Shown piece after piece: positions 1-64,000 of a DNA stretch of 64,000 nt. How positions within the stretch are numbered: position 1 is the first letter of the stretch; every line of letters starts with the position of its first letter. Both the position numbers and the translations under genes were made by a program. This DNA is from an uncultured Bacteroidales bacterium. GTDB lineage: Bacteria; Bacteroidota; Bacteroidia; Bacteroidales; Paludibacteraceae. The notes under the pieces were generated by a model. That model was not told where the DNA came from, made no database searches, and was given only the letters and a program-made list of their open reading frames with translations. The stretch lies in contig CADCEV010000003.1 of assembly GCA_902800525.1 (NCBI GenBank), positions 153,459-217,458 of the forward strand, given 5' to 3'.

Positions 1-663
1 GGGGTCATTATTGTGCATGCCATCAATATCGGTCCAAATCTGTATCTCTTGCGCCTCTAACAATGCACCTACAACCGATGCCGTATAGTCGCTTCCACCA
101 CGTTTGAGGTTATCCACTTTGCCTTCGGCATTACGGCAGATAAAACCCTGTGTGATGATATAACGGTGAGTGTTATATTGTGCTAATAAGGTTCGAAGGA
201 GCTGTTCCGTAGCCTGCAAATCCGGTTCGCCTTCCGCATTGATACGCATAAAATCAAGCGCCGGCATGAGTACAACATCTTCTCCGATCTGCGCCATATA
301 GGTAGCCATCATTGTGGTAGAGATCAGTTCTCCGAACGCGACCACCTCCTTGTCTGTTTGGCATGTATATGGGGCGAGACAATGTTTGCGCAGTGTGGCA
401 AAAAGTGGTTGCAGGATATCGAATGTAATACCTAAATCGGCACACTCTTTGCGGTATTTCGTCTCCAGTTTGTCGAGCATGTCGGTAGCGCCCGAGGCAT
501 TGCCGAGACGGATATATTCGGTGGTTTGGATGAGATGGTTTGTCGTGCCCGACATAGCCGAGATAACGACGATCTTATGCTCGCCGTCTGCAATGAGCTT
601 GGCTACGGATTGCATTCTGGCAGCAGAGCCGACGCTTGTGCCGCCGAATTTTTGAACTAACAT
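1..663 (-). CDS. lysC: Aspartate kinase, 5' part (truncated by window edge)
   Basis: Catalyses ATP-dependent phosphorylation of aspartate, the first step to lysine, threonine, methionine and diaminopimelate. The 221 visible codons begin with the kinase signature KFGGTSVGSAAR near residues 5-16. They continue with VVAFGELIST, the conserved KRGGSDYTAS and WTDIDGMHNNDP, which is the last sequence before the left edge. The regulatory ACT domains and the stop lie outside the window. The layout resembles the monofunctional LysC of Bacteroidales, but a fused C-terminal domain cannot be excluded. It follows the S41 protease gene on the same strand after a 25-bp AT-rich repeat gap and is probably co-transcribed with it. 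Confidence 0.95.
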   Translation of the reverse strand, partial: MLVQKFGGTSVGSAARMQSVAKLIADGEHKIVVISAMSGTTNHLIQTTEYIRLGNASGATDMLDKLETKYRKECADLGITFDILQPLFATLRKHCLAPYTCQTDKEVVAFGELISTTMMATYMAQIGEDVVLMPALDFMRINAEGEPDLQATEQLLRTLLAQYNTHRYIITQGFICRNAEGKVDNLKRGGSDYTASVVGALLEAQEIQIWTDIDGMHNNDP

Positions 664-688
664 GGAGATATTTATCAATTATTAATTA

Positions 689-2317
689 TCACTTTTCAAT
701 TATCGTAAGGGCGCGGTGGAATTCGGGATCGTAGCGGAGGTTAAACGCCGCTTGACCTTTTTGGTAATAATAGCGCAGAACAATCTCGGATCCCAACATC
801 CTTTTCACTTCCTCTTTATTACGCGCGATAGCTTTTCTGAAATCCGGGGTGAGGATAGGTTCCAGTTCGCGGAGTCTGGTAATGGTGGTGGAATCAATAT
901 CTTCGTGTTCTGCCATCTTGATCATGTCCGCAAAGAACTTGCTTGTTTCGGTTTCGTATTTGAAACCCCGTTCGTCAAGGAACCGGCAAAAATCCTCTAT
1001 CTCTTCATCACTGAGGTCAAAGACTTCCGGAGCTGCTATCGATTCGTGGAGACGATGGTAGCGTGTCGCATAGTCGAAGAAATAGTGGTTTATATAGAGC
1101 GTATAGCAAATATCCACCTTCGCGGAGTCTTCTATGACAATATCCGGCAAAATGCCGCCGGCAGTGTCGCGTTTAAGTTCGTGTCCTTTTTGACGTTCGG
1201 AATAGTCAATCGCCTGTATGCATCGTCCGGAAGGCAGGTAATACTTGCTGGTGGTCACTTTGATATGACCTCCATAGACAATAGGTCGTACGTTCTGAAC
1301 GAGTCCTTTACCGAAGGTGCGCTGCCCGATGAGAGTAGCGCGGTGCAAGTCCTGCAACGAACCGGAGACGATCTCAGAAGCCGAAGCGGAGTTCTTATCC
1401 ACCAATACGATAAGCGGCAGATCTTTGTACCGCGGGGTGTTGCGGGTCTTGTAGGTCCGGTTCGATTGCGAGGTCTTGCCTTTGGTCTCCACGATCGTCT
1501 GATCGCGATCGACGAAGAGGTTCACAATCTGCAATGCCTCGTCAACGATACCTCCTCCGTTTCCGCGCAGATCCACGATCAGTTTGCGTGCCCCTTGGTT
1601 ATAATAGAGGTCGTCAAGCGTGTTGGTGAAAGCAAGCGCCGAGCCTTCCGTGAACTCACTGAAAGCGATATATCCCACCGGTTCGGTCAACGAATCCGCC
1701 TTGATGACAGTTGCGTATGATACAGGCTCCAAGTGTATATCCTCGCGGACAATTGAAACCTTGAACGGCTTGTCCACACCTTCCCGCTCTATCTCTAAGA
1801 CCACGGTTGTACCGGGTTCTCCCCGGAGGTTGTTGCTGACCTCGGAGACAGAGAGACCTTGGGTCGTTTTGCCGTCTATTGTGAGGATGCGGTCTCCGGC
1901 AAGAATACCCGCACGCTGTGCAGGTTTACCCTCGTAGGGGTTGATGGCATAAGTAGCCAATGAGTCTTTTGACACATTCTTTTTTCGTCCTTTGGCTTTA
2001 TCTCTATTCGCTGGCAAAGGACGTTGCTGGATGATGGAGCCGATACCTCCGTATTTGCCGGTAGTGAGCATTCTCAGGTCGCGGTCTTTTTTCTTGGAAT
2101 AATAGACGGTGTACGGGTCTATTTTCCGAAGCATGGCAGTGATGGCGGTCTCCGTCAGATCCTCGTAATTGAGAGTGTCCACATAATTGACATCCACCTG
2201 GCGCATGACATCATTGAAGATCGAAATCGCCTCATCCGCGCGGGTTGTTGCCTGACGCGTTTGGGCATAACCTTGCACGCTCACCGCAAGCAATATCGTG
2301 AATATATATTTGCGCAT
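689..2317 (-). CDS. S41-family C-terminal processing peptidase with PDZ domain
   Basis: Periplasmic serine protease of the CtpA/Tsp type, 542 aa. An N-terminal signal peptide ends near GYAQT (residue 20). A PDZ domain covers about residues 85-190, with a YGGIGS carboxylate loop and an insert rich in Lys/Arg near 105-117. The catalytic domain carries VDLRGNGGG (248-256), the Ser in NSASASEIV (Ser312 by spacing), Lys337 in TFGKG and Gln341. The final residues (..TIIEK) and the TGA-TAA double stop are written by an AT-rich repeat that fills the gap to lysC. It sits between coaD and lysC in a minus-strand run. The cleaved substrate is unknown. Confidence 0.93.
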   Translation of the reverse strand: MRKYIFTILLAVSVQGYAQTRQATTRADEAISIFNDVMRQVDVNYVDTLNYEDLTETAITAMLRKIDPYTVYYSKKKDRDLRMLTTGKYGGIGSIIQQRPLPANRDKAKGRKKNVSKDSLATYAINPYEGKPAQRAGILAGDRILTIDGKTTQGLSVSEVSNNLRGEPGTTVVLEIEREGVDKPFKVSIVREDIHLEPVSYATVIKADSLTEPVGYIAFSEFTEGSALAFTNTLDDLYYNQGARKLIVDLRGNGGGIVDEALQIVNLFVDRDQTIVETKGKTSQSNRTYKTRNTPRYKDLPLIVLVDKNSASASEIVSGSLQDLHRATLIGQRTFGKGLVQNVRPIVYGGHIKVTTSKYYLPSGRCIQAIDYSERQKGHELKRDTAGGILPDIVIEDSAKVDICYTLYINHYFFDYATRYHRLHESIAAPEVFDLSDEEIEDFCRFLDERGFKYETETSKFFADMIKMAEHEDIDSTTITRLRELEPILTPDFRKAIARNKEEVKRMLGSEIVLRYYYQKGQAAFNLRYDPEFHRALTIIEK

Positions 2318-2331
2318 TTTGTCAAGGGGTA

Positions 2332-2781
2332 TTAACGAAGTTTATTGGGAACAAAGGCGGAGACGTCTTTGCCGTATGAATACAGGTCGCGCACAAGGGT
2401 AGAGGAGATATGTGCATACTCGGGACGGGTGTAGAGGATGATGGTCTCTACGCCGGCGAGTTGTTTGTTCGCCTCCGCCATGTTGCGCTCGTATTCGAAA
2501 TCACCGATACAGCGCATACCGCGGAGAATGAACTGCGCGTCTTGCTCTTTGGCGAAATCAACGGTGAGACAATCATATATAGCTACCGACACGCGGGGTT
2601 CGTCCGCAAAGATCTTACGGATCGCTTCTTCCCGTTCGCGGATAGGGAAAGTCTCTTTTTTAGTACTGTTTCGGCCAATGCCGATGATGATCTTATCGAA
2701 GATATTCAAACCTCGTTTGACGATATCGTAGTGGCCTACGGTGAAGGGATCAAAGGATCCCGGGAAAATTGCAATTTTCAT
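2332..2781 (-). CDS. coaD: Pantetheine-phosphate adenylyltransferase
   Basis: Transfers AMP to 4'-phosphopantetheine, the penultimate step of coenzyme A synthesis, in the cytoplasm. The 149-aa length is normal. The nucleotidyltransferase motif GSFDPFTVGH is at residues 8-17 and the C-terminal ISSTLVRDL motif is present. It starts 12 bp downstream of the acyltransferase stop and ends 14 bp before the S41 protease start, so it is an internal operon gene. The 5' spacer is a short AT-rich repeat. Confidence 0.97.
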   Translation of the reverse strand: MKIAIFPGSFDPFTVGHYDIVKRGLNIFDKIIIGIGRNSTKKETFPIREREEAIRKIFADEPRVSVAIYDCLTVDFAKEQDAQFILRGMRCIGDFEYERNMAEANKQLAGVETIILYTRPEYAHISSTLVRDLYSYGKDVSAFVPNKLR

Positions 2782-2793
2782 AATTTCAAATTT

Positions 2794-3786
2794 TTAATTG
2801 GATTGGCATTTACGGTAATTAACTACCGGGTTATTGTACATTTCGTATAGTTTTTCGCGCAGGAAATCTTCATCCTTATTCGGAATATCGATCTTCGCAA
2901 TGCGGCTCTCAATATATGCTTCAAAATCTGTGCCACGATCAAAAATCTCGTATCCTTGGTGGATATGCCGATCGATGATGTCGCATACATGTTGGAGTTG
3001 GTCGTGCGATGATAACTCTCTGTATTCCGGGTGTTCCGCGAGCATGGCGTCTATCTCTGGGTTGATAGAAGGTGTCAAGCGATATACAACGCGTCCTTTC
3101 CTCCCCTTAATACCTGTTTTCATAGAAAGGACATCATCGCGTTTGGTCTTTCGCCAGCGCGGGTTATCCCGTTTGAGTTGCGCTTCTGCGGCCTTTAAAT
3201 AGTCGCAGGGGTCATACTCGTAAGAGATGCTGACAGGGCAGATATTGAGTGCTTTCACGTTCTCGTAGAAATCTCCTTCCGTGAGGGTGAGCATATGTAA
3301 AACGGAGGGTTGTGTCAGGTCATTGCTGTCTTTTGCGCGTCCTTCACGTTGGGCTAACCAGATGGATTTATGCCGTCCGCGCAGATAGCGGATATACGCG
3401 GATAACTTTTTGGCATTTTCCAATTGCGCGTGTGCGCCCACATTGCGTTTGACGGCAAAGCAGCGGTTATAGCGCATTAGGAATTCTATCCATTTCTTGG
3501 CGAACAGGTTATCGCCGACTCCCATGTAAGGACGTATGCAATAACGCATCCTCAATTGGAATGAAAGCCATGCTGCATCCATGACAATATCGCGGTGGTT
3601 CGTCATGAAAAACGCACCGTGCCGGATGTCTTTCTCTATCTGTTTACGATCCCCTGAATACTCTAATGTAAGGCTCGTAGTGGTTTTCTTTTTGAGATAC
3701 CACAAATAAGGGAACATGATCAGACCATCGGTGATGGGCAGAAGTGCTGCTACATGGTAACAGGATATGTCGGAATAATTGGTCAT
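2794..3786 (-). CDS. PlsC-like glycerol/lysophospholipid acyltransferase
   Basis: Probable membrane-associated acyltransferase of the glycerophosphate acyltransferase superfamily, 330 aa. The catalytic H-x4-D motif is visible as NHRDIVMD (near residues 58-65). AQREGRAKDSND fits the downstream substrate-binding EGxR-type motif. There is no signal peptide; a short hydrophobic stretch near residues 14-30 could attach it to the inner membrane. The long form resembles Bacteroidota proteins annotated as 1-acyl-glycerol-3-phosphate acyltransferase. The exact acceptor lipid cannot be read from sequence. Neighbours are yigZ-like (upstream) and coaD (downstream). Confidence 0.8.
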   Translation of the reverse strand: MTNYSDISCYHVAALLPITDGLIMFPYLWYLKKKTTTSLTLEYSGDRKQIEKDIRHGAFFMTNHRDIVMDAAWLSFQLRMRYCIRPYMGVGDNLFAKKWIEFLMRYNRCFAVKRNVGAHAQLENAKKLSAYIRYLRGRHKSIWLAQREGRAKDSNDLTQPSVLHMLTLTEGDFYENVKALNICPVSISYEYDPCDYLKAAEAQLKRDNPRWRKTKRDDVLSMKTGIKGRKGRVVYRLTPSINPEIDAMLAEHPEYRELSSHDQLQHVCDIIDRHIHQGYEIFDRGTDFEAYIESRIAKIDIPNKDEDFLREKLYEMYNNPVVNYRKCQSN

Positions 3787-3796
3787 TTCTGATAGG

Positions 3797-4159
3797 TCAT
3801 TTGTTATTGGTCATTTTGTCAAGGGCGTCTTTGGATGCTTCGCGGTAAGCGACCATCAGTCCTCCGGTTCCAAGTAGCGTGCCTCCGAAATAGCGGACAA
3901 CGACCACGAGGATGTTGTCGAGTGATCGTGCATCGATGGATCGCAGGATAGGTGCTCCGGCAGTGCCGTGCGGTTCTCCGTCGTCCTTTGTGCGCCAGAG
4001 ATTCGGCCCCAAGCGGTATGCGTAGCACACATGACGCGCGTCGTGGTACTTCTTCTTGTACCACGCAATGCGGGATTTGGCTTCCTCCTCGGAGGTGATA
4101 GGTTCTGCAAAAGCCAGGAACTTACTGCCTCGGTCTTTATAGATGCCCTCAAATACCAT
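3797..4159 (-). CDS. YigZ/IMPACT-family protein, single-domain
   Basis: 120-aa protein matching the N-terminal IMPACT domain of the YigZ family: DRGSKFLAFAEPI, DARHVCYAYRLG, DDGEPHGTAGAPIL and VVVVRYFGGTLLGTGGL are recognisable. The C-terminal ferredoxin-like domain of longer YigZ proteins is absent. The family is linked to translation control in eukaryotes, but its bacterial role is unclear. The chosen ATG lies 13 bp after the stop of the C1 peptidase gene; the reading frame stays open upstream, so a longer N-terminus is possible. The last residues (KMTNNK) and the stop are encoded by an ATGACC/AATGACC-type repeat that continues into the gap. Confidence 0.85.
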   Translation of the reverse strand: MVFEGIYKDRGSKFLAFAEPITSEEEAKSRIAWYKKKYHDARHVCYAYRLGPNLWRTKDDGEPHGTAGAPILRSIDARSLDNILVVVVRYFGGTLLGTGGLMVAYREASKDALDKMTNNK

Positions 4160-4172
4160 GACGAGATACGAT

Positions 4173-5384
4173 TTACAAATGGATTTTTTTCTTGATGTCC
4201 TTCGGAAGAGCCGCTTTATGAACGAGGATATCGTTGGTCTTGTACTGCATGAATGCCTCGGAGACGTACCAGATACCTTTGTAGTCGGATTTGAGAGTTC
4301 CCCAAGAGTTCTTGATCATGTAGTATTTCTTGCCGTTCTGGTCATGTGCGATGCCGAAGATCTGCATGCCGTGGTCGTCGGTGTTCTCCCAGTTATCGAA
4401 CGCATCCTGGCGCATTTGCTGGGTAATTGTTTTCTCCGGCAGCGGTTTCTTGGTCAGTTCCTCTTTCTTCTTATCGGGCGTCATACCGACCCATTTCGCC
4501 ATGTCCGAGCCTGTAATATCTGCTCCGTTGTCCTCATCGGGCACTACGCCGATACCTTTGCGTGTAAAACCGATCTCGCTGACATCGGCACCCCATACGA
4601 GTGTGTAGCCGTTGGCGAGGGCATGGTCGATGATTGCCATCATTTCCTCCATGGGCACGTTGTACATCTGATCCATGCGCCAGTTATCCGGCACTTCGAG
4701 CGCAAAACGCTCATAGAACGGATGATGGGTATAGGAAGTGAAGGATACATAGTCCTCCTCTTTGAGTCCGAGACTTTCCACGAACGACCGCGGGGTGTAC
4801 GTTTTGCCTTCGTATGTAAAGGTCTCGGGACAGGAACCGAGATAGGTGTCATAGATGGCTTGCAGACCTTTTTTCCATACGGGGCTGAGTTTCTTCAGTC
4901 CTGTGAGTCCTTTGAGATAGCCGGAGGCTACATGGTCCAACTCGGAATGAACTGGCAGGGTGTCGTTCTTCGTCCAAGCATACTGAATTCCCGGCATCGC
5001 CTCTTGCGGAACAAGTCCGTAGTGGGACATACAGTAGATAACATCATATGCCGATCCGCCGGGCGCAAAATGAGGCTCGTTATAGAGCCGTACGCAGTAT
5101 GTGGCGCGATCCATCATGGTCTTGCTGACCACGAACATCTCGCTGAAATCGATCTCTTTGCCTTTGGTTCGAAGCACTTCCGACTCGAGAAAACCGAGTG
5201 CCGAGAATGCCCAGCAGGTCGAACTGCGGTTTTGGTTTTTTACCGGTGTGATGGCTACGCTATCGATGGTGGTGAAACGGAATCCTTCGTCCAATGAGTC
5301 TTTCTTGACTTCCGTGCTGTCCGTTTGTGCAAAAGTAACTATTGCCGTTACGGCAAGAAAAATAGTGCTAACTAATCGTTTCAT
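4173..5384 (-). CDS. C1-family (bleomycin-hydrolase-like) cysteine peptidase, exported
   Basis: Papain-fold cysteine peptidase of the PepC/bleomycin hydrolase group, 403 aa. Unlike cytosolic PepC it has a signal peptide (MKRLVSTIFLAVTAIVTFAQ), so it acts in the periplasm or beyond. The oxyanion Gln and catalytic Cys57 are in KNQNRSSTCWAF. The His is in DDHGMQIFGIAHD and the Asn in IKNSWG. The family is conserved in Bacteroidota as secreted aminopeptidase C-type proteins. It lies 12 bp after prfB and shares its strand. Confidence 0.88.
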   Translation of the reverse strand: MKRLVSTIFLAVTAIVTFAQTDSTEVKKDSLDEGFRFTTIDSVAITPVKNQNRSSTCWAFSALGFLESEVLRTKGKEIDFSEMFVVSKTMMDRATYCVRLYNEPHFAPGGSAYDVIYCMSHYGLVPQEAMPGIQYAWTKNDTLPVHSELDHVASGYLKGLTGLKKLSPVWKKGLQAIYDTYLGSCPETFTYEGKTYTPRSFVESLGLKEEDYVSFTSYTHHPFYERFALEVPDNWRMDQMYNVPMEEMMAIIDHALANGYTLVWGADVSEIGFTRKGIGVVPDEDNGADITGSDMAKWVGMTPDKKKEELTKKPLPEKTITQQMRQDAFDNWENTDDHGMQIFGIAHDQNGKKYYMIKNSWGTLKSDYKGIWYVSEAFMQYKTNDILVHKAALPKDIKKKIHL

Positions 5385-5395
5385 ATATTGTAATT

Positions 5396-6502
5396 TTAGT
5401 CAGGAAACTCCATTAAATACGCTTTGATGAAAGCATCAATGTCTCCGTCCATGACGGCATTGACATTGGATGTCTGGTAATTGGTTCGATGGTCTTTGAC
5501 GCGCCTGTCATCAAAGACATAGGAGCGGATTTGCGAACCCCATTCAATCTTTTTCTTTCCCGCCTCCACTTTCGCTTGTGCCTGACGGCGTTTCTCAAGC
5601 TCAAGTTCATAGAGTTGCGAACGAAGGTGCCGGAGTGCGTTCTCGCGGTTCTTTGGCTGATCGCGGGTTTCGGTGTTCTCAATGACAATCTCATCGGGCT
5701 GGTTCGTCAGCGGGTTGACAAACTTATAGTGGAGTCGCACGCCGGATTCCACTTTGTTGACGTTCTGTCCTCCTGCTCCGGAACTGCGGAAAGTGTCCCA
5801 ACTGATGTTAGCTGGGTTGACTTCTACCTCGATCGTATCGTCAATCAACGGCACAACAAAGACCGACGCAAAAGAAGTCATACGCTTTCCCTGCGCGTTA
5901 TAAGGGCTCACGCGCACGAGGCGGTGGACGCCGTTTTCGGATTTGAGGTAGCCGTAAGCCATGTCTCCTTCGATATTGAAGGTGACGGTCTTGATACCGG
6001 CTTCATCGCCTTCCTGCAAGTTCGCGATGGTCACCTTATAGTCATGTTTCTCGCAGTAACGCTGGTACATACGCATGAGCTGTTCGGCCCAATCCTGGGC
6101 TTCGGTTCCACCGGCTCCCGATACGATTTTGAGCACCGCCGGCATTTGGTCTTCCTCATGGGAGAGCATATTCTTCATTTCTAGGTCCTCTACCTCTTGA
6201 AGTGCGTGCGCATAAGCGGCATCTACCTCCTCTTCGGAAACCAACTCCTCTTTATAATAATCGAAGGCGAGCGCCAATTCTTCTACGGCGGCACGAACCC
6301 CTTCGTAGCCTTCGATCCATCGTTTGATTCCTTTTACTTTTCTCATCTGCGCCTCGGCAGCCTTTGCATCATCCCAAAATCCCGGAGCTTGAGTGTGCAA
6401 CTCTTCCTCCTCCAGTTGGATGCGTTTTTCATCAATCTGGAGATACGATTTGAGCTTGTCTGCCCGCTGCTGTACGTCTTTCAATTGTTCTATCGTTATC
6501 AT
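5396..6502 (-). CDS. prfB: Peptide chain release factor 2, no programmed frameshift
   Basis: Recognises UGA/UAA and triggers peptide release on the ribosome. The 368-aa protein starts at MITIEQLKDV. The frame is open further upstream, but that part reads through promoter and repeat DNA. The GGQ motif is in RSSGAGGQNVNKVESGVR. The stop-recognition tripeptide region reads RVSPYNAQGKR, that is SPY where enterobacterial RF2 has SPF. Around codon 22 (KLKSYLQIDEKR), where many prfB genes carry an in-frame TGA and a +1 shift, the DNA is continuous sense with no TGA, so autoregulation by frameshifting is absent. A TACCTTTG box lies about 33 bp upstream of the ATG. Confidence 0.96.
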   Translation of the reverse strand: MITIEQLKDVQQRADKLKSYLQIDEKRIQLEEEELHTQAPGFWDDAKAAEAQMRKVKGIKRWIEGYEGVRAAVEELALAFDYYKEELVSEEEVDAAYAHALQEVEDLEMKNMLSHEEDQMPAVLKIVSGAGGTEAQDWAEQLMRMYQRYCEKHDYKVTIANLQEGDEAGIKTVTFNIEGDMAYGYLKSENGVHRLVRVSPYNAQGKRMTSFASVFVVPLIDDTIEVEVNPANISWDTFRSSGAGGQNVNKVESGVRLHYKFVNPLTNQPDEIVIENTETRDQPKNRENALRHLRSQLYELELEKRRQAQAKVEAGKKKIEWGSQIRSYVFDDRRVKDHRTNYQTSNVNAVMDGDIDAFIKAYLMEFPD

Positions 6503-6534
6503 AAGCCTATAATTTGCCAATTTAAAATCGGGTA

Positions 6535-6566
6535 CAAAGGTACAAAAAAAAGTTGAAAGTTGAAAA
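6535..6566 (-). promoter_or_regulatory. Probable promoter of prfB operon
   Basis: The -7 box TACCTTTG reads 6542 to 6535 on the minus strand. The -33 position about 20 bp upstream is only T-rich (TTTT), so the match is partial. It is followed by an AAGTTGAAAATTGAA-type repeat upstream. Confidence 0.6.
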
Positions 6567-6632
6567 TTGAATGCCGAAAGAAGTGAAAATTTTACTGAAA
6601 ATACACTTTTTTTTATAAAAAACGCGCGCGTA

Positions 6633-6664
6633 CTTGCATATGTCAAAAAAAAGTAGTAATTTTG
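6633..6664 (+). promoter_or_regulatory. Bacteroidota-type promoter for TPM/lemA operon
   Basis: -33 CTTG (6633-6636), 20-bp A-rich spacer starting CATATGTC, -7 TAATTTTG (6657-6664). The same architecture recurs in front of other genes in this window. Confidence 0.75.
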
Positions 6665-6692
6665 TAGCCGAATAGTGTTTTGTTCGCAAAAG

Positions 6693-7490
6693 ATGCTTAA
6701 AAAAGTGCAAAAAATTGGACTCGTTATGTTGCTGCTGTTGGCGGCGATAGGAGGGGAGGCAAAAGTATATACGCCCTCTTCCTTACCGAGTCCGAAAGAG
6801 AGCGGACAGGGCTGGTATGTGGCTAATCCGGACGCTATTATCGCGGATAGCGATGTCGTTTTTCTGAACCGCTGTGCAGCGGACTTGGAGGCGAAAACGA
6901 ACGTGGAGATGTGTGTGGCGGCGGTGCAGTCTATCGGAGAAGCTGAATGTTTTGATTTTTGTTACGAGTTGTTCCAACGCTGGGGTATCGGCAAAAAAGG
7001 ACAGAACACCGGCGTATTGGTCTTCTTTGCTATGGAGAGCCATGATGTGCGAATTATGACAGGTGTCGGCCTGGAAGGCGTGTTGCCGGATGCACGGTGC
7101 TCGCAGATCATCCATGACTATATGATCCCCGCTTTCCGGGCGGGAGATTTTGGAGGAGGCTTGTGTTTGGGCGCGCTCAGGATATACGAGGTTTGCACGG
7201 ATAGTGAAGCGCCTGAGGAACTCCGGAATATGAAATCCGTTACCAATCGCGGCAAATATGCTGAGGAGGAAGATGACGCAGAGGAATGGATTGTCATTGT
7301 GGCTTTAGTCATTTTTATCGCTATCCTCATCTGGGCTTCGAAACATAAAGGCGGCGGAGGAATGAACAGCGGTAGAACGATAAGCGGCGGACCGGTTTTT
7401 ATGGGCGGAAGCAGTTATGGCGGCGGATTTAGCGGCGGATCATGGGGAGGAGGCTCTACAATGGGCGGAGGTGCCGGTGGAAAATGGTAA
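6693..7490 (+). CDS. TPM-domain (YgcG-like) membrane protein
   Basis: 265-aa exported or membrane protein with an N-terminal signal/anchor (VMLLLLAAIGGEAKVY). A TPM_phosphatase domain follows at about residues 35-165, with TNVEMCVAAV, RWGIGKKGQNTGVLVFFA and GVGLEGVLPDARCSQI. Then come an acidic stretch EEEDDAEE, one transmembrane helix (IVIVALVIFIAILIWAS) and a glycine-rich tail. It is paired with lemA as in many Bacteroidota. A GTG 18 bp upstream is in frame, but the ATG at 6693 gives a cleaner signal peptide. The molecular function in this family is not settled. Confidence 0.85.
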   Translation: MLKKVQKIGLVMLLLLAAIGGEAKVYTPSSLPSPKESGQGWYVANPDAIIADSDVVFLNRCAADLEAKTNVEMCVAAVQSIGEAECFDFCYELFQRWGIGKKGQNTGVLVFFAMESHDVRIMTGVGLEGVLPDARCSQIIHDYMIPAFRAGDFGGGLCLGALRIYEVCTDSEAPEELRNMKSVTNRGKYAEEEDDAEEWIVIVALVIFIAILIWASKHKGGGGMNSGRTISGGPVFMGGSSYGGGFSGGSWGGGSTMGGGAGGKW

Positions 7491-7518
7491 ACTAACTCTT
7501 TTAAAATAAAATAAACTT

Positions 7519-8106
7519 ATGAGCAATTCGATGAGATGGGTTGTAGTACTGGGTGTACTGGCAATCATCGCCCTTTGGGGAGTAAATGTGTACAATGGTT
7601 TGGTGGAAGGCCAGGAAGATGTGGAGTCCGCGTGGTCGCAGGTGGAGAATCAATACCAGCGGCGGGCTGACTTGGTGCCGAACTTGGTTGCTACCGTAAA
7701 AGGGTATGCTTCCCATGAGCAGGAGACTCTGGAAGGGGTAATAGCAGCGCGTTCCAAAGCTACCCAGATTACAATCAACCCGGATGAGATAACACCGGAG
7801 CAATTAGCTGCTTATCAGGCGGCACAAGGTGAACTGAGTCAGGCTCTGGGAAGACTGTTAGCCGTTGCGGAGAGTTATCCGGATCTGAAAGCTAACGCCA
7901 ACTTCCGCGACTTGCAAGCGCAGTTGGAGGGCACAGAGAACCGAATTGCGGTTGCACGTCAGAACTTCAACGATACGGCGAAAAACTACAATACCAAAGT
8001 AAGACGTTTTCCGTCAAATATCATAGCTTCCATGTTCGGCTTTGAGAAAAAACCGTATTTCGAAGCGGAGGAGGACGCAAAAAAAGCTCCCAAGGTGGAG
8101 TTCTAA
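7519..8106 (+). CDS. lemA: LemA family protein
   Basis: 195-aa LemA protein: one N-terminal membrane helix (VVVLGVLAIIALWGVNVYNG), then a helical bundle with the hallmark QRRADLVPNLVATVKGYASHE and later ENRIAVARQNFNDTAKNYNT. The C-terminal YNTKVRRFPSNIIASMFGF motif is typical. LemA proteins have a short periplasmic N-terminus and a cytoplasmic bundle; their biochemical role is unknown. It lies 28 bp after the TPM gene and 32 bp before the DUF349 gene. Confidence 0.95.
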   Translation: MSNSMRWVVVLGVLAIIALWGVNVYNGLVEGQEDVESAWSQVENQYQRRADLVPNLVATVKGYASHEQETLEGVIAARSKATQITINPDEITPEQLAAYQAAQGELSQALGRLLAVAESYPDLKANANFRDLQAQLEGTENRIAVARQNFNDTAKNYNTKVRRFPSNIIASMFGFEKKPYFEAEEDAKKAPKVEF

Positions 8107-8138
8107 TCGCATATAAATGCCTAATGGTACTATAAATT

Positions 8139-9623
8139 ATGGATAACACAAGAAAAGAAATTATTGACGAACTCAAGCAGTTGCTTGAGCAAGATGACGT
8201 GATGGCAATCAAGGAACAGGTAGATCACCTCAAAACCCGTTTCTATTCCGTTGAGGAAACAGCTGCCGATGAGAACGCAGAAGAGCCTGTTGCTGAAGAA
8301 ACAGCCGCGGAGACCAATCCAGAAGAGGAAGAGTTTAAAGAACTGTTATCGCAATATAAAGCCAAACGTGCTACTATTGCAGCTGCAAAGAGCAAAGAAC
8401 TGGAAGATAACTTGGCCCGCAAGGAAGCTATCCTCAATGAGATGAAGGAGATGGCTGAGGGCGAGGATGCAGATGGCGTGATGGCTAATTTGCAGAAAAT
8501 GCGTGAGTTGCAGGCTACTTGGAAAACCATCGGAGATGTGCCGGCTCCTAAAACCCAGGAGATCCGCAAGGCATATCAGCAATATCAGGAGAAATTCTAT
8601 GATTTGGTGAAAATCAATATTGAGTTGCGCGATTTGGATTTCAAGAAGAACTTGGAATTGAAGACTTTGCTTTGTGAAGCCGCAGAGCGGTTGCAAAACA
8701 ACGAGAATATCGTGGAGGCAAGCCGTTCGCTGCAACAGTTGCATGATGAATGGGCTGAAATAGGCCCGGTTGCACGTGAATTGCGTGAGGATCTCTGGAA
8801 CCGTTTCAAGGCGGCTTCTACCATCATCAATAAGAAACATCAGGCTTATTTTGACGAACTGCACGCAAAAGAGCAGGAGAATCTGGACCGCAAACGTGCG
8901 TTTGTGGAGCAACTCAAAGAGATCAATGCGCCTATCGTCAACGGCGAGCCGATGAATGCCAAACAATGGGACGAGGCTACGGCTAAAGTACAGGAGATCC
9001 AGAACGAATGGCGCAAAGTTGGCTTTGCTCCGAAAAAGTTCAATCAGTCTATTTACGAAGAATACCGCGCGGAATGTGACCGCTTCTTCCATACAAAGAC
9101 CGAGTATTTCAAAGAGGTAAGAGAGACCTTCTCGACGAATTTGAAACATAAACGCAACTTGGTTTCTGCTGCGCAGGAGGTAACCGAGAGCCTGAAAGCC
9201 GGCGAAGAATGGAGCCGCGAGCAATGGGAAGAAGCAACTGCCAAGATCCAAGCGCTGCAAGCGGAATGGAAAACCGTTGGTGTGGTTGCACGTAAGTACT
9301 CCGATGATCTTTGGAAACAGTTCTCCGAAGCTTGTGATGAGTTCTTCAATGCCAAACGCGAAATGGTGAAAGGCGAGCGCGCGAAAGCCAGAGGTGAACG
9401 CGCATCACGTGCCGCTAAAGCCGCCGCAAGCCAAGGTGTTGACGGATTGATCAGAATGCGAGACCGACTCCAGCAGGAGATCAAAACGGCGGAGAATAAT
9501 ATTCTTTTCTTTACTGCCAAATCCAAAACTGCCAATAAGTTGGTGGACAGCATGCAGGCTAAAATCAATGAACTCAAGAAGCAGCTGGCGGATGTAAAGG
9601 AAAAAATCGAGAACGAAGAGTAA
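8139..9623 (+). CDS. DUF349-repeat coiled-coil protein
   Basis: 494-aa cytoplasmic, highly helical protein. After an acidic Ala/Glu-rich N-terminal stretch (about residues 38-70) come several DUF349 units. They are seen as repeats of the pattern LQ..W..IG.V....EIR..Y, for example ELQATWKTIGDVPAPK, QLHDEWAEIGPVARE, EIQNEWRKVGFAPKK and ALQAEWKTVGVVARK. A C-terminal coiled coil ends in KKQLADVKEKIENEE. Family function is unknown. The stop overlaps the start of the next ORF (TAATG), so the two are translationally coupled. Confidence 0.9.
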   Translation: MDNTRKEIIDELKQLLEQDDVMAIKEQVDHLKTRFYSVEETAADENAEEPVAEETAAETNPEEEEFKELLSQYKAKRATIAAAKSKELEDNLARKEAILNEMKEMAEGEDADGVMANLQKMRELQATWKTIGDVPAPKTQEIRKAYQQYQEKFYDLVKINIELRDLDFKKNLELKTLLCEAAERLQNNENIVEASRSLQQLHDEWAEIGPVARELREDLWNRFKAASTIINKKHQAYFDELHAKEQENLDRKRAFVEQLKEINAPIVNGEPMNAKQWDEATAKVQEIQNEWRKVGFAPKKFNQSIYEEYRAECDRFFHTKTEYFKEVRETFSTNLKHKRNLVSAAQEVTESLKAGEEWSREQWEEATAKIQALQAEWKTVGVVARKYSDDLWKQFSEACDEFFNAKREMVKGERAKARGERASRAAKAAASQGVDGLIRMRDRLQQEIKTAENNILFFTAKSKTANKLVDSMQAKINELKKQLADVKEKIENEE

Positions 9624-10285
9624 TGGCTGAACTGATTGAATATAAGAATGTTGAGATTCATCAGGCCGACCAGATCGTGTTGCATGATGTGAATGTGACG
9701 GTGAATGGTGGCGAGATGATCTACCTGTTAGGCAAAGTAGGTAGCGGCAAGTCCTCGTTTATGAAGACTTTGTACGGCGCTTTGCCGATAGCTGACGGCG
9801 AGGCACGCGTATTGGAATACGATATGCGCAAGATACGCCGACGTCAGTTACCCTACCTGCGACGCCGTATGGGCATAATTTTTCAGGATTACAAATTGTT
9901 GACCGATCGATCGGTGGAAGAAAACCTGCTTTTCGTGCTTCGCGCTACCGGTTGGAAAGACAAGAAATTGATGCAGGCGCATGTACGTGAGGTGCTGGAG
10001 CAAGTAGGCATGGATACGAAAGCCTACAAGCGGCCTTATGAACTGTCCGGAGGAGAACAACAACGTGTGGTCATTGCCCGCGCGTTGTTGAATTCGCCGG
10101 AGTTGATCTTGGCTGACGAGCCGACAGGAAACTTGGACGCTGAAACGGGCAAAGAAATCATGGATCTGCTGTACGCCATTTCGCAAGCCGGTATAACCGT
10201 CCTGATGAGTACACACAACCTGCAGTGGCCGGAATTGTATCTCGGTAAAAAATGGTATTTTGAAGGAGGAGAGATTAAAGCATGA
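9623..10285 (+). CDS. ftsE: FtsE-like ABC transporter ATP-binding protein
   Basis: 220-aa ABC ATPase. The Walker A GKVGSGKS is at 37-44, the Q-loop is in IIFQDYKLL, the signature is LSGGEQQRV and the Walker B is LILADEPTG, with the switch His in STHN. Similarity to FtsE (septum-linked ATPase that pairs with FtsX) is good, but no ftsX is present nearby, so pairing is inferred. It overlaps the DUF349 stop by 1 bp and the sufE start by 4 bp. Confidence 0.85.
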   Translation: MAELIEYKNVEIHQADQIVLHDVNVTVNGGEMIYLLGKVGSGKSSFMKTLYGALPIADGEARVLEYDMRKIRRRQLPYLRRRMGIIFQDYKLLTDRSVEENLLFVLRATGWKDKKLMQAHVREVLEQVGMDTKAYKRPYELSGGEQQRVVIARALLNSPELILADEPTGNLDAETGKEIMDLLYAISQAGITVLMSTHNLQWPELYLGKKWYFEGGEIKA

Positions 10286-10692
10286 CAATCAACGAGAAAC
10301 AAGACGAAATCATCGAAGAGTTTGAGATGTTGGATGACTGGATGGATAGGTATCAGTTGATCTTAGATTTTGCTAAGGGTATTTCACCACTGTCTGAGGA
10401 GGATAAGACCGAGCAGAACTTGATAGACGGATGTCAGTCCAAAGTGTGGTTTACCTGCCGTCTCGAGGAGGGCAAAATCATTTATAACGGAGATTCGGAC
10501 GCGCTGTTGGTTCGTGGTATCGTAGCATTGCTGATTGATGTCCTAAGCGGTCATACTCCTAAAGAGATAGTGGATGCGGATCTCTATTTTATTGATAAAA
10601 TCGGTTTGCGTGAGCATCTTAGCCCGACGCGCACAAACGGCTTGGTGGCGATGCTCAAACAAATGAAACTCTATGCTTTAGCGCTCGCATGA
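10282..10692 (+). CDS. sufE: SufE-family sulfur acceptor
   Basis: 136-aa protein that in this family accepts persulfide sulfur from the SufS desulfurase and stimulates Fe-S assembly. The acceptor cysteine is Cys51 in LIDGCQSKVW. SPTRTNGLVAML near the C-terminus is typical. No sufS/sufBCD lie in the window. ATGA overlaps on both sides (with the ftsE-like gene and aroK) indicate coupled translation. Confidence 0.94.
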   Translation: MTINEKQDEIIEEFEMLDDWMDRYQLILDFAKGISPLSEEDKTEQNLIDGCQSKVWFTCRLEEGKIIYNGDSDALLVRGIVALLIDVLSGHTPKEIVDADLYFIDKIGLREHLSPTRTNGLVAMLKQMKLYALALA

Positions 10693-11225
10693 CATTACCG
10701 ATTTACCTCATAGGATATATGGGATCCGGCAAAACGACTGCCGGAAGATTGTTAGCCTCCAAACTCGGATGGCATTTTGTGGATTTGGACGAGGCTTTCG
10801 CGCAGATCCACGGCTACACGACCGCAGAGTATATCCGCCGGTTCGGCATGGAGGATTTTCGCAAGAAAGAGAAATATGTCCTCGAGGACATAGCGGATCA
10901 GTCGCCGTATGAGAAAGTTATCTATGCTACAGGCGGAGGTTACCCTTGCTGGGAAGACAACATGGAGTGCTTGCGCGAATTAGGGACGAGTATCTATATC
11001 CGTTGGAAACCGGAGCATTTGGCAAAACGGCTCAGCCTGACTGATCTCAATGACCGTCCTGTGTTGCAAGGTAAGACGGAGGAAGAGTTGTTAGCGTTTA
11101 TCACACCGCATTTAGAGGCGCGCGAACCGTTTTACTCGCAGGCGAACCACATACTTGACGTAGATATATGCGATGAAGACTCCGACGAACGTATCGCCGA
11201 AGAACTTTATGAGTTCCTGAAATAA
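10689..11225 (+). CDS. aroK: Shikimate kinase
   Basis: Phosphorylates shikimate at the 3-OH in aromatic amino acid synthesis. 178 aa. Walker A GYMGSGKTT is at 9-17, the Asp-rich shikimate site is in FVDLDEAF, the ATGGGYPCW glycine motif is near 76-84 and the RPVLQG lid is present. It is the last gene of the plus-strand run that starts at 6693. No strong terminator follows; only a weak GTGC/GCAC hairpin (11234-11246) is seen before the convergent hypothetical gene. Confidence 0.95.
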   Translation: MTLPIYLIGYMGSGKTTAGRLLASKLGWHFVDLDEAFAQIHGYTTAEYIRRFGMEDFRKKEKYVLEDIADQSPYEKVIYATGGGYPCWEDNMECLRELGTSIYIRWKPEHLAKRLSLTDLNDRPVLQGKTEEELLAFITPHLEAREPFYSQANHILDVDICDEDSDERIAEELYEFLK

Positions 11226-11256
11226 TTAAACCGTGCATATAGCACAAAGAAGTGGG

Positions 11257-11586
11257 CTAATATTCCCAAGTATCGTTATCCGACCACTCAATGTGGCCGG
11301 TTTTTTTGTCCATTGATGCTAATGGAAAGATAGAAGAGAAGGGTGGAGTAATTGCGCGAATCGGTATCCACTCCTTATTATATACACGCGCGCACGAGGA
11401 ACACTGCGGCGTGCAAGAGGTCATAACTACGATGGCAGAATCGGAGGTCAGGAAAACCTCCATTGTTGTGCTGTCTGTCAACGCGACCTTTTCATAAGGT
11501 CCGTCTTGCTCTATAACCTGCGGATTGCCTCCTATCTGAAGGAGGTTGCTCAGCATCGCAAGTGATATAAGAAGAATAGATACCAT
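11257..11586 (-). CDS. Small exported hypothetical protein
   Basis: 109 aa from the ATG at 11586 (MVSILLISLAMLSNLL). The frame extends upstream inside ispF but with ispF-shadow residues, so the short start is preferred. The N-terminus looks like a signal peptide. The middle contains MTSCTPQCSSCARVYNKEW with three cysteines; the CTPQCSSC spacing recalls a metal- or disulfide-binding knuckle. The rest has no recognisable domain. It is the last gene after ispF, 8 bp away, in the porU-porV-ispF run. Confidence 0.6.
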   Translation of the reverse strand: MVSILLISLAMLSNLLQIGGNPQVIEQDGPYEKVALTDSTTMEVFLTSDSAIVVMTSCTPQCSSCARVYNKEWIPIRAITPPFSSIFPLASMDKKTGHIEWSDNDTWEY

Positions 11587-11594
11587 AGGCGTTT

Positions 11595-12065
11595 TTAGTT
11601 GATCAGCGCTACGGCATAAGCCGCCATGCCTTCTTCGCGACCTACAAATCCGAGGTGCTCGGTGGTCGTGGCTTTGATATTGATTTGACTTGCCGCAACG
11701 TTCATCACTTCTGCCAAACATGCTTGCATAGCAGGGATGTGCGGGTTTAACTTGGGGGCTTGTGCGCAGACTGTGATATCGCAGTTGCCTAATTCATATC
11801 CGGCTTCGCGGAGCATTGCCATAACGCGGCGGAGCAAGATCTTGGAGTCTATCCCTTCGTATTCATTCCCTTTTGTGTCCGGGAAATGATAACCGATGTC
11901 GCGCATTCCTGCCGCGCCGAGGAGTGCATCGCAGAGAGCGTGAATGAGCACATCTGCGTCCGAGTGACCTAATAGTCCCCTGTCCGAAGGTACCTCAATT
12001 CCCCCTAACCACAAAGGGCGGTTAGGGGAGAATTGATGTACGTCATATCCAAAGCCGATTCGCAT
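11595..12065 (-). CDS. ispF: 2-C-methyl-D-erythritol 2,4-cyclodiphosphate synthase
   Basis: MEP-pathway enzyme for isoprenoid precursors, 156 aa. The metal-binding Asp8 and His10 (GYDVH) and the His in GLLGHSDADV are present, as are RDIGYHFPDTKG and IKATTTEHLGFVGREEG. Residues about 11-23 are encoded by a near-perfect inverted repeat (see repeat at 11995-12036) but still contain the family's RPLWLGG. The start overlaps the porV stop by 1 bp. As I recall, porphyromonads also have ispF next to porU/porV. Confidence 0.97.
   Translation of the reverse strand: MRIGFGYDVHQFSPNRPLWLGGIEVPSDRGLLGHSDADVLIHALCDALLGAAGMRDIGYHFPDTKGNEYEGIDSKILLRRVMAMLREAGYELGNCDITVCAQAPKLNPHIPAMQACLAEVMNVAASQINIKATTTEHLGFVGREEGMAAYAVALIN
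11995..12036. repeat. Inverted repeat inside ispF
   Basis: Left arm AATTCCCCCTAACC (11997-12010) and right arm GGTTAGGGGAGAATT (12020-12034), extended by TC/GA on each side, with a 9-bp loop. It resembles the C-rich hairpin repeats found elsewhere in the window and codes for ispF residues about 11-23. Confidence 0.65.
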
Positions 12066-13300
12066 TATTTGTTGTTGTTCACTAAGTCTTTGATACCTGC
12101 GAGGTCGAAACCGAGTGTGAAACGCATTGTTTGGTCAAGCGGGTTGGTAGCTGCCAAACCTACGCAGTAAGACACATCCAGTGTGACGATAGAGAGGTGG
12201 AAACCGGCTCCGAAAGTGAGCACGTTGCGGTTACCTTTGTAGAAGTTCTCATAGCTGTAACCTGCGCGGGCAAAGAACTGCTTGTTGTAGCTATATTCGA
12301 GACCTACACCCCAACGAACCTCTTCAAACTCCTCCGAAGCTCCGCGAGGTGCGTCTCCGAATGATTGGAACCAACCTTTAGCGGGGTTGAGCTCTGAATA
12401 AGCTACTTGGTTCATCTGCCATGTAGCCTCGTTGGTCGGATCTACTGGTGTGCCGTCTGTTTTCCAAAGATCTTGGTTATCTGCGGTCTCTTTGGTGGTG
12501 AATTTAGAGCGGCGGGTAGGAACGAGCATTTTGTTTGCCTCCAGGTTGAAGGTTAACGAGTTGTATTTGTCAAACGGCAACTCATAGGAAGCACCGATGT
12601 TCATGGATGCCGGGATGAAGTTTGAACTACCATCGTCTGCATAGCTCATCTTGCCACCTAAGTTCTTCAACGTGAAACCGATTGCGAGGTTGCTCGGACC
12701 CATAGGCAGATCAAACGGTTGACGATAGTAAACAGCTACATCTGCTGCTGCTGTCATTGCCGGGTGCATCTCCGTTCCTGCTTTGTTTACGCCGTTGTTC
12801 AGGTCGGAATAGAGGAAACGTACGGCAACGGACATAGATACATACTCATGCAGTTTACGGAAATAACTGAGGTCAAGGGCCCATTCGTTCGGACGTACGT
12901 CTTGCAACTTGGTTCCGTTTAAGTCCATCAGCACTACATCACCCATAGAGAAATAGGTGAAGCTGGCACCGATACCGCCGGCTAATTCACCGAAATTGTA
13001 GAAACCTGCCAAATAAGCCAGATCAATGTCGCCTACCAACTTACGCAACCACGGCGTGTAGTTGGCGGTAAGACCTCCCTTGGAATACATGTAGGCATAC
13101 TTAGCTGGGTTCCAATACTGTGAGTTAAAGTCAGCCTCCGTAGCCACACCTACATCAGCCATACCGGCAGCACGTGCATCCGGAGCGATGGAAAGGGACG
13201 GCATTGAAGTAATTACAGGGTTTGCCTCGCGGGTCGCCTGTGCAAAACCGTTGCTGCATAACGCGATTGCGAGCAGTGTTAAAAGAATTTTCTTGTTCAT
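12065..13300 (-). CDS. porV: Type IX secretion outer-membrane protein PorV
   Basis: 411-aa beta-barrel protein with a signal peptide (MNKKILLTLLAIALCSNGFA). The opening ITSMPSLSIAPDARAAGMADVGVAT is the PorV/LptO hallmark, then SQYWNPAKYAY and alternating strands up to the C-terminal LGFDL. PorV shuttles type IX cargo from the SprA translocon to the PorU sortase in the outer membrane. It lies 121 bp downstream of porU, a gap holding a CGTTATG..CATAACG hairpin (13341-13358), and is 1-bp overlapped with ispF. Confidence 0.93.
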   Translation of the reverse strand: MNKKILLTLLAIALCSNGFAQATREANPVITSMPSLSIAPDARAAGMADVGVATEADFNSQYWNPAKYAYMYSKGGLTANYTPWLRKLVGDIDLAYLAGFYNFGELAGGIGASFTYFSMGDVVLMDLNGTKLQDVRPNEWALDLSYFRKLHEYVSMSVAVRFLYSDLNNGVNKAGTEMHPAMTAAADVAVYYRQPFDLPMGPSNLAIGFTLKNLGGKMSYADDGSSNFIPASMNIGASYELPFDKYNSLTFNLEANKMLVPTRRSKFTTKETADNQDLWKTDGTPVDPTNEATWQMNQVAYSELNPAKGWFQSFGDAPRGASEEFEEVRWGVGLEYSYNKQFFARAGYSYENFYKGNRNVLTFGAGFHLSIVTLDVSYCVGLAATNPLDQTMRFTLGFDLAGIKDLVNNNK

Positions 13301-13420
13301 TTTAGTTTTGTTATTGTTATTTTGTTGTTATTCTAATGTTCGTTATGTCGCCATAACGGGGTAAAATATTCTTCAAGCGATTTGCTTCATAGGCAAAATA
13401 TGGTTTTTAATTAGTATTTA

Positions 13421-16400
13421 TTATTTAGTAATTATGATTTTTCCGGAGGAAGCACTATATTTGTTTCCCGATGATTTGAGGCGCACATTATATACATATA
13501 CACCCGGGAGAAGATTGATATCCGCCAAGTTAACCGTCATTTGCTCCGAGTTGTTACGCGGATTCATGTAAACCATCTGTCCGCTGAGGTTGTAAATGTA
13601 CAACTCTGCATTCAGCAGTTCATCCGGCTGGTCGTATTGTACCAATATATTGACGATACCGGTAGCTTGTACGGGGTTCGGATAGCTGGTAACGGAGTGA
13701 ATCGTTGGATCAGCACCTGCTTGCACGATGAAATTCAAACTCTTGGTTGTGCTGTTATTTAAAAGATCCCATGCTCTGAAGGTCAGACTGTGTGCGCCGT
13801 CCGGCATTGCACCCATAAGGTAGCTTATTGTTCCTTTCTGATAACTGCTGTTCGCGGCAATGAAATACTCATTGAGTGTGTATATCTGCGCCGGATCATC
13901 ATCCACAATCATCAGCAGGTCATGACCAATACCTGCGCCGGCGGTGTTGATACCATGTTCGTCGTACAGTTCTGCGAAGAACCGTGGGGTAGAGTTGGTC
14001 TTGAAGGTCATGGTGTCTTTGCACTCTTTGCAATTACAATCCGGGCAATTCAGGTAAATCTTCATCTCCGGTCCTACGGTGTCGGCATAGAATGAAGAGC
14101 CGGTTCCGCCTATCGTAAATTGCTCATAGTGACCTACCGCTTCTGCTAACTCCAGCGAGTCGGCAGTCGAGGCATAATATACGATTCGTCCGTTGCCGTA
14201 GTTGTAGCGGATGTCCTTGGGAACCATAAAAGTGAACCCGAACTTACCCTCTTTCACTTCTGCTGAGCCGGAGAAAATCGTATTGGGGTAGTCGTTGTAT
14301 TGCAATTCGTTGGCATTCTCCGGCGCTGCATCGTTGTCGCGGGTCTTGATAACTTGCATCTTGTCATAGATGGTGATATCTACGGTACCATTGAAATCTT
14401 CCACCACGAAATTGTCCTCATCAATGATCTCGCCTTCAAAGTGCTGAACGCTCAGGGCGTTGAGGGTGTCTTTTTCTGTCGGCTTGGTATAAACCTGATA
14501 TTGTGTGGGGTAATTCAGATGGATAGCCGGGTCGCCGAGCAGTACATAGGCCATTTTGTTGGCATCCGAGCCGAGTCTGTTTTTACCTCTTGCGCAAGCT
14601 TCACCGATGGTCATGTCGTACCGGAATGGAGTGGAGTGACTAAAGAGCGTATCGGTCACGCTACGGTTCAGTTCCGTGTTCGGCGAGGCATACACTGTGC
14701 GTGTCGCTGCAAAGACGCCGATTGCGCCTCCGTTCGGATTGAGAACGGCGGCCTCTGAGCAACAACGTTTACCGCCGTCGCACTCCGCAAAACTGCAGGT
14801 GGCAAAGAGCCAGAAGGCTTGGTTGCGGTTGGTCATCTTCTCAATATCGCGGATGTTCATTATGGACTCGTTGGTAATGGCGTTATAGCCGCCGTGACCT
14901 GAATAATCGAAGAAGAGCACGCCGTTCTTGAGCAGATTGTCCAAACGGTTCTTGGCCAAAGGATAACTCTCTCCGCTGGCGTTCACTTCCTGCGGATAAG
15001 CGTCAAGATAGATCTTGTTCACTACAAAATCAGGGTTCTTCAGTCGCATCAACTCCGCACTTTCTTCGGCGGTGATGGTGTGAGTGCCGTTTTCGCCGTC
15101 GTCTGCTAAATAGACGATTTGGTTTTTCCATCTGCCGGCGTTCTCGTTGCGTATGTACGCGATCAATTTATCTACTGTGGTTCGCGCCTCCTCTAAATTA
15201 TAAACAGGAAGACGTCCTACACCTATATCCATGCGTCCTGCCGTATCGGATTCGCCTTCTGAGTCATCCAAAAAGCCGAAGTAGTCATCCGTGCAGTAGG
15301 CGTTCACTTCGTTCTCCGAGTTCTTGGCTTGATAGGTTAGCAGCAGGCTGACACCGGAATTGTCCAGTATTTTGCGGTTGTCAAAAGAGCCGTGACCCAT
15401 TAACAAGAGCCATCTGGGCTTCTGTATAGCATTTCCATCTGCGCGGTCGTATAACATCTTCATCAGCCAGCGGTACGCGGTCGCGTCAGGTGTGCCGGAG
15501 GAGAACTCGTTATACACCTCTTGGTCGGTTACAACGGCCCAGGTGATCGCCTCTTTCTCCTCATGGGCTTTTGCCAAGCGTTTTGCCTCTTCTTCATATC
15601 CTTCCGGGCAGATAATAACGTAGTCGATATTCTTGAGCGCGTGTAAGTTTTGATTGGAAATAGTGTGTGTCTCTTTCTCATCTACGGTAACCCAATTCGT
15701 GCCTTCTGGGTTGACGGCTACGTATTCGTGAATGCCATCTACCTGAGTGCCGATCCATTGGGTCTCGCCGTTTGCGTATGTGCTCGGCATTTTGACGATA
15801 TGTGTCTTGTCGGTTACATCCCAAATCTGGATGTTCTCCGTCGTATTGGTCAAATGGAAACGGACAGGAGCAGAGGTCTTGTAGTTCACATTTGTGCGGA
15901 TAGGCATCCAACTCCCGGTCATCTTCAATTCGCTCGGAGTGGTTACTTCGATGAAATTCAACCAACCTAACGCGCTCGCCAAAGAGCATTGATACTCTAA
16001 TTTCACCTTCTGTTGCCCTGCCGTGGACATCTGTTTGATATTCGTCAAACCGGTCTTCGCGCGGGTGTAGTTATCGGTGGCTGCTAAGATGTTGATGGTC
16101 TTTGTATTGCCGCCGTTCACGCTTGCGCTGAAATTGGATGCCACCGATGAATATGCCGCCAACTCCATATACACCGTACTCTGTTCGTCGGTCAAGGCAT
16201 TGGGAGTGGAGAACGTGAACGTCCGCGGTTTGTTGATGCTGAACTGCTCGCCATAGAAGGTTCGTCCGCCGCCTGACACGCCTGAACGGTCAATCAGGTT
16301 AATCGAATCTTTGTCATGTACCTGATAATACGGGTATTTCGTGATTTCTGTCGGTGTGCCGGTAACAACCTCGCCTTCGGTAGGAGCCAGCATTGAACCG

Positions 16401-16798
16401 GTATTATCCGTGAGGAAATAGTATCCGTAATTTGAATACGTGTTCCGGGTATGCGTAAAACGCGATCCGGTGTAAGACCAACTGATCGGACCTTGCACCC
16501 AGAAAAGCACAAAGTCTGTTCCTACATACACCGGTACTTGCGGCAGATCGTCTATATTGGCTTTGCTGAAATCTTGTAATTTCTGTGCGCCGCCATAACC
16601 GAATACGCGCAACTCGCTCGGATTGAGACCGGCGCGCTCCAATTCGCTGAAACTCATGCGGCACACACCGGATTCGCTCACACGGATCTTTACCCACTTT
16701 CCGCTATTCAATACGGAATTATCCACATACGTGTGAATGCCGGCCATCATGGACAAGCTCATCGCCAATATGGCAACTAGGGAAACAATCTTTCTCAT
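13421..16798 (-). CDS. porU: Type IX secretion sortase PorU
   Basis: 1125-aa cell-surface gingipain-type (C25) protease that removes the C-terminal signal of T9SS cargo and attaches it to lipopolysaccharide. Signal peptide at MRKIVSLVAILAMSLSMMAG. The C25 domain shows LLMGHGSFDNR, DYFGFLDD, FFDYSGHGGYN (catalytic His region) and WLFATCSFAECDGG (catalytic Cys region). The C-terminus carries a sorting-domain-like fold (YPNPVQATG, then LPGVYVYNVRL, ending KIIITK). The start is the ATG at 16798; upstream in-frame codons belong to the overlapping FAH-like gene. The 4-bp overlap with that gene implies coupling. Confidence 0.93.
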   Translation of the reverse strand: MRKIVSLVAILAMSLSMMAGIHTYVDNSVLNSGKWVKIRVSESGVCRMSFSELERAGLNPSELRVFGYGGAQKLQDFSKANIDDLPQVPVYVGTDFVLFWVQGPISWSYTGSRFTHTRNTYSNYGYYFLTDNTGSMLAPTEGEVVTGTPTEITKYPYYQVHDKDSINLIDRSGVSGGGRTFYGEQFSINKPRTFTFSTPNALTDEQSTVYMELAAYSSVASNFSASVNGGNTKTINILAATDNYTRAKTGLTNIKQMSTAGQQKVKLEYQCSLASALGWLNFIEVTTPSELKMTGSWMPIRTNVNYKTSAPVRFHLTNTTENIQIWDVTDKTHIVKMPSTYANGETQWIGTQVDGIHEYVAVNPEGTNWVTVDEKETHTISNQNLHALKNIDYVIICPEGYEEEAKRLAKAHEEKEAITWAVVTDQEVYNEFSSGTPDATAYRWLMKMLYDRADGNAIQKPRWLLLMGHGSFDNRKILDNSGVSLLLTYQAKNSENEVNAYCTDDYFGFLDDSEGESDTAGRMDIGVGRLPVYNLEEARTTVDKLIAYIRNENAGRWKNQIVYLADDGENGTHTITAEESAELMRLKNPDFVVNKIYLDAYPQEVNASGESYPLAKNRLDNLLKNGVLFFDYSGHGGYNAITNESIMNIRDIEKMTNRNQAFWLFATCSFAECDGGKRCCSEAAVLNPNGGAIGVFAATRTVYASPNTELNRSVTDTLFSHSTPFRYDMTIGEACARGKNRLGSDANKMAYVLLGDPAIHLNYPTQYQVYTKPTEKDTLNALSVQHFEGEIIDEDNFVVEDFNGTVDITIYDKMQVIKTRDNDAAPENANELQYNDYPNTIFSGSAEVKEGKFGFTFMVPKDIRYNYGNGRIVYYASTADSLELAEAVGHYEQFTIGGTGSSFYADTVGPEMKIYLNCPDCNCKECKDTMTFKTNSTPRFFAELYDEHGINTAGAGIGHDLLMIVDDDPAQIYTLNEYFIAANSSYQKGTISYLMGAMPDGAHSLTFRAWDLLNNSTTKSLNFIVQAGADPTIHSVTSYPNPVQATGIVNILVQYDQPDELLNAELYIYNLSGQMVYMNPRNNSEQMTVNLADINLLPGVYVYNVRLKSSGNKYSASSGKIIITK

Positions 16799-17322
16799 TT
16801 TATTTTGCAATATAGTTTTTCTTCTCCGTCGATCTCGACGCGGATAATTTCTTCTTTTTGCACCGCACGGGGCGCTTTGTTTGCTTGAATATAAATCAGG
16901 TCGCCTTGTCGGATTGTCATCACTTTGCTGGCTTGTGCAATCGCCTCCGAAGGGGAAATTACCAACGATTCCTTTGTCCATTGTACTTTGTCCCCTTGTA
17001 CTTCTGTCCATTCTCCTATCGCCAGAGAATAGTCAAAGCAGGTTGCCGTCGTCCATGGTCTTCCTTCTTTTTGCAACTCGCGCAGAATGTCTATTGCTAC
17101 AAAGTCTGCTCCGGGAGCTACTGCATCGTAATATCGCTCTGCAAACCGCGGGGCGATCTCTTTGCCCAAACGACTCACACGCAAGATAAAACAATCGGTC
17201 ACTCCAAGTTCCTTCGTCCATTCAGGGATGAACATCGGCTTACGACCGTTGAGCAGACAACTATCACCTTTGAGTACCATTTCCGGCGCTCCGTTGCTAT
17301 GTACAAAGCCTATTATTTTCAT
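16795..17322 (-). CDS. FAH-family protein with degenerate metal site
   Basis: 175-aa protein related to fumarylacetoacetate hydrolase-family isomerases/hydrolases of Bacteroidota. Recognisable parts are SCLLNGRKPMFIPEW, LRVSRLGKEIAPRFAERYYDAV, GADFVAIDILRELQKEGRPW, CFDYSLAIGEW and the late RQGDLIYIQ. Where relatives carry the Glu-x-Glu metal ligands (YETEVVV-like), this protein reads GVTDCFI, so at least one ligand is missing and activity is doubtful. Residues around EVQGDKVQ are written by a repeat shared with korA. It is first in the porU-porV-ispF run. The promoter -7 box ends only 8 bp before the ATG, so the mRNA is nearly leaderless. Confidence 0.75.
   Translation of the reverse strand: MKIIGFVHSNGAPEMVLKGDSCLLNGRKPMFIPEWTKELGVTDCFILRVSRLGKEIAPRFAERYYDAVAPGADFVAIDILRELQKEGRPWTTATCFDYSLAIGEWTEVQGDKVQWTKESLVISPSEAIAQASKVMTIRQGDLIYIQANKAPRAVQKEEIIRVEIDGEEKLYCKIK
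16981..17004 (-). repeat. 24-bp coding repeat (EVQGDKVQ), copy 1
   Basis: On the minus strand this reads GAAGTACAAGGGGACAAAGT then ACAA. It matches korA 43218-43241 at 23 of 24 bases and in the same reading frame. Flanks continue the pattern as GGACA/GTACA alternations. Confidence 0.85.
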
Positions 17323-17330
17323 TTAGCGTG

Positions 17331-17362
17331 CAAAGTTACAACTTTTTTTTGACATATGCAAG
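17331..17362 (-). promoter_or_regulatory. Promoter of FAH-like/porU/porV run
   Basis: -7 TAACTTTG (17338 to 17331), 20-bp spacer, -33 CTTG (17362 to 17359). ATG is 8 bp after the -7 box. Confidence 0.8.
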
Positions 17363-17407
17363 TTTTTAAGTAAAAAGTATAACTTTTTCTTAACTTTTGT
17401 ATTCTTT

Positions 17408-17436
17408 CTCTCCCCTTTGGGGGAGTTGGAGAGGGC
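17408..17436. repeat. C-rich hairpin repeat (intergenic copy)
   Basis: CTCTCCCCTTTGGGGGAG followed by TTGGAGAGGGC and a T run. Similar elements lie inside hisS (53671-53704) and uvrA (61356-61387). It could also act as a terminator downstream of der. Confidence 0.7.
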
Positions 17437-17440
17437 TTTT

Positions 17441-18757
17441 TTATTTGGCTCGGATGAACAATTGAACCGGCGTGCCTTCAAAGTCCCACCATTCGCGCAA
17501 TTTGTTCTCCAAGAACCGGCGATATGGCTCTTTCACGTATTGCGGCAGGTTCGCAAAAAACACAAACGTCGGGATCTGCGTGTTCGGCAACTGAGTACAA
17601 TATTTGATCTTGATATATTTGCCTTTCCATGCGGGCGGCGGATAGTTCTCAATCAGCGGCAGGAACTTCTCGTTCAGTTGTGCGGTCGGCACTTTCTTGT
17701 TCTTGTTCTCATACACATGAATTGCCGTCTCCACTACCTTGAAAATACGTTGTTTGGTCAGCGCGCTTGTAAAGATAATCGGGAAATCTGTAAACGGCGC
17801 GATTCGCTCGCGAATGGCGGATTCGTACGCTTTAATATCCGCATTCGTCTTACTCTCAACAAGATCCCATTTGTTGATACATACCACGAGACCTTTCTTG
17901 TTTTTCTGTATGAGCGAGTAGATATTCAGATCCTGCGCTTCTATGCCACGCGTCGCATCAATCATCAGAATGCACACATCGCTGTTCTCTATCGCGCGGA
18001 TAGAGCGTACAACGGAGTAGTACTCCAAATCTTCCGTCACTTTCGCTTTTTTGCGGATACCGGCGGTGTCTACCAGGTAAAAATCCTTGCCGAACTTATT
18101 ATACCGCGTATAAATCGAGTCGCGTGTAGTACCCGGAATGTCTGTTACGATCGTTCTTTCCTCGCCGATAAACGCATTCAGGATAGAAGACTTACCGGCA
18201 TTCGGTCTGCCTACTATCGCAAAACGTGGCAGTTCCTCCAATTCCTCGTCGGAGTTGTCCTCTTTCTTGAAACGGCTCACCACTTCGTCTAACAAATCGC
18301 CGGTTCCCAAACCGTTCTCTGCCGACAGAATAAACGGTTCGCCTAAACCTAATTTGTAGAATTCCGCAGCGCCGTATTGGTTTTCAAAGGTATCTACTTT
18401 GTTGACGCAGAGTACGGTTGGTTTCTTGGCTTGACGAAGCAGATGGGCCACTTCCGTATCGAATTGTGTCACGCCTTCGTTTACATCCACTACTAACAGC
18501 ACAACGTCCGACTCGCGGATAGCCAAATTCACTTGGCGGTTGATCTCGCTCTCGAATGTGTCGTCGCTATTCACAACCCACCCTCCGGTGTCGATCACGC
18601 TGAACTCGCGACCACACCATTCCGCTTTGCCGTATTGGCGGTCACGCGTCGTACCTGCTGTATTATTCACTATCGCCCGACGAGTGCCCGTCAAGCGGTT
18701 AAACAGAGTCGATTTCCCTACATTGGGACGACCCACTATCGCTACAATATTTGCCAT
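17441..18757 (-). CDS. der: Ribosome-assembly GTPase Der (EngA)
   Basis: 438-aa double GTPase needed for 50S subunit maturation. First G domain: [11 protein letters not shown] (G1, residues 8-18), TAGTTRD, DTGGW, NKVD. Second G domain: [36 protein letters not shown]. The C-terminal KH-like domain ends with the [20 protein letters not shown]-type motif. Length is normal. Upstream lies a 165-bp gap after slyD with no clear promoter box. Downstream is a C-rich hairpin. Confidence 0.97.
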
Positions 18758-18922
18758 AGTTGTATTTTTTTTATGTTGTTTTACTTTTGTTTTCTTTTGC
18801 TTCTCTTTTTGTCAGACTTCCGCCATATATGCGTAAATCAGACTAACGAGACACTATCGAGAGAGAATCGAATCGGGGTTAAATCCTGGTAAAGACGGAG
18901 TCAACCCACACTCAATCCCTGC

Positions 18923-19510
18923 TTACTCGCATCCCCCGCAATTACCACATCCCTCTCCGCAATCACCACAGTTTTCGCCTTTCTTCTTGTGGCAACCGCC
19001 TCCGCAACAACCGTGACGAGGGTTGCGGATTGCCTCTAACTCACCCGGAGTGACATCGCGGATTGCGATGATTGTACCTTTGAAATGCAGATCTTCGCCG
19101 GCGTACGGGTGATTCAAATCAATAGTAACACTCTCGTCCGTGATCTCGCACACTTGTGCTTTGACCACTTGGCCGTCTGTTGTGTTCATCGGAACGATTG
19201 CACCCACATACACACGCTCAGAATCGAACTCGCCGTCGCCGTTGAAGAACATCTTCTTCGGCAAGGTCATCAGTCCTTCTTCCAAGTACTCACCGTAGGC
19301 GTCTTTGGCAGCTAACACGAAATCAAAGCTCTCGCCTTCTTCCTTGCCTGCCATAGCTGCCTCAAACGCCGGAAGCATCATTCCTTCGCCGTGACACCAC
19401 ACTAACGGAGCTTCCTCCGTCGCTTTTTCCATTAACTCTTCTTGACCACTTTCGCCGTTGATATACAACTCATACGTGGCACTTACTACTTTTTGATTTT
19501 CAATTTTCAT
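18923..19510 (-). CDS. slyD: SlyD-like FKBP peptidyl-prolyl isomerase
   Basis: 195-aa FKBP-type prolyl isomerase/chaperone. It has the insert-in-flap arrangement (residues about 70-130: LVWCHGEGMMLPAFEAAMAGK, then KDAYGEYLEEGLMTLPKKMF). The core strand is VTIDLNHPYAGEDLHFKGTI. The C-terminal tail is short but very rich in Cys/His/Gly (GCCGGGCHKKKGENCGDC..), as expected for the metal-binding tail of SlyD that serves nickel handling. It is cytoplasmic. The upstream gap to lptD is entirely AACTTTCAACTC-type repeat. Confidence 0.92.
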   Translation of the reverse strand: MKIENQKVVSATYELYINGESGQEELMEKATEEAPLVWCHGEGMMLPAFEAAMAGKEEGESFDFVLAAKDAYGEYLEEGLMTLPKKMFFNGDGEFDSERVYVGAIVPMNTTDGQVVKAQVCEITDESVTIDLNHPYAGEDLHFKGTIIAIRDVTPGELEAIRNPRHGCCGGGCHKKKGENCGDCGEGCGNCGGCE

Positions 19511-19516
19511 ATCATA

Positions 19517-19583
19517 TAAACTTTAAACTTTCAACTCTCAACTTTATAACTTCTCTAAACTCTAAACTTTCAACACTCAACTA
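19517..19583. repeat. AAACTTTCAACTC-type repeat filling lptD-slyD gap
   Basis: At least five imperfect copies of an AAACTTTCAACTCTC-like unit occupy the whole spacer between lptD and slyD. No promoter box is seen inside it. Confidence 0.7.
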
Positions 19584-19587
19584 AAAC

Positions 19588-22482
19588 CTACCACCAATTA
19601 ACCCTCGAGTTGGTGTTGTTATTGCTGTTTGTATCATATTTGAGGTCGCTCAATATGGACGCATTCACACCGATATGGAAGGTATAGCTCTTGAACGGAC
19701 CTAACGGGTTGATGCTGGCGCTCATGTTCCAGCAATGCAGGTCGCGGCTGATGTTGAACGTGCAACTTGTCACTTTCATATAATCGAAGTTATACGTCAT
19801 TGATGCACTCACTTTCCATCCTTTTCCGAGACCGATATTGCCGTTCATGCTCAGCGAGTGTGTGAACTTCATGTCGTACTGCATCTTGTCGTAGTTGAAC
19901 GTATTGGAGTTCGCGTACGCTAATGAATAACTGAACGACAAACTCCACGGTATTTCCGTCTTGACATAGCCGTCATCCACTTCCGCCTCTTTCTGATTCT
20001 TGTTTTTTGCATTCTTGATCGTACCGTCATCGTTATGCTCAATGCCGGTGGTGTCTTCGGGTTCGTTGTTATCATCCTTCACGCGTTTTCCGGCGGCTTT
20101 TTCTTTCCATTTCTTAATGGTCTGATTCGTGAACGTATAACTGAAACTCCATCTCAAACCGCTCCAGTGCGGGAAACGGCCGTTGTGCCAATACTGTTTG
20201 TTCGTCCGAACGGGGTTGCCGGCGGCGTTCAATTGGTACATATACGGATCAAGTGTGGTGTTCAAGTTCAAACTGTAGTTGTTCAGCTTCGGGAATTTCA
20301 AACGCAGGTTCACGTTGAAATTGCTCCAGTTCATACTATCCGCCGCGAAGTTATATCCGCCGCTCACATAGAACTTGTCAATAAGACTGATCACCTTGAA
20401 CGGCTGTTTGCCCGTGGTATCGTCTTTATTCACCACCTTCATCTCTAAATTGTTTTCCAAACTGAAGTTCAGCGTCGCGGACAGACCTCTGCCGGCATTG
20501 CCGTATATACCGTTAGCAAAACGCGAATAGACATTGTGTTGCACAACGGGGTTGCCGGCTTCATCTACTTTTTGGATTTTGCGACCGGTGATACTATCTA
20601 CTTCGCCGGTGAATACCGGCTGGTCATAACTGCCGTAATAGCCCCAGAAACTCTTCTCAAAATCCGGGTGATAACTGAAACTGATAGACGGGGTCATCAC
20701 ATGCCGGAATTTCTCCACTTTGCTGTTCGGGAATAGTTTCTTTAGAGGCGTATAGAATCCATATAACTTGGTACTCATCGATACGCCCATATCGAAATCA
20801 AAGACGTTGAAGAATCCGTTCGTCGTGTCCATCTCCACGGCTTGCATGTTGTCATTCCAGTTCTGGTCCACACGCTGGAAATACATTCGGTCGCGTATAT
20901 TGATGTTTGGCGATATATTCAGGTATTTTAATACCGTAAAGTTGGCGGAAATCGGTAACGAGTGTTGCAAACCGGTCTTCCAGTCGCGCAGGAAATTGGA
21001 TTTGAGGAAATAGCTCTCCTTGAGGCTGTTGGCGGCAATACGGCCGTTACCGGAATAACGGATACTGATCTTCTCATACCATTGTTCCTTGCCTGTCGGC
21101 TTGCCTTTCTTTTTGTAAATAGCTTGCCGTAACTGCTTGAACGGATAGATCGTACTCATCGAAACCGCTAATTCCGGCGCAGTAAGCGAGATTGTAGAGT
21201 CTTTCGTGCGTTGTGTCAAACTTGCACTCGCGCTGATACTCCATGGACTCTCCGGAAAACGCTGTGTGTAACTGATCGTACTGCTCTTCGTGTTCTCTGA
21301 ATAGGCATTCGGGTTGTAATAACTGTTGATATTACTGCGGTTGTAACCGCTGGTCGAGAAGTTCACACTCGCCGAGAAAGTGGAGTAGGGGTTGAACTTC
21401 GAGTCCTGCGTATGGGTCCATTGTACGCTGAAGTTCTTGCTCTGCGTATAGTCCGGCATGCCTTTCTCACCCGTCACGTCATTTCGGTAATTGATACTGA
21501 GGTTGCCCGAGAAATGGTATCGCCAGATATATTTGCTTTGAGCCCGAATGGCCCATGTACCACGAGTGTAGATATCGCCCGTTACCTGCAAATCGCAGTA
21601 GTCGCTCAGCGCAAAATAATATCCTAACCCCGTCAGATATAAGCCGCGCGTGTAGTCGTCGCCGAACTGAGGCATGATCAAACCGCTTGAATAACTGTTC
21701 GTGAACGGGAAGAAACCGAACGGAATAGCAAGCGGAAGAGGCACATCGCCCACTACCATATACGCCGGGCCGGTAGCAATATACTCTCCGGGTTTCACTT
21801 TCGCCTTGGTTAATTTCAGATAAAAGTGCGGGTGATCATGGTTATCACAGGTGGTGTATTGACCGCCGCCCATCATCATTACATCGCCTTCTGCTTTTTT
21901 GGTCTTGTCGGCGATGATATATCCTTCTCCTTGTTGGGTCACTACGCGCCGGATATAACCCTTCTGTGTCTTGATATTATACGTGATCTCGTTTGTCTCG
22001 TACTCATCCTTACCTTCTTTGAATACCGGCTTGCCTCGCCATTCCTCTTCAATACTGTCCCATACGCCGCAAGCATAAATCTGACTCGAATCGATATTCA
22101 TTCGGATATATTCAGACTCCAACTCCATGGTTTGGTACTTCAATTCGCCTTTTCCGTGCAGATACGCTGTTCCGTTACCCATCATTACCATCGAGTCGCT
22201 TGCCTGATAGTGTACCGGTCCGTTGATCTTACTCTTCGGTTGCGGCTTTGTGTCATTCGCAAATCTTGTGCTGTCGTTCAGGATCTTGGTGGAGTCATTC
22301 ACGATCTTTGCGGTATCGTTTACAATCTTTGCGGTATCGTTTACAATCTTTGTACTGTCTGTCGCGGCGCTGTAATTTACAATCTTTGTACTGTCGTTCA
22401 GCGCACGATCTTCTGCCCGCAAAGCCGGAAGGCTAAGCAGGAGTATCATCCATAGGCAATATGTCTTTACACGCACGCGCAC
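19588..22482 (-). CDS. lptD: LPS-assembly outer-membrane protein LptD
   Basis: About 964 aa. The protein inserts lipopolysaccharide into the outer leaflet. The N-terminal periplasmic part shows the OstA/LptA-type fold (SMVMMGNGTAYLHGKGELKY, residues near 105-125). It is followed by the conserved PFGFFPFTNSYSSGLIMPQFG and a long series of barrel strands ending NSRVNWW. The start is uncertain: GTG at 22482 or 22476 gives a proper signal peptide (R/K then LWMILLLSLPALRA), while the first ATG is at 22449 and lacks a charged n-region. A TTG further upstream sits inside the promoter. Residues about 30-85 are a heptad repeat. Confidence 0.9.
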   Translation of the reverse strand: MRVRVKTYCLWMILLLSLPALRAEDRALNDSTKIVNYSAATDSTKIVNDTAKIVNDTAKIVNDSTKILNDSTRFANDTKPQPKSKINGPVHYQASDSMVMMGNGTAYLHGKGELKYQTMELESEYIRMNIDSSQIYACGVWDSIEEEWRGKPVFKEGKDEYETNEITYNIKTQKGYIRRVVTQQGEGYIIADKTKKAEGDVMMMGGGQYTTCDNHDHPHFYLKLTKAKVKPGEYIATGPAYMVVGDVPLPLAIPFGFFPFTNSYSSGLIMPQFGDDYTRGLYLTGLGYYFALSDYCDLQVTGDIYTRGTWAIRAQSKYIWRYHFSGNLSINYRNDVTGEKGMPDYTQSKNFSVQWTHTQDSKFNPYSTFSASVNFSTSGYNRSNINSYYNPNAYSENTKSSTISYTQRFPESPWSISASASLTQRTKDSTISLTAPELAVSMSTIYPFKQLRQAIYKKKGKPTGKEQWYEKISIRYSGNGRIAANSLKESYFLKSNFLRDWKTGLQHSLPISANFTVLKYLNISPNINIRDRMYFQRVDQNWNDNMQAVEMDTTNGFFNVFDFDMGVSMSTKLYGFYTPLKKLFPNSKVEKFRHVMTPSISFSYHPDFEKSFWGYYGSYDQPVFTGEVDSITGRKIQKVDEAGNPVVQHNVYSRFANGIYGNAGRGLSATLNFSLENNLEMKVVNKDDTTGKQPFKVISLIDKFYVSGGYNFAADSMNWSNFNVNLRLKFPKLNNYSLNLNTTLDPYMYQLNAAGNPVRTNKQYWHNGRFPHWSGLRWSFSYTFTNQTIKKWKEKAAGKRVKDDNNEPEDTTGIEHNDDGTIKNAKNKNQKEAEVDDGYVKTEIPWSLSFSYSLAYANSNTFNYDKMQYDMKFTHSLSMNGNIGLGKGWKVSASMTYNFDYMKVTSCTFNISRDLHCWNMSASINPLGPFKSYTFHIGVNASILSDLKYDTNSNNNTNSRVNWW
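22246..22402 (-). repeat. Coding heptad repeat in LptD N-terminus
   Basis: About seven copies of a 21-bp unit encoding (T/A)KIVND(S/T), such as TKIVNDTAKIVND, between the signal peptide and the OstA domain. Two adjacent units are identical at DNA level. This points to slippage-prone copy number. Confidence 0.85.
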
Positions 22483-22506
22483 AATACCGCAAATTAAAAA
22501 AACGTG

Positions 22507-22538
22507 CAAATTTACAAAAAATAATTGATATATACAAA
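22507..22538 (-). promoter_or_regulatory. Promoter of lptD
   Basis: -7 TAAATTTG (22514 to 22507), 20-bp spacer, -33 TTTG (22538 to 22535). Diverges from the GH97 promoter at 22660. Confidence 0.8.
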
Positions 22539-22570
22539 TCTTTTGGCAAAAAAATCATCTTTTACTGAAT

Positions 22571-22621
22571 TTTCGTGGGTATTTCGTGGGTATTTCGCGG
22601 GTTTTTCGCGGGTATTTCGGG
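22571..22621. repeat. 11-bp tandem repeat between divergent promoters
   Basis: 4.6 copies of TTTCGYGGGTW (starts 22571, 22582, 22593, 22604, 22615). They lie midway between the lptD and GH97 promoters. The 11-bp period equals about one helical turn, so it is a plausible multimeric binding site. Confidence 0.8.
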
Positions 22622-22659
22622 ATCTCACTTTAAAAATCAATTAAAATTTACTCAAAAAA

Positions 22660-22691
22660 TTTGTGTATTTGCGAAAAAAGTTGTACCTTTG
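22660..22691 (+). promoter_or_regulatory. Promoter of GH97 gene
   Basis: -33 TTTG (22660-22663), 20-bp spacer, -7 TACCTTTG (22684-22691). Confidence 0.8.
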
Positions 22692-22725
22692 TGCCCCAAA
22701 TGAACGATCTTATTAAAAATATCTT

Positions 22726-24807
22726 ATGAAACGTTTCTTCTACTTTGTAGCAGTTTGTCTTTTTATGACAGCTTGCAAACCATCTTCTGAACTCAGTTCG
22801 CCCGATGGAACACTCACTGTTCGTTTTGAACATTATTGCTCGCAAGGGATTGCGTATTCTGTTTACCAGAACGGTGAAAACATCATTGAATCCTCTCCAC
22901 TTGGATTGGTAACAGAGAATCTTACTCTGCAAAAAGGCTTTCATTTGAAGCATATTAAACATACGCACAGCAATTCCCAATGGGAAACGGTTTGGGGCGA
23001 GGAGCGTCTGATTACAGACCATCACAATGCGATGCTTGTGGAATTGGAGCATGAAACAGGATTGCGGATGAATATTGAGTTCCGGGCATTCAATGACGGC
23101 TTTGCGTTTCGCTATATTTTCCCGAAACAAGCGACCAAATCGCTTATCATTACCGATGAGTTAACTGCTTATCGTTTCACTAAGGATGCGGAAGCTTGGT
23201 CTATTCCTTGGCGCACCGAATATTACGAGGGTCTTTGGCATAAACGGACAATCAATAATTCTCAATCATCAAATGCCGAGTCTCAATTAACCACGGATAC
23301 GCTCTGCTCGCCGGTTACAATCGAGTTCGCAGATGGTACATACGGCTTTGTACACGAAGCGGCGTTAACCGACTATCCCGCGCAGAATTTATATGTTCGC
23401 GAGGGCGCTCTGCGTACCTATTTGACCCCGTGGATGAACAAGCAGACAGCCAATAACCAAGAACCGAAAGCCTTTGTTAAAACGCCGTTCTCTACGCCTT
23501 GGCGCATGGTGATCTTGACCAAAACTCTGCCGGAATTGGTGGCAAGCCGGATCATGCTGAATTTGAACGAACCCTGCAAGATCGAAGACACCTCATGGAT
23601 CAAACCGATGAAATTCATGGGTATCTGGTGGGGCATGCACGTAAAGACCATGACATGGGAGCAAGGACCTAAACACGGCGCAACAACCGAGAACATGGAG
23701 CGCTACATGCGTTTCGCGAAAGAACATGGTATTCAGGCGGTCTTGGCGGAAGGCTGGAACAAAGGCTGGGAAGACTGGAAACACTTCGACTTTACAACCC
23801 CATATGACGATTGGAATATGGATTATTTGAGCCGTTTGGCGAGCGAATTAGGAGTGCAGATAGTCGGTCATAACGAGACAGGAGGAAATGCCGCTGACTA
23901 TGAAAAAGATCTCGACTCTATCTATCGCTACCATGCTTTGCATGGTATTCATGCAATTAAAACAGGTTATGTGGCTCCAATTATCCGCACTGTTGACGGC
24001 CTGCAATGGAATAAAGGTCAGTCCGGCGTACGTCATTACCGCAAAGTTATTGAGACCGCTGCGAAATATCAGATTATGATTGATAACCACGAGCCAGTTA
24101 TGCCGACCGGTTTGCAACGTACGTATCCGAACTTGGTCACACAGGAAGGGGTTCGCGGACAGGAATGGAATGCGTGGTCTGCTGATGGGGGAAATCCATG
24201 CGAACACGTAACTGTTCTGCCTTTTACACGGATCATGGCGGGACCCGTTGACTTTACTCCGGGGGTGTTCCATTTCGAAAATCCCGGCAATGCGATAGAT
24301 CCTACCGGCACAAGAGGGACGGCTGATTTGAACGCACCGCGTGTTCACGCTACATTAATGAACCAGCTCGGACTCTTCGTATGTTTTTATAGCCCGCTCC
24401 AAATGGCGTGTGACCTGCCCGAACATTATATGGAGCACCCGGACGCTTTCAGTTTTATTGAGCATGTGCCCTGTAATTGGGAGCGTTCTTTATTAGTGGA
24501 CGGTAAAATAGGCGATTTCTGTATCTTCGCGCGTCAGGAAAGAGGTACGAATAACTGGTATCTCGGAGGTGTTACGGATGAAGAGCCGCGGGAAGTGAGC
24601 ATTCCGCTATCCTTCCTCGATGAACAAAACGGAAATACGCAAACCGGACAATATAAAGCCGTTCTTTATTTGGATGCGGAAGATGCCGAATGGATGTCGC
24701 GCCCATACGCGTATAATATAAAGGAGATAGAACTCACTTCTGCCGATACGCTGCATATTAGAATGGCTTCCGGAGGCGGCTTTGCCGCGGAATTTATCTG
24801 CCGCTAA
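22726..24807 (+). CDS. GH97 alpha-glucosidase (SusB-like lipoprotein)
   Basis: 693-aa glycoside hydrolase family 97 enzyme that likely trims alpha-glucosides. A lipoprotein signal ends at Cys17 (LFMTAC). The N-terminal beta-sandwich starts at SSPDGTLTVRF. The barrel shows VLAEGWNKGWEDWK, GHNETGG (Glu384), IDNHEP (Glu456) and GVRGQEWNAW (Glu480). Their spacing matches the three catalytic/calcium glutamates of SusB, so an inverting mechanism is inferred. Residues about 176-190 (INNSQSSNAESQ) look like a repeat-derived insert. It stands alone with its own promoter and terminator, without SusC/D neighbours. Confidence 0.93.
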   Translation: MKRFFYFVAVCLFMTACKPSSELSSPDGTLTVRFEHYCSQGIAYSVYQNGENIIESSPLGLVTENLTLQKGFHLKHIKHTHSNSQWETVWGEERLITDHHNAMLVELEHETGLRMNIEFRAFNDGFAFRYIFPKQATKSLIITDELTAYRFTKDAEAWSIPWRTEYYEGLWHKRTINNSQSSNAESQLTTDTLCSPVTIEFADGTYGFVHEAALTDYPAQNLYVREGALRTYLTPWMNKQTANNQEPKAFVKTPFSTPWRMVILTKTLPELVASRIMLNLNEPCKIEDTSWIKPMKFMGIWWGMHVKTMTWEQGPKHGATTENMERYMRFAKEHGIQAVLAEGWNKGWEDWKHFDFTTPYDDWNMDYLSRLASELGVQIVGHNETGGNAADYEKDLDSIYRYHALHGIHAIKTGYVAPIIRTVDGLQWNKGQSGVRHYRKVIETAAKYQIMIDNHEPVMPTGLQRTYPNLVTQEGVRGQEWNAWSADGGNPCEHVTVLPFTRIMAGPVDFTPGVFHFENPGNAIDPTGTRGTADLNAPRVHATLMNQLGLFVCFYSPLQMACDLPEHYMEHPDAFSFIEHVPCNWERSLLVDGKIGDFCIFARQERGTNNWYLGGVTDEEPREVSIPLSFLDEQNGNTQTGQYKAVLYLDAEDAEWMSRPYAYNIKEIELTSADTLHIRMASGGGFAAEFICR

Positions 24808-24820
24808 ATACGGCTAATGA

Positions 24821-24849
24821 AAAAAAACGCTCATTGTGGGCGTTTTTTT
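24821..24849 (+). terminator. Rho-independent terminator after GH97
   Basis: Stem AAAAAACGC / GCGTTTTTT around a TCATTGTGG loop, followed by T run. Confidence 0.75.
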
Positions 24850-24858
24850 AGACAAAAA

Positions 24859-24890
24859 CTTGCGTATTTGAAAAAATATTTGTATCTTTG
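24859..24890 (+). promoter_or_regulatory. Promoter of EF-G2-like gene
   Basis: -33 CTTG (24859-24862), 20-bp spacer, -7 TATCTTTG (24883-24890). Confidence 0.8.
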
Positions 24891-24951
24891 CAGCCGATTT
24901 TGTAAAGTTAAGTTTGCAAAAGACAGTAAAACCTTAAAATACTAACACATT

Positions 24952-27108
24952 ATGGCTAAAGTTTATCAAGCATCTGAGATCAAGAACGTCGCTATGTTGG
25001 GCGGCTCGGGATCCGGTAAAACGACTCTCATGGAGTCCATGTTGTTTGAAAGCGGGGTGATTAAACGCCGCGGTTCGATTGAGCAGCAATCCACCGTGTG
25101 CGATTATTTCCCGGTAGAGAAAGAGTACGGCTACTCCGTTTTCTCCACAGTTTGTAACATTGAGTTCGAAGGCAAGAAACTGAACGTGATCGATTGCGCA
25201 GGTTCGGACGACTTCTGCGGCGGTACCGTAGCAGCACTGCAAATGTGCGGCTCGGCGCTCATCGTTCTTTCCGCTAACGGCGGCGTGGAAGTGGGTACGC
25301 AGAATAACTTCCGTCTCGTAGAGAAAGCACACAAACCGCTCGCATTCGTCATCAATAAATGCGACCACGAGAACGCAGACTTCGAGCGCACGTATGCGCA
25401 ATTAAAGGAGAACTTTGGCAATAAGTGTACGCTGATCCAGTTCCCGGTTAATGCTGGAGCAGGTTTCAACGCAGCAATCGATGTTCTCAAAGGCAAGATG
25501 CTTGTTTGGAAAGCAGAGGGCGGTGCTCCTGAGTTCAAAGACATCCCGGCGGAATATGCTGACAAAGTAGAGGAAATGCGTCAGGCGCTCCAGGAGCAAG
25601 CTGCTGAGGCTGACGAGACGCTGTTGGATAAGTTCCTCGGAGAAGGTCTGACCGATGAGGAGATTATGCAGGGTCTGAAATCCGTCTATGCTGATGGTTC
25701 GATGTACCCGGTTATCTGCTGCTCGGGTCTCAAGGATATGGGTGTTCGTCGTCTGATGGACTTCCTGAACGGTATGGCTCCGAGCCCTGCACAGTTCAGT
25801 TATCCGACGGTTGACGGCAAGAAGATCAGTCCGGACGCTTCAGCTCCGACGAGTCTCTATGTCTTCAAGACTTCTGTAGAACCGCATATCGGTGAGGTCA
25901 ACTATTTCCGCGTAATGCAAGGAACTGTTCGTAACGGCGACGACCTTCTGAACATGGAGCGCGGCTCGAAAGAGCGTATCTCACAGCTCTATCAGGTGGC
26001 CGGTTCGATCCGTACTGCCGTTGATGAACTGCAGGCAGGTGATATCGGTGCTACTGTGAAGCTCAAAGATACCCGTACGGGTAACACGCTGAATGCAAAA
26101 GAGTGTGACAACCAATACGCTCCGATCGTTTATCCGCAGCCTCGTTACCGCCGTGCTATCAAGCCGGTGACCGAGTCCGACGCTGAGAAACTGGCAGCTC
26201 TCCTGACCCGTATGCACGAGGAAGATCCGACTTGGGTAGTAGAGCAGTCCAAAGAGCTCCGTCAGATGATCGTTTCCGGTCAAGGTGAGTTCCACCTGCG
26301 TACCCTCAAATGGCGTCTGGAGAACAACGATAAGATGATGGTTGAGTTCCTCGAGCCGAAGATCCCGTATCGTGAGACGATCACGAAGGCAGCGCGTGCG
26401 GACTACCGTCATAAGAAACAATCCGGTGGAGCCGGTCAGTTCGGTGAGGTGCACCTGATCGTTGAGCCGTACGAGGAAGGTATGCCGGTTAAGGAGACCT
26501 ATAAGTTTGGTAATCAGGAGTATAAGGTATCCGTTAAGGATCAGCAGGAGATCAACCTCGAATGGGGCGGTAAACTCATCATCATCAACTCCATCGTCGG
26601 CGGTGCTATCGACGCACGCTTCATTCCGGCTATCGTAAAAGGTATCATGGATCGTATGGAGCAAGGTCCGTTGACCGGTTCGTATGCACGCGACGTGCGC
26701 GTCATTATTTATGACGGTAAGATGCACCCGGTTGATTCGAACGAAATCTCCTTCCGTCTGGCAGGTCGTAACGCGTTCGCACAAGCCTTCAAAGAGGCGA
26801 ACCCGAAAGTGCTCGAGCCGGTTTATGACCTCGAAGTGTTCGTTCCGTCGGAGATCATGGGCGATGTGATGTCCGATATCAACGGTCGTCGCGGTATGGT
26901 AATGGGTATGGAGACCGAGAAATCGTTCACCCGCCTCAAAGCACAAGTGCCTTTGAAAGAGCTCTCGAGCTACTCGACGACTCTCTCGTCGCTGACCGGT
27001 GGACGTGCTACGTTTACCATGGCGTTCAACTCGTACCAGCTCGTTCCGGCAGACGTTCAGGAGAAACTGCTCGCTGCTTACGCTGCTTCGCAGACCGACG
27101 AAGAATAA
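24952..27108 (+). CDS. EF-G paralogue (EF-G2-like) with altered GTPase motifs
   Basis: 718-aa translational GTPase-family protein with all EF-G domains: G domain, domain II, III, IV (KQSGGAGQFGEVHLIVEP) and V (MGDVMSDINGRRGMV). The G1 loop is GGSGSGKTT (17-25). NKCD (135-138) is kept. The G3 motif reads DCAGS (81-85) instead of DTPGH, so the catalytic His is replaced by Ser, and the switch I RGIT is YGYS (59-62). As I recall, a Bacteroides thetaiotaomicron EF-G2 of this kind translocates without GTPase activity. Codon use here is strongly biased (mostly CGT, CTG, GGT), suggesting high expression. It is monocistronic, with its own promoter and terminator. Confidence 0.9.
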   Translation: MAKVYQASEIKNVAMLGGSGSGKTTLMESMLFESGVIKRRGSIEQQSTVCDYFPVEKEYGYSVFSTVCNIEFEGKKLNVIDCAGSDDFCGGTVAALQMCGSALIVLSANGGVEVGTQNNFRLVEKAHKPLAFVINKCDHENADFERTYAQLKENFGNKCTLIQFPVNAGAGFNAAIDVLKGKMLVWKAEGGAPEFKDIPAEYADKVEEMRQALQEQAAEADETLLDKFLGEGLTDEEIMQGLKSVYADGSMYPVICCSGLKDMGVRRLMDFLNGMAPSPAQFSYPTVDGKKISPDASAPTSLYVFKTSVEPHIGEVNYFRVMQGTVRNGDDLLNMERGSKERISQLYQVAGSIRTAVDELQAGDIGATVKLKDTRTGNTLNAKECDNQYAPIVYPQPRYRRAIKPVTESDAEKLAALLTRMHEEDPTWVVEQSKELRQMIVSGQGEFHLRTLKWRLENNDKMMVEFLEPKIPYRETITKAARADYRHKKQSGGAGQFGEVHLIVEPYEEGMPVKETYKFGNQEYKVSVKDQQEINLEWGGKLIIINSIVGGAIDARFIPAIVKGIMDRMEQGPLTGSYARDVRVIIYDGKMHPVDSNEISFRLAGRNAFAQAFKEANPKVLEPVYDLEVFVPSEIMGDVMSDINGRRGMVMGMETEKSFTRLKAQVPLKELSSYSTTLSSLTGGRATFTMAFNSYQLVPADVQEKLLAAYAASQTDEE

Positions 27109-27141
27109 TTATTCAAACAGCGGTAAAACACTGCATACAGA

Positions 27142-27172
27142 GAAAAAGCGCAATGAAAATGCGCTTTTTCTT
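27142..27172 (+). terminator. Rho-independent terminator after EF-G2
   Basis: GAAAAAGCGCA-atgaaaa-TGCGCTTTTTC hairpin followed by a T-rich tract. Confidence 0.85.
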
Positions 27173-27179
27173 ATTTTTA

Positions 27180-27211
27180 TTTGCATATGTGCGAAAAAAG
27201 TTGTAACTTTG
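27180..27211 (+). promoter_or_regulatory. Promoter of OMP/GT2 genes
   Basis: -33 TTTG (27180-27183), 20-bp spacer beginning CATATGTG, -7 TAACTTTG (27204-27211). Confidence 0.82.
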
Positions 27212-27250
27212 CACGCTTTTTGGTATGTATAATTCAATTTTTTAATCAAT

Positions 27251-28012
27251 ATGCGTAAAATTTACTTGCTTTTATCAATGGTTCTAATGGCCGCCGGTAT
27301 GGTAGCACAGGATAGTACCAAGGTGGTTGTACCGATAGTAGAAAAGCCGCTCTGGAAACAAAAACTGTATTACGGTTACAACTTCGACATCTATTATCAC
27401 CATGACTCGCGTCAGTCCAAGAAAGAGAACGGCTGGTCAATCAGTATTACTCCGGAGTTAGGCTGGAGACTCAATGACCGCATGAACATAGGTTTGCGTT
27501 TTGGCGGTAGTTATGAAGATACTCGTACGGAGATCTCCGTAGAAAGTGAAACCGGAGGTGCGCCGACTATTCAGAATCTGCGTGTGCGCCAAGGCTCATG
27601 GGAAGTGACGCCTTATGGTCGTTACCTTCTCAAACGAATCATCAATAACAAGATCGGTATTTGGGTCGAGGGGCACCTGTATGCCGGCATGAAGTATCCG
27701 CGTGTGACCGACGGTGTTACCAAGGGAACGGATTATGACGGTTTGCGTCATACCATTAACTACGGTGCGCAGATTTCGCCGGTTATTACTTATCAGTTTA
27801 ATGAAAAGAGCACTTTCCAACTCTTCTTCTCCATCATCAGCTTTGGTTATAGCGGTTCAACCTATAGTTATGTTGATCCTATTGACGGACATCGGTATAA
27901 CGAATATACCAACGATGTGATTATCTTCTCAGGAAAACTTCGGAACTTGCTCTCTAATCAGTTCATACCGGGTCTGTACGGTATTAAGTTTGGTGTGCAA
28001 AAAAGTTTCTAA
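27251..28012 (+). CDS. Predicted outer-membrane beta-barrel protein
   Basis: 253 aa with a signal peptide (MRKIYLLLSMVLMAAGMVAQ). The mature part is built of alternating amphipathic strands with aromatic girdles (KLYYGYNFDIYYHHDS, WSISITPELGWRLNDRMNIGLRFGGSYED, FQLFFSIISFGYSGSTYSYV). It ends in KFGVQKSF with the C-terminal Phe typical of barrels recognised by BamA. No specific family recognised. It starts 5 bp upstream of the GT2 gene and so is likely co-transcribed with it. Confidence 0.7.
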   Translation: MRKIYLLLSMVLMAAGMVAQDSTKVVVPIVEKPLWKQKLYYGYNFDIYYHHDSRQSKKENGWSISITPELGWRLNDRMNIGLRFGGSYEDTRTEISVESETGGAPTIQNLRVRQGSWEVTPYGRYLLKRIINNKIGIWVEGHLYAGMKYPRVTDGVTKGTDYDGLRHTINYGAQISPVITYQFNEKSTFQLFFSIISFGYSGSTYSYVDPIDGHRYNEYTNDVIIFSGKLRNLLSNQFIPGLYGIKFGVQKSF

Positions 28013-28015
28013 TCT

Positions 28016-28978
28016 ATGGATATTTCTATAATTGTTCCGCTTTATAACGAAGCGGAATCGCTGCCGAAACTCTACGAGTGGATAGCACGTGTAATGAAAG
28101 AAAACAAGTTCTCCTATGAGGTCATTTTTGTCAATGACGGCTCTAATGACAACTCATGGGAGGTAATTACCTCTCTTCAGGCGCATAACACGGATAAGAA
28201 CGCGTCCGTTCGCGGTATTTGTTTCCGCCGCAACTATGGTAAATCCGCGGCACTATACTGCGGTTTCAAGGCGGCGCAAGGGGATGTGGTGATCACGATG
28301 GATGCGGATCTGCAAGACAGTCCGGACGAGATACCGGAACTCTATCGCATGATCACGGAGGACGGCTTTGATCTCGTTTCCGGCTGGAAACAGAAGCGTT
28401 ATGACAATGCCCTGACCAAGAATCTGCCCTCCAAATTGTTCAACGCGACCGCGCGCAAAGTGACCGGCATTCAGCTCCATGACATGAACTGCGGGCTCAA
28501 AGCTTATCGCAAAGATGTGGTGAAGAATATTGAGGTGTTCTCGGAAATGCACCGCTATATTCCTTATCTGGCAAAGAACGCCGGCTTTACCAAAATCGGC
28601 GAGAAAGTGGTACAACACCGCAAGCGCGAGTTCGGTACTTCGAAATTCGGTATCAACCGTTTCGTGAATGGTTATCTCGACCTCATGACCTTGTGGTTCT
28701 TGAACAAGTTCGGCAAACAGCCGATGCACTTCTTCGGCTTGGTGGGATCGCTGATGTTCTTCATCGGTTTCATCGCCGTGTTAGTTGTGGGAGGTATGAA
28801 ACTATATGCTCTCTCGCACGGCGTACAAGCGATGTTGGTGGGTGTGAACCCTTATTTCCACATCGCTATACTGATGATGATTTTAGGCTGTATGCTCTTC
28901 CTGGCAGGTTTCCTGGCAGAACTGGTGATACGCAATTCTCCTTCCCGCAATGATTATCTGATCAAAGAAGAGATATAA
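28016..28978 (+). CDS. GT2 glycosyltransferase (DPM1/GtrB-like), membrane-anchored
   Basis: 320-aa family 2 glycosyltransferase. SIIVPLYNEAESLPKLY opens the nucleotide-sugar fold. VNDGSNDNSWEV and the DXD region MDADLQDSPDEIP follow, then SGWKQKRYD and the acceptor-side MNCGLKAYRKDV. Two C-terminal transmembrane helices (FFGLVGSLMFFIGFIAVLVV and IAILMMILGCMLFLAGFLAE) fit enzymes that load a sugar onto polyprenyl phosphate. Donor and acceptor are not determinable. It is flanked by an outer-membrane protein and a helical unknown in one plus-strand run. Confidence 0.88.
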   Translation: MDISIIVPLYNEAESLPKLYEWIARVMKENKFSYEVIFVNDGSNDNSWEVITSLQAHNTDKNASVRGICFRRNYGKSAALYCGFKAAQGDVVITMDADLQDSPDEIPELYRMITEDGFDLVSGWKQKRYDNALTKNLPSKLFNATARKVTGIQLHDMNCGLKAYRKDVVKNIEVFSEMHRYIPYLAKNAGFTKIGEKVVQHRKREFGTSKFGINRFVNGYLDLMTLWFLNKFGKQPMHFFGLVGSLMFFIGFIAVLVVGGMKLYALSHGVQAMLVGVNPYFHIAILMMILGCMLFLAGFLAELVIRNSPSRNDYLIKEEI

Positions 28979-28989
28979 ACTCAGACAGT

Positions 28990-30219
28990 ATGCCTCAAAA
29001 GATTGAAGATCAAATAGCTACAATAGAGCGGGCATTGGGCGAGCGCATGATAGAACATGCGCTCGTCATTGTGCGTTCATGGCTCAATGAATTAGGGGAA
29101 AACAATCCTTACGAAGAGGCGTATTTCTCTATTCACAAGCGTAGCAAAGCGGTCTTTGACGCGTGGCTTAGTTCCAATAACGAGAACGTGGATGAGCGTC
29201 TCAATGAACTGACCGGAGAGATGTACCAAATGGTGGATTCTGTGTATGCAGATATCCGTCTCAAACGAGGTATTTCGCCCGAAATGCATGGTTTTAATGA
29301 GGATAATACTGCTTCTATTCTCAATTATTTCCATAATTGTGTGCGGTTGAGAGAGGAAGATGTAGAGTGGTTTCAGAAGCTGCTCCGTGACGAAAGTCGC
29401 GCCGGCACCGCTCTGACCGCTATTACTGCGATCGCGCAAAATATCCGTGAGAACTTTTCCATAGACGGCTTTTTGATGCTGATTGAAGGCATGAATGTGG
29501 AGAATGAGACCGTCGCGGATCAATGTGCCGCGCAGGTGATCACGCTGCTCATTCATTATGACGTGCGAATCGACTTTTTCCCGCAGATACAAGAAGCGTT
29601 TCTACAAGCGGCGTCCGAGATGAATGATGACGGCGAACAGCTGTTCGATCTCCTATGCCGATTGATTGAATCCTCTGATATGAAGAACTTTAAGGAGGCT
29701 ATCCGCTCCGGCGAACTGACTACTTCCGCGTTGCCTAAAGAGTTGCAGAAACTGATTCAGCAAGCGGGTTTGGGAGATTCATTAGACACCTTGCTCCAAT
29801 GGATGCCTAAAACGGAGACGGAATATATTGCGGGCTTGATAGAAATGTTGCCGCAGACTTGGGTTTATACGGCGTTGGTGGAAGGCGTTGCGGAGCGTGA
29901 AAAGAGTTTGGCACAAATCTGTCTGTCCTGCGGTTTCCGAGACGTGCTGTGGGATTTTCCGGATGTGGGAGAGAAAGTGTACCGCAAAGCTCTGCGCAAA
30001 GGTGCCAAACAGCCTATTGATTATATCAATTATGCACATTGTTTGTTGCTTAACGGTGACCGTGTTATGGCGTACGAATACTATCGCCAAGCACGCAAGT
30101 TATGTTCTTCACCTAAAACATTCTTCAATCTTTTCCGTCCGGATCGCCGTCCGCTAATTGATCACGGCGTGCCTATCGAACAGGTCTATATGATTGAAGA
30201 CCAACTGTTGAATAATTGA
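28990..30219 (+). CDS. Unknown helical cytoplasmic protein
   Basis: 409 aa, not recognised. There is no signal peptide or membrane helix. The sequence is acidic and almost entirely predicted helical, with helix-turn-helix spacing reminiscent of HEAT/TPR-type solenoids (for example TALTAITAIAQNIRENFSIDGFLMLIEG and AKQPIDYINYAHCLLLNGDRVMAYEYYRQ). The last segment looks like one or two TPR units. It is 11 bp after the GT2 gene. The final NN and the TGA-TAA stop come from an AATTGATAATTG repeat. The gene is convergent with the PagL-like gene, with only 10 bp between stops. Confidence 0.75.
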   Translation: MPQKIEDQIATIERALGERMIEHALVIVRSWLNELGENNPYEEAYFSIHKRSKAVFDAWLSSNNENVDERLNELTGEMYQMVDSVYADIRLKRGISPEMHGFNEDNTASILNYFHNCVRLREEDVEWFQKLLRDESRAGTALTAITAIAQNIRENFSIDGFLMLIEGMNVENETVADQCAAQVITLLIHYDVRIDFFPQIQEAFLQAASEMNDDGEQLFDLLCRLIESSDMKNFKEAIRSGELTTSALPKELQKLIQQAGLGDSLDTLLQWMPKTETEYIAGLIEMLPQTWVYTALVEGVAEREKSLAQICLSCGFRDVLWDFPDVGEKVYRKALRKGAKQPIDYINYAHCLLLNGDRVMAYEYYRQARKLCSSPKTFFNLFRPDRRPLIDHGVPIEQVYMIEDQLLNN

Positions 30220-30229
30220 TAATTGTGAA

Positions 30230-31525
30230 TTACAGATACGCTCCTAAGCCCACTGCAACGAATTCGACTTTCGTGAGGTGGGCTTTCATGATGCCTTGCA
30301 CGAAGAGATGATGCGGGAAACGGTAACGGAGTGCTATTTGGGTATATAACCATCCGTCCGGGTAACCGGCAGAACCGGCTTTGATCAGGTCATAGGGATA
30401 GAAGATACCCTTGTTTGCCAAGTTGCCGTTTTGCCATAAGTCCGCGTGTGCGGAGGCATCGTCTTTGGAGACTTCGCGGTTCTTTACCGGGTCGTACAGA
30501 TAGACGCCGAAATGGAAACCGGCTGTGAAATGTCCCATTACGAACTCAGGCTGTACACTGACGCCGACGCGCCAACAGTCCGCTTGTGTCGCACCGCTCA
30601 GATACGTCTTGCCGAATTGCGTCGGACGGTCATAATACGCTCCGTCGTACATCACATCAACACCGCCTCCCAAACGGAAAATACGGTGCGCGCGCCAATA
30701 AGCCGCTGCTTGAAACTCGGAACAGAAGAAAGTCTGCTTATCCTTGTAATAAACTTGTCTCGGTGCGCCGCTCACGGCGAACTCGATCTCACAATGGTGT
30801 TTGCGCAAGGTCTCCAAGCTATATTCCTTGGTGGTGTGGGGTGTTCCCTCTTTTCCTGTCGTTTCGGCGTCGTCCTCCGGCCGGTATTTGACATTCAGTT
30901 CTCCGCAGAAGATATTATAGCCCGAGTTAGGTTGCATGATACTTCCGTTGCTCATGTGGTACCAGCCCAGCGCCAAACCCACCGTCCATCCGCTGCGGAT
31001 CGGGAAATTGAAATACATGGCTTCCGGGAAGTAGTAATTGAAGACTGAACCCACTGATTGATTGATGTTTGGCGCTTGAAGCACATTGTATAGTTGTTCC
31101 GGTGTAGCGGTATTGAAATAGGTCTTGGTAATGAACGAACAGCCTATACCCGGACGCACGCCCACTTCGAAATGTTCGGACTTATAGAAAGGCACGTCCA
31201 CGAAGACGTATGGCGCTATAGCATGCCCCAACAGGTCTTTTTCGCCCGAGCGGGTCATGTCTAATTTCCAATAACTGAGTGCCACTCCGATCCGTGCATC
31301 GTTCCATTCACGAAGAGACTGCCAGTTCGGTTTGAAACTTACCGCAAACTCACCGCTCAAAGCAGGACCGACCCATTTGCCTTTCTGGTCTAACATGGCG
31401 TCCACTTTACCGTCCGGCATGATCAGACCGCTACGCAAAGACAAGCGGTATTCGGTGTCCAAAGCCGATACGGAAAGAGGAAAAAGAAGACAAAATAGTA
31501 TTATTTTGTAGCTTAATTTTTGCAT
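30230..31525 (-). CDS. PagL-like lipid A deacylase (acyloxyacyl hydrolase family)
   Basis: 431-aa outer-membrane beta-barrel protein with a signal peptide (IILFCLLFPLSVSA). Residues 188-203 (WYHMSNGSIMQPNSGY) match the PagL active-site strand: His190 and Ser192 correspond to the His/Ser pair. The position of the third residue (Glu in Pseudomonas PagL, 14 residues after His) is Asn204 here, as I recall for Bacteroidota relatives. The protein is about twice the length of PagL: residues 220-431 form a second barrel-like half (SEFQAAAYWRAHRIFRLGGGVDVMYDGAYY). It would remove a 3-O acyl chain from lipid A if active. It is transcribed divergently from murC. Confidence 0.75.
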   Translation of the reverse strand: MQKLSYKIILFCLLFPLSVSALDTEYRLSLRSGLIMPDGKVDAMLDQKGKWVGPALSGEFAVSFKPNWQSLREWNDARIGVALSYWKLDMTRSGEKDLLGHAIAPYVFVDVPFYKSEHFEVGVRPGIGCSFITKTYFNTATPEQLYNVLQAPNINQSVGSVFNYYFPEAMYFNFPIRSGWTVGLALGWYHMSNGSIMQPNSGYNIFCGELNVKYRPEDDAETTGKEGTPHTTKEYSLETLRKHHCEIEFAVSGAPRQVYYKDKQTFFCSEFQAAAYWRAHRIFRLGGGVDVMYDGAYYDRPTQFGKTYLSGATQADCWRVGVSVQPEFVMGHFTAGFHFGVYLYDPVKNREVSKDDASAHADLWQNGNLANKGIFYPYDLIKAGSAGYPDGWLYTQIALRYRFPHHLFVQGIMKAHLTKVEFVAVGLGAYL

Positions 31526-31555
31526 ACTAAACGCACGATTTAATTTTTTCGGCTA

Positions 31556-31603
31556 CAAAATTACGAAAATATTTTGATATATGCAAATTTTTTTGTACCT
31601 TTG
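31556..31603. promoter_or_regulatory. Interlocked divergent promoter, murC / PagL-like
   Basis: Minus promoter: -7 TAATTTTG (31563 to 31556), -33 TTTG (31587 to 31584). Plus promoter: -33 TTTG (31573-31576), -7 TACCTTTG (31596-31603). The two share the centre TTTGATATATGCAAA. Bases 31556-31594 are identical to 42438-42476. Confidence 0.85.
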
Positions 31604-31628
31604 CACGGAAATTTGTGAAAACTGTAAA

Positions 31629-33056
31629 ATGATAGCACAAAGCGACATAAAAAACTTCTTCTTTTTGGGTATCGGAGGCATTGGAATGAGTGCCTTAGCC
31701 CGTTATTTTCACCATGAAGGTTATCCGGTCTCCGGCTATGACCGTACTCCCTCCGCGCTGACCAAGGAATTAGAGGATGAGGGTATCAAGGTATGCTTCA
31801 GAGACGCGCAAAATATGCTGAAAGGTATAGGATTATCCGCTAATCATACGCTGGTGATCAGAACACCGGCAGTTCCTGAGGATAGTGTGCTGTATAGTTA
31901 TTTCCGCGCTGAGGGATATTCGATTATCAAACGCGCAGAGGTGTTGGGTTTGGTGACAAAGCAGAAAAAAGCACTTTGCGTAGCCGGAACTCATGGAAAG
32001 ACCACTACTTCTACGATGCTGGCACATTTGTTGAATAAAGGACAAGGGGACGAGGTTCAATGTACAAAGGGAGTGAATGCGTTTTTGGGCGGAATAAGTA
32101 TGAATTACGGGACGAATCTGCTGCTGGACAAGGAGAGTGAGTATGTCGTTGTGGAAGCGGATGAGTATGACCGTTCGTTCCATCATCTGAGACCTTATAT
32201 ATCGGTGGTGACGGCGGTGGATCCGGATCATTTGGATATATACGGCACGGCAGAAGCATACCGCGAGTCCTTTGCACACTATACAAGTCTGATCACGCAC
32301 GCGCTGGTGATGAAACATGGAATTGCACTCCAACCGCGTCTTCAGCCGGGTGTGAAATGTTATACGTACGGAGTAGTGGAGAATCAGCAATCCGCAAACA
32401 GTTATCCTTCTTTTTATGCGGATCATATACGCATAGAGGACGGACAGATTTATTTTGATTTTCATACGCCGGACAGCGTGATAGCGGATATGCAATTAGG
32501 CGTGCCCGTGTGGGTGAACATTGAAAATGCGGTAGCAGCTTTAGCAGTAGCCTGGCTCGTACAAACGGACGAGGAACAGTTGAAAGAGAGGCTCGCTTCT
32601 TTCAAGGGCGTGCTTAGGCGTTTCAATATTCATGTCAATACCGCGAAAGTGGCATACATAGATGATTATGCGCATCATCCGCAAGAGATTGCCACGTCTA
32701 TTGATTCGATACGCAAACTCTTTCCTGAGCGTCCATTGATCGGTGTATTCCAACCGCATCTCTATACGCGGACACGGGATTTTGCAGATGGTTTTGCCAG
32801 TGTTCTTTCTACGCTGGACGAGGTGGTATTACTGCCTATTTATCCGGCGCGTGAAGAGCCGATTGAGGGAGTGAACAGCGAGATGCTGATGGCGCTTATT
32901 ACAAATCCGCACAAGACGATCGTGCAAAAGCCGGAGTTAACGGAGTTCTTGCAAAAGCGTGTGAATGAGGCGAATGAGCCGGTGGTGATTTTAACCGTCG
33001 GAGCAGGAGATATAGACAGGCTTGTGCCTGAAATAACGGAAAAACTGAAAGGATAA
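31629..33056 (+). CDS. murC: UDP-N-acetylmuramate--L-alanine ligase
   Basis: Adds L-alanine to UDP-MurNAc in peptidoglycan precursor synthesis. 475 aa from the ATG at 31629 (the frame is open upstream into promoter DNA). The Rossmann motif GIGGIGMSALARYF is near residues 14-27, the P-loop GTHGKTTT at 120-127, the central EADEYDRSFHHL and the C-terminal DDYAHHPQEI and FQPHLYTRTRDF. It is followed directly by ftsQ-ftsA-ftsZ, the end of a division and cell wall cluster. Confidence 0.96.
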   Translation: MIAQSDIKNFFFLGIGGIGMSALARYFHHEGYPVSGYDRTPSALTKELEDEGIKVCFRDAQNMLKGIGLSANHTLVIRTPAVPEDSVLYSYFRAEGYSIIKRAEVLGLVTKQKKALCVAGTHGKTTTSTMLAHLLNKGQGDEVQCTKGVNAFLGGISMNYGTNLLLDKESEYVVVEADEYDRSFHHLRPYISVVTAVDPDHLDIYGTAEAYRESFAHYTSLITHALVMKHGIALQPRLQPGVKCYTYGVVENQQSANSYPSFYADHIRIEDGQIYFDFHTPDSVIADMQLGVPVWVNIENAVAALAVAWLVQTDEEQLKERLASFKGVLRRFNIHVNTAKVAYIDDYAHHPQEIATSIDSIRKLFPERPLIGVFQPHLYTRTRDFADGFASVLSTLDEVVLLPIYPAREEPIEGVNSEMLMALITNPHKTIVQKPELTEFLQKRVNEANEPVVILTVGAGDIDRLVPEITEKLKG

Positions 33057-33057
33057 A

Positions 33058-33798
33058 ATGTCTAAAACGCTGCACATAGTGGGAATCGTATCAGGTATCG
33101 TGATTGCGACAGCTTTTTTGTGCGCTGCGGTGTGGTGTGGCGAGACGATGTTGCCCAAAGATGCACCCTGCAAGGCGGTACACTATATTATCGCGGACAG
33201 CGAGGAGAGGATGTATGTCACGCCGGCTGAACTGAACAAGACCTTGCAGGACGTGGGACTTTTTCCGCTCGGACAGGCGGCGAATACGATCCAAGTGCAA
33301 CAGATAGAATGGACGATCAAAAATCATCCTATGGTACGTACGGCGGAGTGTTATCTTACTCCGAGGAACGAGATGATGATCCGTTTGACGCAACGAGTGC
33401 CGCTCCTCAAAGTGCAAAACCCCGGTGACGCGTATTTCATAGATACGGACCGGAAAGTGATGGAAGCCCGTTCGGTAGTGAAAGACAGCGTGTTGCTTGT
33501 CGTTGGCGCAGTGGGAGTACAGAGCGCCCGAACGCAGTTTGCCCAGTTTGCACAGTGGTTGCAGAAAGATGCATATTGGAGGCAACGCGTGGATCATATT
33601 TATTTGCAAACACCTCAAATGGCTTATGTGTATCTGAAAGGCGGAAATAACCCAAGGATAGCCATAGGAACCATGAACGATTATGAGAACAAGTTGCGCA
33701 AAGCAAAGCAATTCTTGGATCAAGGCGCAGAACTGACACAAGGAAAACAATATAAGGAATTAGATGTACGATTCAAAGGACAGATAATAGGCAGATAA
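33058..33798 (+). CDS. ftsQ: Cell division protein FtsQ
   Basis: 246-aa bitopic division protein: short cytoplasmic N-terminus, one transmembrane helix (IVSGIVIATAFLCAAVWC), then a POTRA-like region (YVTPAELNKTLQDV) and the beta domain with NHPMVRTAECYLTPRNEMMIRLTQRVPLLKV. It links FtsA/FtsZ with periplasmic septal synthesis. It begins 1 bp after the murC stop and ends 1 bp before ftsA. Sequence conservation is low, as usual for FtsQ, but position and topology are convincing. Confidence 0.9.
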   Translation: MSKTLHIVGIVSGIVIATAFLCAAVWCGETMLPKDAPCKAVHYIIADSEERMYVTPAELNKTLQDVGLFPLGQAANTIQVQQIEWTIKNHPMVRTAECYLTPRNEMMIRLTQRVPLLKVQNPGDAYFIDTDRKVMEARSVVKDSVLLVVGAVGVQSARTQFAQFAQWLQKDAYWRQRVDHIYLQTPQMAYVYLKGGNNPRIAIGTMNDYENKLRKAKQFLDQGAELTQGKQYKELDVRFKGQIIGR

Positions 33799-33799
33799 G

Positions 33800-35083
33800 A
33801 TGGCAAGAAGACAAGTAAAAATAGCAGACACGCTTCCGTTGGTGGCGATTGATTTAGGAAGCGACAGTGTCCGCGCGATGGCCGCGCGGTGTATAGCGCC
33901 GGACTTATTTCAAGTTTTAGGCGTGGAAGAACGCTCCCAGAAAATGGGGAATACGTGTGTAGAGCAGGGTATAATTACTCAGTCGAGCAATGCCGGTTAC
34001 GTCATAGCCGAAGTGCTCAAACTATTAGCAAACCGAATAGGAGAAGAAGATTTACCAACGGCTTTTGTAACAGTCGGCGGTCAATCTATGCAGATAGTGG
34101 CGGTTCATTCTCGTCGTGATCAAGTGCGTAAGAAAGAGATCAGTCAGGCTCTTCTGGACGAGATGGAACGGGAGTGCAAGGAGAAAATCGAGCTCCGCAA
34201 CCCCGAAGTGGCGGTTTTGGGCTTGGTGCCGTCGTTCTTCAAGTTAGACGGCAAGGAGCAGGACGAGACGCCGACACCGGATCAAAGAGCCGCGTTGGTG
34301 GAAGCCAATTATATAGCTTTTTACGGACGCAAGGTGATCGATACGCAACTTCAGAAATCGTTTTCGCAGGCCGGACGGAGCATAGAGCGCGCATTTGTGC
34401 GTCCCGAGGCTCTGTTGTCCGCTTTCGCCACTTGCGATGGAAATTATATTTTAGATGATGGATGCGCTGTTCTGGATATGGGCGCGCAAACAACGACTTT
34501 GACCGTATATAAAAGCGGACAATATCTGCTGAACAAAGTAGTTCCGAAAGGCGGTTATAACATATCCCGCATGTTGGAGCAGCAAGGATTGAGTTACAAA
34601 ACGGCGGAAGTGCTGAAATGCCAATATGGGTGTGCTTCGCCTGATTTAGTAACAAAGAACGTGCGCATGCGCGTACCCGCGAGTCCGGAGATAGGCGGAG
34701 ATATAATTATTTCGTCGGTGGAGTTAGCCGGAGCAATAGAACTGAAATTGCAGGAAGTGTTAGCTCCGTTGTTTGAGGAACTGAAAAAAGTGGAAGGTCG
34801 AATAAAGACGCTGTATATCACCGGTGGCGCGTCTATGATGGAAGGAATGGAGAGTTATATTCAGAGCCAGACGAGTCTGCGTGTGCAATATGGCGCGCAC
34901 AACTTGTTGCTCCACCGCGATACGGACGACAAATATCTCTCGCCGCAATATACATCGCTGGTAGGAACCATCCTTTTAGGTCAGGATTTCCGTTCGAGCC
35001 ATAAGAACCAGCCCGTTCAGCGACCCAATTTCTTCGAGCGAATGAAGGAAACAACACTGGACATGTTTATTGACCAACAATAG
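33800..35083 (+). CDS. ftsA: Cell division protein FtsA
   Basis: 427-aa actin-like protein that anchors FtsZ to the membrane. Visible are the phosphate-1 motif AIDLGSDSVRAM, the SHS2 (1C) domain region (QIVAVHSRRDQVRKKEIS), the phosphate-2 motif VLDMGAQTTTLTVYKSGQ and the adenosine motif LYITGGASMMEG. The C-terminal amphipathic membrane-targeting helix (NFFERMKETTLDMF) is present. It lies between ftsQ and ftsZ, separated from ftsZ by 32 bp of ATTGAAAATTGAT repeat. Confidence 0.96.
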   Translation: MARRQVKIADTLPLVAIDLGSDSVRAMAARCIAPDLFQVLGVEERSQKMGNTCVEQGIITQSSNAGYVIAEVLKLLANRIGEEDLPTAFVTVGGQSMQIVAVHSRRDQVRKKEISQALLDEMERECKEKIELRNPEVAVLGLVPSFFKLDGKEQDETPTPDQRAALVEANYIAFYGRKVIDTQLQKSFSQAGRSIERAFVRPEALLSAFATCDGNYILDDGCAVLDMGAQTTTLTVYKSGQYLLNKVVPKGGYNISRMLEQQGLSYKTAEVLKCQYGCASPDLVTKNVRMRVPASPEIGGDIIISSVELAGAIELKLQEVLAPLFEELKKVEGRIKTLYITGGASMMEGMESYIQSQTSLRVQYGAHNLLLHRDTDDKYLSPQYTSLVGTILLGQDFRSSHKNQPVQRPNFFERMKETTLDMFIDQQ

Positions 35084-35087
35084 GAAT

Positions 35088-35115
35088 AATTGAAAATTGA
35101 TAATTGAAAATTGAT
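35088..35115. repeat. ATTGAAAATTGATAATTG repeat in ftsA-ftsZ gap
   Basis: Imperfect copies of AATTGAAAATTGATAATTG run right up to the ftsZ ATG. An in-frame TTG inside it would add four residues to FtsZ. Confidence 0.75.
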
Positions 35116-36369
35116 ATGGAAGAAGATCTCATGACTTTACCTTTGGAAGGATTAACAGAGGATAGTATTATCAAAGTGATCGGTGTCGGCGGCGGCGGAT
35201 GCAACGCTGTCAATTATATGCACCGTCAGGGTCTGAAAGACGTTTCGTTTTTAGTATGCAATACGGATCGTCAGGTGCTAATCAAATCATCTGTTCCGAG
35301 CAAGTTGCAGTTAGGTCCCGGTTTAGGTGCCGGCGGCGACCCGGAGACCGCACGCCAGTACGCCGAAGAGAGCAAGGAGCATATTCGAGAGGCGCTCAAT
35401 GATGGCACACAGATGTTGTTTATTACTGCGGGTATGGGCGGTGGAACCGGAACAGGCGCTTCCGCCGTTGTAGCCGAGGTGGCGCAGGAAATGGGAATTC
35501 TGACGGTGGGAATTGTCACTATTCCGTTTGCGTTTGAGGGAAAGAAGAAAATAGAGAAAGCTATGACCGGTGTGGCACGTCTGGCAAAACATGTGGATGC
35601 GCTGCTGATCATCAATAACGAAAAGCTGAAACAGATCTATCCGGAGTTGAACCTGCTGAATGCGTTCTCCAAGTCGGATGACGTGGTTGCGAACGCCGCC
35701 CGCTCGATAGCGGAGATCATCACTGTGCCGGGGTATATAAACACCGACTTTGCCGATGTACGCAATACGCTGAAGAAGGGTGGTGTGGCGATTATGAACA
35801 TCGGTCGCGCATCGGGCGAGAAACGTATCACCAATGCCATCAACGACGCGCTGAACTCGCCGCTCGTCAATACCAATGACGTACACGGCGCAGAACGTAT
35901 TCTGTTGCAGTTCTATTGCTCAACCGAGCACGCAATCGTCATGGAAGAGATCGACCAGATCAATGATTTCGTGCAGGAAGTGGGCGATGATATAGAAGTA
36001 CAATGGGGTGCATCGATTGATGAGAGTTTGGGCGAAGAGGTGCGTGTGACCGTTATAGCAACCGGTTATAAGGTAGATGGACTTCCTTCCGAGAACGAAG
36101 AGGAAGGAAAGAAAACCATCTCCGAAGCGATAGAGGACAATTATCCTCCTCAGCAGCCCAAACTGATGGAGGACGAGAAGCCGACACTCATTGATTTGAG
36201 CGAGACCCTTTTTTCTCAGTCACGCGAAGAGGTGAAACAGGAGCGCGAGCATGCCGCTTCCACTTCCGCCGACGAGGTGGTGATCACGGTAGAGGACGAG
36301 CCGGCTAAGGAGGAAGAGCCTAAACATGAGGAGCGCCGCAGTCCGTTCGGCTGGATCAGAAGGAAATAA
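35116..36369 (+). CDS. ftsZ: Cell division protein FtsZ
   Basis: 417-aa tubulin-like GTPase that forms the division ring. IKVIGVGGGGCNAVNYM (GTP phosphate contact), the GGGTGTGAS tubulin signature, FEGKKK and the T7-loop region TVPGYINTDFADVR are all present. A Glu/Pro-rich linker (about 315-405) leads to the C-terminal FGWIRRK peptide that binds FtsA. The ATG at 35116 is preferred over the upstream TTG, which lies in repeat DNA. Confidence 0.97.
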   Translation: MEEDLMTLPLEGLTEDSIIKVIGVGGGGCNAVNYMHRQGLKDVSFLVCNTDRQVLIKSSVPSKLQLGPGLGAGGDPETARQYAEESKEHIREALNDGTQMLFITAGMGGGTGTGASAVVAEVAQEMGILTVGIVTIPFAFEGKKKIEKAMTGVARLAKHVDALLIINNEKLKQIYPELNLLNAFSKSDDVVANAARSIAEIITVPGYINTDFADVRNTLKKGGVAIMNIGRASGEKRITNAINDALNSPLVNTNDVHGAERILLQFYCSTEHAIVMEEIDQINDFVQEVGDDIEVQWGASIDESLGEEVRVTVIATGYKVDGLPSENEEEGKKTISEAIEDNYPPQQPKLMEDEKPTLIDLSETLFSQSREEVKQEREHAASTSADEVVITVEDEPAKEEEPKHEERRSPFGWIRRK

Positions 36370-36405
36370 TAAAAGGTTCATATAAAACGAAAAAACTTAC
36401 TATTT

Positions 36406-37356
36406 ATGGATAAGGAAATGAATTTCTTCGACCTGTGTGTGGCCTGTGGTCACGCGATAGGTAATGTGTGCAAGTGGTTCTTCAATTTATTGGCAGAGAT
36501 GTGCCGTTTGACGTACCGCTTATGGTGGGTTGTCGGTTTAGTGGTGATCATGGCGATAGCAGCCGCGCTGTATTATACGCGTGAGAGTAACCTCAAGTTC
36601 CGCTTCAATGCCGTAGCGATGCTCAATGGTTCCTCTATTCAGCAGTTTGAACAGGCTTACATACCGCTCAAATCGCCTCTGACTTTGCCGGAAGATGCAG
36701 CAATCACTCCGTTTGTCAAGAAGCAGGAAGTGACAGAGATCACCACTTTCCGTGTGATTGATTGCTTAAATGACGGGGTAGCTGATTACATTGATTTCAA
36801 AGGCAAATCGTCCCCGACGGATACTGTAAAAGTGCAGATGCAGGATCGTATCTGTCTTCAGTTCTGCGTTAAGCAACGTAATTTGGAACTCGTGCCGGAG
36901 ATAGAGCGTGCCATTTTGGCGTACCTCAATGCCAATGATGCGTTGCAAAAGGCCTATGAGACTTATCTGCCCAATTTGCAAAGTGAAGCAGATTTTAACC
37001 ATCGTCAGGCACTTAAATTGGACAGCCTAACGAGCAATTATTATTTCTATCATCCGTCCAGCGCTCAGCCGATGAATTATAACGGAAACGGAGTTAATTT
37101 CTACGGAGACCGCCGTGTACGTCTCTTCCTCCAAGAGATTTACGACCAACAGGAGCATATGGAAAAATTAGACCAGCGCTTGCAGTTAGCAACGGCTCCG
37201 ATCACATTGGAGAATCATTTTTCGATCAATCCGTCTCCTGTCAACGGTCGCATCAAATATCTGGTTCTCTTCTTCCTGTTCGGTTGGATTGCAGGATGCG
37301 CTTTAGCTGCTATGATAGAGCAACGCAAAGCCATTATGGAATGGTTAAACAAGTAA
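36406..37356 (+). CDS. Wzz-like two-helix membrane protein
   Basis: 316 aa. Topology matches chain-length determinant/Wzz-type proteins: cytoplasmic N-terminus, TM1 (WWVVGLVVIMAIAAALYYTRE), a large periplasmic domain with a predicted coiled coil (NANDALQKAYETYLPNLQSE and QEIYDQQEHMEKLDQRLQLA) and TM2 (YLVLFFLFGWIAGCALAAMI). No tyrosine kinase domain or polysaccharide genes are adjacent; it follows ftsZ by 36 bp and is closed by a strong terminator. Its role may be in a surface polymer or in the divisome neighbourhood; only the topology is certain. Confidence 0.7.
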   Translation: MDKEMNFFDLCVACGHAIGNVCKWFFNLLAEMCRLTYRLWWVVGLVVIMAIAAALYYTRESNLKFRFNAVAMLNGSSIQQFEQAYIPLKSPLTLPEDAAITPFVKKQEVTEITTFRVIDCLNDGVADYIDFKGKSSPTDTVKVQMQDRICLQFCVKQRNLELVPEIERAILAYLNANDALQKAYETYLPNLQSEADFNHRQALKLDSLTSNYYFYHPSSAQPMNYNGNGVNFYGDRRVRLFLQEIYDQQEHMEKLDQRLQLATAPITLENHFSINPSPVNGRIKYLVLFFLFGWIAGCALAAMIEQRKAIMEWLNK

Positions 37357-37370
37357 TAATTCGTTGAAAT

Positions 37371-37406
37371 AAAAAACGCGTGAGGGTTAAGCCTTCACGC
37401 GTTTTA
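37371..37406. terminator. Bidirectional terminator between Wzz-like gene and dedA
   Basis: AAAAAACGCGTGAGGG-ttaa-GCCTTCACGCGTTTT stem. The dedA stop and its last codons (KRVKA) are encoded by one arm, so the hairpin overlaps coding sequence. Confidence 0.88.
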
Positions 37407-38076
37407 TGATCCATCGGATAGAGTAGTACAGAACAACTGCTCCCAAGAGGATGAGTATTGCCACGGATATTTCGTGGCTGTATTCGTTAATGAGGTCCGC
37501 TTGTCCGTGTGCTACGTAGCCTAAAACAGCCAAGACGGTGTTCCAAAGCCCTGCGCCCAAGAAGGTATAGAACAAAAACCATCCGAAGTGCATCTTGCTT
37601 AGTCCGGCAGGAATGGAAATCAGCTGGCGGATACCGGGTATGAAACGTCCGACGAACGTGCTGACTTTGCCATGGTCGTTGAAATAGGCTTCCGCTTTTT
37701 CTACTTTCTCGCGGCTCAGGAGGCACATGTGTCCGAGCTTGCTATCCGCGAATTTATAGATGATCGCCCGTCCGAGCCAAAGCGAGAGCAGGTAGTTGAT
37801 GATAGCGCCTATCATGGCTCCGATAGTACCGAAAAGCACAATGAGCGCCACGTTGACAATATAACTATCGCTCACATAAACCGCACTGTTGGGATCCTCG
37901 GCAACATACGCCGCCGGTGGAATAACCACTTCGCTGGGAAAGGGAATAAACGAACTCTCAATGGTCATGAGCGCAGTAATGGAACCGTAGTTCATGTGTG
38001 CGCTATACCAGTCCGTTACGACCGATACCCATGAGGTACCGGTCGCTAACAGAATGATCAGGAACGTGCGTTTCAT
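37387..38076 (-). CDS. DedA-family membrane protein
   Basis: 229-aa polytopic protein of the DedA/SNARE-associated family, implicated in lipid flipping and envelope homeostasis. Motifs: SSFIPFPSEVVIP early, GRFIPGIRQLISIPAGLSKM in the second half, and several transmembrane helices. The start overlaps the yqeY stop (ATGA). The C-terminal codons lie in the terminator hairpin. Confidence 0.92.
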   Translation of the reverse strand: MKRTFLIILLATGTSWVSVVTDWYSAHMNYGSITALMTIESSFIPFPSEVVIPPAAYVAEDPNSAVYVSDSYIVNVALIVLFGTIGAMIGAIINYLLSLWLGRAIIYKFADSKLGHMCLLSREKVEKAEAYFNDHGKVSTFVGRFIPGIRQLISIPAGLSKMHFGWFLFYTFLGAGLWNTVLAVLGYVAHGQADLINEYSHEISVAILILLGAVVLYYSIRWIIKRVKA

Positions 38077-38525
38077 TTTGCCAAGAGCTCGCGCACTTTG
38101 AGGTTAATCGTTTTTCCTTCGGCTTTTCCGGCAAGTTGCTTGGTAGCAACGCCCATCACTTTTCCCATGTCTTGGGGGCCGGTAGCACCCACTTGCGCAA
38201 TGATGTCACGCAATGCAGCGGTCAACTCTTCCTCGCTCATCATAGCCGGAAGGTATTGCTCAATGATCTTGCATTGCGCCAATTCATCTTCCGCCAATTC
38301 AGGACGATTGGCATCGATGTACATCTGAGCAGATTCTTTGCGTTGTTTGACCATCTTTTGCAGGATCTGCAAGGCTTTGTCGTCATGGAGTTCGCCGTCA
38401 CCGCCTTTGGCGGTTTTGGCCTCCAGGAACTCTTTCTTAATTCCGCGCAGCGCGTCAAGCGCTGTTTTATCTTTTGCGAGCATCGCTTTTTTGATGTCCT
38501 CGCTTACTTGATCAAATAAAGACAT
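38073..38525 (-). CDS. GatB/YqeY-domain protein
   Basis: 150-aa helical protein of the YqeY family, related to the tail domain of the tRNA-dependent amidotransferase subunit GatB. Typical segments: ALRGIKKEFLEAKTAKGG, MVKQRKESAQMY and MGKVMGVATKQLAGKAEGKTI. Likely tRNA-binding or amidotransferase accessory, but the role is unproven. In the lepA-antiporter-yqeY-dedA run. Confidence 0.92.
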   Translation of the reverse strand: MSLFDQVSEDIKKAMLAKDKTALDALRGIKKEFLEAKTAKGGDGELHDDKALQILQKMVKQRKESAQMYIDANRPELAEDELAQCKIIEQYLPAMMSEEELTAALRDIIAQVGATGPQDMGKVMGVATKQLAGKAEGKTINLKVRELLAK

Positions 38526-38529
38526 ATAG

Positions 38530-38553
38530 ATTTACGATTTGACGATTTACGAT
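38530..38553. repeat. ATTTACGATTTGACG repeat, intergenic copy
   Basis: 24 bases identical to 45759-45782 inside rsgA. Here the element fills the gap between the antiporter stop and the yqeY start. Confidence 0.9.
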
Positions 38554-39899
38554 TAGATGAAGATTAACTGTACGATAATATAAACCGGCAGGAGGATGAC
38601 CAAACTGAACTTAATCATATAGCCGAAGAAGGAAGGCATTTTAATACCGCTTTCTTCCGCGATTGCTTTGACCATGAAGTTAGGTCCGTTACCGATATAA
38701 GTCAGCGAACCGAACATGACCGCAGCAATGGAGATGGCTTTGAGCAGGAGCTCAGGAATACCGGCTACATAGCTCATTCCCTCGAACATGCCCGTTACAA
38801 CACCGGCATCAGCAGCTGCCAAACTCTCCGGCAGACCCGTAGCTACGCCATGGAAAGCAACGGCAGTAGGTGTGTTATCCAAGAAGGCAGACAGGGCACC
38901 GGTAGCGTAGTAGAACTGCCATGGATGCGTGAAACCGAGATCCGCTGCGTGTGCTTTGAGATAAGCCAGGGCAGGGGTCATGGTGGTGAAGATACCCAAG
39001 AAAAGAACGGCTACCTCCACAATCGGAGTCCAACTGAATTTATTATCGTCATAGCGCACTTCCTTCTTCGTGGTGTAGAGCGAAAGCCATGTAAGCGAAA
39101 GCAATACTATCTCGCGCAGGTACTTGAGCCACAAGGGAGCGTCGTGGGCACCCATTGCTTTGATGGTTCCTTCATTGATGAAAGCAACGGCAAGTACCAC
39201 ACCCAAGAGATAGAGGAAGTTAATTGTGCCTTTCATTACCAGCGGGGTAGCCTCACGTGCATCGGCAGAAAGGGAAGTCCAGTGCTCTTTCTTGTAGTAA
39301 TAGCTATCCAAAGCGTAGTAAATAGCAAGCAGGATAATTCCTGTTACGGCCCATTCGGGAGCCAAGTGCATAAACCAGGAGAAATGTGCTCCGCGGAGGA
39401 AGAGCATGAACAAAGGAGGATCGCCGAGCGGCGTTAACAATCCACCGCAGTTTGCCACCAAGGCAATGAAAAAGAGGATGGTGTGTACCTTGTGGTCACG
39501 CTGTTTGTTGGTCTCGATCAGCGGACGGATCAGCAACATGGCCGCGCCGGTAGTACCCATGATCGAGGCTAAAATCCAACCTAAACCAAGGAAACCGGTG
39601 TTGACCCACGGCTTGGCTTTCAGGTCACCCGAGAAATGAATGCCGCCCGTGATGACAAACAACGCTAACAGTAAAATAATAAAGGGTACGTAGTCGAAAA
39701 AGATCTGATGCTCCAACTCGTGCATCATTCCTCCCATGATGAGGCACACCGCCACCGGTACACCCAAAAAGAGCGAAACAATGAGTTTGTTGGCATTCTT
39801 TTCCCACCAATGCTCCACCACCAGCGGACCGATGGCGATCATCAATAGCATGAGGCCGAACGGAATCAGCGACCATGCAGAATGTACAAATTGTTCCAT
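38553..39899 (-). CDS. NhaD-like sodium:proton antiporter (IT superfamily)
   Basis: 448-aa inner-membrane transporter with about 11-12 helices. GTTGAAMLLIRPLI and NCGGLLTPLGDPPLFM, with the later DNTPTAVAFHG and YIGNGPNFMVKAI, are the re-entrant-loop motifs of the ArsB/NhaD group. The family exchanges Na+ or Li+ for protons. Substrate specificity is inferred from family. It lies between lepA and yqeY on the minus strand; the stop is at the edge of a short repeat. Confidence 0.88.
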   Translation of the reverse strand: MEQFVHSAWSLIPFGLMLLMIAIGPLVVEHWWEKNANKLIVSLFLGVPVAVCLIMGGMMHELEHQIFFDYVPFIILLLALFVITGGIHFSGDLKAKPWVNTGFLGLGWILASIMGTTGAAMLLIRPLIETNKQRDHKVHTILFFIALVANCGGLLTPLGDPPLFMLFLRGAHFSWFMHLAPEWAVTGIILLAIYYALDSYYYKKEHWTSLSADAREATPLVMKGTINFLYLLGVVLAVAFINEGTIKAMGAHDAPLWLKYLREIVLLSLTWLSLYTTKKEVRYDDNKFSWTPIVEVAVLFLGIFTTMTPALAYLKAHAADLGFTHPWQFYYATGALSAFLDNTPTAVAFHGVATGLPESLAAADAGVVTGMFEGMSYVAGIPELLLKAISIAAVMFGSLTYIGNGPNFMVKAIAEESGIKMPSFFGYMIKFSLVILLPVYIIVQLIFI

Positions 39900-39939
39900 A
39901 GCATTTGAATTAATGAAAATGAATATTATATTTCTTTGC

Positions 39940-41715
39940 TTAGTCTAACTTGAGGACGGCAAGGAAGGCCTTTTGCGGCACTTCGACGTTACCGATCTGC
40001 TTCATACGTTTCTTACCGCGTTTCTGTTTCTCGAGCAGCTTGCGCTTACGGCTGACGTCACCGCCGTAACATTTGGCAAGGACATCTTTGCGGACCTGCT
40101 TGACGGTCTCGCGGGCAATGATCTTAGCGCCGATGGCGGCCTGGATAGCTATGTCGAACTGCTGACGAGGTAACAACTCTTTGAGCTTCTCACACATGCG
40201 GCGACCAAAATCCACGGCATTGTCGCGGTGGGTGAGGGTAGAGAGGGCGTCCACCTGTTCGCCGTTGAGGAGAATATCCAGTTTGACGAGGTTAGACGGA
40301 CGGAAACCGTTCATATGCCAATCGAAAGAGGCATAGCCCTTGGAGATGGATTTGAGTTTGTCGTAGAAATCGATGACAATTTCACCGAGCGGCATGTCGA
40401 AAAGGAGCTCCATTCGGTTGCCGGAGATATATTCTTGCTTGACGAGTTCACCACGTTTGCCGAGACAGAGTGTCATGATCGGACCGATGTAGTCGGCGGT
40501 GGTGATGACGGACGCGCGGATATACGGCTCCTCGATGCGGTCGATTTCCGTGAGGTCCGGCATGCCGGCAGGGTTATGTACTTCTACCATGCCGCCGTCT
40601 TTGGTATAGACGTTGTAACTAACGTTCGGAACGGTGGTGATGACGTCCATGTCGAACTCGCGGTCCAGACGCTCCTGGATGATCTCCATGTGCAAGAGCC
40701 CCAAGAATCCGCAACGGAAACCGAAGCCGAGTGCCATAGACGACTCGGGCTGAAAAGTGAGGGAGGCGTCGTTGAGTTGCAGTTTCTCCAACGAAGCGCG
40801 CAGATCCTCGTAGTCCTCACTCTCAATAGGATATACGCCCGCGAAGACCATCGGTTTGGCTTCCTCGAAACCTTCTATCGCTTTGTCGCAGGGTCTTGCT
40901 ACGTGCGTGATCGTGTCGCCCACTTTCACTTCCGTGGAAGTTTTGATACCGGAGATGATGTAACCCACATTGCCGGCGGAGATCTCTTTGCGCGGGCTCA
41001 TGTCCAGTTTGAGGATACCTATCTCGTCAGCGTCGTACTCTTTGCCGGTGTTGACAAACCGCACTTGGTCGCCGGTTTTCATTGTACCATTGACCACTTT
41101 GAAATAGGCGATTATGCCGCGGAAGGAGTTGAATACGGAGTCAAAGACAAGGCATTGGAGCGGTGCGTCCGGGTCTCCTTTGGGCGCAGGAATGCGCTCT
41201 ATGATGGCATCCAGGATCTCGGGCACGCCTTCTCCGGTCTTGGCGGAGCAACGCAAGATCTCCTCGCGTTTGCACCCCAAGAGATCGACAATCTCGTCCT
41301 CTACGCGTTCGGGCATGGCGTTGTCCATGTCGCATTTGTTGAGAACCGGGATGATCTCGAGGTCGTGCTCAATCGCCATATAGAGATTAGAGATCGTCTG
41401 TGCCTGTACGCCCTGTGTGGCATCCACCACAAGCACGGCGCCCTCGCATGCAGCGATAGAACGCGAGACTTCATAACTGAAGTCCACGTGCCCCGGAGTG
41501 TCGATCAGGTTAAGGGTGTAGCCTTTGTGGTTCATCTGAATAGCGTGCGATTTGATGGTGATACCGCGCTCTTTCTCCAGATCCATGTCGTCCAATACCT
41601 GATTTTCCATCTGGCGGACATCGACCGTCTGTGTGATCTCTAACATACGATCCGCAAGGGTCGATTTGCCGTGATCGATGTGTGCAATAATGCAAAAATT
41701 ACGTATTTTATCCAT
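39940..41715 (-). CDS. lepA: Elongation factor 4 (back-translocase)
   Basis: 591-aa ribosomal GTPase. G1 is [10 protein letters not shown] (10-19), G3 is DTPGHVDF with the catalytic His intact (unlike the EF-G2 of this window), G4 is NKCD. The LepA-specific C-terminal domain shows [24 protein letters not shown]. Normal length. The stop is followed 40 bp later by the antiporter start. It has its own promoter. Confidence 0.98.
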
Positions 41716-41746
41716 TGAGTCCTATTTATCCAAATTAAATTCGGTG

Positions 41747-41778
41747 CAAAGGTACAACTTTTTTCTGATATATGCAAG
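41747..41778 (-). promoter_or_regulatory. Promoter of lepA run
   Basis: -7 TACCTTTG (41754 to 41747), 20-bp spacer with GATATATG complement, -33 CTTG (41778 to 41775). Confidence 0.8.
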
Positions 41779-41804
41779 AAAAAAATAAAATTATGAATTA
41801 AAAA

Positions 41805-42377
41805 TCAGATTTGGGAGCGTTTGAGTTGTTTGGCGAAGCGGAGGAAGAAGGCGATGCCGAAGAAGAGGGAAAGGGCGTCAAGGAGACCGAAAAGGGAGAT
41901 GTAGGTGGGATCCATGTTAGTATGGTGTGCACAGAGACGGCAAAGATTAGCGATGAGAGGCAGAAGGGTGAAGAGCGAAATATAGATTTTCGCCGGGGTA
42001 CAGTACTCTTTCCACAGCCACAGAAAAGAGATCATGAGGGCAATGTCAGCAATCCATCTCATGATAGTTGTTGCCGTTGTGCCGACCAGGAGATAGATGT
42101 TCGCATCCAATGCGCATTTGATGAGGCATGCCGCGAGGGCTATGCAAAGGACAGACAGCGGGAGATTTTTGGGATCGAAAGAGCGATAGATCAGCCAAAA
42201 CCAAAGTGCCATCATCAGCCATGTGATAACACCGGTCACACCGTAATAATACTGAAGCGAATGTGCGGGCATGCTCCAATCCAGAATGCCGGCAAGCATA
42301 AAGAAGATCAAACCGCCGACAAAAAGACATAACTGCGTGAAACCCAAAGCTTTGGAATAAGAGTAAAGTGTTTTCAT
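41805..42377 (-). CDS. Six-helix hypothetical membrane protein
   Basis: 190 aa from the ATG at 42377 (MKTLYSYSKALG), or 200 aa from an ATG at 42407. About six transmembrane helices, such as LCLFVGGLIFFMLAGIL, YGVTGVITWLMMALWFWLIY, LSVLCIALAACLIKCAL and LFGLLDALSLFFGIAFFLRF. No recognised domain and few charged loops. It is alone on the minus strand and driven by the divergent promoter shared with korA. Function unknown. Confidence 0.75.
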   Translation of the reverse strand: MKTLYSYSKALGFTQLCLFVGGLIFFMLAGILDWSMPAHSLQYYYGVTGVITWLMMALWFWLIYRSFDPKNLPLSVLCIALAACLIKCALDANIYLLVGTTATTIMRWIADIALMISFLWLWKEYCTPAKIYISLFTLLPLIANLCRLCAHHTNMDPTYISLFGLLDALSLFFGIAFFLRFAKQLKRSQI

Positions 42378-42437
42378 ACTATCGTTGTTTTTTAAGAAGT
42401 TAAACATCTAAAGATGAAATAATCTTCAAAATCGTTG

Positions 42438-42485
42438 CAAAATTACGAAAATATTTTGATATATGCAAATTTTTTTATATCTTTG
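42438..42485. promoter_or_regulatory. Interlocked divergent promoter, korA / membrane protein
   Basis: Minus: -7 TAATTTTG (42445 to 42438), -33 TTTG (42469 to 42466). Plus: -33 TTTG (42455-42458), -7 TATCTTTG (42478-42485). 39 bp (42438-42476) identical to the murC divergent promoter. Confidence 0.85.
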
Positions 42486-42515
42486 CAGAAAATTTGATAC
42501 CAAACACAAAAAACA

Positions 42516-44375
42516 GTGAAAAATATTGTAGTTCGATTTTGTGGAGACTCGGGTGACGGCATGCAGTTGACGGGCAATATGTTTGCTCAGTTGGCGGCTG
42601 AAATGGGTCATGAGATCTCCACGTTGCCGGATTTTCCGGCAGAGATTCGTGCGCCGCAGGGAACATTAGGCGGCGTGAGTGCTTTCCAAGTGGAGCTGGG
42701 TAGTGAGGTCTATACCTCGGGTGACAAAGCAGATGTGGTCGTTGCGATGAACGCGGCGGCATTGAAAGTGTGCGCGTTAGGCTCGCATTTCAATCATTCG
42801 CAAGCGCAATTCGACGAAGAGTTTTCCTTATTCCACAAGCACGCAGTGGTGATTGTCGATACGGACAGTTTGGCGGACAAAGACCTGGAGAAAGCGCAGT
42901 ATCACACGGACAATCCGTTTACGGAGTTAGGACTTCCGGAGAGCGTGCAGATCGTGCCGGTAGCGTTGACGACGCTGACGAAAGAGGCGTTGAAGGACAG
43001 CGGCATGGATAATAAGTCCGTGCTCAAATGCCGGAATATGTTTGCTTTGGGCTTGATTTACTGGCTGTTCGACGAGCCGATGGAGAAGGCTATTCACCTG
43101 TTGGAGGAGAAATTCAAGAAGAAACCGGCGTTGGTGGCTCCGAACACGAAAGTGATGGTGGATGGCTATAACTACGGTCAAAACCTGGCGCTCAATGTGC
43201 AGCAAGTTCGCCTTGAGGAAGTACAAGGGGACAAGGTACAAGGTATTTATACATCCATTGCGGGCAACAAGGCGACGGCGTGGGGTTTGATTGCAGCTGC
43301 CGAGAAAGCCGGCAAGAAGCTGTTCTTAGGTTCTTATCCTATCACTCCGGCGACGGATATTCTGCATGAGTTAGCGGCACGCAAAGACATGAACGTCATG
43401 GCGGTACAAGCCGAGGACGAGATAGCCGGTGTTTGTACCGCTATCGGCGCGGCTTTTGCCGGTGATTTAGCTTGTACTTCGACATCCGGTCCGGGTCTGA
43501 GTCTGAAGAGTGAGGCGATCGGTCTGGCGGTGATGGCAGAGTTGCCGTTGGTGGTGATTGATGTACAGCGCGGCGGACCGAGTACAGGTCTTCCGACCAA
43601 GACCGAACAGACGGACTTATTGCAGGCGCTCTACGGTCGTAACGGCGAGTGCCCGGCTGTGGTGATCGCCGCTTCGAGCAGCGCAAACTGCTTTGATTTT
43701 GCATACGAAGCATGCAAAATCGCTCTGGAAAACATGACACCCGTCATTTTATTGACAGATACCTATTTGGCAAACGGAACGGCGTTGTGGCGGATTCCTA
43801 AGTTAGCCGAGTTGCCGGCGATCACCCCGCAGAGTGTGCCGGAAGAGCTGAAAGGACATTATAACCCTGCGCTGCGTGACGAGCGCGGCGTGCGTTATTG
43901 GGCGTACCCGGGCATGGAAGGTTACGAGCACCGGAACATCGGTTTGGAGCGCGATGCAGCGAAAGGTACGATCTCCACGAACCCGGAAAATCACGAGCAG
44001 ATGGTCCTGGCACGCAAAAAGAAAATCGAGCAGATAGCAGAGAGAATACCTAATCTGCAAATCATTAAATCTTCAAATCCTCAAATGAGCGGGACGCTCC
44101 TTGTAGGCTGGGGTAGTACGGAAGGTCATCTGCATGCTGCGGCGAATGAGTTAGGCTGCGATTTGGCGCATTTCAATTATATCTGCCCGCTGCCGAAGAA
44201 TACCCGCGAAGTGCTGAGTCAATACAAGCGAATAATCGTTTGTGAATTGAATACGGGTCAGTTCGCAGCATACTTGCGCGCGCAATTCCCGGAACTGAAG
44301 ATAGAACAATACAACGAAATTCAAGGACAACCGTTTGCTGTTGAACGAATCGTGAAATTCGTTCAGCAGAATTGA
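42516..44375 (+). CDS. korA: 2-oxoacid:ferredoxin oxidoreductase, fused gamma-alpha subunit
   Basis: 619 aa. Works with KorB to oxidatively decarboxylate a 2-oxoacid (probably 2-oxoglutarate) to acyl-CoA, reducing ferredoxin. Gamma domain at 1-185 (CGDSGDGMQLTGNMFA, APQGTLGGVSAFQVELGS), then the alpha pyrimidine-binding domain (GSYPITPATDILHELA, STSGPGLSLKSEAIGLAV, QRGGPSTGLPTKTEQTDL) and the C-terminal domain. The start is GTG at 42516. Two segments look repeat-derived: EVQGDKVQ (about 235-242) between the gamma and alpha domains, and LQIIKSSNPQ (about 514-523). The gene ends QQN with a TGA-TAA stop inside repeat DNA. Confidence 0.95.
   Translation: MKNIVVRFCGDSGDGMQLTGNMFAQLAAEMGHEISTLPDFPAEIRAPQGTLGGVSAFQVELGSEVYTSGDKADVVVAMNAAALKVCALGSHFNHSQAQFDEEFSLFHKHAVVIVDTDSLADKDLEKAQYHTDNPFTELGLPESVQIVPVALTTLTKEALKDSGMDNKSVLKCRNMFALGLIYWLFDEPMEKAIHLLEEKFKKKPALVAPNTKVMVDGYNYGQNLALNVQQVRLEEVQGDKVQGIYTSIAGNKATAWGLIAAAEKAGKKLFLGSYPITPATDILHELAARKDMNVMAVQAEDEIAGVCTAIGAAFAGDLACTSTSGPGLSLKSEAIGLAVMAELPLVVIDVQRGGPSTGLPTKTEQTDLLQALYGRNGECPAVVIAASSSANCFDFAYEACKIALENMTPVILLTDTYLANGTALWRIPKLAELPAITPQSVPEELKGHYNPALRDERGVRYWAYPGMEGYEHRNIGLERDAAKGTISTNPENHEQMVLARKKKIEQIAERIPNLQIIKSSNPQMSGTLLVGWGSTEGHLHAAANELGCDLAHFNYICPLPKNTREVLSQYKRIIVCELNTGQFAAYLRAQFPELKIEQYNEIQGQPFAVERIVKFVQQN
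43218..43241 (+). repeat. 24-bp coding repeat (EVQGDKVQ), copy 2
   Basis: Matches 16981-17004 (minus) at 23 of 24 bases, same frame, inside korA at the gamma/alpha domain junction. Confidence 0.85.
44053..44086 (+). repeat. Probable repeat insert in korA
   Basis: CAAATCATTAAATCTTCAAA then TCCTCAAATG: TCAAAT-type units encoding QIIKSSNPQM. Similar in style to the segment at 57283-57318. Confidence 0.5.
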
Positions 44376-44401
44376 TAATTGATAATTGAAAATTGATAAT
44401 T
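44370..44401. repeat. AATTGATAATTG repeat between korA and korB
   Basis: Supplies the korA stop codons TGA-TAA and runs up to the korB ATG. Confidence 0.8.
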
Positions 44402-45445
44402 ATGGAAGCATCTCAATTTAAATCTGATCAATATGTACGTTTCTGCCCGGGCTGCGGCGATCATGCGATTTGTATGGCGTTGCAGAAAGCGATGGCGCAG
44501 ATCGGAATAGCCCCGCATGAGGTGGCAGTTATCTCCGGTATCGGTTGTTCAAGCCGTATGCCGCACTATTTGAACACGTACGGTTTTAATACGATCCATG
44601 GTCGCGGCGGTGCGATTGCAACGGGTGTCAAGACCTCTCATCCCGAACTGACCGTTTGGCAAATGAGCGGTGACGGCGATTGTCTGGCTATCGGCGGAAA
44701 CCATTTCATCCATGAGATCCGTCGTAATGTGGATCTCAATGTGTGCATGTTCAATAACCGCATTTACGGTCTGACCAAAGGCCAGTATTCGCCGACGAGT
44801 CCGAAGGGTTTTGTCAGCAAGTCGTCTCCTTTCGGCACGGTAGAGCGTCCGTTCGTTCCGGCACAATTGGTGTTGGGCGCAGGAGGCACGTTCTTCGCGC
44901 GCACGCTGGATGTAGATATGCCGACGACGGTGGATTGTCTTGTGGCGGCGCAGCAGCATAAAGGCTGTTCGATCGTGGAGTGTCTGGTGAACTGCGTGAT
45001 TTTCAATAACGGAACGCACGCGTGGATAGCTGACCGCGAGCAGCGCGCGGAGCATAGTATCATCCTGAAACACGGTGAGAAGATGATTTTCGGCGCGAAC
45101 AAAGATAAGGGTCTTGCGGTGGAGATTGATCCGCAGACTTTTGTGCCGAAGATTGTCGTTGTGCCGGCGGATGATCCGCGTGTGCTGACGCACGACGCCA
45201 CACAAGCAGACCCGACGCTGCATCGTCTCCTGGCGCTTATGGGACAAGACAGGTATCTGGAGGCCAACTCCCAAGACCTTCCTGAAGGAAAGGGAGATCT
45301 GCCTGTCGCTTTAGGTGTGATCCGCAATGTGGAGGCCGAGACCTATAATGATGCTGTTAATAAGCAGATTGCTGAGGTACGCGAGAAAGCGAAAGCAAAG
45401 ACGTTCGACGAACTGACCGCTACTTTGGAGCAGTGGACGATGTAA
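44402..45445 (+). CDS. korB: 2-oxoacid:ferredoxin oxidoreductase beta subunit
   Basis: 347-aa thiamine diphosphate-binding subunit. FCPGCGDHAICMALQ, GIGCSSRMPHY, the TPP motif GDGDCLAIGGNHF with downstream FNNRIYGLTKGQYSPTS, and CLVNCVIFNNGTH are characteristic. No separate ferredoxin-like delta subunit is adjacent, as in other two-subunit Kor enzymes. The ATG at 44402 is chosen; an upstream in-frame TTG lies in the repeat. A strong terminator follows. Confidence 0.95.
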   Translation: MEASQFKSDQYVRFCPGCGDHAICMALQKAMAQIGIAPHEVAVISGIGCSSRMPHYLNTYGFNTIHGRGGAIATGVKTSHPELTVWQMSGDGDCLAIGGNHFIHEIRRNVDLNVCMFNNRIYGLTKGQYSPTSPKGFVSKSSPFGTVERPFVPAQLVLGAGGTFFARTLDVDMPTTVDCLVAAQQHKGCSIVECLVNCVIFNNGTHAWIADREQRAEHSIILKHGEKMIFGANKDKGLAVEIDPQTFVPKIVVVPADDPRVLTHDATQADPTLHRLLALMGQDRYLEANSQDLPEGKGDLPVALGVIRNVEAETYNDAVNKQIAEVREKAKAKTFDELTATLEQWTM

Positions 45446-45466
45446 TTAGTTGATAATTGATAATTT

Positions 45467-45502
45467 AAAAAAGTGTGCCAAGAGATTCGGCACACTTTTT
45501 TT
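45467..45502. terminator. Bidirectional terminator between korB and rsgA
   Basis: AAAAAAGTGTGCC - aagagattc - GGCACACTTTTTTT; serves the convergent korAB and waaA-rsgA transcripts. Confidence 0.92.
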
Positions 45503-46487
45503 ATCGATATTTGCTTTCGGAACAGTCGCCGAGAATAGAGAGGTACGACTCATACCGGCTGATAGCTATTTCGCCATGTTCGACAGCTTCGATGACCGAG
45601 CAACCGGGTTCGTTGGTGTGCGTGCAGTTACCAAAACGACATTCGGCGGCTTGCTTGAAGATCTCCGGGAAGAAATGGCTCACCTCTTCGCGCTCAAAAT
45701 CAATCGTTCCGAAACCTTTGATACCCGGGGTATCAATCACAGCCCCACCTGGCTGTGAATTTACGATTTGACGATTTACGATGTACGATTGATCTTCCAG
45801 AAAATACATCTCGCTGAAAGTGGTGGTGTGCATGCCTTTGTCGTGAGCATCGGAGATCTTGCCGGTACGCGTGAGCTCCTGACCAAAAAGGGCATTGAGC
45901 AGGGTCGATTTGCCGACACCGGAGTTGCCGGAGAGCAGGGTAGTCTTGCCTTGCAGCAAGGCGTTTATAGCACTTCGCGCGTTTGAGCCTTCGGCGTTGA
46001 GATCAAGAGCGCTGATGGAGAGGGTCTGATAACCGATGGATTCGTATAGTGCGCGGAGGTCATTCAGTTGAGCCTGCTCTTCGTCCGTGAGGAGGTCGAT
46101 CTTATTAAATATAAGGATCGCGCGTACGCGATAAGCCTCACAGGTGGCTAAGAAACGATCAATGAAAGTCGTGCTCGTCACCGGGTGATTGACGGTGATG
46201 ATGAGCGCTACCTGGTCAATGTTCGCCGCAAGAATATGGCTCTCTTTGCTGAGGTTTGTGGAGCGACGGATGATGTAGTTGCGACGAGGAACAATCTCCA
46301 CAATCCAGTGAACAGATTCCCCGTCGGTTTGTGATTTGACTTCCACGTAGTCTCCGACGGCAACGGGATTAGTGGAACGGATACCACGAATGCGGAAGTT
46401 GCCTTTTATATGGCACTCCACACTCGTACCATCGTCCAAGCGAACGATGTAACTGCTACCCGTTGATTTGACGACTAAGCCTTTCAA
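45501..46487 (-). CDS. rsgA: Ribosome small-subunit GTPase RsgA with repeat insert
   Basis: 328-aa circularly permuted GTPase for late 30S maturation. OB fold at 1-65 (the KGN motif is in CHIKGNFRIRG). G4 IFNKIDLL (127-134), G1 GNSGVGKSTLLN (187-198), switch THTTTFSEM and G3 DTPGIKGFG (252-260). The zinc-finger tail shows ECRFGNCTHTNEPGC. Residues about 232-245 (DQSYIVNRQIVNSQ) are an insert just before GGAVIDTPG, where relatives have a tight turn. The DNA for it is an ACGATTTACG repeat found intergenically in this window. Last gene of the minus run, after frr. Confidence 0.95.
   Translation of the reverse strand: MKGLVVKSTGSSYIVRLDDGTSVECHIKGNFRIRGIRSTNPVAVGDYVEVKSQTDGESVHWIVEIVPRRNYIIRRSTNLSKESHILAANIDQVALIITVNHPVTSTTFIDRFLATCEAYRVRAILIFNKIDLLTDEEQAQLNDLRALYESIGYQTLSISALDLNAEGSNARSAINALLQGKTTLLSGNSGVGKSTLLNALFGQELTRTGKISDAHDKGMHTTTFSEMYFLEDQSYIVNRQIVNSQPGGAVIDTPGIKGFGTIDFEREEVSHFFPEIFKQAAECRFGNCTHTNEPGCSVIEAVEHGEIAISRYESYLSILGDCSESKYR
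45757..45793. repeat. ATTTACGATTTGACG repeat inside rsgA
   Basis: 45759-45782 is identical over 24 bases to the intergenic copy 38530-38553. It is in frame and encodes about 12 extra residues before the G3 motif. Confidence 0.9.
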
Positions 46488-46488
46488 G

Positions 46489-46522
46489 GCGTTAAACCGT
46501 TAAACTGTTAAACTGTTAAATT
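46489..46522. repeat. TTAAACTGTTAAACTG repeat, rsgA-frr gap
   Basis: Four copies of a TTAAACTG-like octamer fill the gap and provide the frr stop codon TAA. The same family occurs at 48378-48416 and 53029-53055. Confidence 0.8.
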
Positions 46523-46523
46523 G

Positions 46524-47087
46524 TTAAACGGTCATGATCTCTTTTTCCTTAGCGGCGTAGAGGGCTTCGACTTTGGCAATGTATTTGTCGTGGGTCTTTT
46601 GCATGTCCTCTTCGGCGTCTTTCTCAACATCTTCGCTCAGTCCGTTCTTGACGAGTTTCTTGAACTCCTCAATGGCATCTCGGCGTGCGTTGCGGATAGA
46701 CATCTTCGCATTCTCGGTCTCTGCTTTACATTGTTTGCAGAGTTCGCGACGGCGTTCCTCGGTGAGGGGCGGCAAGATCAGACGAATCGTCTCGCCGTTG
46801 TTGGAGGGAGCGAGTCCGATATTCGAGTTGATGATCGCGCGCTCTATCTCATTGATGAGCTTTTTCTCCCACGGCGTGATAGCAATCGTACGGGCGTCCG
46901 GCGTAGTGACCGTAGCGCACGAACTAAGCGGCGAGAGAGTGCCGTAATACTCGATCTTGATCGGATCGAGAATACGCGGGTTTGCTTTACCTGCACGAAT
47001 GTGCTGAAGGGTGTCGTCCAAGTGAGCGACTGCGTTCTGCATTTGCTCTTCGGCAGCAGATTCAAATAATTCTAATTCGTCGTTCAT
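46524..47087 (-). CDS. frr: Ribosome recycling factor
   Basis: 187 aa; splits post-termination ribosomes with EF-G. The three-helix tail ([19 protein letters not shown] then [24 protein letters not shown]), the [11 protein letters not shown] segment and the central beta domain ([10 protein letters not shown]) are typical. It follows pyrH as in most bacteria. Confidence 0.97.
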
Positions 47088-47090
47088 ACT

Positions 47091-47152
47091 AGAATTAAAA
47101 ATTAAAAATTAAAAATTATGAATTGTCAAATATCCATTGTCAATTTTCAAAT
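47091..47152. repeat. AATTAAAAATT and CAATTTTCAAATG repeat block
   Basis: Spacer between pyrH and frr. It starts with AATTAAAAATTAAAAATT and passes into TCCATTGTCAATTTTC, whose complement shares AATTGACAATGGATA with the insert in hisS. Confidence 0.75.
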
Positions 47153-47153
47153 G

Positions 47154-47858
47154 TCACGGAGTGACCAGCGTGCCTATTTGTTCGCCGTTGATGACTTTTT
47201 CGAGGTTGCCGAGTTGGTCCATGTTAAAGACATAGATGGGCAGTCCGTTCTCTTTCGCCATCGCGGTAGCGGTGAGGTCCATGACCTTGAGACCACGGCT
47301 GATGACTTCGTCATAAGTGATCTCGGTGAATTTCGTGGCGGTCGGGTCTTTCTCGGGGTCAGCGGTGTAGATACCGTCCACGCGTGTACCTTTGAGCATG
47401 ACGTCCGCTTTGATCTCCAATGCACGGAGTGACGAGCCGGTGTCGGTCGTGAAATAGGGAGCTCCTGTTCCTCCGGCGAGAATGACTACATTGCCTTTTT
47501 CGAGCAAGCGTTGTGCTTTGGCAGGGCTGTAGAAATCGCCGATCGGCTCCATGCGGATCGAAGTCAGTACACGCACCGGTTGTCCAATAGACTCCAATGC
47601 CGATGCCAATGCGAGGGCATTGATGACGGTGGCTAACATGCCCATTTGGTCGCCCTTCACGCGGTCAAAACCTTTCTGTGCGCCCGATAAGCCGCGGAAG
47701 ATGTTTCCTCCGCCGATGACGATACCGATCTGCACGCCTTTCTGAGCGATGTTCTTCACTTGTTCGGCGTATTGCGCCAAACGTTGGGTATTGATACCCT
47801 GTTTGCTTTCTCCGGCCAAACTCTCACCGGATAGTTTTAGTAGTATTCGTTTATACAT
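47154..47858 (-). CDS. pyrH: UMP kinase
   Basis: 234-aa UMP kinase of the amino-acid-kinase fold. RILLKLSGESLAG opens the protein, followed by GIVIGGGNIFRG, DQMGMLATVINALAL, AGGTGAPYFTTDT and GVYTADPEK-like VDGIYTADPEKDP. The frame is open upstream, but MYKRILLKLSG at 47858 is the family start. It overlaps the gamma-carbonic anhydrase stop by 8 bp. Confidence 0.97.
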   Translation of the reverse strand: MYKRILLKLSGESLAGESKQGINTQRLAQYAEQVKNIAQKGVQIGIVIGGGNIFRGLSGAQKGFDRVKGDQMGMLATVINALALASALESIGQPVRVLTSIRMEPIGDFYSPAKAQRLLEKGNVVILAGGTGAPYFTTDTGSSLRALEIKADVMLKGTRVDGIYTADPEKDPTATKFTEITYDEVISRGLKVMDLTATAMAKENGLPIYVFNMDQLGNLEKVINGEQIGTLVTP

Positions 47859-48375
47859 ACCAAGAGGCATACATTGCGTAGTTGTTGGCAATTTTCTTGT
47901 TTATCTCTTCTGTTTGGGCGGGGGCGGCTTTTTTGATGAATTTAGCCGGAACACCTCCCCAAATCTCGTGCGGACCGATCTGCGTGCCTTTGAGCACCAA
48001 TGCATTCGCCGCCACAATGGCTCCTTCGCCCACATGGGCGTCATCGAGCAGGGTAGCCCCCATACCGATCAGCGCGTAGTCATCAACGTCGGCGCCGTGG
48101 ATCGTGACGTTATGTCCGACGGACACGTAGTCGCCTAATTTGATAGTCGATTTCTGATAGAGAGTGTGGAGTACTGCTCCGTCCTGAATGTTACAATGCT
48201 TGCCGATGACGATGGTATTCACATCGCCTCGGAGCACGGAATTAAACCATAGACTTGATCCTTCCCCCACCGTCACATCGCCGACGACGGTGGCGTTCTC
48301 CGCCATGAACACGTCGTCCGCGATATGCGGGGTAAGGATTTCTCCGTTTCTGTTTATGGTCTTTATTAGAGCCAT
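47851..48375 (-). CDS. Gamma-carbonic-anhydrase-family hexapeptide protein
   Basis: 174-aa left-handed beta-helix protein (GDVTVGEGSSLWFNSVLRGD, NIQDGAVLHT, LGDYVSVGHNVTIHGADVDD, IGMGATLLDDAHVGEG). The three His zinc ligands of gamma carbonic anhydrases are in place (VLHT, VGHNVTIHG). Activity is not certain because many relatives (YrdA/PaaY) have unknown substrates. It lies between tpiA and pyrH. Confidence 0.9.
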   Translation of the reverse strand: MALIKTINRNGEILTPHIADDVFMAENATVVGDVTVGEGSSLWFNSVLRGDVNTIVIGKHCNIQDGAVLHTLYQKSTIKLGDYVSVGHNVTIHGADVDDYALIGMGATLLDDAHVGEGAIVAANALVLKGTQIGPHEIWGGVPAKFIKKAAPAQTEEINKKIANNYAMYASWYV

Positions 48376-48377
48376 AA

Positions 48378-48416
48378 ATGTTAAATTGTTAAGCTGTTAA
48401 ACTGTTAAATTGTTAG
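48378..48416. repeat. TTAAACTGTTAAATTG repeat
   Basis: Octamer-type TTAAACTG repeats in the gap before the gamma-CA gene; they also supply the tpiA stop TAA. Confidence 0.75.
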
Positions 48417-49162
48417 CGTGCAGCGATGATGGCGAGGAATTTCTCGGCTACGAGCGCAGCGCCACCGATCAGACCACCGTCGATATCCGGGCAAGCGAAG
48501 AGCTCTGCTGCGTTCTTCTCGTTGCAGCTGCCGCCGTAAAGGATCGTGGTGTCATCAGCAGCCTCTTTGCCGTATTTCTCAGCTACGAGGGAGCGGATGT
48601 ATGCGTGGATCTCCTCAGCCTGAGCCGGTGTAGCGGTCAAACCGGTACCGATAGCCCAAACGGGTTCGTAAGCGAGGGTGATGTTTTTCCACTCCTCAGC
48701 GGAGAGACCGAATACCGATCCTTCGAGTTGTGCTTTTACCACTTCGTTCTGTTTGCCTGCTTCGCGCTCCTCTTTCACCTCTCCGATGCAGAAGATCACT
48801 TTCAGACCGTTCGCCAAAGCGAGGCGGGTTTTCTCTGCCAACATCTCATAGCTCTCAGCGTAGTACTGACGGCGCTCTGAGTGACCGAGGATAACGTACT
48901 CAGCGCCGGTGGATTTAACCATCTCAGCCGATACCTCACCGGTGTATGCACCTTTCTCGTGGTCTGCGCAGTTCTCAGCTGCTACTTTGATCGGCGAGCC
49001 TTTGAGAAGCTCAGCCACGGTAGCCAGATGGATGAACGGCGTACCGATCACAACGGCGCATGAGGGGTTCTTAACTGCTTCTTTCAATTCGGTAGCCAAA
49101 GCTACACCTTCCTGCAGGTTCTTGTTCATTTTCCAGTTACCTGCAACCATTTTTGTTCTCAT
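48413..49162 (-). CDS. tpiA: Triosephosphate isomerase
   Basis: 249-aa TIM-barrel enzyme of glycolysis. GNWKMNKNL carries the substrate Lys, GHSERRQYY the catalytic His, [11 protein letters not shown] the catalytic Glu and loop 6, and [11 protein letters not shown] the phosphate grip. Strong codon bias. In Bacteroidota it usually follows a BT_3928-type gene; here a C10 protease gene is inserted between them, 11 bp upstream. Confidence 0.98.
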
Positions 49163-49173
49163 AATGTTATATT

Positions 49174-51294
49174 TTATTTGATTTTTTGTCCTAAAACATT
49201 GTATTGCTCGTTATCGCGGATGATGATTAGTTGTCCGTCGCGCACGATTTTTCGGAACGGCGTGTTGATAACCGCATCCTCTATGCCTTCTTCTTCACTG
49301 CTGCACGAGGTGGTGTAGTTCGAGAACGAAACACCTGCGCCGCTCCATGTGAAAGTAATGGATTTGAGATACATAGCACCGTCGTTCGAACGAATGCCGA
49401 CGTATTGGTATTCATCCAAAATGTCCACTTCGGTCTCACCGAATGTCAAAGAACCGATCTTGGTGCCTTTATTGTCATTGTAGAGGTCAGCCACTTCCGT
49501 ATAAGCGGTGTTGCTACCGTAAATATCCAGCACGCGTGTAGTGTAGGTGTGTTCCTCCCATGAAACCTGCACTTTGAGGATCGTTCCTCCGGAAGCGGTA
49601 GTGATAATACCCGAGTTGCTGTTTCTGGAGCGGAGTTGGATAGCGTCATTGCCTCCTGCGCTGTTTCCTGCATAGACGGCGGAGGAGTTCAGGCTGAGGT
49701 TTTGCCAGATGTCGTATGTATTTCCTGTCACGCCTGTAGCTTCAGCGGTCAGTACATCCTCGGTGGTGACTACCTCTCCGCCGATACGTTTGGCGAAGAC
49801 AGCGTAATAGGTGATGTCTTCGCTGGCTACTTTACTGCCGGCAAAGCGGAACAAGTCTGCGGGTTTTTGTCCGTCCGTCACCTGGCTTGCAGACCAGCCC
49901 ACGAACACCATCTCCTCGTTGCAACTCTCGGGCTCGGAAGGAAGCACCAAAGCCTCTTCCATGGCGAACTCGGAGGTGGTGGTATTTCCATTGACCGACC
50001 AAGTGATCGTAACAGCCGGCATGTCGCCTTTATCGGGCACGATACCGATGATCACGTCCTGATCCTCGGAGAAATCATAACCGCCGCCACCGGCACCGCC
50101 GCTACCGGGTTTAAGACGTGATAATAGGAAATAGCCGTCGTTTTCGCCCGACCAGCCCCAGTTGAAGTGGAAATAGCCGGCATCGTCGTATCCGTCGCAG
50201 ATAAAACTGTGACCGCCTTCTTCGCTGGCACCGCCGTATAGAATAGGACGTTTCTTATCCAACTCTTCTTTGATCATAGCGGTCCAATCATCGTCGTTCC
50301 ATTTCTTGTAATACTCCGTTCTTCCGTAAGTATATCCATCGCGCACGTACGCGGTTAAACCTTCTTTCTTATAGCGGAAATAGTTCACAAAGGCATTTTG
50401 TGCGCAGCCGGGGTCTTCCCAATTGCCGTAGTTGACGGTATACGTACCGGATCCTCCGTCTGCTTCGTTGCCGTACATCATTTCGGTAGCCACGCCGCAG
50501 TGATACATCAGCGTAGCTACTGCCTTTTTCTGCTCCGCAGTAGCGGAACCGGTGTATCTGTCCAGCATGTTACTCCAGTCATAGATCGTTTGTCCGAAGT
50601 TAGCAGAAAGAATTTGGGTATAACGTGTAGAGTAGTTATAATCGCCGAAATCATCCACCGGGTTATTCGGATCGAGCGGCCGATAGGAGTGTGAGCCGGT
50701 ACCGGTGACAGGCCATTCCCAGAATTTCATCACCTGCGCCATAGCGGTTGCCACACAGCCGACATAGGCTTTGTTTTTTCCGGTGCCCGGGCATAAGTCC
50801 CAATACGGACTATCCTGGTCCCATTGGGTTTTAATCAGCGGTCCTACTACCGCATCGCCTTTTGCACGACGCGGGCTCGTACGGAGTGCTTGCCATTGTG
50901 CTGCTGTTTCTTCGCTGGCAGGTACGCCGTCGGCTTCTATTTTCTGGATGAAATGATTGTATTTGCTCATCCATTTGCGTACATTTGCAGGCATGTTCTC
51001 CGTGCTGAAGTGCCCTGTTTCCGAGTATGCCAAAACGGGGCTGACCGCATCGTCAGCGGCGATGATAACCCATCCTTCGCCGTTCTCGTTCTGGTAGAGG
51101 TAATAGCGGTTCTCTTCGGCCGTCGCGGCTTGTTTGAGTACCATTCGTTTAGCCGGGGCTTTCTGCATCGAGGACGAGGAAGCCGCGTTCATAAAGTGGT
51201 CTGCCACCAGCGCTGCATCAGCCGGCGTGACCCGTTCTGCCATCAGTGTCATCGACGACACCAATAAGGCCGCAATAATCCAAAGTTTTTTCAT
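49174..51294 (-). CDS. C10-family (streptopain-like) secreted cysteine protease
   Basis: 706 aa. Signal peptide ([20 protein letters not shown]), then a Spi-like inhibitory propeptide (about 20-140: [20 protein letters not shown]). The C10 catalytic domain has Cys180 in [14 protein letters not shown] and His362 in [11 protein letters not shown], followed by [17 protein letters not shown]. After it come an InlB_B/Listeria-Bacteroides-type repeat (about 430-500) and a beta-rich domain. The end YNVLGQKIK resembles short Bacteroidales surface-protein tails rather than a full T9SS domain. Host-protein degradation or inhibitor-type roles are possible. It sits unusually inside a housekeeping run. 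Confidence 0.92.
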
Positions 51295-51303
51295 TTGTGT
51301 GTT

Positions 51304-52419
51304 TTATTTTTGTTTTAAGTTATATTTATCAATAATCGTGCCGTTTTGTACCACAAAAGCGCCGGGGTTCGCGCGAACGACCGTTTTGAGTGTTACGGGG
51401 TCGATTGTGCAGAATGCCTGTTCCGCTGTTTCCTCGTCCATGCCCATTTCAGTAGCGAACGCATAAATATCGTCTTCGCCCGAGCCTGTCAGGAAATAGA
51501 TCGATAAACCATCATTGGTCATTTGCTCGTACATCTTCACTGCTTTGGCGGCTTGCTTGCGGTCGGTCTTTTTGAGGTCGTACATTGCAATGAGCGTCAC
51601 CGGCTCTTCGGATTCGAGAATGTCGTACGTAATATCGTCGAAGTTCATGGTCAGGATCTCAAAGTCATGGATCGGTGCTTCGTAACCTTTCTTGACGAGC
51701 ACGGATTTCTGGTCCACGAATTTCCAATCGGGGTCGCCTTTGGGGTAGTTCTCCAAGGTGAACTCCTGCTGCACACCGTCTTTCTCGTAGATGAGGGTCG
51801 TCTCGTAAACATCCGGCTCGGCGTCTTCGGGAATTTCCATTAACTGAGGGATGTTATTGCCGATCTTGTACGGTCTGAAATCCATCAGCGGCAGGTGGTG
51901 ATAGGTGTATTCCATCAGCCCGAAGCCGGCAAGGAACGTGACGACGGCAATGCTCAGTTCCGCTTGCCACACAAAAGTCTGCGGGATCGCTTTGCGGCAA
52001 ATAAGCAGCACAACGACGAGAGACAGCAACACCACGTTTTTCCAGAAGGTCTGCCAGTTCGTCAGCACCAAGGCGTCGCCGAAACAGCCGCAGTCCGATA
52101 CGGGATTAGTCAGCGCGATCCACAGCGTGAGGGGCGTCATCACCAGATAGAAAGCGAGGGAGAGCCAGCTTGTCCATTGCGTGCGTACATTAAAGAGCAT
52201 GCACGCGCCCAAGACCAATTCCGTGGAAATGAGCGCAATCGCCGCCACTTCCGCCAAAGGCAGCAAGTCTGTGAAGAAACCGCCGAAGGCTTTGAGATAG
52301 TCTTCTATCTTATAGACGGTGCCTAACGGGTCGATGGCTTTGACGAAGCCTGAAAAGAGGAATGTGAGCGCCAATAACGTCCGCGCGCAACTTCCTATTA
52401 TATGTTTTGATTTTTTCAT
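51304..52419 (-). CDS. BT_3928-family DoxX/MauE-like membrane protein
   Basis: 371 aa. N-terminal four-helix DoxX/MauE-like membrane domain (LLALTFLFSGFVKAIDPLGTVYK, ALISTELVLGACMLF, NPVSDCGCFGDAL). The CGC pair is conserved in MauE-type proteins that handle thiols. The soluble C-terminal half (about 240-371) has a thioredoxin-like pattern but no CxxC. It is paired with DUF1599 and tpiA genes as elsewhere in Bacteroidota. Role not established; redox maturation of exported proteins is a guess. Confidence 0.85.
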   Translation of the reverse strand: MKKSKHIIGSCARTLLALTFLFSGFVKAIDPLGTVYKIEDYLKAFGGFFTDLLPLAEVAAIALISTELVLGACMLFNVRTQWTSWLSLAFYLVMTPLTLWIALTNPVSDCGCFGDALVLTNWQTFWKNVVLLSLVVVLLICRKAIPQTFVWQAELSIAVVTFLAGFGLMEYTYHHLPLMDFRPYKIGNNIPQLMEIPEDAEPDVYETTLIYEKDGVQQEFTLENYPKGDPDWKFVDQKSVLVKKGYEAPIHDFEILTMNFDDITYDILESEEPVTLIAMYDLKKTDRKQAAKAVKMYEQMTNDGLSIYFLTGSGEDDIYAFATEMGMDEETAEQAFCTIDPVTLKTVVRANPGAFVVQNGTIIDKYNLKQK

Positions 52420-52458
52420 GTCTATCTATAATTATCAATTCTTAGCCCACAAATGGCA

Positions 52459-52477
52459 CGATTATTTGGCTAAGCCA
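52459..52477. repeat. 17-bp palindrome in DUF1599/BT_3928 gap
   Basis: ATTTGGCTAAGCCAAAT within a 72-bp gap flanked on both sides by TATCAATT-type repeats. Confidence 0.6.
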
Positions 52478-52491
52478 AATTTTGTCAATTA

Positions 52492-53028
52492 TCAATTATC
52501 ATAGTGAATCAAATCAAAAATTGCGTAATTGATTATATCGAAATAGTTGCCTTCCACGCCCTCGGAAGAGATGGTTTTGCCGTCATGGGCGATGATGGTC
52601 TTGATGCGGATGATCTTCGCCAGAATCATATCTACGATCCCTTCTTTCGACATCTCGCGCCATGCCTCGCCGTAGTCGTGATTCTTGCGGAGCATCAGTT
52701 CTTTGGCTTCTTTGAGCACCTGGTCATACAGTTCGGTCGCCTCCTCGCTGCTCATGTCAATGGAATCGGCATAGCCCTTGCGGTCCTGGATAATCGCCAT
52801 AATGCCGTAGTTGACCACGGCGCGGAGGTTGCCTTCTATATCGTCGCCCACGAGGCTCACGCCCGTCTCCTGACGTTGACGGATATTACAGATCTTGATG
52901 TATAACTGATCGGTAATGCCGTGCAGACGGAAGATCCGCCACGAGGGACCATAGTCCTTCATTTTGTCAATAAATATCGCGCGGCATTGAGCGGTTACTT
53001 GATCAAATTGTTTATTAGTATCAGCCAT
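52492..53028 (-). CDS. DUF1599 protein
   Basis: 178 aa, two internally related halves (KMKDYGPSWRIFRLHGITDQLYIK and RKNHDYGEAWREMSKEGIVDMILAK), the diagnostic layout of DUF1599. The (D/N)YG.(A/S)WR pairs suggest a nucleotide- or metal-binding all-helical fold of the MazG/dUTPase-like kind, but no activity is known to me. It ends HYDN with a repeat-derived TGA-TAA stop. It starts 6 bp after the hisS stop, at the edge of a TTAAACTG repeat. Confidence 0.9.
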   Translation of the reverse strand: MADTNKQFDQVTAQCRAIFIDKMKDYGPSWRIFRLHGITDQLYIKICNIRQRQETGVSLVGDDIEGNLRAVVNYGIMAIIQDRKGYADSIDMSSEEATELYDQVLKEAKELMLRKNHDYGEAWREMSKEGIVDMILAKIIRIKTIIAHDGKTISSEGVEGNYFDIINYAIFDLIHYDN

Positions 53029-53055
53029 AACAGTTTAACAGCTTAACGTTTTAAC
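53029..53055. repeat. TTAAACTG-type repeat at hisS/DUF1599 junction
   Basis: AACAGTTTAACAGCTTAACG spans the last hisS codons (VKTLSC), its stop and the base before the DUF1599 ATG. Confidence 0.75.
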
Positions 53056-54372
53056 GAGCTCCCCGAGCTCCATTAATTCTTGTTCTCCGGAGGTCATGTT
53101 TTTGAGCATCACCTTGTTCTGCGCCATTTCGTCACCGCCTACAATCGCCACGAACGGGATCTGTTTGGTGTCGGCATAACCCATCTGTTTCTTCATCTTC
53201 GCGGGTTCGGGATAAACTTCCACGGCAATGCCGTTGGCGCGCAGCTCTTTTGCCCATCGGAGCGCATAACGCAACTCGTCCTGTCCGAAAGCAGCGAAGA
53301 GCACCTGTGTCGAAGACTGTAATGCCGCAGGGAAAAGGTTCAGTTCGGTCAATACGTCGTAGATACGGTCTGCGCCGAAGGAGATACCCACACCGGATAC
53401 GTTCGGCAGACCGAAAATACCCGTCAGGTTATCGTACCTTCCGCCGCCGGTGATAGAACCGATCTGTGCGTCCAGCGCCTTGACCTCGAAGATCGCGCCG
53501 GTGTAATAATTCAGTCCGCGGGCGAGACAAAGGTCTAAGTCAATGGATAATTGACAATTGACAATGGATAATTCGTCAAATATCTCTTCCATCTCGGCGA
53601 CACCCTTCAAACCGATCTCGCTTCCTGCCAAATACTCACGCAGCGAGGCGAGTTTGGCTTTGGGATCATTCTCCCTCCCTTCAGGGAGGGTCGGGGTAGG
53701 CTTCAGTATCGGTTGCAACGCCTCTACCTGTTCATCGCTCAGACCGCGTTCTTTGAGTTCGGCATTCACTGCCTCTACACCGATCTTATCGAGTTTGTCA
53801 ATTGCCACGGTGATATCTACGATCTTATCCGGCGCGCCGATCACTTCGGCTATACCGGCAAGGATCTTGCGGTTATTAATGTGCAGACATACGCGGATGC
53901 CCAAACGGCGATATACCTCCTCCACGATCTGGATAAGCTCCAATTCGCCGATCAGACTGTCCGAGCCGATTACATCCACGTCGCATTGATAGAACTCGCG
54001 GTAGCGGCCTTTCTGCGGTCTGTCTGCGCGCCATACAGGCTGTATCTGAAAGCGTTTGAAGGGGAAAGCAATCTCCTCGCGGTGTTGCACCACGTAGCGC
54101 GCAAACGGAACGGTCAGGTCGTAACGCAGACCTTTCTCCGGCGCCGATGCGGCTTTCTCACCGCTGTTCTGAATACGGAACAGCAGTTTGTCGCCTTCCT
54201 CTCCGTACTTACCCATCAGGGTGCCGATGTTCTCCATTGCCGGCGTTTCAATCTGCTGAAAACCATACAGACCGAACACGGAACGAATGGTGTCAAAAAT
54301 ATAATTACGGCGTGCCATTTCGAGTTGTCCGAAATCACGTGTGCCTTTTGGAATACTGGGTTTCTGTGCCAT
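53035..54372 (-). CDS. hisS: Histidyl-tRNA synthetase with two repeat inserts
   Basis: 445-aa class II synthetase. [18 protein letters not shown], motif 2 [15 protein letters not shown], HisA-type [16 protein letters not shown] and motif 3 [13 protein letters not shown] are present, then the anticodon domain. Two segments look like repeat insertions: residues about 224-234 ([11 protein letters not shown], a C-rich hairpin) and about 267-277 ([11 protein letters not shown], a CAATTGACAATGG repeat). Both are in frame and lie in a region linking core motifs, so the enzyme is probably functional. The C-terminus is written by a TTAAACTG repeat. Confidence 0.95.
53541..53573. repeat. ATTGACAATGGATAATT repeat inside hisS
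   Basis: Encodes [11 protein letters not shown] in frame. Shares AATTGACAATGGATA with the pyrH-frr spacer. Confidence 0.8.
53671..53704. repeat. C-rich hairpin repeat inside hisS
   Basis: CTCCCTCCCTTCAGGGAGGG stem followed by TCGGGGTAGGCTTC; coding for [11 protein letters not shown] on the minus strand. Confidence 0.8.
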
Positions 54373-54377
54373 AATTT

Positions 54378-54518
54378 TTATTTACGATTTTACGATTTAC
54401 GATTTAACGATTTATTGACGAGTTTTATTGATTTACGATTTACGCGGCGGACAATCGTCAATTATTCTCAATTGAACAATCAATCGTACCTCGTCAATCG
54501 TCAAATCGTCAATTATCA
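54378..54518. repeat. Composite repeat block between waaA and hisS
   Basis: 140-bp gap made of TTTACGATTTACG units, then TCAATTATTCTCAATTGAAC, then TCGTCAATCGTCAAATCG. The middle part is nearly identical to 59347-59380. It supplies the waaA TGA-TAA stop. No promoter box seen. Confidence 0.8.
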
Positions 54519-55769
54519 ATTCTCAAATATTTGCCCAAATATTTGATTGGTTGCCCCGAGTTCGCTCAGAACATACGCTGCGGCTTTGGCGCCGATCTCG
54601 GTATGTTGCTCCAACGCGGTGTTGAGGGCGGTTTCTGTCTCTTTATAGTTGCGGATGCTGCGTGCGGCGCCGGCGGCGATCAGTCCTTTCGCCTCGCGGA
54701 AATGCCGGTAGTTAGGTCCGAAGATCACCGGCACGCCGTACACCGCCGCTTCGATCGTGTTATGAATACCGACTCCGAAACCGCCGCCGATATACGCCGT
54801 TTGCCCGAAGCGGTAGATGGAGGACAGCAGTCCCATGGTGTCTATCAGCAGGACGCGTGCATGACGGAGAGCGTTCTGCCGCGCAGCGGGAGACAGGGCG
54901 GCTAAGGTCGTGTAACGCAGCGCCTGACCTTGGAACAGATTGAAGATCAGATGCAAATGCTCCTCGTCTATCTCATGCGGCACAAGGATCAGTTTGGTCG
55001 TCTGGTTCCAGTCGTTCGCCATGTACTCAGCCAGCAGTGCCTCGTCTTTCGGCCATGTACTGCCGGCAACGATCACGCGCTCGCATCCCTCGGTGAACTG
55101 CGCTACCGGGATCAGCCGCGGGTCGTCTTCTTTGAGCCCGGACTTGACGTCCATCACGCGGTCAAAACGGGTATCTCCGGCTACGGAGACTTGTGTCACT
55201 CCATGACGTTTGAGCAGCTCCAACGACTCCTCGTCCTGCACGTAAATATGACTCAGACAACGGAGCACCGACAAATACCATTTGCCGTACCACCGGAAGA
55301 AAATCTGCCCGGGGCGGAAGATAGCGGAAATAGAGTAGGCGGGTACGCCCTGCTTTTTCAATTCGCGCAGGTATGCCGGCCAGAACTCATATTTGACGAA
55401 AATAGCCATCTTCGGCTGCAAAGCCTGAATGAACTGTCTGGCATTCTTGGGGGTCGGGAAAGGCAGATAGAGCACTCCGTCCGCCAGCGGGTAGTTCTTC
55501 CTCGCCTCATAGCCGGAAGGAGAGAAGAACGTCACAATGATCTTGACCCCCTCTTTGTTCGCTTTGAGCCGTTCGATAAGCGGACGGGCTTGCTCAAACT
55601 CACCCACAGAGGCGGCATGAATCCATATCGCATTCTTGGGCAACATGCGCCCGTGAACGCTCACGCTGCCGTTCTGATAAGTTATCCCTTTCTGACCCTC
55701 GATGATCTGACGAGCCTTCTTATGCCCGAACAGGGATGCAAGCCATATTATGAAAAAATAGATATACAT
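54516..55769 (-). CDS. waaA: 3-deoxy-D-manno-octulosonic acid transferase
   Basis: 417 aa from the ATG at 55769. Adds Kdo to lipid IVA, at the inner face of the inner membrane. One N-terminal anchor (YIYFFIIWLASLFG), then HAASVGEFEQARPLIERLK with the catalytic Glu, VKYEFWPAYLREL, VAGDTRFDRV, VAGSTWPKDE and GGGFGVGIHNTIEAAVYGVP. The open frame runs far upstream through tsaD, but that part is a shadow. It ends IFEN at a repeat-derived double stop. First gene of the ten-gene minus run. Confidence 0.96.
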   Translation of the reverse strand: MYIYFFIIWLASLFGHKKARQIIEGQKGITYQNGSVSVHGRMLPKNAIWIHAASVGEFEQARPLIERLKANKEGVKIIVTFFSPSGYEARKNYPLADGVLYLPFPTPKNARQFIQALQPKMAIFVKYEFWPAYLRELKKQGVPAYSISAIFRPGQIFFRWYGKWYLSVLRCLSHIYVQDEESLELLKRHGVTQVSVAGDTRFDRVMDVKSGLKEDDPRLIPVAQFTEGCERVIVAGSTWPKDEALLAEYMANDWNQTTKLILVPHEIDEEHLHLIFNLFQGQALRYTTLAALSPAARQNALRHARVLLIDTMGLLSSIYRFGQTAYIGGGFGVGIHNTIEAAVYGVPVIFGPNYRHFREAKGLIAAGAARSIRNYKETETALNTALEQHTEIGAKAAAYVLSELGATNQIFGQIFEN

Positions 55770-55786
55770 AGTTTTCAAAAAGCGCG

Positions 55787-55854
55787 CAAAGTTACAAAAA
55801 AATCTCGACATACGCAAATTTATTTGCATATTTGCAAAAAAAATACTACCTTTG
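55787..55854. promoter_or_regulatory. Back-to-back divergent promoters waaA / tsaD
   Basis: Minus: -7 TAACTTTG (55794 to 55787), -33 TTTG (55818 to 55815). Plus: -33 TTTG (55823-55826), -7 TACCTTTG (55847-55854). Both spacers are 20 bp; here the -33 boxes do not interlock. Confidence 0.85.
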
Positions 55855-55872
55855 CACCCGATTTTGATAAAA

Positions 55873-56922
55873 ATGATGAAAAAACCAGTTGTAATACTTG
55901 CTATTGAGTCCAGTTGTGACGATACTTCGTCCGCTGTGATCGTAGATGGAATATTGCGGAGTAACGTCATTGCTTCGCAAAAAGTGCATGAGGAATATGG
56001 CGGTGTAGTGCCGGAGTTGGCGAGCCGTGCGCACCAGCAGAACATCCTGCCGGTGGTGGACACGGCGCTCAAACGTGCCGGAGTGACGAAAGAGGATATT
56101 AGCGCGATCGCTTTTACACGCGGACCGGGGCTGTTAGGCTCGCTCTTGGTGGGTACGTCTTTTGCCAAGGGCTTGGCGCTCTCGCTGCGGGTACCGCTCA
56201 TTGACGTGAACCACCTGCAGGGGCACGTTCTGGCGCATTTCGTGGAGGACGGTTCGGGCTTGAAGCATCCCTCTTTCCCCTTCCTGTGTTTGTTGGTCAG
56301 CGGCGGAAACAGCCAGATCGTCCTTGTGCGTGCGTATAATAATATGGAGATTATCGGTCAGACGATCGACGATGCAGCCGGCGAAGCGTTCGACAAGTGC
56401 GCGAAGGTGTTGGGCTTGCCGTACCCCGGTGGACCGTGGATCGACAAATTGGCAAAAGCGGGCGACCCGGACAAGTATCCTTTCGCCAAACCGAATATCA
56501 AGGACTATGACTATTCCTTCTCGGGGCTCAAGACCTCGTTCCTCTATACCCTCCGTGACCTGCTCAAAGCCAATGGGGTAGAGGCCATCGATGAGTTGGC
56601 GCAGAAGATCCCGAACCTGCGGGAAGACATGTGTGCTTCGCTGCAGGCAACGGTGGTGGACATACTGATGCGTAAACTCAAAAAGGCGGCGCAGGATCTG
56701 AAAATCACGCAGGTAGCGGTAGCCGGAGGTGTTTCTGCCAACAGTGCACTCAGACAGGCGTTTGTCGATTATGGCAAAAAATACCATTGGGAGGTGTTCA
56801 TCCCGCCCTTCTCTTTCACTACCGACAATGCCGCCATGGTCTGCCAAGCCGGCTATTTCAAATACCTCGACAGCGATTTCTGCGCCATCGACGAAGTGCC
56901 GTTCGCAAAAACCACCATTTGA
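55873..56922 (+). CDS. tsaD: tRNA N6-adenosine threonylcarbamoyltransferase
   Basis: 349 aa. Makes the universal t6A37 modification of ANN-decoding tRNAs with TsaB/TsaE. ILAIESSCDDTSSAV opens the ASKHA fold. The metal-binding H-x3-H is in DVNHLQGHVLAH. LLVSGGNSQIVLV, DDAAGEAFDKCAKVLGLPYPGG and VAGGVSANSALR follow. Starts are ATG at 55873 or 55876. The exosortase gene begins 6 bp after its stop. Confidence 0.97.
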   Translation: MMKKPVVILAIESSCDDTSSAVIVDGILRSNVIASQKVHEEYGGVVPELASRAHQQNILPVVDTALKRAGVTKEDISAIAFTRGPGLLGSLLVGTSFAKGLALSLRVPLIDVNHLQGHVLAHFVEDGSGLKHPSFPFLCLLVSGGNSQIVLVRAYNNMEIIGQTIDDAAGEAFDKCAKVLGLPYPGGPWIDKLAKAGDPDKYPFAKPNIKDYDYSFSGLKTSFLYTLRDLLKANGVEAIDELAQKIPNLREDMCASLQATVVDILMRKLKKAAQDLKITQVAVAGGVSANSALRQAFVDYGKKYHWEVFIPPFSFTTDNAAMVCQAGYFKYLDSDFCAIDEVPFAKTTI

Positions 56923-56928
56923 AAAACA

Positions 56929-57525
56929 ATGAGCAAACTACAAAGAATAAAGGAACTATTGACGCCGTATAGCGACGTGATCATTTTTATGGTCACGTTG
57001 CTGGCTGCCAATTATTTCTGGAAATTCACGATGCTCGGAGACGAGAGCGGCGAACAAGTAACATGGTTCGGGCTTGATTTGACGGCTTTCTTTGAGGCGG
57101 TGACGGTTCATGTGACGACGATGGTCTATCGCTTCGTTTACCTTTTCCGCGATACGGCGTACAGGGTGAATGATGTCACGATTCGTTTCCTCTCGGGTTC
57201 GGGCACTTCCATTGTTTGGGGCTGTACGGGTATCAAGCAGAGTTTCATCTTCTTTTGGCTCATCCTCACCGTCCGACCTGTCAGAATTCAAATCTCCAAT
57301 CTCAAATTTCAGATAGCGAAGCTGCTATACATTCCCGCGGGGTGGCTTTGTTGCTATCTCTTCAATATCCTGCGGATAGGACTCATTACGCTTTTCATGG
57401 AGTTTCATCCGTCGTGGTTTCCGCTCCTGCATGATTGGATTTTCAAGTACCTCTTTTATTTCATGCTTTTTTGTCTCTGGTGGTTCTTTGTTGAAAAGAT
57501 AAGACTCGTTGCTTTAAAGCGCTGA
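56929..57525 (+). CDS. Exosortase/archaeosortase-family membrane protein
   Basis: 198-aa integral membrane protein with about six helices. The family triad is visible: Cys99 in WGCTGIKQ, Arg149 in FNILRIGL and His168 in LLHDWIFKYLFY. Exosortases are membrane cysteine transpeptidase-like enzymes that process C-terminal sorting signals of surface proteins. No PEP-CTERM-like target or polysaccharide cluster is adjacent, so the substrate is unknown. Residues about 118-130 (VRIQISNLKFQIA), in a loop before the next helix, look repeat-derived. The 3' end overlaps the convergent Kef gene by 65 bp. Probably co-transcribed with tsaD. Confidence 0.85.
   Translation: MSKLQRIKELLTPYSDVIIFMVTLLAANYFWKFTMLGDESGEQVTWFGLDLTAFFEAVTVHVTTMVYRFVYLFRDTAYRVNDVTIRFLSGSGTSIVWGCTGIKQSFIFFWLILTVRPVRIQISNLKFQIAKLLYIPAGWLCCYLFNILRIGLITLFMEFHPSWFPLLHDWIFKYLFYFMLFCLWWFFVEKIRLVALKR
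57283..57318 (+). repeat. Probable repeat insert in exosortase gene
   Basis: AATTCAAATCTCCAATCTCA then AATTTCAGATAG: TCAAATCTC-type units, in frame, coding IQISNLKFQI. Confidence 0.5.
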
Positions 57526-59326
57526 TGATTTTCCATGTCTTGGAAGCCTGTGTAGTGTCTCCGGTCAGCAGGTCGGGGATGTCTGCACCGATGGCTTGCT
57601 CCGGATAGACGATCATGTAACTATGGTCGCTGAAGAACCGGTCCACCATGGTGGGTACTTGTTCGAAGAGCGGGTTATACGAAGGGGTCGAAGGGCGGGC
57701 ATTGAGCATAATGATCAAGTCGTCCGGCTGCATCTGTTTGGCGATCATCAGCACGTCTTCCCAATTCTCCATTTCCCGATAAGCCGCACGGAGGTATTTG
57801 CCTTTCCTTCGGCAGAAAGCCTGTACCACACGCTGCGTGTCCTCGTTGGTATAGAATACCACTTTCGCGCCTATCTGGCTGCTCAAACGCCGTACAAGAC
57901 CGAAACAGGTAATGAAATCATGCTCTTTCTCGGCATAACGGGGAATAGCCACCAACAGCCTCGAAACGGTATTGATCGGCTGCGAGGGGTGGTAAATTAG
58001 CGCGGCCTTGTGCTGGTTGTGAATAGCACGTATCGCATCGCTCCATTCGCTCTCGGATGCAATCTCCGGCTTGTGCAGTTCCGCTAATTCGCTTAACTCA
58101 TGCAACTCGTAATGGCGGTTTTCCGCCACACTCATCATGAGCCATTCGTTGTCCGTCTTCTCGCTCTCCATGCGCGCTTCTTCTTGCAATGCCAGCTGCT
58201 TGGCGGCGTACTCCGTAACGAACGAAGCCGAAGTGCAGAGTACCAGGATCATCACCACCGACGCATTCAGGATCTCCGCCGTGAAGATACCGGTCTGATA
58301 ACCGATCGTCACGATAGCTAACGTACCGGCGGCGGTCGCGTGCGTCAGACCGAAAATCATCTGACGCTCCGTACGTTGCAAGCCGAAGTTCTTCTGCGCC
58401 AAGTACGCTGCGAGCCATTTGCCGGCTAATTTGGTAACGATCATCACTACGGCGATACTGATCGTCAGCCAACCCTCCCACAGCAACGATATATCAATCA
58501 GCAGACCTACACCGATCAGGAACAGCGGTACGAAGATCGTATTGCCCACAAAATTGATGCGCTGCATCACGGGGCTTAAGTTCGGCACTAAGCGATTCAG
58601 CGAAGCGCCGCAGATAAACGCACCTAAAATCCCCTCCAAACCGCTCCAATCGGCTAACAGCGCCGAACAGATAATCATGATCATTACAATCAGGAAACCG
58701 CTCGTGGCATCCGTCCAGCGTTTGAAGAACCGTTGGGCAAGCCATGGGAAAAGCCCGATAATCACGCTCAAGGTCACCGCCACCTTTCCGGCGGACGCCC
58801 AGAACGAGAGCTCCTGTCCGTCCGACACCCCGCGGAGGAGCGCTAATACCAACAGCGAAAGGGAAATCGAGATCATCGTGCCGCCGATGGCGATGTTCAC
58901 GGCGTTGTTTTTCTGCACGCCGTAACGACCCACAATAGGGTAGGTCATCAGCGTGTGGCTGCCGTACATCGCGCCTAACAGCGCGCAGGTCTTCCATGAA
59001 TAGCCGAATAGCAGGCTCGTGAAAAGACCTAAAAGAAACGGAAAAAGGAATGAATACAGACCGAAAACGATGGACTTGCTGCGCTGCTGGCGAAAATCAT
59101 TTACATCCACCTCGATACCCGCCTGCGCCATGATATAGAGCATGCCTAATTTGCCCAGGGTCTGAATAGAACTGCCGTCACTGACCAGACCCAGACAACA
59201 CGGACCGGCTATAATACCCGCAGCAATAAAACCCACAATACTCGGAATGCGGATCTTGCGGCAGATCATGGGCATGAATAAAATCGTTGCCAGGATCAGT
59301 GCTATTATGCCTAACGAATTGCTCAT
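57461..59326 (-). CDS. Kef/CPA2-type cation:proton antiporter
   Basis: 621-aa transporter. About 12-13 helices in residues 1-385 with FIAAGIIAGPCCLGLV, YGSHTLMTYPIVGRYG and TKLAGKWLAAYLAQ. The cytoplasmic tail (about 390-621) resembles a USP-like or peptide-binding regulator rather than a TrkA-N domain (AVENRHYELHELSELAELHKPEIASE; VFYTNEDTQRVVQAF). Ion is probably Na+ or K+ against H+. The 3' end overlaps the exosortase gene; the 5' gap is a composite repeat. Confidence 0.88.
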   Translation of the reverse strand: MSNSLGIIALILATILFMPMICRKIRIPSIVGFIAAGIIAGPCCLGLVSDGSSIQTLGKLGMLYIMAQAGIEVDVNDFRQQRSKSIVFGLYSFLFPFLLGLFTSLLFGYSWKTCALLGAMYGSHTLMTYPIVGRYGVQKNNAVNIAIGGTMISISLSLLVLALLRGVSDGQELSFWASAGKVAVTLSVIIGLFPWLAQRFFKRWTDATSGFLIVMIMIICSALLADWSGLEGILGAFICGASLNRLVPNLSPVMQRINFVGNTIFVPLFLIGVGLLIDISLLWEGWLTISIAVVMIVTKLAGKWLAAYLAQKNFGLQRTERQMIFGLTHATAAGTLAIVTIGYQTGIFTAEILNASVVMILVLCTSASFVTEYAAKQLALQEEARMESEKTDNEWLMMSVAENRHYELHELSELAELHKPEIASESEWSDAIRAIHNQHKAALIYHPSQPINTVSRLLVAIPRYAEKEHDFITCFGLVRRLSSQIGAKVVFYTNEDTQRVVQAFCRRKGKYLRAAYREMENWEDVLMIAKQMQPDDLIIMLNARPSTPSYNPLFEQVPTMVDRFFSDHSYMIVYPEQAIGADIPDLLTGDTTQASKTWKIISALKQRVLSFQQRTTRDKKA

Positions 59327-59327
59327 T

Positions 59328-59405
59328 CAATTCTCAATTATCAATTGTCAATTATTCTCAATTGAACAATAAATCGTTAAATCGTAAATCGTCCAATCGT
59401 CAATT
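59328..59405. repeat. Composite repeat block between uvrA and Kef gene
   Basis: TCAATTATCAATTGTC, then TCAATTATTCTCAATTGAAC, then AATCGTAAATCG units. The middle matches 54457-54492 with one or two changes. Supplies the uvrA stop TAA. Confidence 0.8.
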
Positions 59406-62025
59406 ATATAAATCTCCCCGTAATGCTCTTGGGGTTCTTGCGAATGTCTTCCACGGTGCCTTCGGCAACCAACTGTCCGCCTTCACGACCGCCTTCGGGA
59501 CCCATGTCGATAATCCAGTCGCATGCCCGGATCACGTCCGTGTTGTGCTCGATGATCAGCACCGTGTTGCCTTTATCCACCAACTGCCGCAACACACCTA
59601 ACAACACCCGTATGTCCTCGAAATGAAGACCGGTGGTCGGTTCGTCTAATATATACAAGGTCTTGCCCGTGGACGGTCGGGACAGCTCCGTCGCTAATTT
59701 GATACGCTGGCTCTCGCCGCCGGAGAGGCTGGTGGAGGACTGACCGAGTTTGATATAGCCCAAACCCACGTCCTGAATGGTCTTGATCTTACGCAGGATC
59801 TTGGGCTGCGGCTCAAAGAACTCCACGGCTTGGTTCACCGTCATATCTAATATGTCCGCAATGGACTTGCCTTTCCATCGTACCTCTAAGGTCTCGCGGT
59901 TATACCGTTGTCCGCCGCATACTTCGCACGGCACATACACATCGGGCATGAAATGCATCTGGATTGTCTTGTAGCCGTTACCCATACACTCTTCGCATCG
60001 TCCGCCTTTGGCGTTGAAAGAGAACCGCCCGGCTTTCCAGCCCCTGATCTTCGATTCGGGTAACTGCGCAAACAGGTCGCGTATATCGTTGAAGACGTTG
60101 GTGTACGTAGCGGGATTACTGCGCGGCGTACGGCCGATAGGTGACTGATCGACGTTGATCACTTTGTCAATATGCTCCACACCCTCAATACGTTTGTACG
60201 GCAACGGGGCTTGTTTGGAGCGGTAGAACTTCTGGCTCAGGATAGGGTAGAGGGTCTGATTGATCATACTGCTCTTGCCGCTTCCGCTCACGCCTGTCAC
60301 GCATACCATCTGCCCCAAAGGAATACGCACCGTCACGTCCTTCAAGTTATTGCCCGTGCAGCCCGAGAGGGTGATGAACTGCTTTTTCGATATCTCGATA
60401 TCTCGATCTGTCGATATCTCGATTTTCTGTTCCCCTTTCAGATATTTAGCGGTCAGCGTATCGGTCTTGAGCAGTTCTTCCGGCGTGCCGCTGAACAGCA
60501 CCTTGCCGCCCAGACGACCGGCTTTCGGACCTATATCCACGATCCAATCCGCCTCACGCATCATCTGCTCGTCATGTTCCACCACAATGACCGAATTGCC
60601 CATGTCGCGCAACTCTTTGAGACTGTTGATCAGACGCTCGTTGTCGCGTTGGTGCAGACCGATACTCGGCTCGTCCAATATATACAGCACGTTCACCAAA
60701 CGGCTGCCTATCTGTGTTGCCAGACGGATCCGCTGGCTCTCGCCGCCGCTCAGGCTCTCGCTGCTACGGCTGAGGCTCAGATAACTCAAACCCACCGACT
60801 GCATGAAACGAAGCCTTGCGCAGATCTCTTTCAGAATCGGCTCGGCGATGGCGCGTTGTTTGTCGTTTAACTGCGGACCGATGTTCGTCAGTTTGTCTAA
60901 CAACTCCTCTATATCCATCTCCGCCATTTGGGAGATATTGTACTCGCCGATGCGGTAACTCAGCGACTCTTTGCTCAGACGCTTGCCCTGACATTCCGGG
61001 CAGACGATCCATTCCTCCTGCTTCTCCTCTTCCTCCTCGTTTGTTGCCAAATTCTGCAACTCTTCCCACCAGTTATCGCTCTGTATAGCCTCATCTACGG
61101 CGTCCGTCGCGCCTTGTACATTGTCCCCGCGTACCTTCCCGAGCCCTTTGCAGCAAGGACACCAGCCCGAGGGACTGTTGAACGAGAACGTATGCGGCGC
61201 CGGCTCCTGGTAACTCAGACCCGTCTCCGGGCACATGAGGTTGCGACTGAAGAACCGTACCTCCTCCGGCTTATCGTGCAGAGCGATCTCCATCACCCCG
61301 TTGCCCTGCGTCATCGCACGGTCAATAGACTGTCTCAACCGACGCAGGTCATTCTCATCTCCCTCCTTTGTGGAGAGGGTAAGGCTCTTGACTTTCAACC
61401 GATCTACCACTACCTCTATCGTGTGTACTTTGTATCGGTCCAGTTTCATGCCGGCTACGATCTCCTGCACCTCGCCATCGACGCGCACATGCACAAACCC
61501 TTTCTTGCGGATCGTCTCGAACAACTCTTTGTAATGACCCTTGCGCGCCTTGATCAGCGGAGCTAAAACCAATATCTTCTGCCCCGCATATTCGTTCACG
61601 ATCAGGTCCACGATCTGTTCGTCCGTATAATGCACCATCGGCTTGCCGGACAGGTACGAATAGGCTATTCCTGCGCGGGCGTAAAGCAGTCGCAAAAAAT
61701 CATACACCTCCGTTATAGTACCTACCGTCGAACGGGGATTCTTGCTGGTGGTCTTCTGGTCAATGGAGATCACGGGGCTTAAACCGGTTATCTTATCCAC
61801 GTCCGGACGCTGCATCTGTCCGATGAACCCCCGGGCGTACGAAGAGAACGTCTCCATGTACCGCCGTTGACCCTCTGCAAAAATGGTGTCGAAAGCCAAG
61901 GAGGACTTACCCGAACCGCTCAAGCCGGTGATCACCGACAGCCGTTTACGGGGGATAGACACGTTGATATTTTTCAAATTATGTACCCGTGCTCCAATTA
62001 CCTCTATATTGCCTTCCTGTTCCAT
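59404..62025 (-). CDS. uvrA: Excinuclease ABC subunit A with two repeat inserts
   Basis: 873-aa damage-recognition ATPase of nucleotide excision repair, somewhat shorter than the usual 940. Walker A GLSGSGKSSLAF (34-45) and GVSGSGKSSM; signatures LSGGESQRIRLATQIG and LSGGESQRIKLATELS; Walker B ILDEPSIGLHQRD and ILDEPTTGLHFED. The second zinc module is GRCEECMGNGYK..CEVCGG. The first has CPCCKGLG but a reduced outer half (LMCPETGLS). Residues about 213-223 (LTLSTKEGDEN) and 533-546 (KIEISTDRDIEISK) are encoded by repeats. It has its own promoter. Confidence 0.97.
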   Translation of the reverse strand: MEQEGNIEVIGARVHNLKNINVSIPRKRLSVITGLSGSGKSSLAFDTIFAEGQRRYMETFSSYARGFIGQMQRPDVDKITGLSPVISIDQKTTSKNPRSTVGTITEVYDFLRLLYARAGIAYSYLSGKPMVHYTDEQIVDLIVNEYAGQKILVLAPLIKARKGHYKELFETIRKKGFVHVRVDGEVQEIVAGMKLDRYKVHTIEVVVDRLKVKSLTLSTKEGDENDLRRLRQSIDRAMTQGNGVMEIALHDKPEEVRFFSRNLMCPETGLSYQEPAPHTFSFNSPSGWCPCCKGLGKVRGDNVQGATDAVDEAIQSDNWWEELQNLATNEEEEEKQEEWIVCPECQGKRLSKESLSYRIGEYNISQMAEMDIEELLDKLTNIGPQLNDKQRAIAEPILKEICARLRFMQSVGLSYLSLSRSSESLSGGESQRIRLATQIGSRLVNVLYILDEPSIGLHQRDNERLINSLKELRDMGNSVIVVEHDEQMMREADWIVDIGPKAGRLGGKVLFSGTPEELLKTDTLTAKYLKGEQKIEISTDRDIEISKKQFITLSGCTGNNLKDVTVRIPLGQMVCVTGVSGSGKSSMINQTLYPILSQKFYRSKQAPLPYKRIEGVEHIDKVINVDQSPIGRTPRSNPATYTNVFNDIRDLFAQLPESKIRGWKAGRFSFNAKGGRCEECMGNGYKTIQMHFMPDVYVPCEVCGGQRYNRETLEVRWKGKSIADILDMTVNQAVEFFEPQPKILRKIKTIQDVGLGYIKLGQSSTSLSGGESQRIKLATELSRPSTGKTLYILDEPTTGLHFEDIRVLLGVLRQLVDKGNTVLIIEHNTDVIRACDWIIDMGPEGGREGGQLVAEGTVEDIRKNPKSITGRFI
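60387..60425. repeat. TCGATATC repeat inside uvrA
   Basis: Four TCGATATC/TCGATCTG octamers in frame, coding EISTDRDIEIS in the linker before the second ATPase half. Confidence 0.75.
61356..61387. repeat. C-rich hairpin repeat inside uvrA
   Basis: CTCCCTCCTTTGTGGAGAGG then GTAAGGCTC. Same family as 17408-17436 and 53671-53704. Codes LTLSTKEGDE. Confidence 0.7.
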
Positions 62026-62053
62026 CTTTTTTGTGCATTTCCTAAAACGGCTG

Positions 62054-62085
62054 CAAATTTACTACAAATTTTGCATACTTGCAAA
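62054..62085 (-). promoter_or_regulatory. Promoter of uvrA
   Basis: -7 TAAATTTG (62061 to 62054), 20-bp spacer, -33 TTTG (62085 to 62082). Confidence 0.8.
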
Positions 62086-62231
62086 TATTTTTAGTGTTTT
62101 TTATTTCTTTGGGTCAAAAATTATCGAAAATTAAGGAAAATTATTTGTTCTTTTAGTCCAAAACACCCCCAAAAAATCCAAAAAGAAAAATTAGTTTAAT
62201 TTGTTAAATTCGTGAACAAAAAGAAAAAATA

Positions 62232-62263
62232 TTTGCGTATCTCAAAAAAAAGCAGTACCTTTG
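62232..62263 (+). promoter_or_regulatory. Promoter of candidate small RNA
   Basis: -33 TTTG (62232-62235), 20-bp spacer starting CGTATCTC, -7 TACCTTTG (62256-62263). As good as the promoters of the housekeeping genes. Confidence 0.8.
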
Positions 62264-62266
62264 CAC

Positions 62267-62392
62267 TCGAAACCACGTCTATCCCATTTTGGAATATTTG
62301 GCAACTATTGTCTAAATGCAACTGTTCATTTCAACTCCTTGACATATTGTATTCCCAACACCTCCGCTCAATATCTGATGCGGAGGTTTTTT
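62267..62392 (+). ncRNA. Candidate small RNA or leader RNA (~125 nt)
   Basis: A strong promoter (62232-62263) is followed about 125 bp later by a perfect terminator (62361-62392) with no convincing ORF between. The remaining 186 bp from uvrA to here are AT-rich with only the promoters. The RNA could be an independent sRNA or an attenuated leader of the small ORF at 62451. A 12-codon ORF (62423-62461, MTKKILYGECGH) lies just after the terminator. No known RNA family recognised. Confidence 0.45.
62361..62392 (+). terminator. Terminator of candidate small RNA
   Basis: CCTCCGC - 12-nt loop - GCGGAGG followed by TTTTTT. Confidence 0.88.
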
Positions 62393-62450
62393 ATTCAACA
62401 AATAAACGTTTTATAATTATCTATGACAAAAAAAATTCTTTACGGAGAGT

Positions 62451-62852
62451 GTGGACATTGAAACACTCTCTGAGCGCATTGCGCAAGTAGTCTTCGAGCG
62501 TTTTATGAGCCGCTTGAACCAGTGTCTGTTCGCAATCTCGCCTGTGCCCTACACGGCGGAAAAGCCTTCCCAAACTTCCTCTTTGGAGAGTGTTCCCGAC
62601 GTTGGATCGGAACACTACTTTTGTCGCATCACCAAAGCCGCGTACGATCAAGGTAAAGCCCAAATGGTAGAACTCGAACTCCGATCTGCGTGCGTCTCTG
62701 CACCCAAACTCATCAAGACTATCCGGTTCTACGAAGCACTCGGCTATCTCGACACCCAAAACCTCTCCTCTGTCACACTCTACGAACTGCTCAATGAGCA
62801 CTTCGGACTACCGTTCAAAATACGGAATTTCGAAATTTATCGAAGTAAATGA
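62451..62852 (+). CDS. Small hypothetical protein, accessory type
   Basis: 133 aa from GTG at 62451; not recognised. The N-terminal half is low in conserved features. The C-terminal half (KTIRFYEALGYLDTQ, LYELLNEHFGLPFKIRNFEIYRSK) is helical and has the look of a DNA- or protein-binding segment of Bacteroidales mobile-element ORFs, but I cannot name a family. The start region folds into GAGAGTGT..ACACTCTC, and AGTGTTCC..GGAACACT forms a second hairpin at about 62592-62618. Both could regulate or just be DNA sites. It ends at a hairpin/T-run terminator (62939-62967). Confidence 0.55.
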   Translation: MDIETLSERIAQVVFERFMSRLNQCLFAISPVPYTAEKPSQTSSLESVPDVGSEHYFCRITKAAYDQGKAQMVELELRSACVSAPKLIKTIRFYEALGYLDTQNLSSVTLYELLNEHFGLPFKIRNFEIYRSK

Positions 62853-62854
62853 TC

Positions 62855-62933
62855 ATTGCGTTTTATTGCGTTTTATTGCGCTTTTTTTGTGCCTGTATTG
62901 CGTAAATATTGCGCTTTATTGCGTTTCATTGCG
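62855..62933. repeat. Seven helically phased ATTGCG repeats
   Basis: ATTGCG starts at 62855, 62865, 62875, 62897, 62908, 62918 and 62928. Steps are 10, 10, 22, 11, 10 and 10 bp, i.e. whole helical turns. Flanks favour TTTT before the next unit. Located between the small ORF and the promoter-like TACCTTTG (62973) upstream of the HNH gene. Confidence 0.85.
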
Positions 62934-62938
62934 TAAAG

Positions 62939-62967
62939 GAGTCCCTTTCTTGGGGCTCTTTTTTTTT
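62939..62967 (+). terminator. Terminator after small ORF
   Basis: GAGTCCC - ttctt - GGGGCTC followed by nine T. Confidence 0.75.
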
Positions 62968-62972
62968 ATCCG

Positions 62973-62980
62973 TACCTTTG
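62973..62980 (+). promoter_or_regulatory. -7 box TACCTTTG upstream of HNH gene
   Basis: Good -7 box but no clear TTTG at -33; it directly follows the terminator. About 109 bp to the HNH ATG, including an AATTTTTAATTTTTAATT repeat (63058-63087). Confidence 0.5.
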
Positions 62981-63088
62981 CATAGGATTTCGAAAAAGTC
63001 TCATCCCGTATGCGCCTTTCTTTCGTTCTCTGCTCCACGCATAAGCGCGGAGAAAAATTGAATTTTGAATTTTTAATTTTTAATTCCT

Positions 63089-63691
63089 ATGGCAAGATCC
63101 GATTTATTCATTGACCCCAACCCGCGAGCCGGTCACTCCTTCACCCACGGCGGCATCCTCTTCCGCTATGTCGCTACCCATCGCGCAAACGCCGTCGCGT
63201 TCTATTGTAACACGGATGCTACTAAAGGTATTGCCGTCTATCCATCCGGCAGAGTAGGCAACGTGCAAAGACCGCATCCAAATTCTTATCCAAACTGCAA
63301 AATCAAGTACAACGCGAATCGCAAGCAGCGGTACTTATGTTTTAAAGATGCTTTTGGACAGGTTAAAAGCCTCTATGCCTCCCATGCCTCCTACATCGCC
63401 GAACACGGCGAACTCATCCCCGAGGGCATGACCACGGATCATAAGGACGGTATCACCACCCACAACGACCCCTCCAACCTCCGCCTCCTTTCCCTTTCGG
63501 AAAACATCCGGCAAGGAAGTATCCTCCGCGGTCTGCGCAACAAGGGTATCATCCCCTCCTATTTCCCCCTCTGGATGCGCGACAGGTACTGTCAGCGCAT
63601 GTCCGCTTTCAATGCCACACACACCAAACGGCAACGCAGCAAACTCACCCGCGAGGATCTCCTTAATATGCTCATCGAAGACACCCCCTAA
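63089..63691 (+). CDS. Stand-alone HNH endonuclease
   Basis: 200-aa HNH nuclease of the homing/phage type. The HNH core is TTDHKDGITTHNDPSNLRLLSLSENIR (near residues 113-139): first His in TDHKDG, Asn in HNDPSNL. An N-terminal basic region (CKIKYNANRKQRYLCF) and a C-terminal Lys/Arg-rich tail (HTKRQRSKLTREDLL) could bind DNA. No intron, phage or restriction genes are adjacent. It may be mobile itself; the run of hairpin repeats begins within its last codons. Codon use is richer in C-ending codons than the neighbours (for example TAC, CTC, ATC). Confidence 0.85.
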   Translation: MARSDLFIDPNPRAGHSFTHGGILFRYVATHRANAVAFYCNTDATKGIAVYPSGRVGNVQRPHPNSYPNCKIKYNANRKQRYLCFKDAFGQVKSLYASHASYIAEHGELIPEGMTTDHKDGITTHNDPSNLRLLSLSENIRQGSILRGLRNKGIIPSYFPLWMRDRYCQRMSAFNATHTKRQRSKLTREDLLNMLIEDTP

Positions 63692-63695
63692 CCCC

Positions 63696-63800
63696 CTCGC
63701 CTTCGTCCCCTGCGTCGCTTATCAAAGCGACGTTCCCTCGCCTTCGTCCCCTGCGTCGCTTATCAAAGCGACGTTCCCTCGCCCTCTTTGTCCCTTGCGT
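63696..63800. repeat. 41-bp tandem hairpin repeat, two exact copies plus variant third
   Basis: Copies at 63696-63736 and 63737-63777, each with stem GTCGCTT..AAGCGAC. A third copy from 63778 keeps the flank (TCCCTTGC) but has another stem, GTCGGGATC..GATCCCGAC. Confidence 0.88.
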
Positions 63801-63845
63801 CGGGATCTGATCCCGACATCCCATATCGGCGTCCGTTAATATAAA

Positions 63846-63866
63846 CCGGGCGATGCTATCGTCCGG
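63846..63866. repeat. Hairpin CCGGGCGAT..ATCGTCCGG
   Basis: 9-bp stem with 3-nt loop, part of the hairpin cluster downstream of the HNH gene. The 275-bp stretch 63692-63965 contains only these repeats and no gene. Confidence 0.7.
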
Positions 63867-63898
63867 CCCCAAAACCTTCGATGTAAACTTGTAAGGGG

Positions 63899-63931
63899 CA
63901 TGTACTACTCATGTACTACTCATGTACTACT
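63899..63931. repeat. 11-bp direct repeat CATGTACTACT x3
   Basis: Three perfect copies at 63899, 63910 and 63921, just upstream of a possible new ORF. Confidence 0.85.
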
Positions 63932-63965
63932 CATTACCTTATCAAAATTATAAATCGTTAGAAAT

Positions 63966-64000
63966 ATGGAACTTTTTTTATCGAAACAATGCGAGTCTCT
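63966..64000 (+). CDS. Possible gene start cut by window edge
   Basis: ATG at 63966 followed by MELFLSKQCES to the edge. The upstream sequence is A/T-rich as for Bacteroidota starts. Too short to identify. Confidence 0.25.
   Translation, partial: MELFLSKQCES

Follow-up and report, generated by a model that had tools for sequence, protein, structure and literature searches.

Repeats inside bacterial proteins are usually viewed as rare accidents or as phase-variation switches. The heptameric STRR sequences of cyanobacteria, reportedly described by Mazel in 1990, are said to be dispersed arrays of degenerate 7-bp tandem units, and a 1997 title by Vioque reportedly places STRRs within the functional gene rnpB of heterocyst-forming cyanobacteria. 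Moreover, short-patch double illegitimate recombination, as Harms is said to have reported in 2016, brings about sharp-edged replacement from intragenomic or foreign single-stranded DNA, in rare events in a model strain. According to passages of MacGregor 2015 (PMC4679880), TAACTGA direct repeats occur in Beggiatoaceae, cyanobacteria, and five Bacteroidetes, mostly in intergenic positions, many directly 5' of start codons and some inside ORFs, with two sets in Paludibacter propionicigenes; the same passages describe one word, related heptamers being rare or absent as repeats. The Rickettsia palindromic elements, by contrast with these tandem formats, measure about 150 bp, are palindromic, and fall into ten families, as stated in sections of PMC10969869 and PMC5656822. 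Among the matches listed in open-licence literature on heptamer repeats together with Bacteroidetes or Bacteroidales, none dealt with Paludibacteraceae repeats or in-frame swaps. In the genus considered here, a vocabulary of short repeats occupies matching loops of core enzymes, and its words vary by species.

The window, a stretch of 64,000 nucleotides from an uncultured member of the Paludibacteraceae (genome G000, 2.39 Mb in 33 contigs, 92.7% complete), encodes the octapeptide EVQGDKVQ twice, at 43218-43241 on the plus strand (GAAGTACAAGGGGACAAGGTACAA) and at 16981-17004 on the minus strand (GAAGTACAAGGGGACAAAGTACAA), with 23 of 24 bases equal and the codons GAA GTA CAA GGG GAC AAR GTA CAA at both sites (Table 1). 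The peptide occupies residues 235-242 of KorA and residues 107-114 of an FAH-family protein of 175 aa. Thus, the segment shared in one frame by two proteins, as read in the first-pass annotation, is borne out, and so is the statement that the two are not homologous (PF01855/PF01558 versus PF01557). Within the window, GTACAAGGGGACAA has two exact copies, and five when up to 2 mismatches are allowed, where 0.19 would be expected; none of 100 shuffles reached 5.

Table 1. Arrays and their host genes in the window, with the state of the arrays in the close relative G021 where compared.
Positions	Strand	Feature	Evidence and comparison
672..704		TTATCAA array across gene end	TRF; rearranged in G021
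16795..17322	-	FAH-family protein, 175 aa	PF01557, E 3.7e-9
16971..17004	-	Array GTACAAG GGGACAAA GTACAAT GGACAAA = EVQGDKVQWTK, FAH hairpin segment	Period 7, codon-shuffle p=0.020
19517..19582		Intergenic TAAACTT/CAACTCT array	TRF; G021 content different
38529..38554		Intercistronic GATTTAC array	TRF; G021 shorter by 15 bp
42516..44375	+	korA: 2-oxoacid:acceptor oxidoreductase, gamma-alpha fusion, 619 aa	PF01558, PF01855
43218..43245	+	korA slot 1, array GTACAAG GGGACAA GGTACAA GG, EVQGDKVQ, inter-domain linker	TRF period 7
44052..44086	+	korA slot 2, AAATC words, residues 513-524	Codon-shuffle p=0.002; coil 509-526; unrelated sequence in G021
44370..44401	+	(AATTGAT)n array over korA stop, reaching korB start	ATG at 44402 directly next; G021 copy identical
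45759..45790		ATTTACG array within rsgA (gene 45501-46487, -)	TRF; PF03193
46491..46529		Intercistronic GTTAAACT array	TRF; conserved in G021
48375..48415		Intercistronic TAAACTGT array, stop to start	TRF; conserved in G021
53541..53573		CAATTGA/CAATGGA array within hisS (gene 53035-54372, -)	PF13393; replaced in G021
54380..54530		Intercistronic TTTACGAT / TCAATCG arrays	TRF; G021 has AATTCAC words instead
59327..59404		Intercistronic TCAATTA and AAATCGTC arrays	TRF; replaced in G021
60387..60423		TCGATATC array within uvrA-family gene (59404-62025, -)	PF17760; G021: REP-like CCCTCCC sequence

The genome-wide mismatch search proposed in the first-pass annotation found the core of the 24-mer again, at 60 places when up to 2 mismatches were allowed; the reversed pattern gave 12. 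Alignment of 30 copies gives a consensus of about 30 bp, GTACAAR GGGACAAN GTACAAR GTACMAAG, whose unit order is partly built in, since the first two units served as the anchor for aligning the copies. Of the 30 copies examined, 25 lie under an ORF of at least 100 aa, and these coding copies use the VQGDKVQ frame in 17 cases and the opposite strand in 5. Two copies (L024 and L025, GTACAAAGGTACAA), which were retained in the consensus, have no covering ORF of 100 aa; they look like the Bacteroidetes -7 promoter element, TAnnTTTG. Neither the KorA nor the FAH array contains a stop in any of the six frames, and the frame common to both is a general feature of the family, as this openness and the preference for VQGDKVQ show. 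In the genus, 17 of 73 genomes carry 17-86 copies, G063 being the richest, and the remaining 56 carry at most 11, while 47 genomes from other families hold at most 5 each, with a total of 75 versus 156 for controls, which is background. The GTACAA repeat is restricted to one Paludibacteraceae genus among those searched.

The likeness to Rickettsia palindromic elements that had been suggested for the segment extends to dispersed repeats standing in frame in unrelated proteins of one genus, but not to structure. The longest self-complementary match is 4 bases and the folds of the two arrays come to -0.8 kcal/mol (z -1.7) and -0.9 kcal/mol (z -1.1), so that the repeat is unlike those elements, which are about 100-150 bp and palindromic, whereas the arrays here are about 25-35 bp, tandem, and non-palindromic, with a site occupant that depends on the species.

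In KorA, slot 1 is located between the POR (13-218) and POR_N (267-480) domains, where residues 236-242 are coil with a pLDDT below 50. The linker with the array has 24 residues and most ordinary linkers have 23 to 25; the array replaces a short loop at near-equal length and does not break up a conserved segment. Under codon shuffling (1000 shuffles for linkers, 200 for controls), significant periodicity is seen in 23 of the 74 linkers of KorA, 19 of them at period 7, as opposed to none of 147 control segments and to a chance expectation of 0.7 in 74 at p<=0.01; the other 51 linkers show no significant periodicity. On the KorA tree there are 16 changes between periodic and not periodic, and 29 changes among 23 word states whose labels were set by eye. 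The pattern for slot 2 fitted 6 of 74 sequences, 5 of them periodic, too few for a rate. FAH segments are periodic in 9 of 27 testable cases (30 examined), 7 of these at period 7, and 18 lack significant periodicity; the arrays of G000 and G021 themselves reach only p=0.02. The non-periodic linkers and segments and these modest values count against the tandem-repeat reading.

The occupants of the KorA linker and the FAH hairpin vary by species and comprise other words, REP-like sequence, and ordinary residues. When relatives were checked, the same residues in both proteins were absent; G021 has the FAH array and a quite different KorA insert. Neither of the two outcomes that the first-pass annotation had named as refuting its reading was thus obtained. 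The first-pass annotation had read the segment as a DNA element inserted in frame in both genes, and the dispersed, in-frame repeat stands, but a clean insertion of a single element does not: the 24-mer is one of many tandem words of about 7 bp, and the corresponding protein sites of other species hold other occupants. Alignment of 30 KorA loci, from 70 genomes with a match, and of 30 FAH loci, from 69, met with varied occupants and never with one element against an empty site, and the single-insertion reading was therefore dropped.

The GTACAA repeat belongs to a wider repertoire. In 464 kb of G000 there are 197 tandem arrays of the period 7-8 class versus 4 in one dinucleotide shuffle, with a period-7 peak of 14.4 versus 0 per 100 kb; the peak also appears in four further genus genomes, sampled over 80-100 kb each. 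Period-7 arrays number 11.3 per 100 kb in 26 genus samples and 1.3 in 20 other-family samples, and 7 of the 26 genus samples (20 kb each) have no period-7 array of score 40. Their median length is 32 bp, a peak that the TRF score limit may clip on the short side, made up of about four to five degenerate units of 7-8 bp. Among 141 arrays of period 7-9 in the 464 kb, 84 are intergenic, although intergenic sequence makes up only about 9% of the sample, the gene calls being a crude greedy choice of ORFs. By gene calls of the same kind, 34 of 51 intergenic arrays between codirectional genes run into the start codon that follows or finish no more than 8 nt ahead of it. The occupation of weakly constrained slots, namely, codirectional gene gaps (often from stop to start) and flexible protein loops in frame, is the best explanation of this distribution. 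Orientation relative to the gene is mixed, with 29 G-rich, 17 C-rich, and 5 equal among the 51 intercistronic arrays and 12 G-rich and 21 C-rich among 33 coding ones, and it thus implies no strong strand constraint; a role at the RNA level was rejected on the same observation.

This repertoire resembles cyanobacterial STRRs in format, with degenerate 7-bp tandem units that are dispersed and lie mainly outside genes. It differs from them in standing in frame in housekeeping proteins, in species-specific words at a homologous slot, in wholesale swaps, and in a case of transferred slot content. With TAACTGA repeats it shares heptamer direct repeats near start codons, but that system is one word, whereas the genus arrays comprise many words per genome; moreover, forward TAACTGA repeats have stops in all frames, while both GTACAA arrays can be read through in each of the six. 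TAACTGA in tandem (twice) was found 0 times in 464 kb of G000 and once in four further genomes of the genus (380 kb).

Array words are biased by genome. Word sharing is 0.067 within genomes versus 0.018 between them, with a maximum of 0.040 in 300 shuffles, and ATGGACAATGGACAA, the FAH word of G035, has 86 copies in G035, the first of 81 genomes, and none in 42 of the 81. Some observations count against a strict correspondence, as the FAH word shared by G030, G003, and G032 reaches an even higher count (153) in G015, where the FAH gene holds a palindrome in its place. That palindrome has 2-5 copies in four of the five genomes that carry it in FAH and up to 7 in genomes lacking it there. One word count is less clean, the reversed control being high in G127 (116 versus 42).

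Genomes G000 and G021 differ by sharp-edged, wholesale swaps of short segments. Of 31 arrays, 29 could be mapped between them and were counted as 27 loci, which, classed by eye, comprise 15 conserved, 2 changed in length, and 10 replaced or strongly changed. Flank identity at the replaced arrays is 0.73 over 0-15 nt and 0.94 over 15-30 nt (n=11 loci, korA slot 1 having been added by hand as the eleventh), and at the 15 conserved arrays it is 0.97 and 0.96, respectively. The likeness to short-patch illegitimate recombination lies in this sharp-edged replacement of short segments, which is here read from comparison only.

At least one slot content is common to species that differ far more in the flanking gene. 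In L123 and L124, the slot and 27 nt of korA codons are near-identical and the flanks are 0.815 identical, while L122 and L123 have mostly 0.92-1.00 identity in 50-base flank windows, yet a different slot. Over all 2,701 KorA pairs, a strict flank/slot test is passed by only one exchange, seen in the pairs L123/L124 and L123/L177; the candidate exchanges L173/L151 and L151/L143 rest on inspection, and an independent insertion of the repeat could explain their shared sequence. G000 has ComEC, as do 29 of the 31 genomes searched; this allows DNA uptake but does not show it. Loss of mismatch repair was also considered and rejected, with MutS_I found in G000 and in 29 of the 31 genomes searched.

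Taken as a whole, the 24-mer is probably a copy from a genus-restricted, STRR-like repertoire of heptamers that is homogenised within genomes and exchanged between species, at tolerant slots, as short patches of recombination; the molecular agent is inferred. Within a genome, word copies could spread and become homogenised when short single-stranded DNA anneals ectopically at repeated heptamers; this copying is a matter of inference, since no donor-recipient pair was caught within one genome and the copies at separate loci resemble one another without being identical. Between species, homologous recombination patches of about 60-110 bp would transfer slot content. Selection may then retain arrays with a fitting frame, VQGDKVQ in hydrophilic loops and, from the opposite strand, LCTLSLCTL in signal peptides. 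Because the arrays occupy tolerant slots and selection would keep a suitable frame, EVQGDKVQ is most likely an inert, tolerated filler of linker or hairpin and not a functional motif.

A bolder version, put forward tentatively and with less than even confidence, holds that a format is inherited, with a period of 7 and about 32 bp at a tolerant slot, and not a sequence. Tandem heptamers can anneal in many registers, so that these self-propagating words would convert one another in the cell and also move between species; orthologous housekeeping proteins would, as a consequence, carry loops rewritten as cassettes from a species-specific vocabulary that spans the genome, one word serving as hydrophilic loop or signal peptide according to strand. 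The genus offers a natural experiment on the spread of short repeats, on loops that tolerate almost any sequence, and on the movement of short recombination patches between species, and it carries the warning that an alignment of linkers in proteins of this kind does not pair homologous residues.

Among other explanations of the 24-mer, a defined mobile element of about 30 bp, a non-palindromic counterpart of the Rickettsia elements transposed in frame by a dedicated enzyme, would account for the agreement of the 30 copies in unit order and edges, and for a copy number that is genus-restricted and patchy, but it is unlikely. Part of that order is built in by the anchoring on the first two units, and identical slots hold many unrelated words of equal period. 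Moreover, most changed loci between G000 and G021 look replaced, not lengthened, with no target-site duplications noticed (both by eye, without statistics); unrelated words without shared ends turning over at the same sites are largely what is observed.

Replication slippage, by which heptamer arrays would be built locally and independently, with shared words due to coincidence or base composition, also seems improbable. One of the length changes between G000 and G021 amounts to three whole units, as slippage would produce, and heptanucleotides are the most abundant long simple repeats in most genomes (Mrazek 2007, as cited in a passage of PMC4679880). Slippage does not, however, exchange words with sharp edges, nor would it place one word at tens of places in one genome when it is scarce in most relatives, as with the G035 word, or raise within-genome word sharing above every shuffle; MutS, too, is found in G000.

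It is very unlikely that a reverse transcriptase (DRT10- or telomerase-like) writes the repeats from a short RNA template and that the genome then captures them. According to parts of PMC12632851, DRT10 does yield tandem-repeat cDNA, whose unit is 9 nt in one system and whose motif length varies in others, and G063, the richest in the GTACAA repeat, has two PF00078 matches; PF00078 is found, however, in no more than 20 of the 81 genomes of the genus, and the repeat-rich G000, G021, G034, G035, and G046 are without a match, although absence from incomplete genomes is no proof.

Convergence at the protein level, or common ancestry, by which a similar hairpin or linker motif would have evolved independently in both proteins, finds some comfort in the FAH segment, whose EVQGDKVQWTK aligns to KVNGELRQEGK of FAHD1 and loosely resembles it, yet it has hardly any likelihood left. 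The identity lies at the DNA level, the period of 7 is no multiple of 3, the residues at the two sites differ in most relatives, and codon shuffles that keep the residues seldom give such periodicity (p=0.002 for KorA slot 1, p=0.02 for FAH), which largely refutes convergence for KorA. An assembly artefact or chimerism is equally far-fetched: the genomes compared are drafts and mostly MAGs, but the arrays preserve reading frames and recur in many independent assemblies from several projects, and 15 of the 27 compared loci are common to G000 and G021 at matching positions.

The 24-base segments of korA and of the FAH-family gene are identical at 23 of 24 bases and both encode EVQGDKVQ, as the first-pass annotation had reported, and their core also recurs across the genome. 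Read with up to two mismatches, this 14-base core occurs at 60 places in the window's own genome, G000 (2,388,893 bases in 33 contigs), against 12 for the pattern read backward, and the window alone holds two exact copies and five with up to two mismatches (expected 0.19). The consensus of the 30 of these 60 copies that were aligned, the first 14 bases being imposed by the anchor, is GTACAAR GGGACAAN GTACAAR GTACMAAG, about 30 bases long, and the flanking sequence is scarcely similar. With at most one mismatch, GTACAARGGGACAA has 17 to 86 copies in 17 of 73 genus genomes and no more than 11 in the remaining 56, whereas 47 genomes of other families hold at most five each, 75 in total versus 156 for reversed controls. 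Therefore, the GTACAA-type family is confined to the genus among the genomes searched and is patchy inside it. The closest named relatives are mostly labelled Paludibacteraceae or Bacteroidales bacterium, many of them sampled from the rumen or elsewhere in the ruminant gut.

This repeat is one of many arrays, tandem runs of 7-8 base units ("words") that Tandem Repeats Finder locates at many gene boundaries and within genes of the window. In 464 kb of G000, 197 arrays score at least 40, versus four in one dinucleotide shuffle, and arrays are most numerous at period 7 (14.4 per 100 kb versus 0 in the shuffle), as they are in four other genus genomes. In 26 genus genomes (1.46 Mb), period-7 arrays reach 11.3 per 100 kb, and 19 of the 26 samples contain at least one; the corresponding values for 20 genomes from other families (0.39 Mb) are 1.3 per 100 kb and three samples. 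A second, smaller peak lies at period 11 in the genus samples (4.95 per 100 kb versus 0.52 in other families). Array lengths gather near 32 bases (32-35 in 30 of 82 period-7 arrays, longer in 15), although the score limit may hide short arrays. By crude ORF calls, 84 of 141 arrays of period 7-9 are intergenic, though intergenic sequence makes up only about 9% of the sample. Among codirectional gene gaps, 45 of 157 contain arrays, and 34 of the 51 arrays concerned overlap the downstream start codon or stop no more than 8 bases short of it. In the window, five short intercistronic gaps consist mostly of one 7-8 bp array running from stop to start codon.

Repeat features of the window (window positions)
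Feature	Strand	Position
EVQGDKVQ segment, korA	+	43218-43241
EVQGDKVQ segment, FAH-family gene	-	16981-17004
Stop-to-start intercistronic array		38529-38554
Stop-to-start intercistronic array		44370-44401
Stop-to-start intercistronic array		46491-46529
Stop-to-start intercistronic array		48375-48415
Stop-to-start intercistronic array		53028-53055
Array inside rsgA		
Array inside hisS		
Array inside a uvrA-family gene		
41-bp unit in perfect tandem, 2.2 copies		63694-63783

Within proteins, arrays occupy tolerant sites, or slots. KorA residues 235-242 sit between the POR and POR_N domains, and residues 236-242 are coil with pLDDT below 50 in a model that is only modest, since its mean pLDDT is 69.7; residues 513-524, encoded by a second array, fall within a different coil. 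Across 74 KorA linkers (the window and 73 of 80 loci, the remaining seven misfitting the motif), about half (38, judged by eye) hold ordinary residues and the rest hold repeats, including CCATCAG, AAATCTC, CCAATCA, GAGAGTG, GGTTAGA, CCGACGG and palindromic sequences. Under a codon-shuffle control that preserves residues, periodicity at p<=0.01 was seen in 23 of the 74 linkers, in 19 cases with period 7, versus 0 of 147 other KorA segments. Because seven bases do not make a whole number of codons, repeated peptides fail to account for this periodicity. In the FAH family, where the array segment aligns to KVNGELRQEGK of FAHD1, 9 of 27 testable segments (of 30) are periodic, seven at period 7 and two at period 8, the arrays of G000 and its nearest relative, G021, reaching p=0.02 only. 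Other fillings also occur: one korA linker (L186) has 74 residues made up of CCGACGG repeats, for which the test gives period 11; the FAH slot of G002, G004, G006, G015 and G036 and the korA slot of L131 hold a palindrome, AATGATGRAATGAGCGC...GTTGCTCAATGATG, or a sequence related to it; and REP-like CCCTCCC sequences fill these slots in others.

The choice of words is biased by genome. The FAH-gene word of G035, ATGGACAATGGACAA, has 86 copies there, the highest of 81 genomes, and zero in 42. The FAH word of G030, G003 and G032 has 102, 26 and 27 copies, respectively, and 0 in G000, but G030 ranks only fourth, the top being G015 (153 copies), whose own FAH gene carries the palindrome. Five species carry that palindrome in the FAH gene; its highest count (14 copies) falls in one of these carriers, G006, and G000 has none, but the other four carriers have 2-5 copies, not above several non-carriers (up to 7). 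G037 has 75 copies of its own word, which places it fourth of 81, with noisier controls. Tested word by word, the bias is therefore strongly supported for G035, with mixed outcomes for the others. In G127, the reversed control for the G037 word is far commoner than the pattern (116 versus 42), which suggests that a further, related word is abundant there. A pairwise test that makes no prior choice of words gave a word in common in 6.7% of period-7 array pairs from the same genome versus 1.8% from different genomes, and 300 shuffles never exceeded 4.0%; leaving out G000 and G021 gave 4.5% versus 0.9%, with 4.5% attained in 0 of 500 shuffles.

Slot contents are also replaced. G021 is 94% identical in KorA and 98% in FAH, and of 27 array loci compared with G000, classified by eye, 15 are conserved, two changed in length and ten (four of them coding) are replaced or strongly changed, with flanks that remain similar. 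Flank identity at 11 replaced loci is 0.73 for bases 1-15 and 0.94 for the following 15, versus 0.97 and 0.96 at 15 conserved loci; what is replaced is a short stretch with sharp edges. A KorA tree of the 74 genes, built with the linker left out, requires at least 16 changes between periodic and non-periodic states and at least 29 changes of word label, the labels being set by hand, and all 22 rows of the window's group hold a repeat of some kind, mostly unlike each other. KorA pairs with flanks at least 0.95 identical have slot identity under 0.6 in three of eight cases. The korA loci L122 and L123 share 50-base flank windows mostly 92-100% identical around unrelated slots, whereas L123 and L124 have flanks 81.5% identical and a nearly identical slot together with 27 bases of adjoining korA codons. 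The adjacent codons within the common tract favor homologous exchange over independent insertion. By inspection, L173/L151 and L151/L143 show a similar pattern, and a strict test (flanks <=0.86, slot >=0.93) was passed by two of 2,701 KorA pairs, both belonging to the L123 case.

The comparisons show arrays, dialects (the genome-biased choice of words), slots, sharp swaps and, with the L123 case, a single well-supported exchange between species. As for the agent of replacement, we infer that short single strands, from the cell's own genome or taken up, would anneal at repeated heptamers and would then substitute for the patch lying between these. G000 has ComEC and retains MutS. The search for a reverse transcriptase gave no match in 61 of 81 genomes, G000 included, although G063, the genome richest in the GTACAA repeat, has two.

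The arrays work like the heptameric short tandem repeats (STRRs) of cyanobacteria. The TAACTGA repeats have the same period and also adjoin start codons (PMC4679880), but the arrays here use different and many words. The likeness to Rickettsia palindromic elements first proposed for the segment stands for in-frame presence in unrelated proteins (PMC10969869) and fails for the palindrome and the length. Within the literature searched, what is new is that homologous protein slots draw on a vocabulary biased by genome, and that this vocabulary is swapped.

Most likely, EVQGDKVQ has no function beyond loop filling. Both GTACAA arrays, in korA and in the FAH gene, are open in all six frames. Among 30 copies in G000, 25 lie within an ORF of 100 residues or more, 17 in the VQGDKVQ frame, five on the opposite strand (a reading that resembles LCTLSLCTL) and three in other frames. 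For the FAH copy, L001, the script picked a longer overlapping ORF and not the FAH frame. The five opposite-strand copies (L006, L007, L008, L019 and L026, at about locus position 1501) encode a hydrophobic core, VLCTLSLCTLL, that falls at residues 11 to 49 when numbering begins at the earliest possible start codon; by eye they look like signal peptides, four of them then followed by a lipobox-like cysteine. Eight other copies (L003, L010, L012, L013, L016, L017, L018 and L023) lie in the last tenth of the ORF, 16-36 residues from its end, in segments that look by eye like type IX secretion C-terminal domains of cargo-like proteins, and these eight may share ancestry, inherited with a paralogous C-terminal domain, and not be independent.
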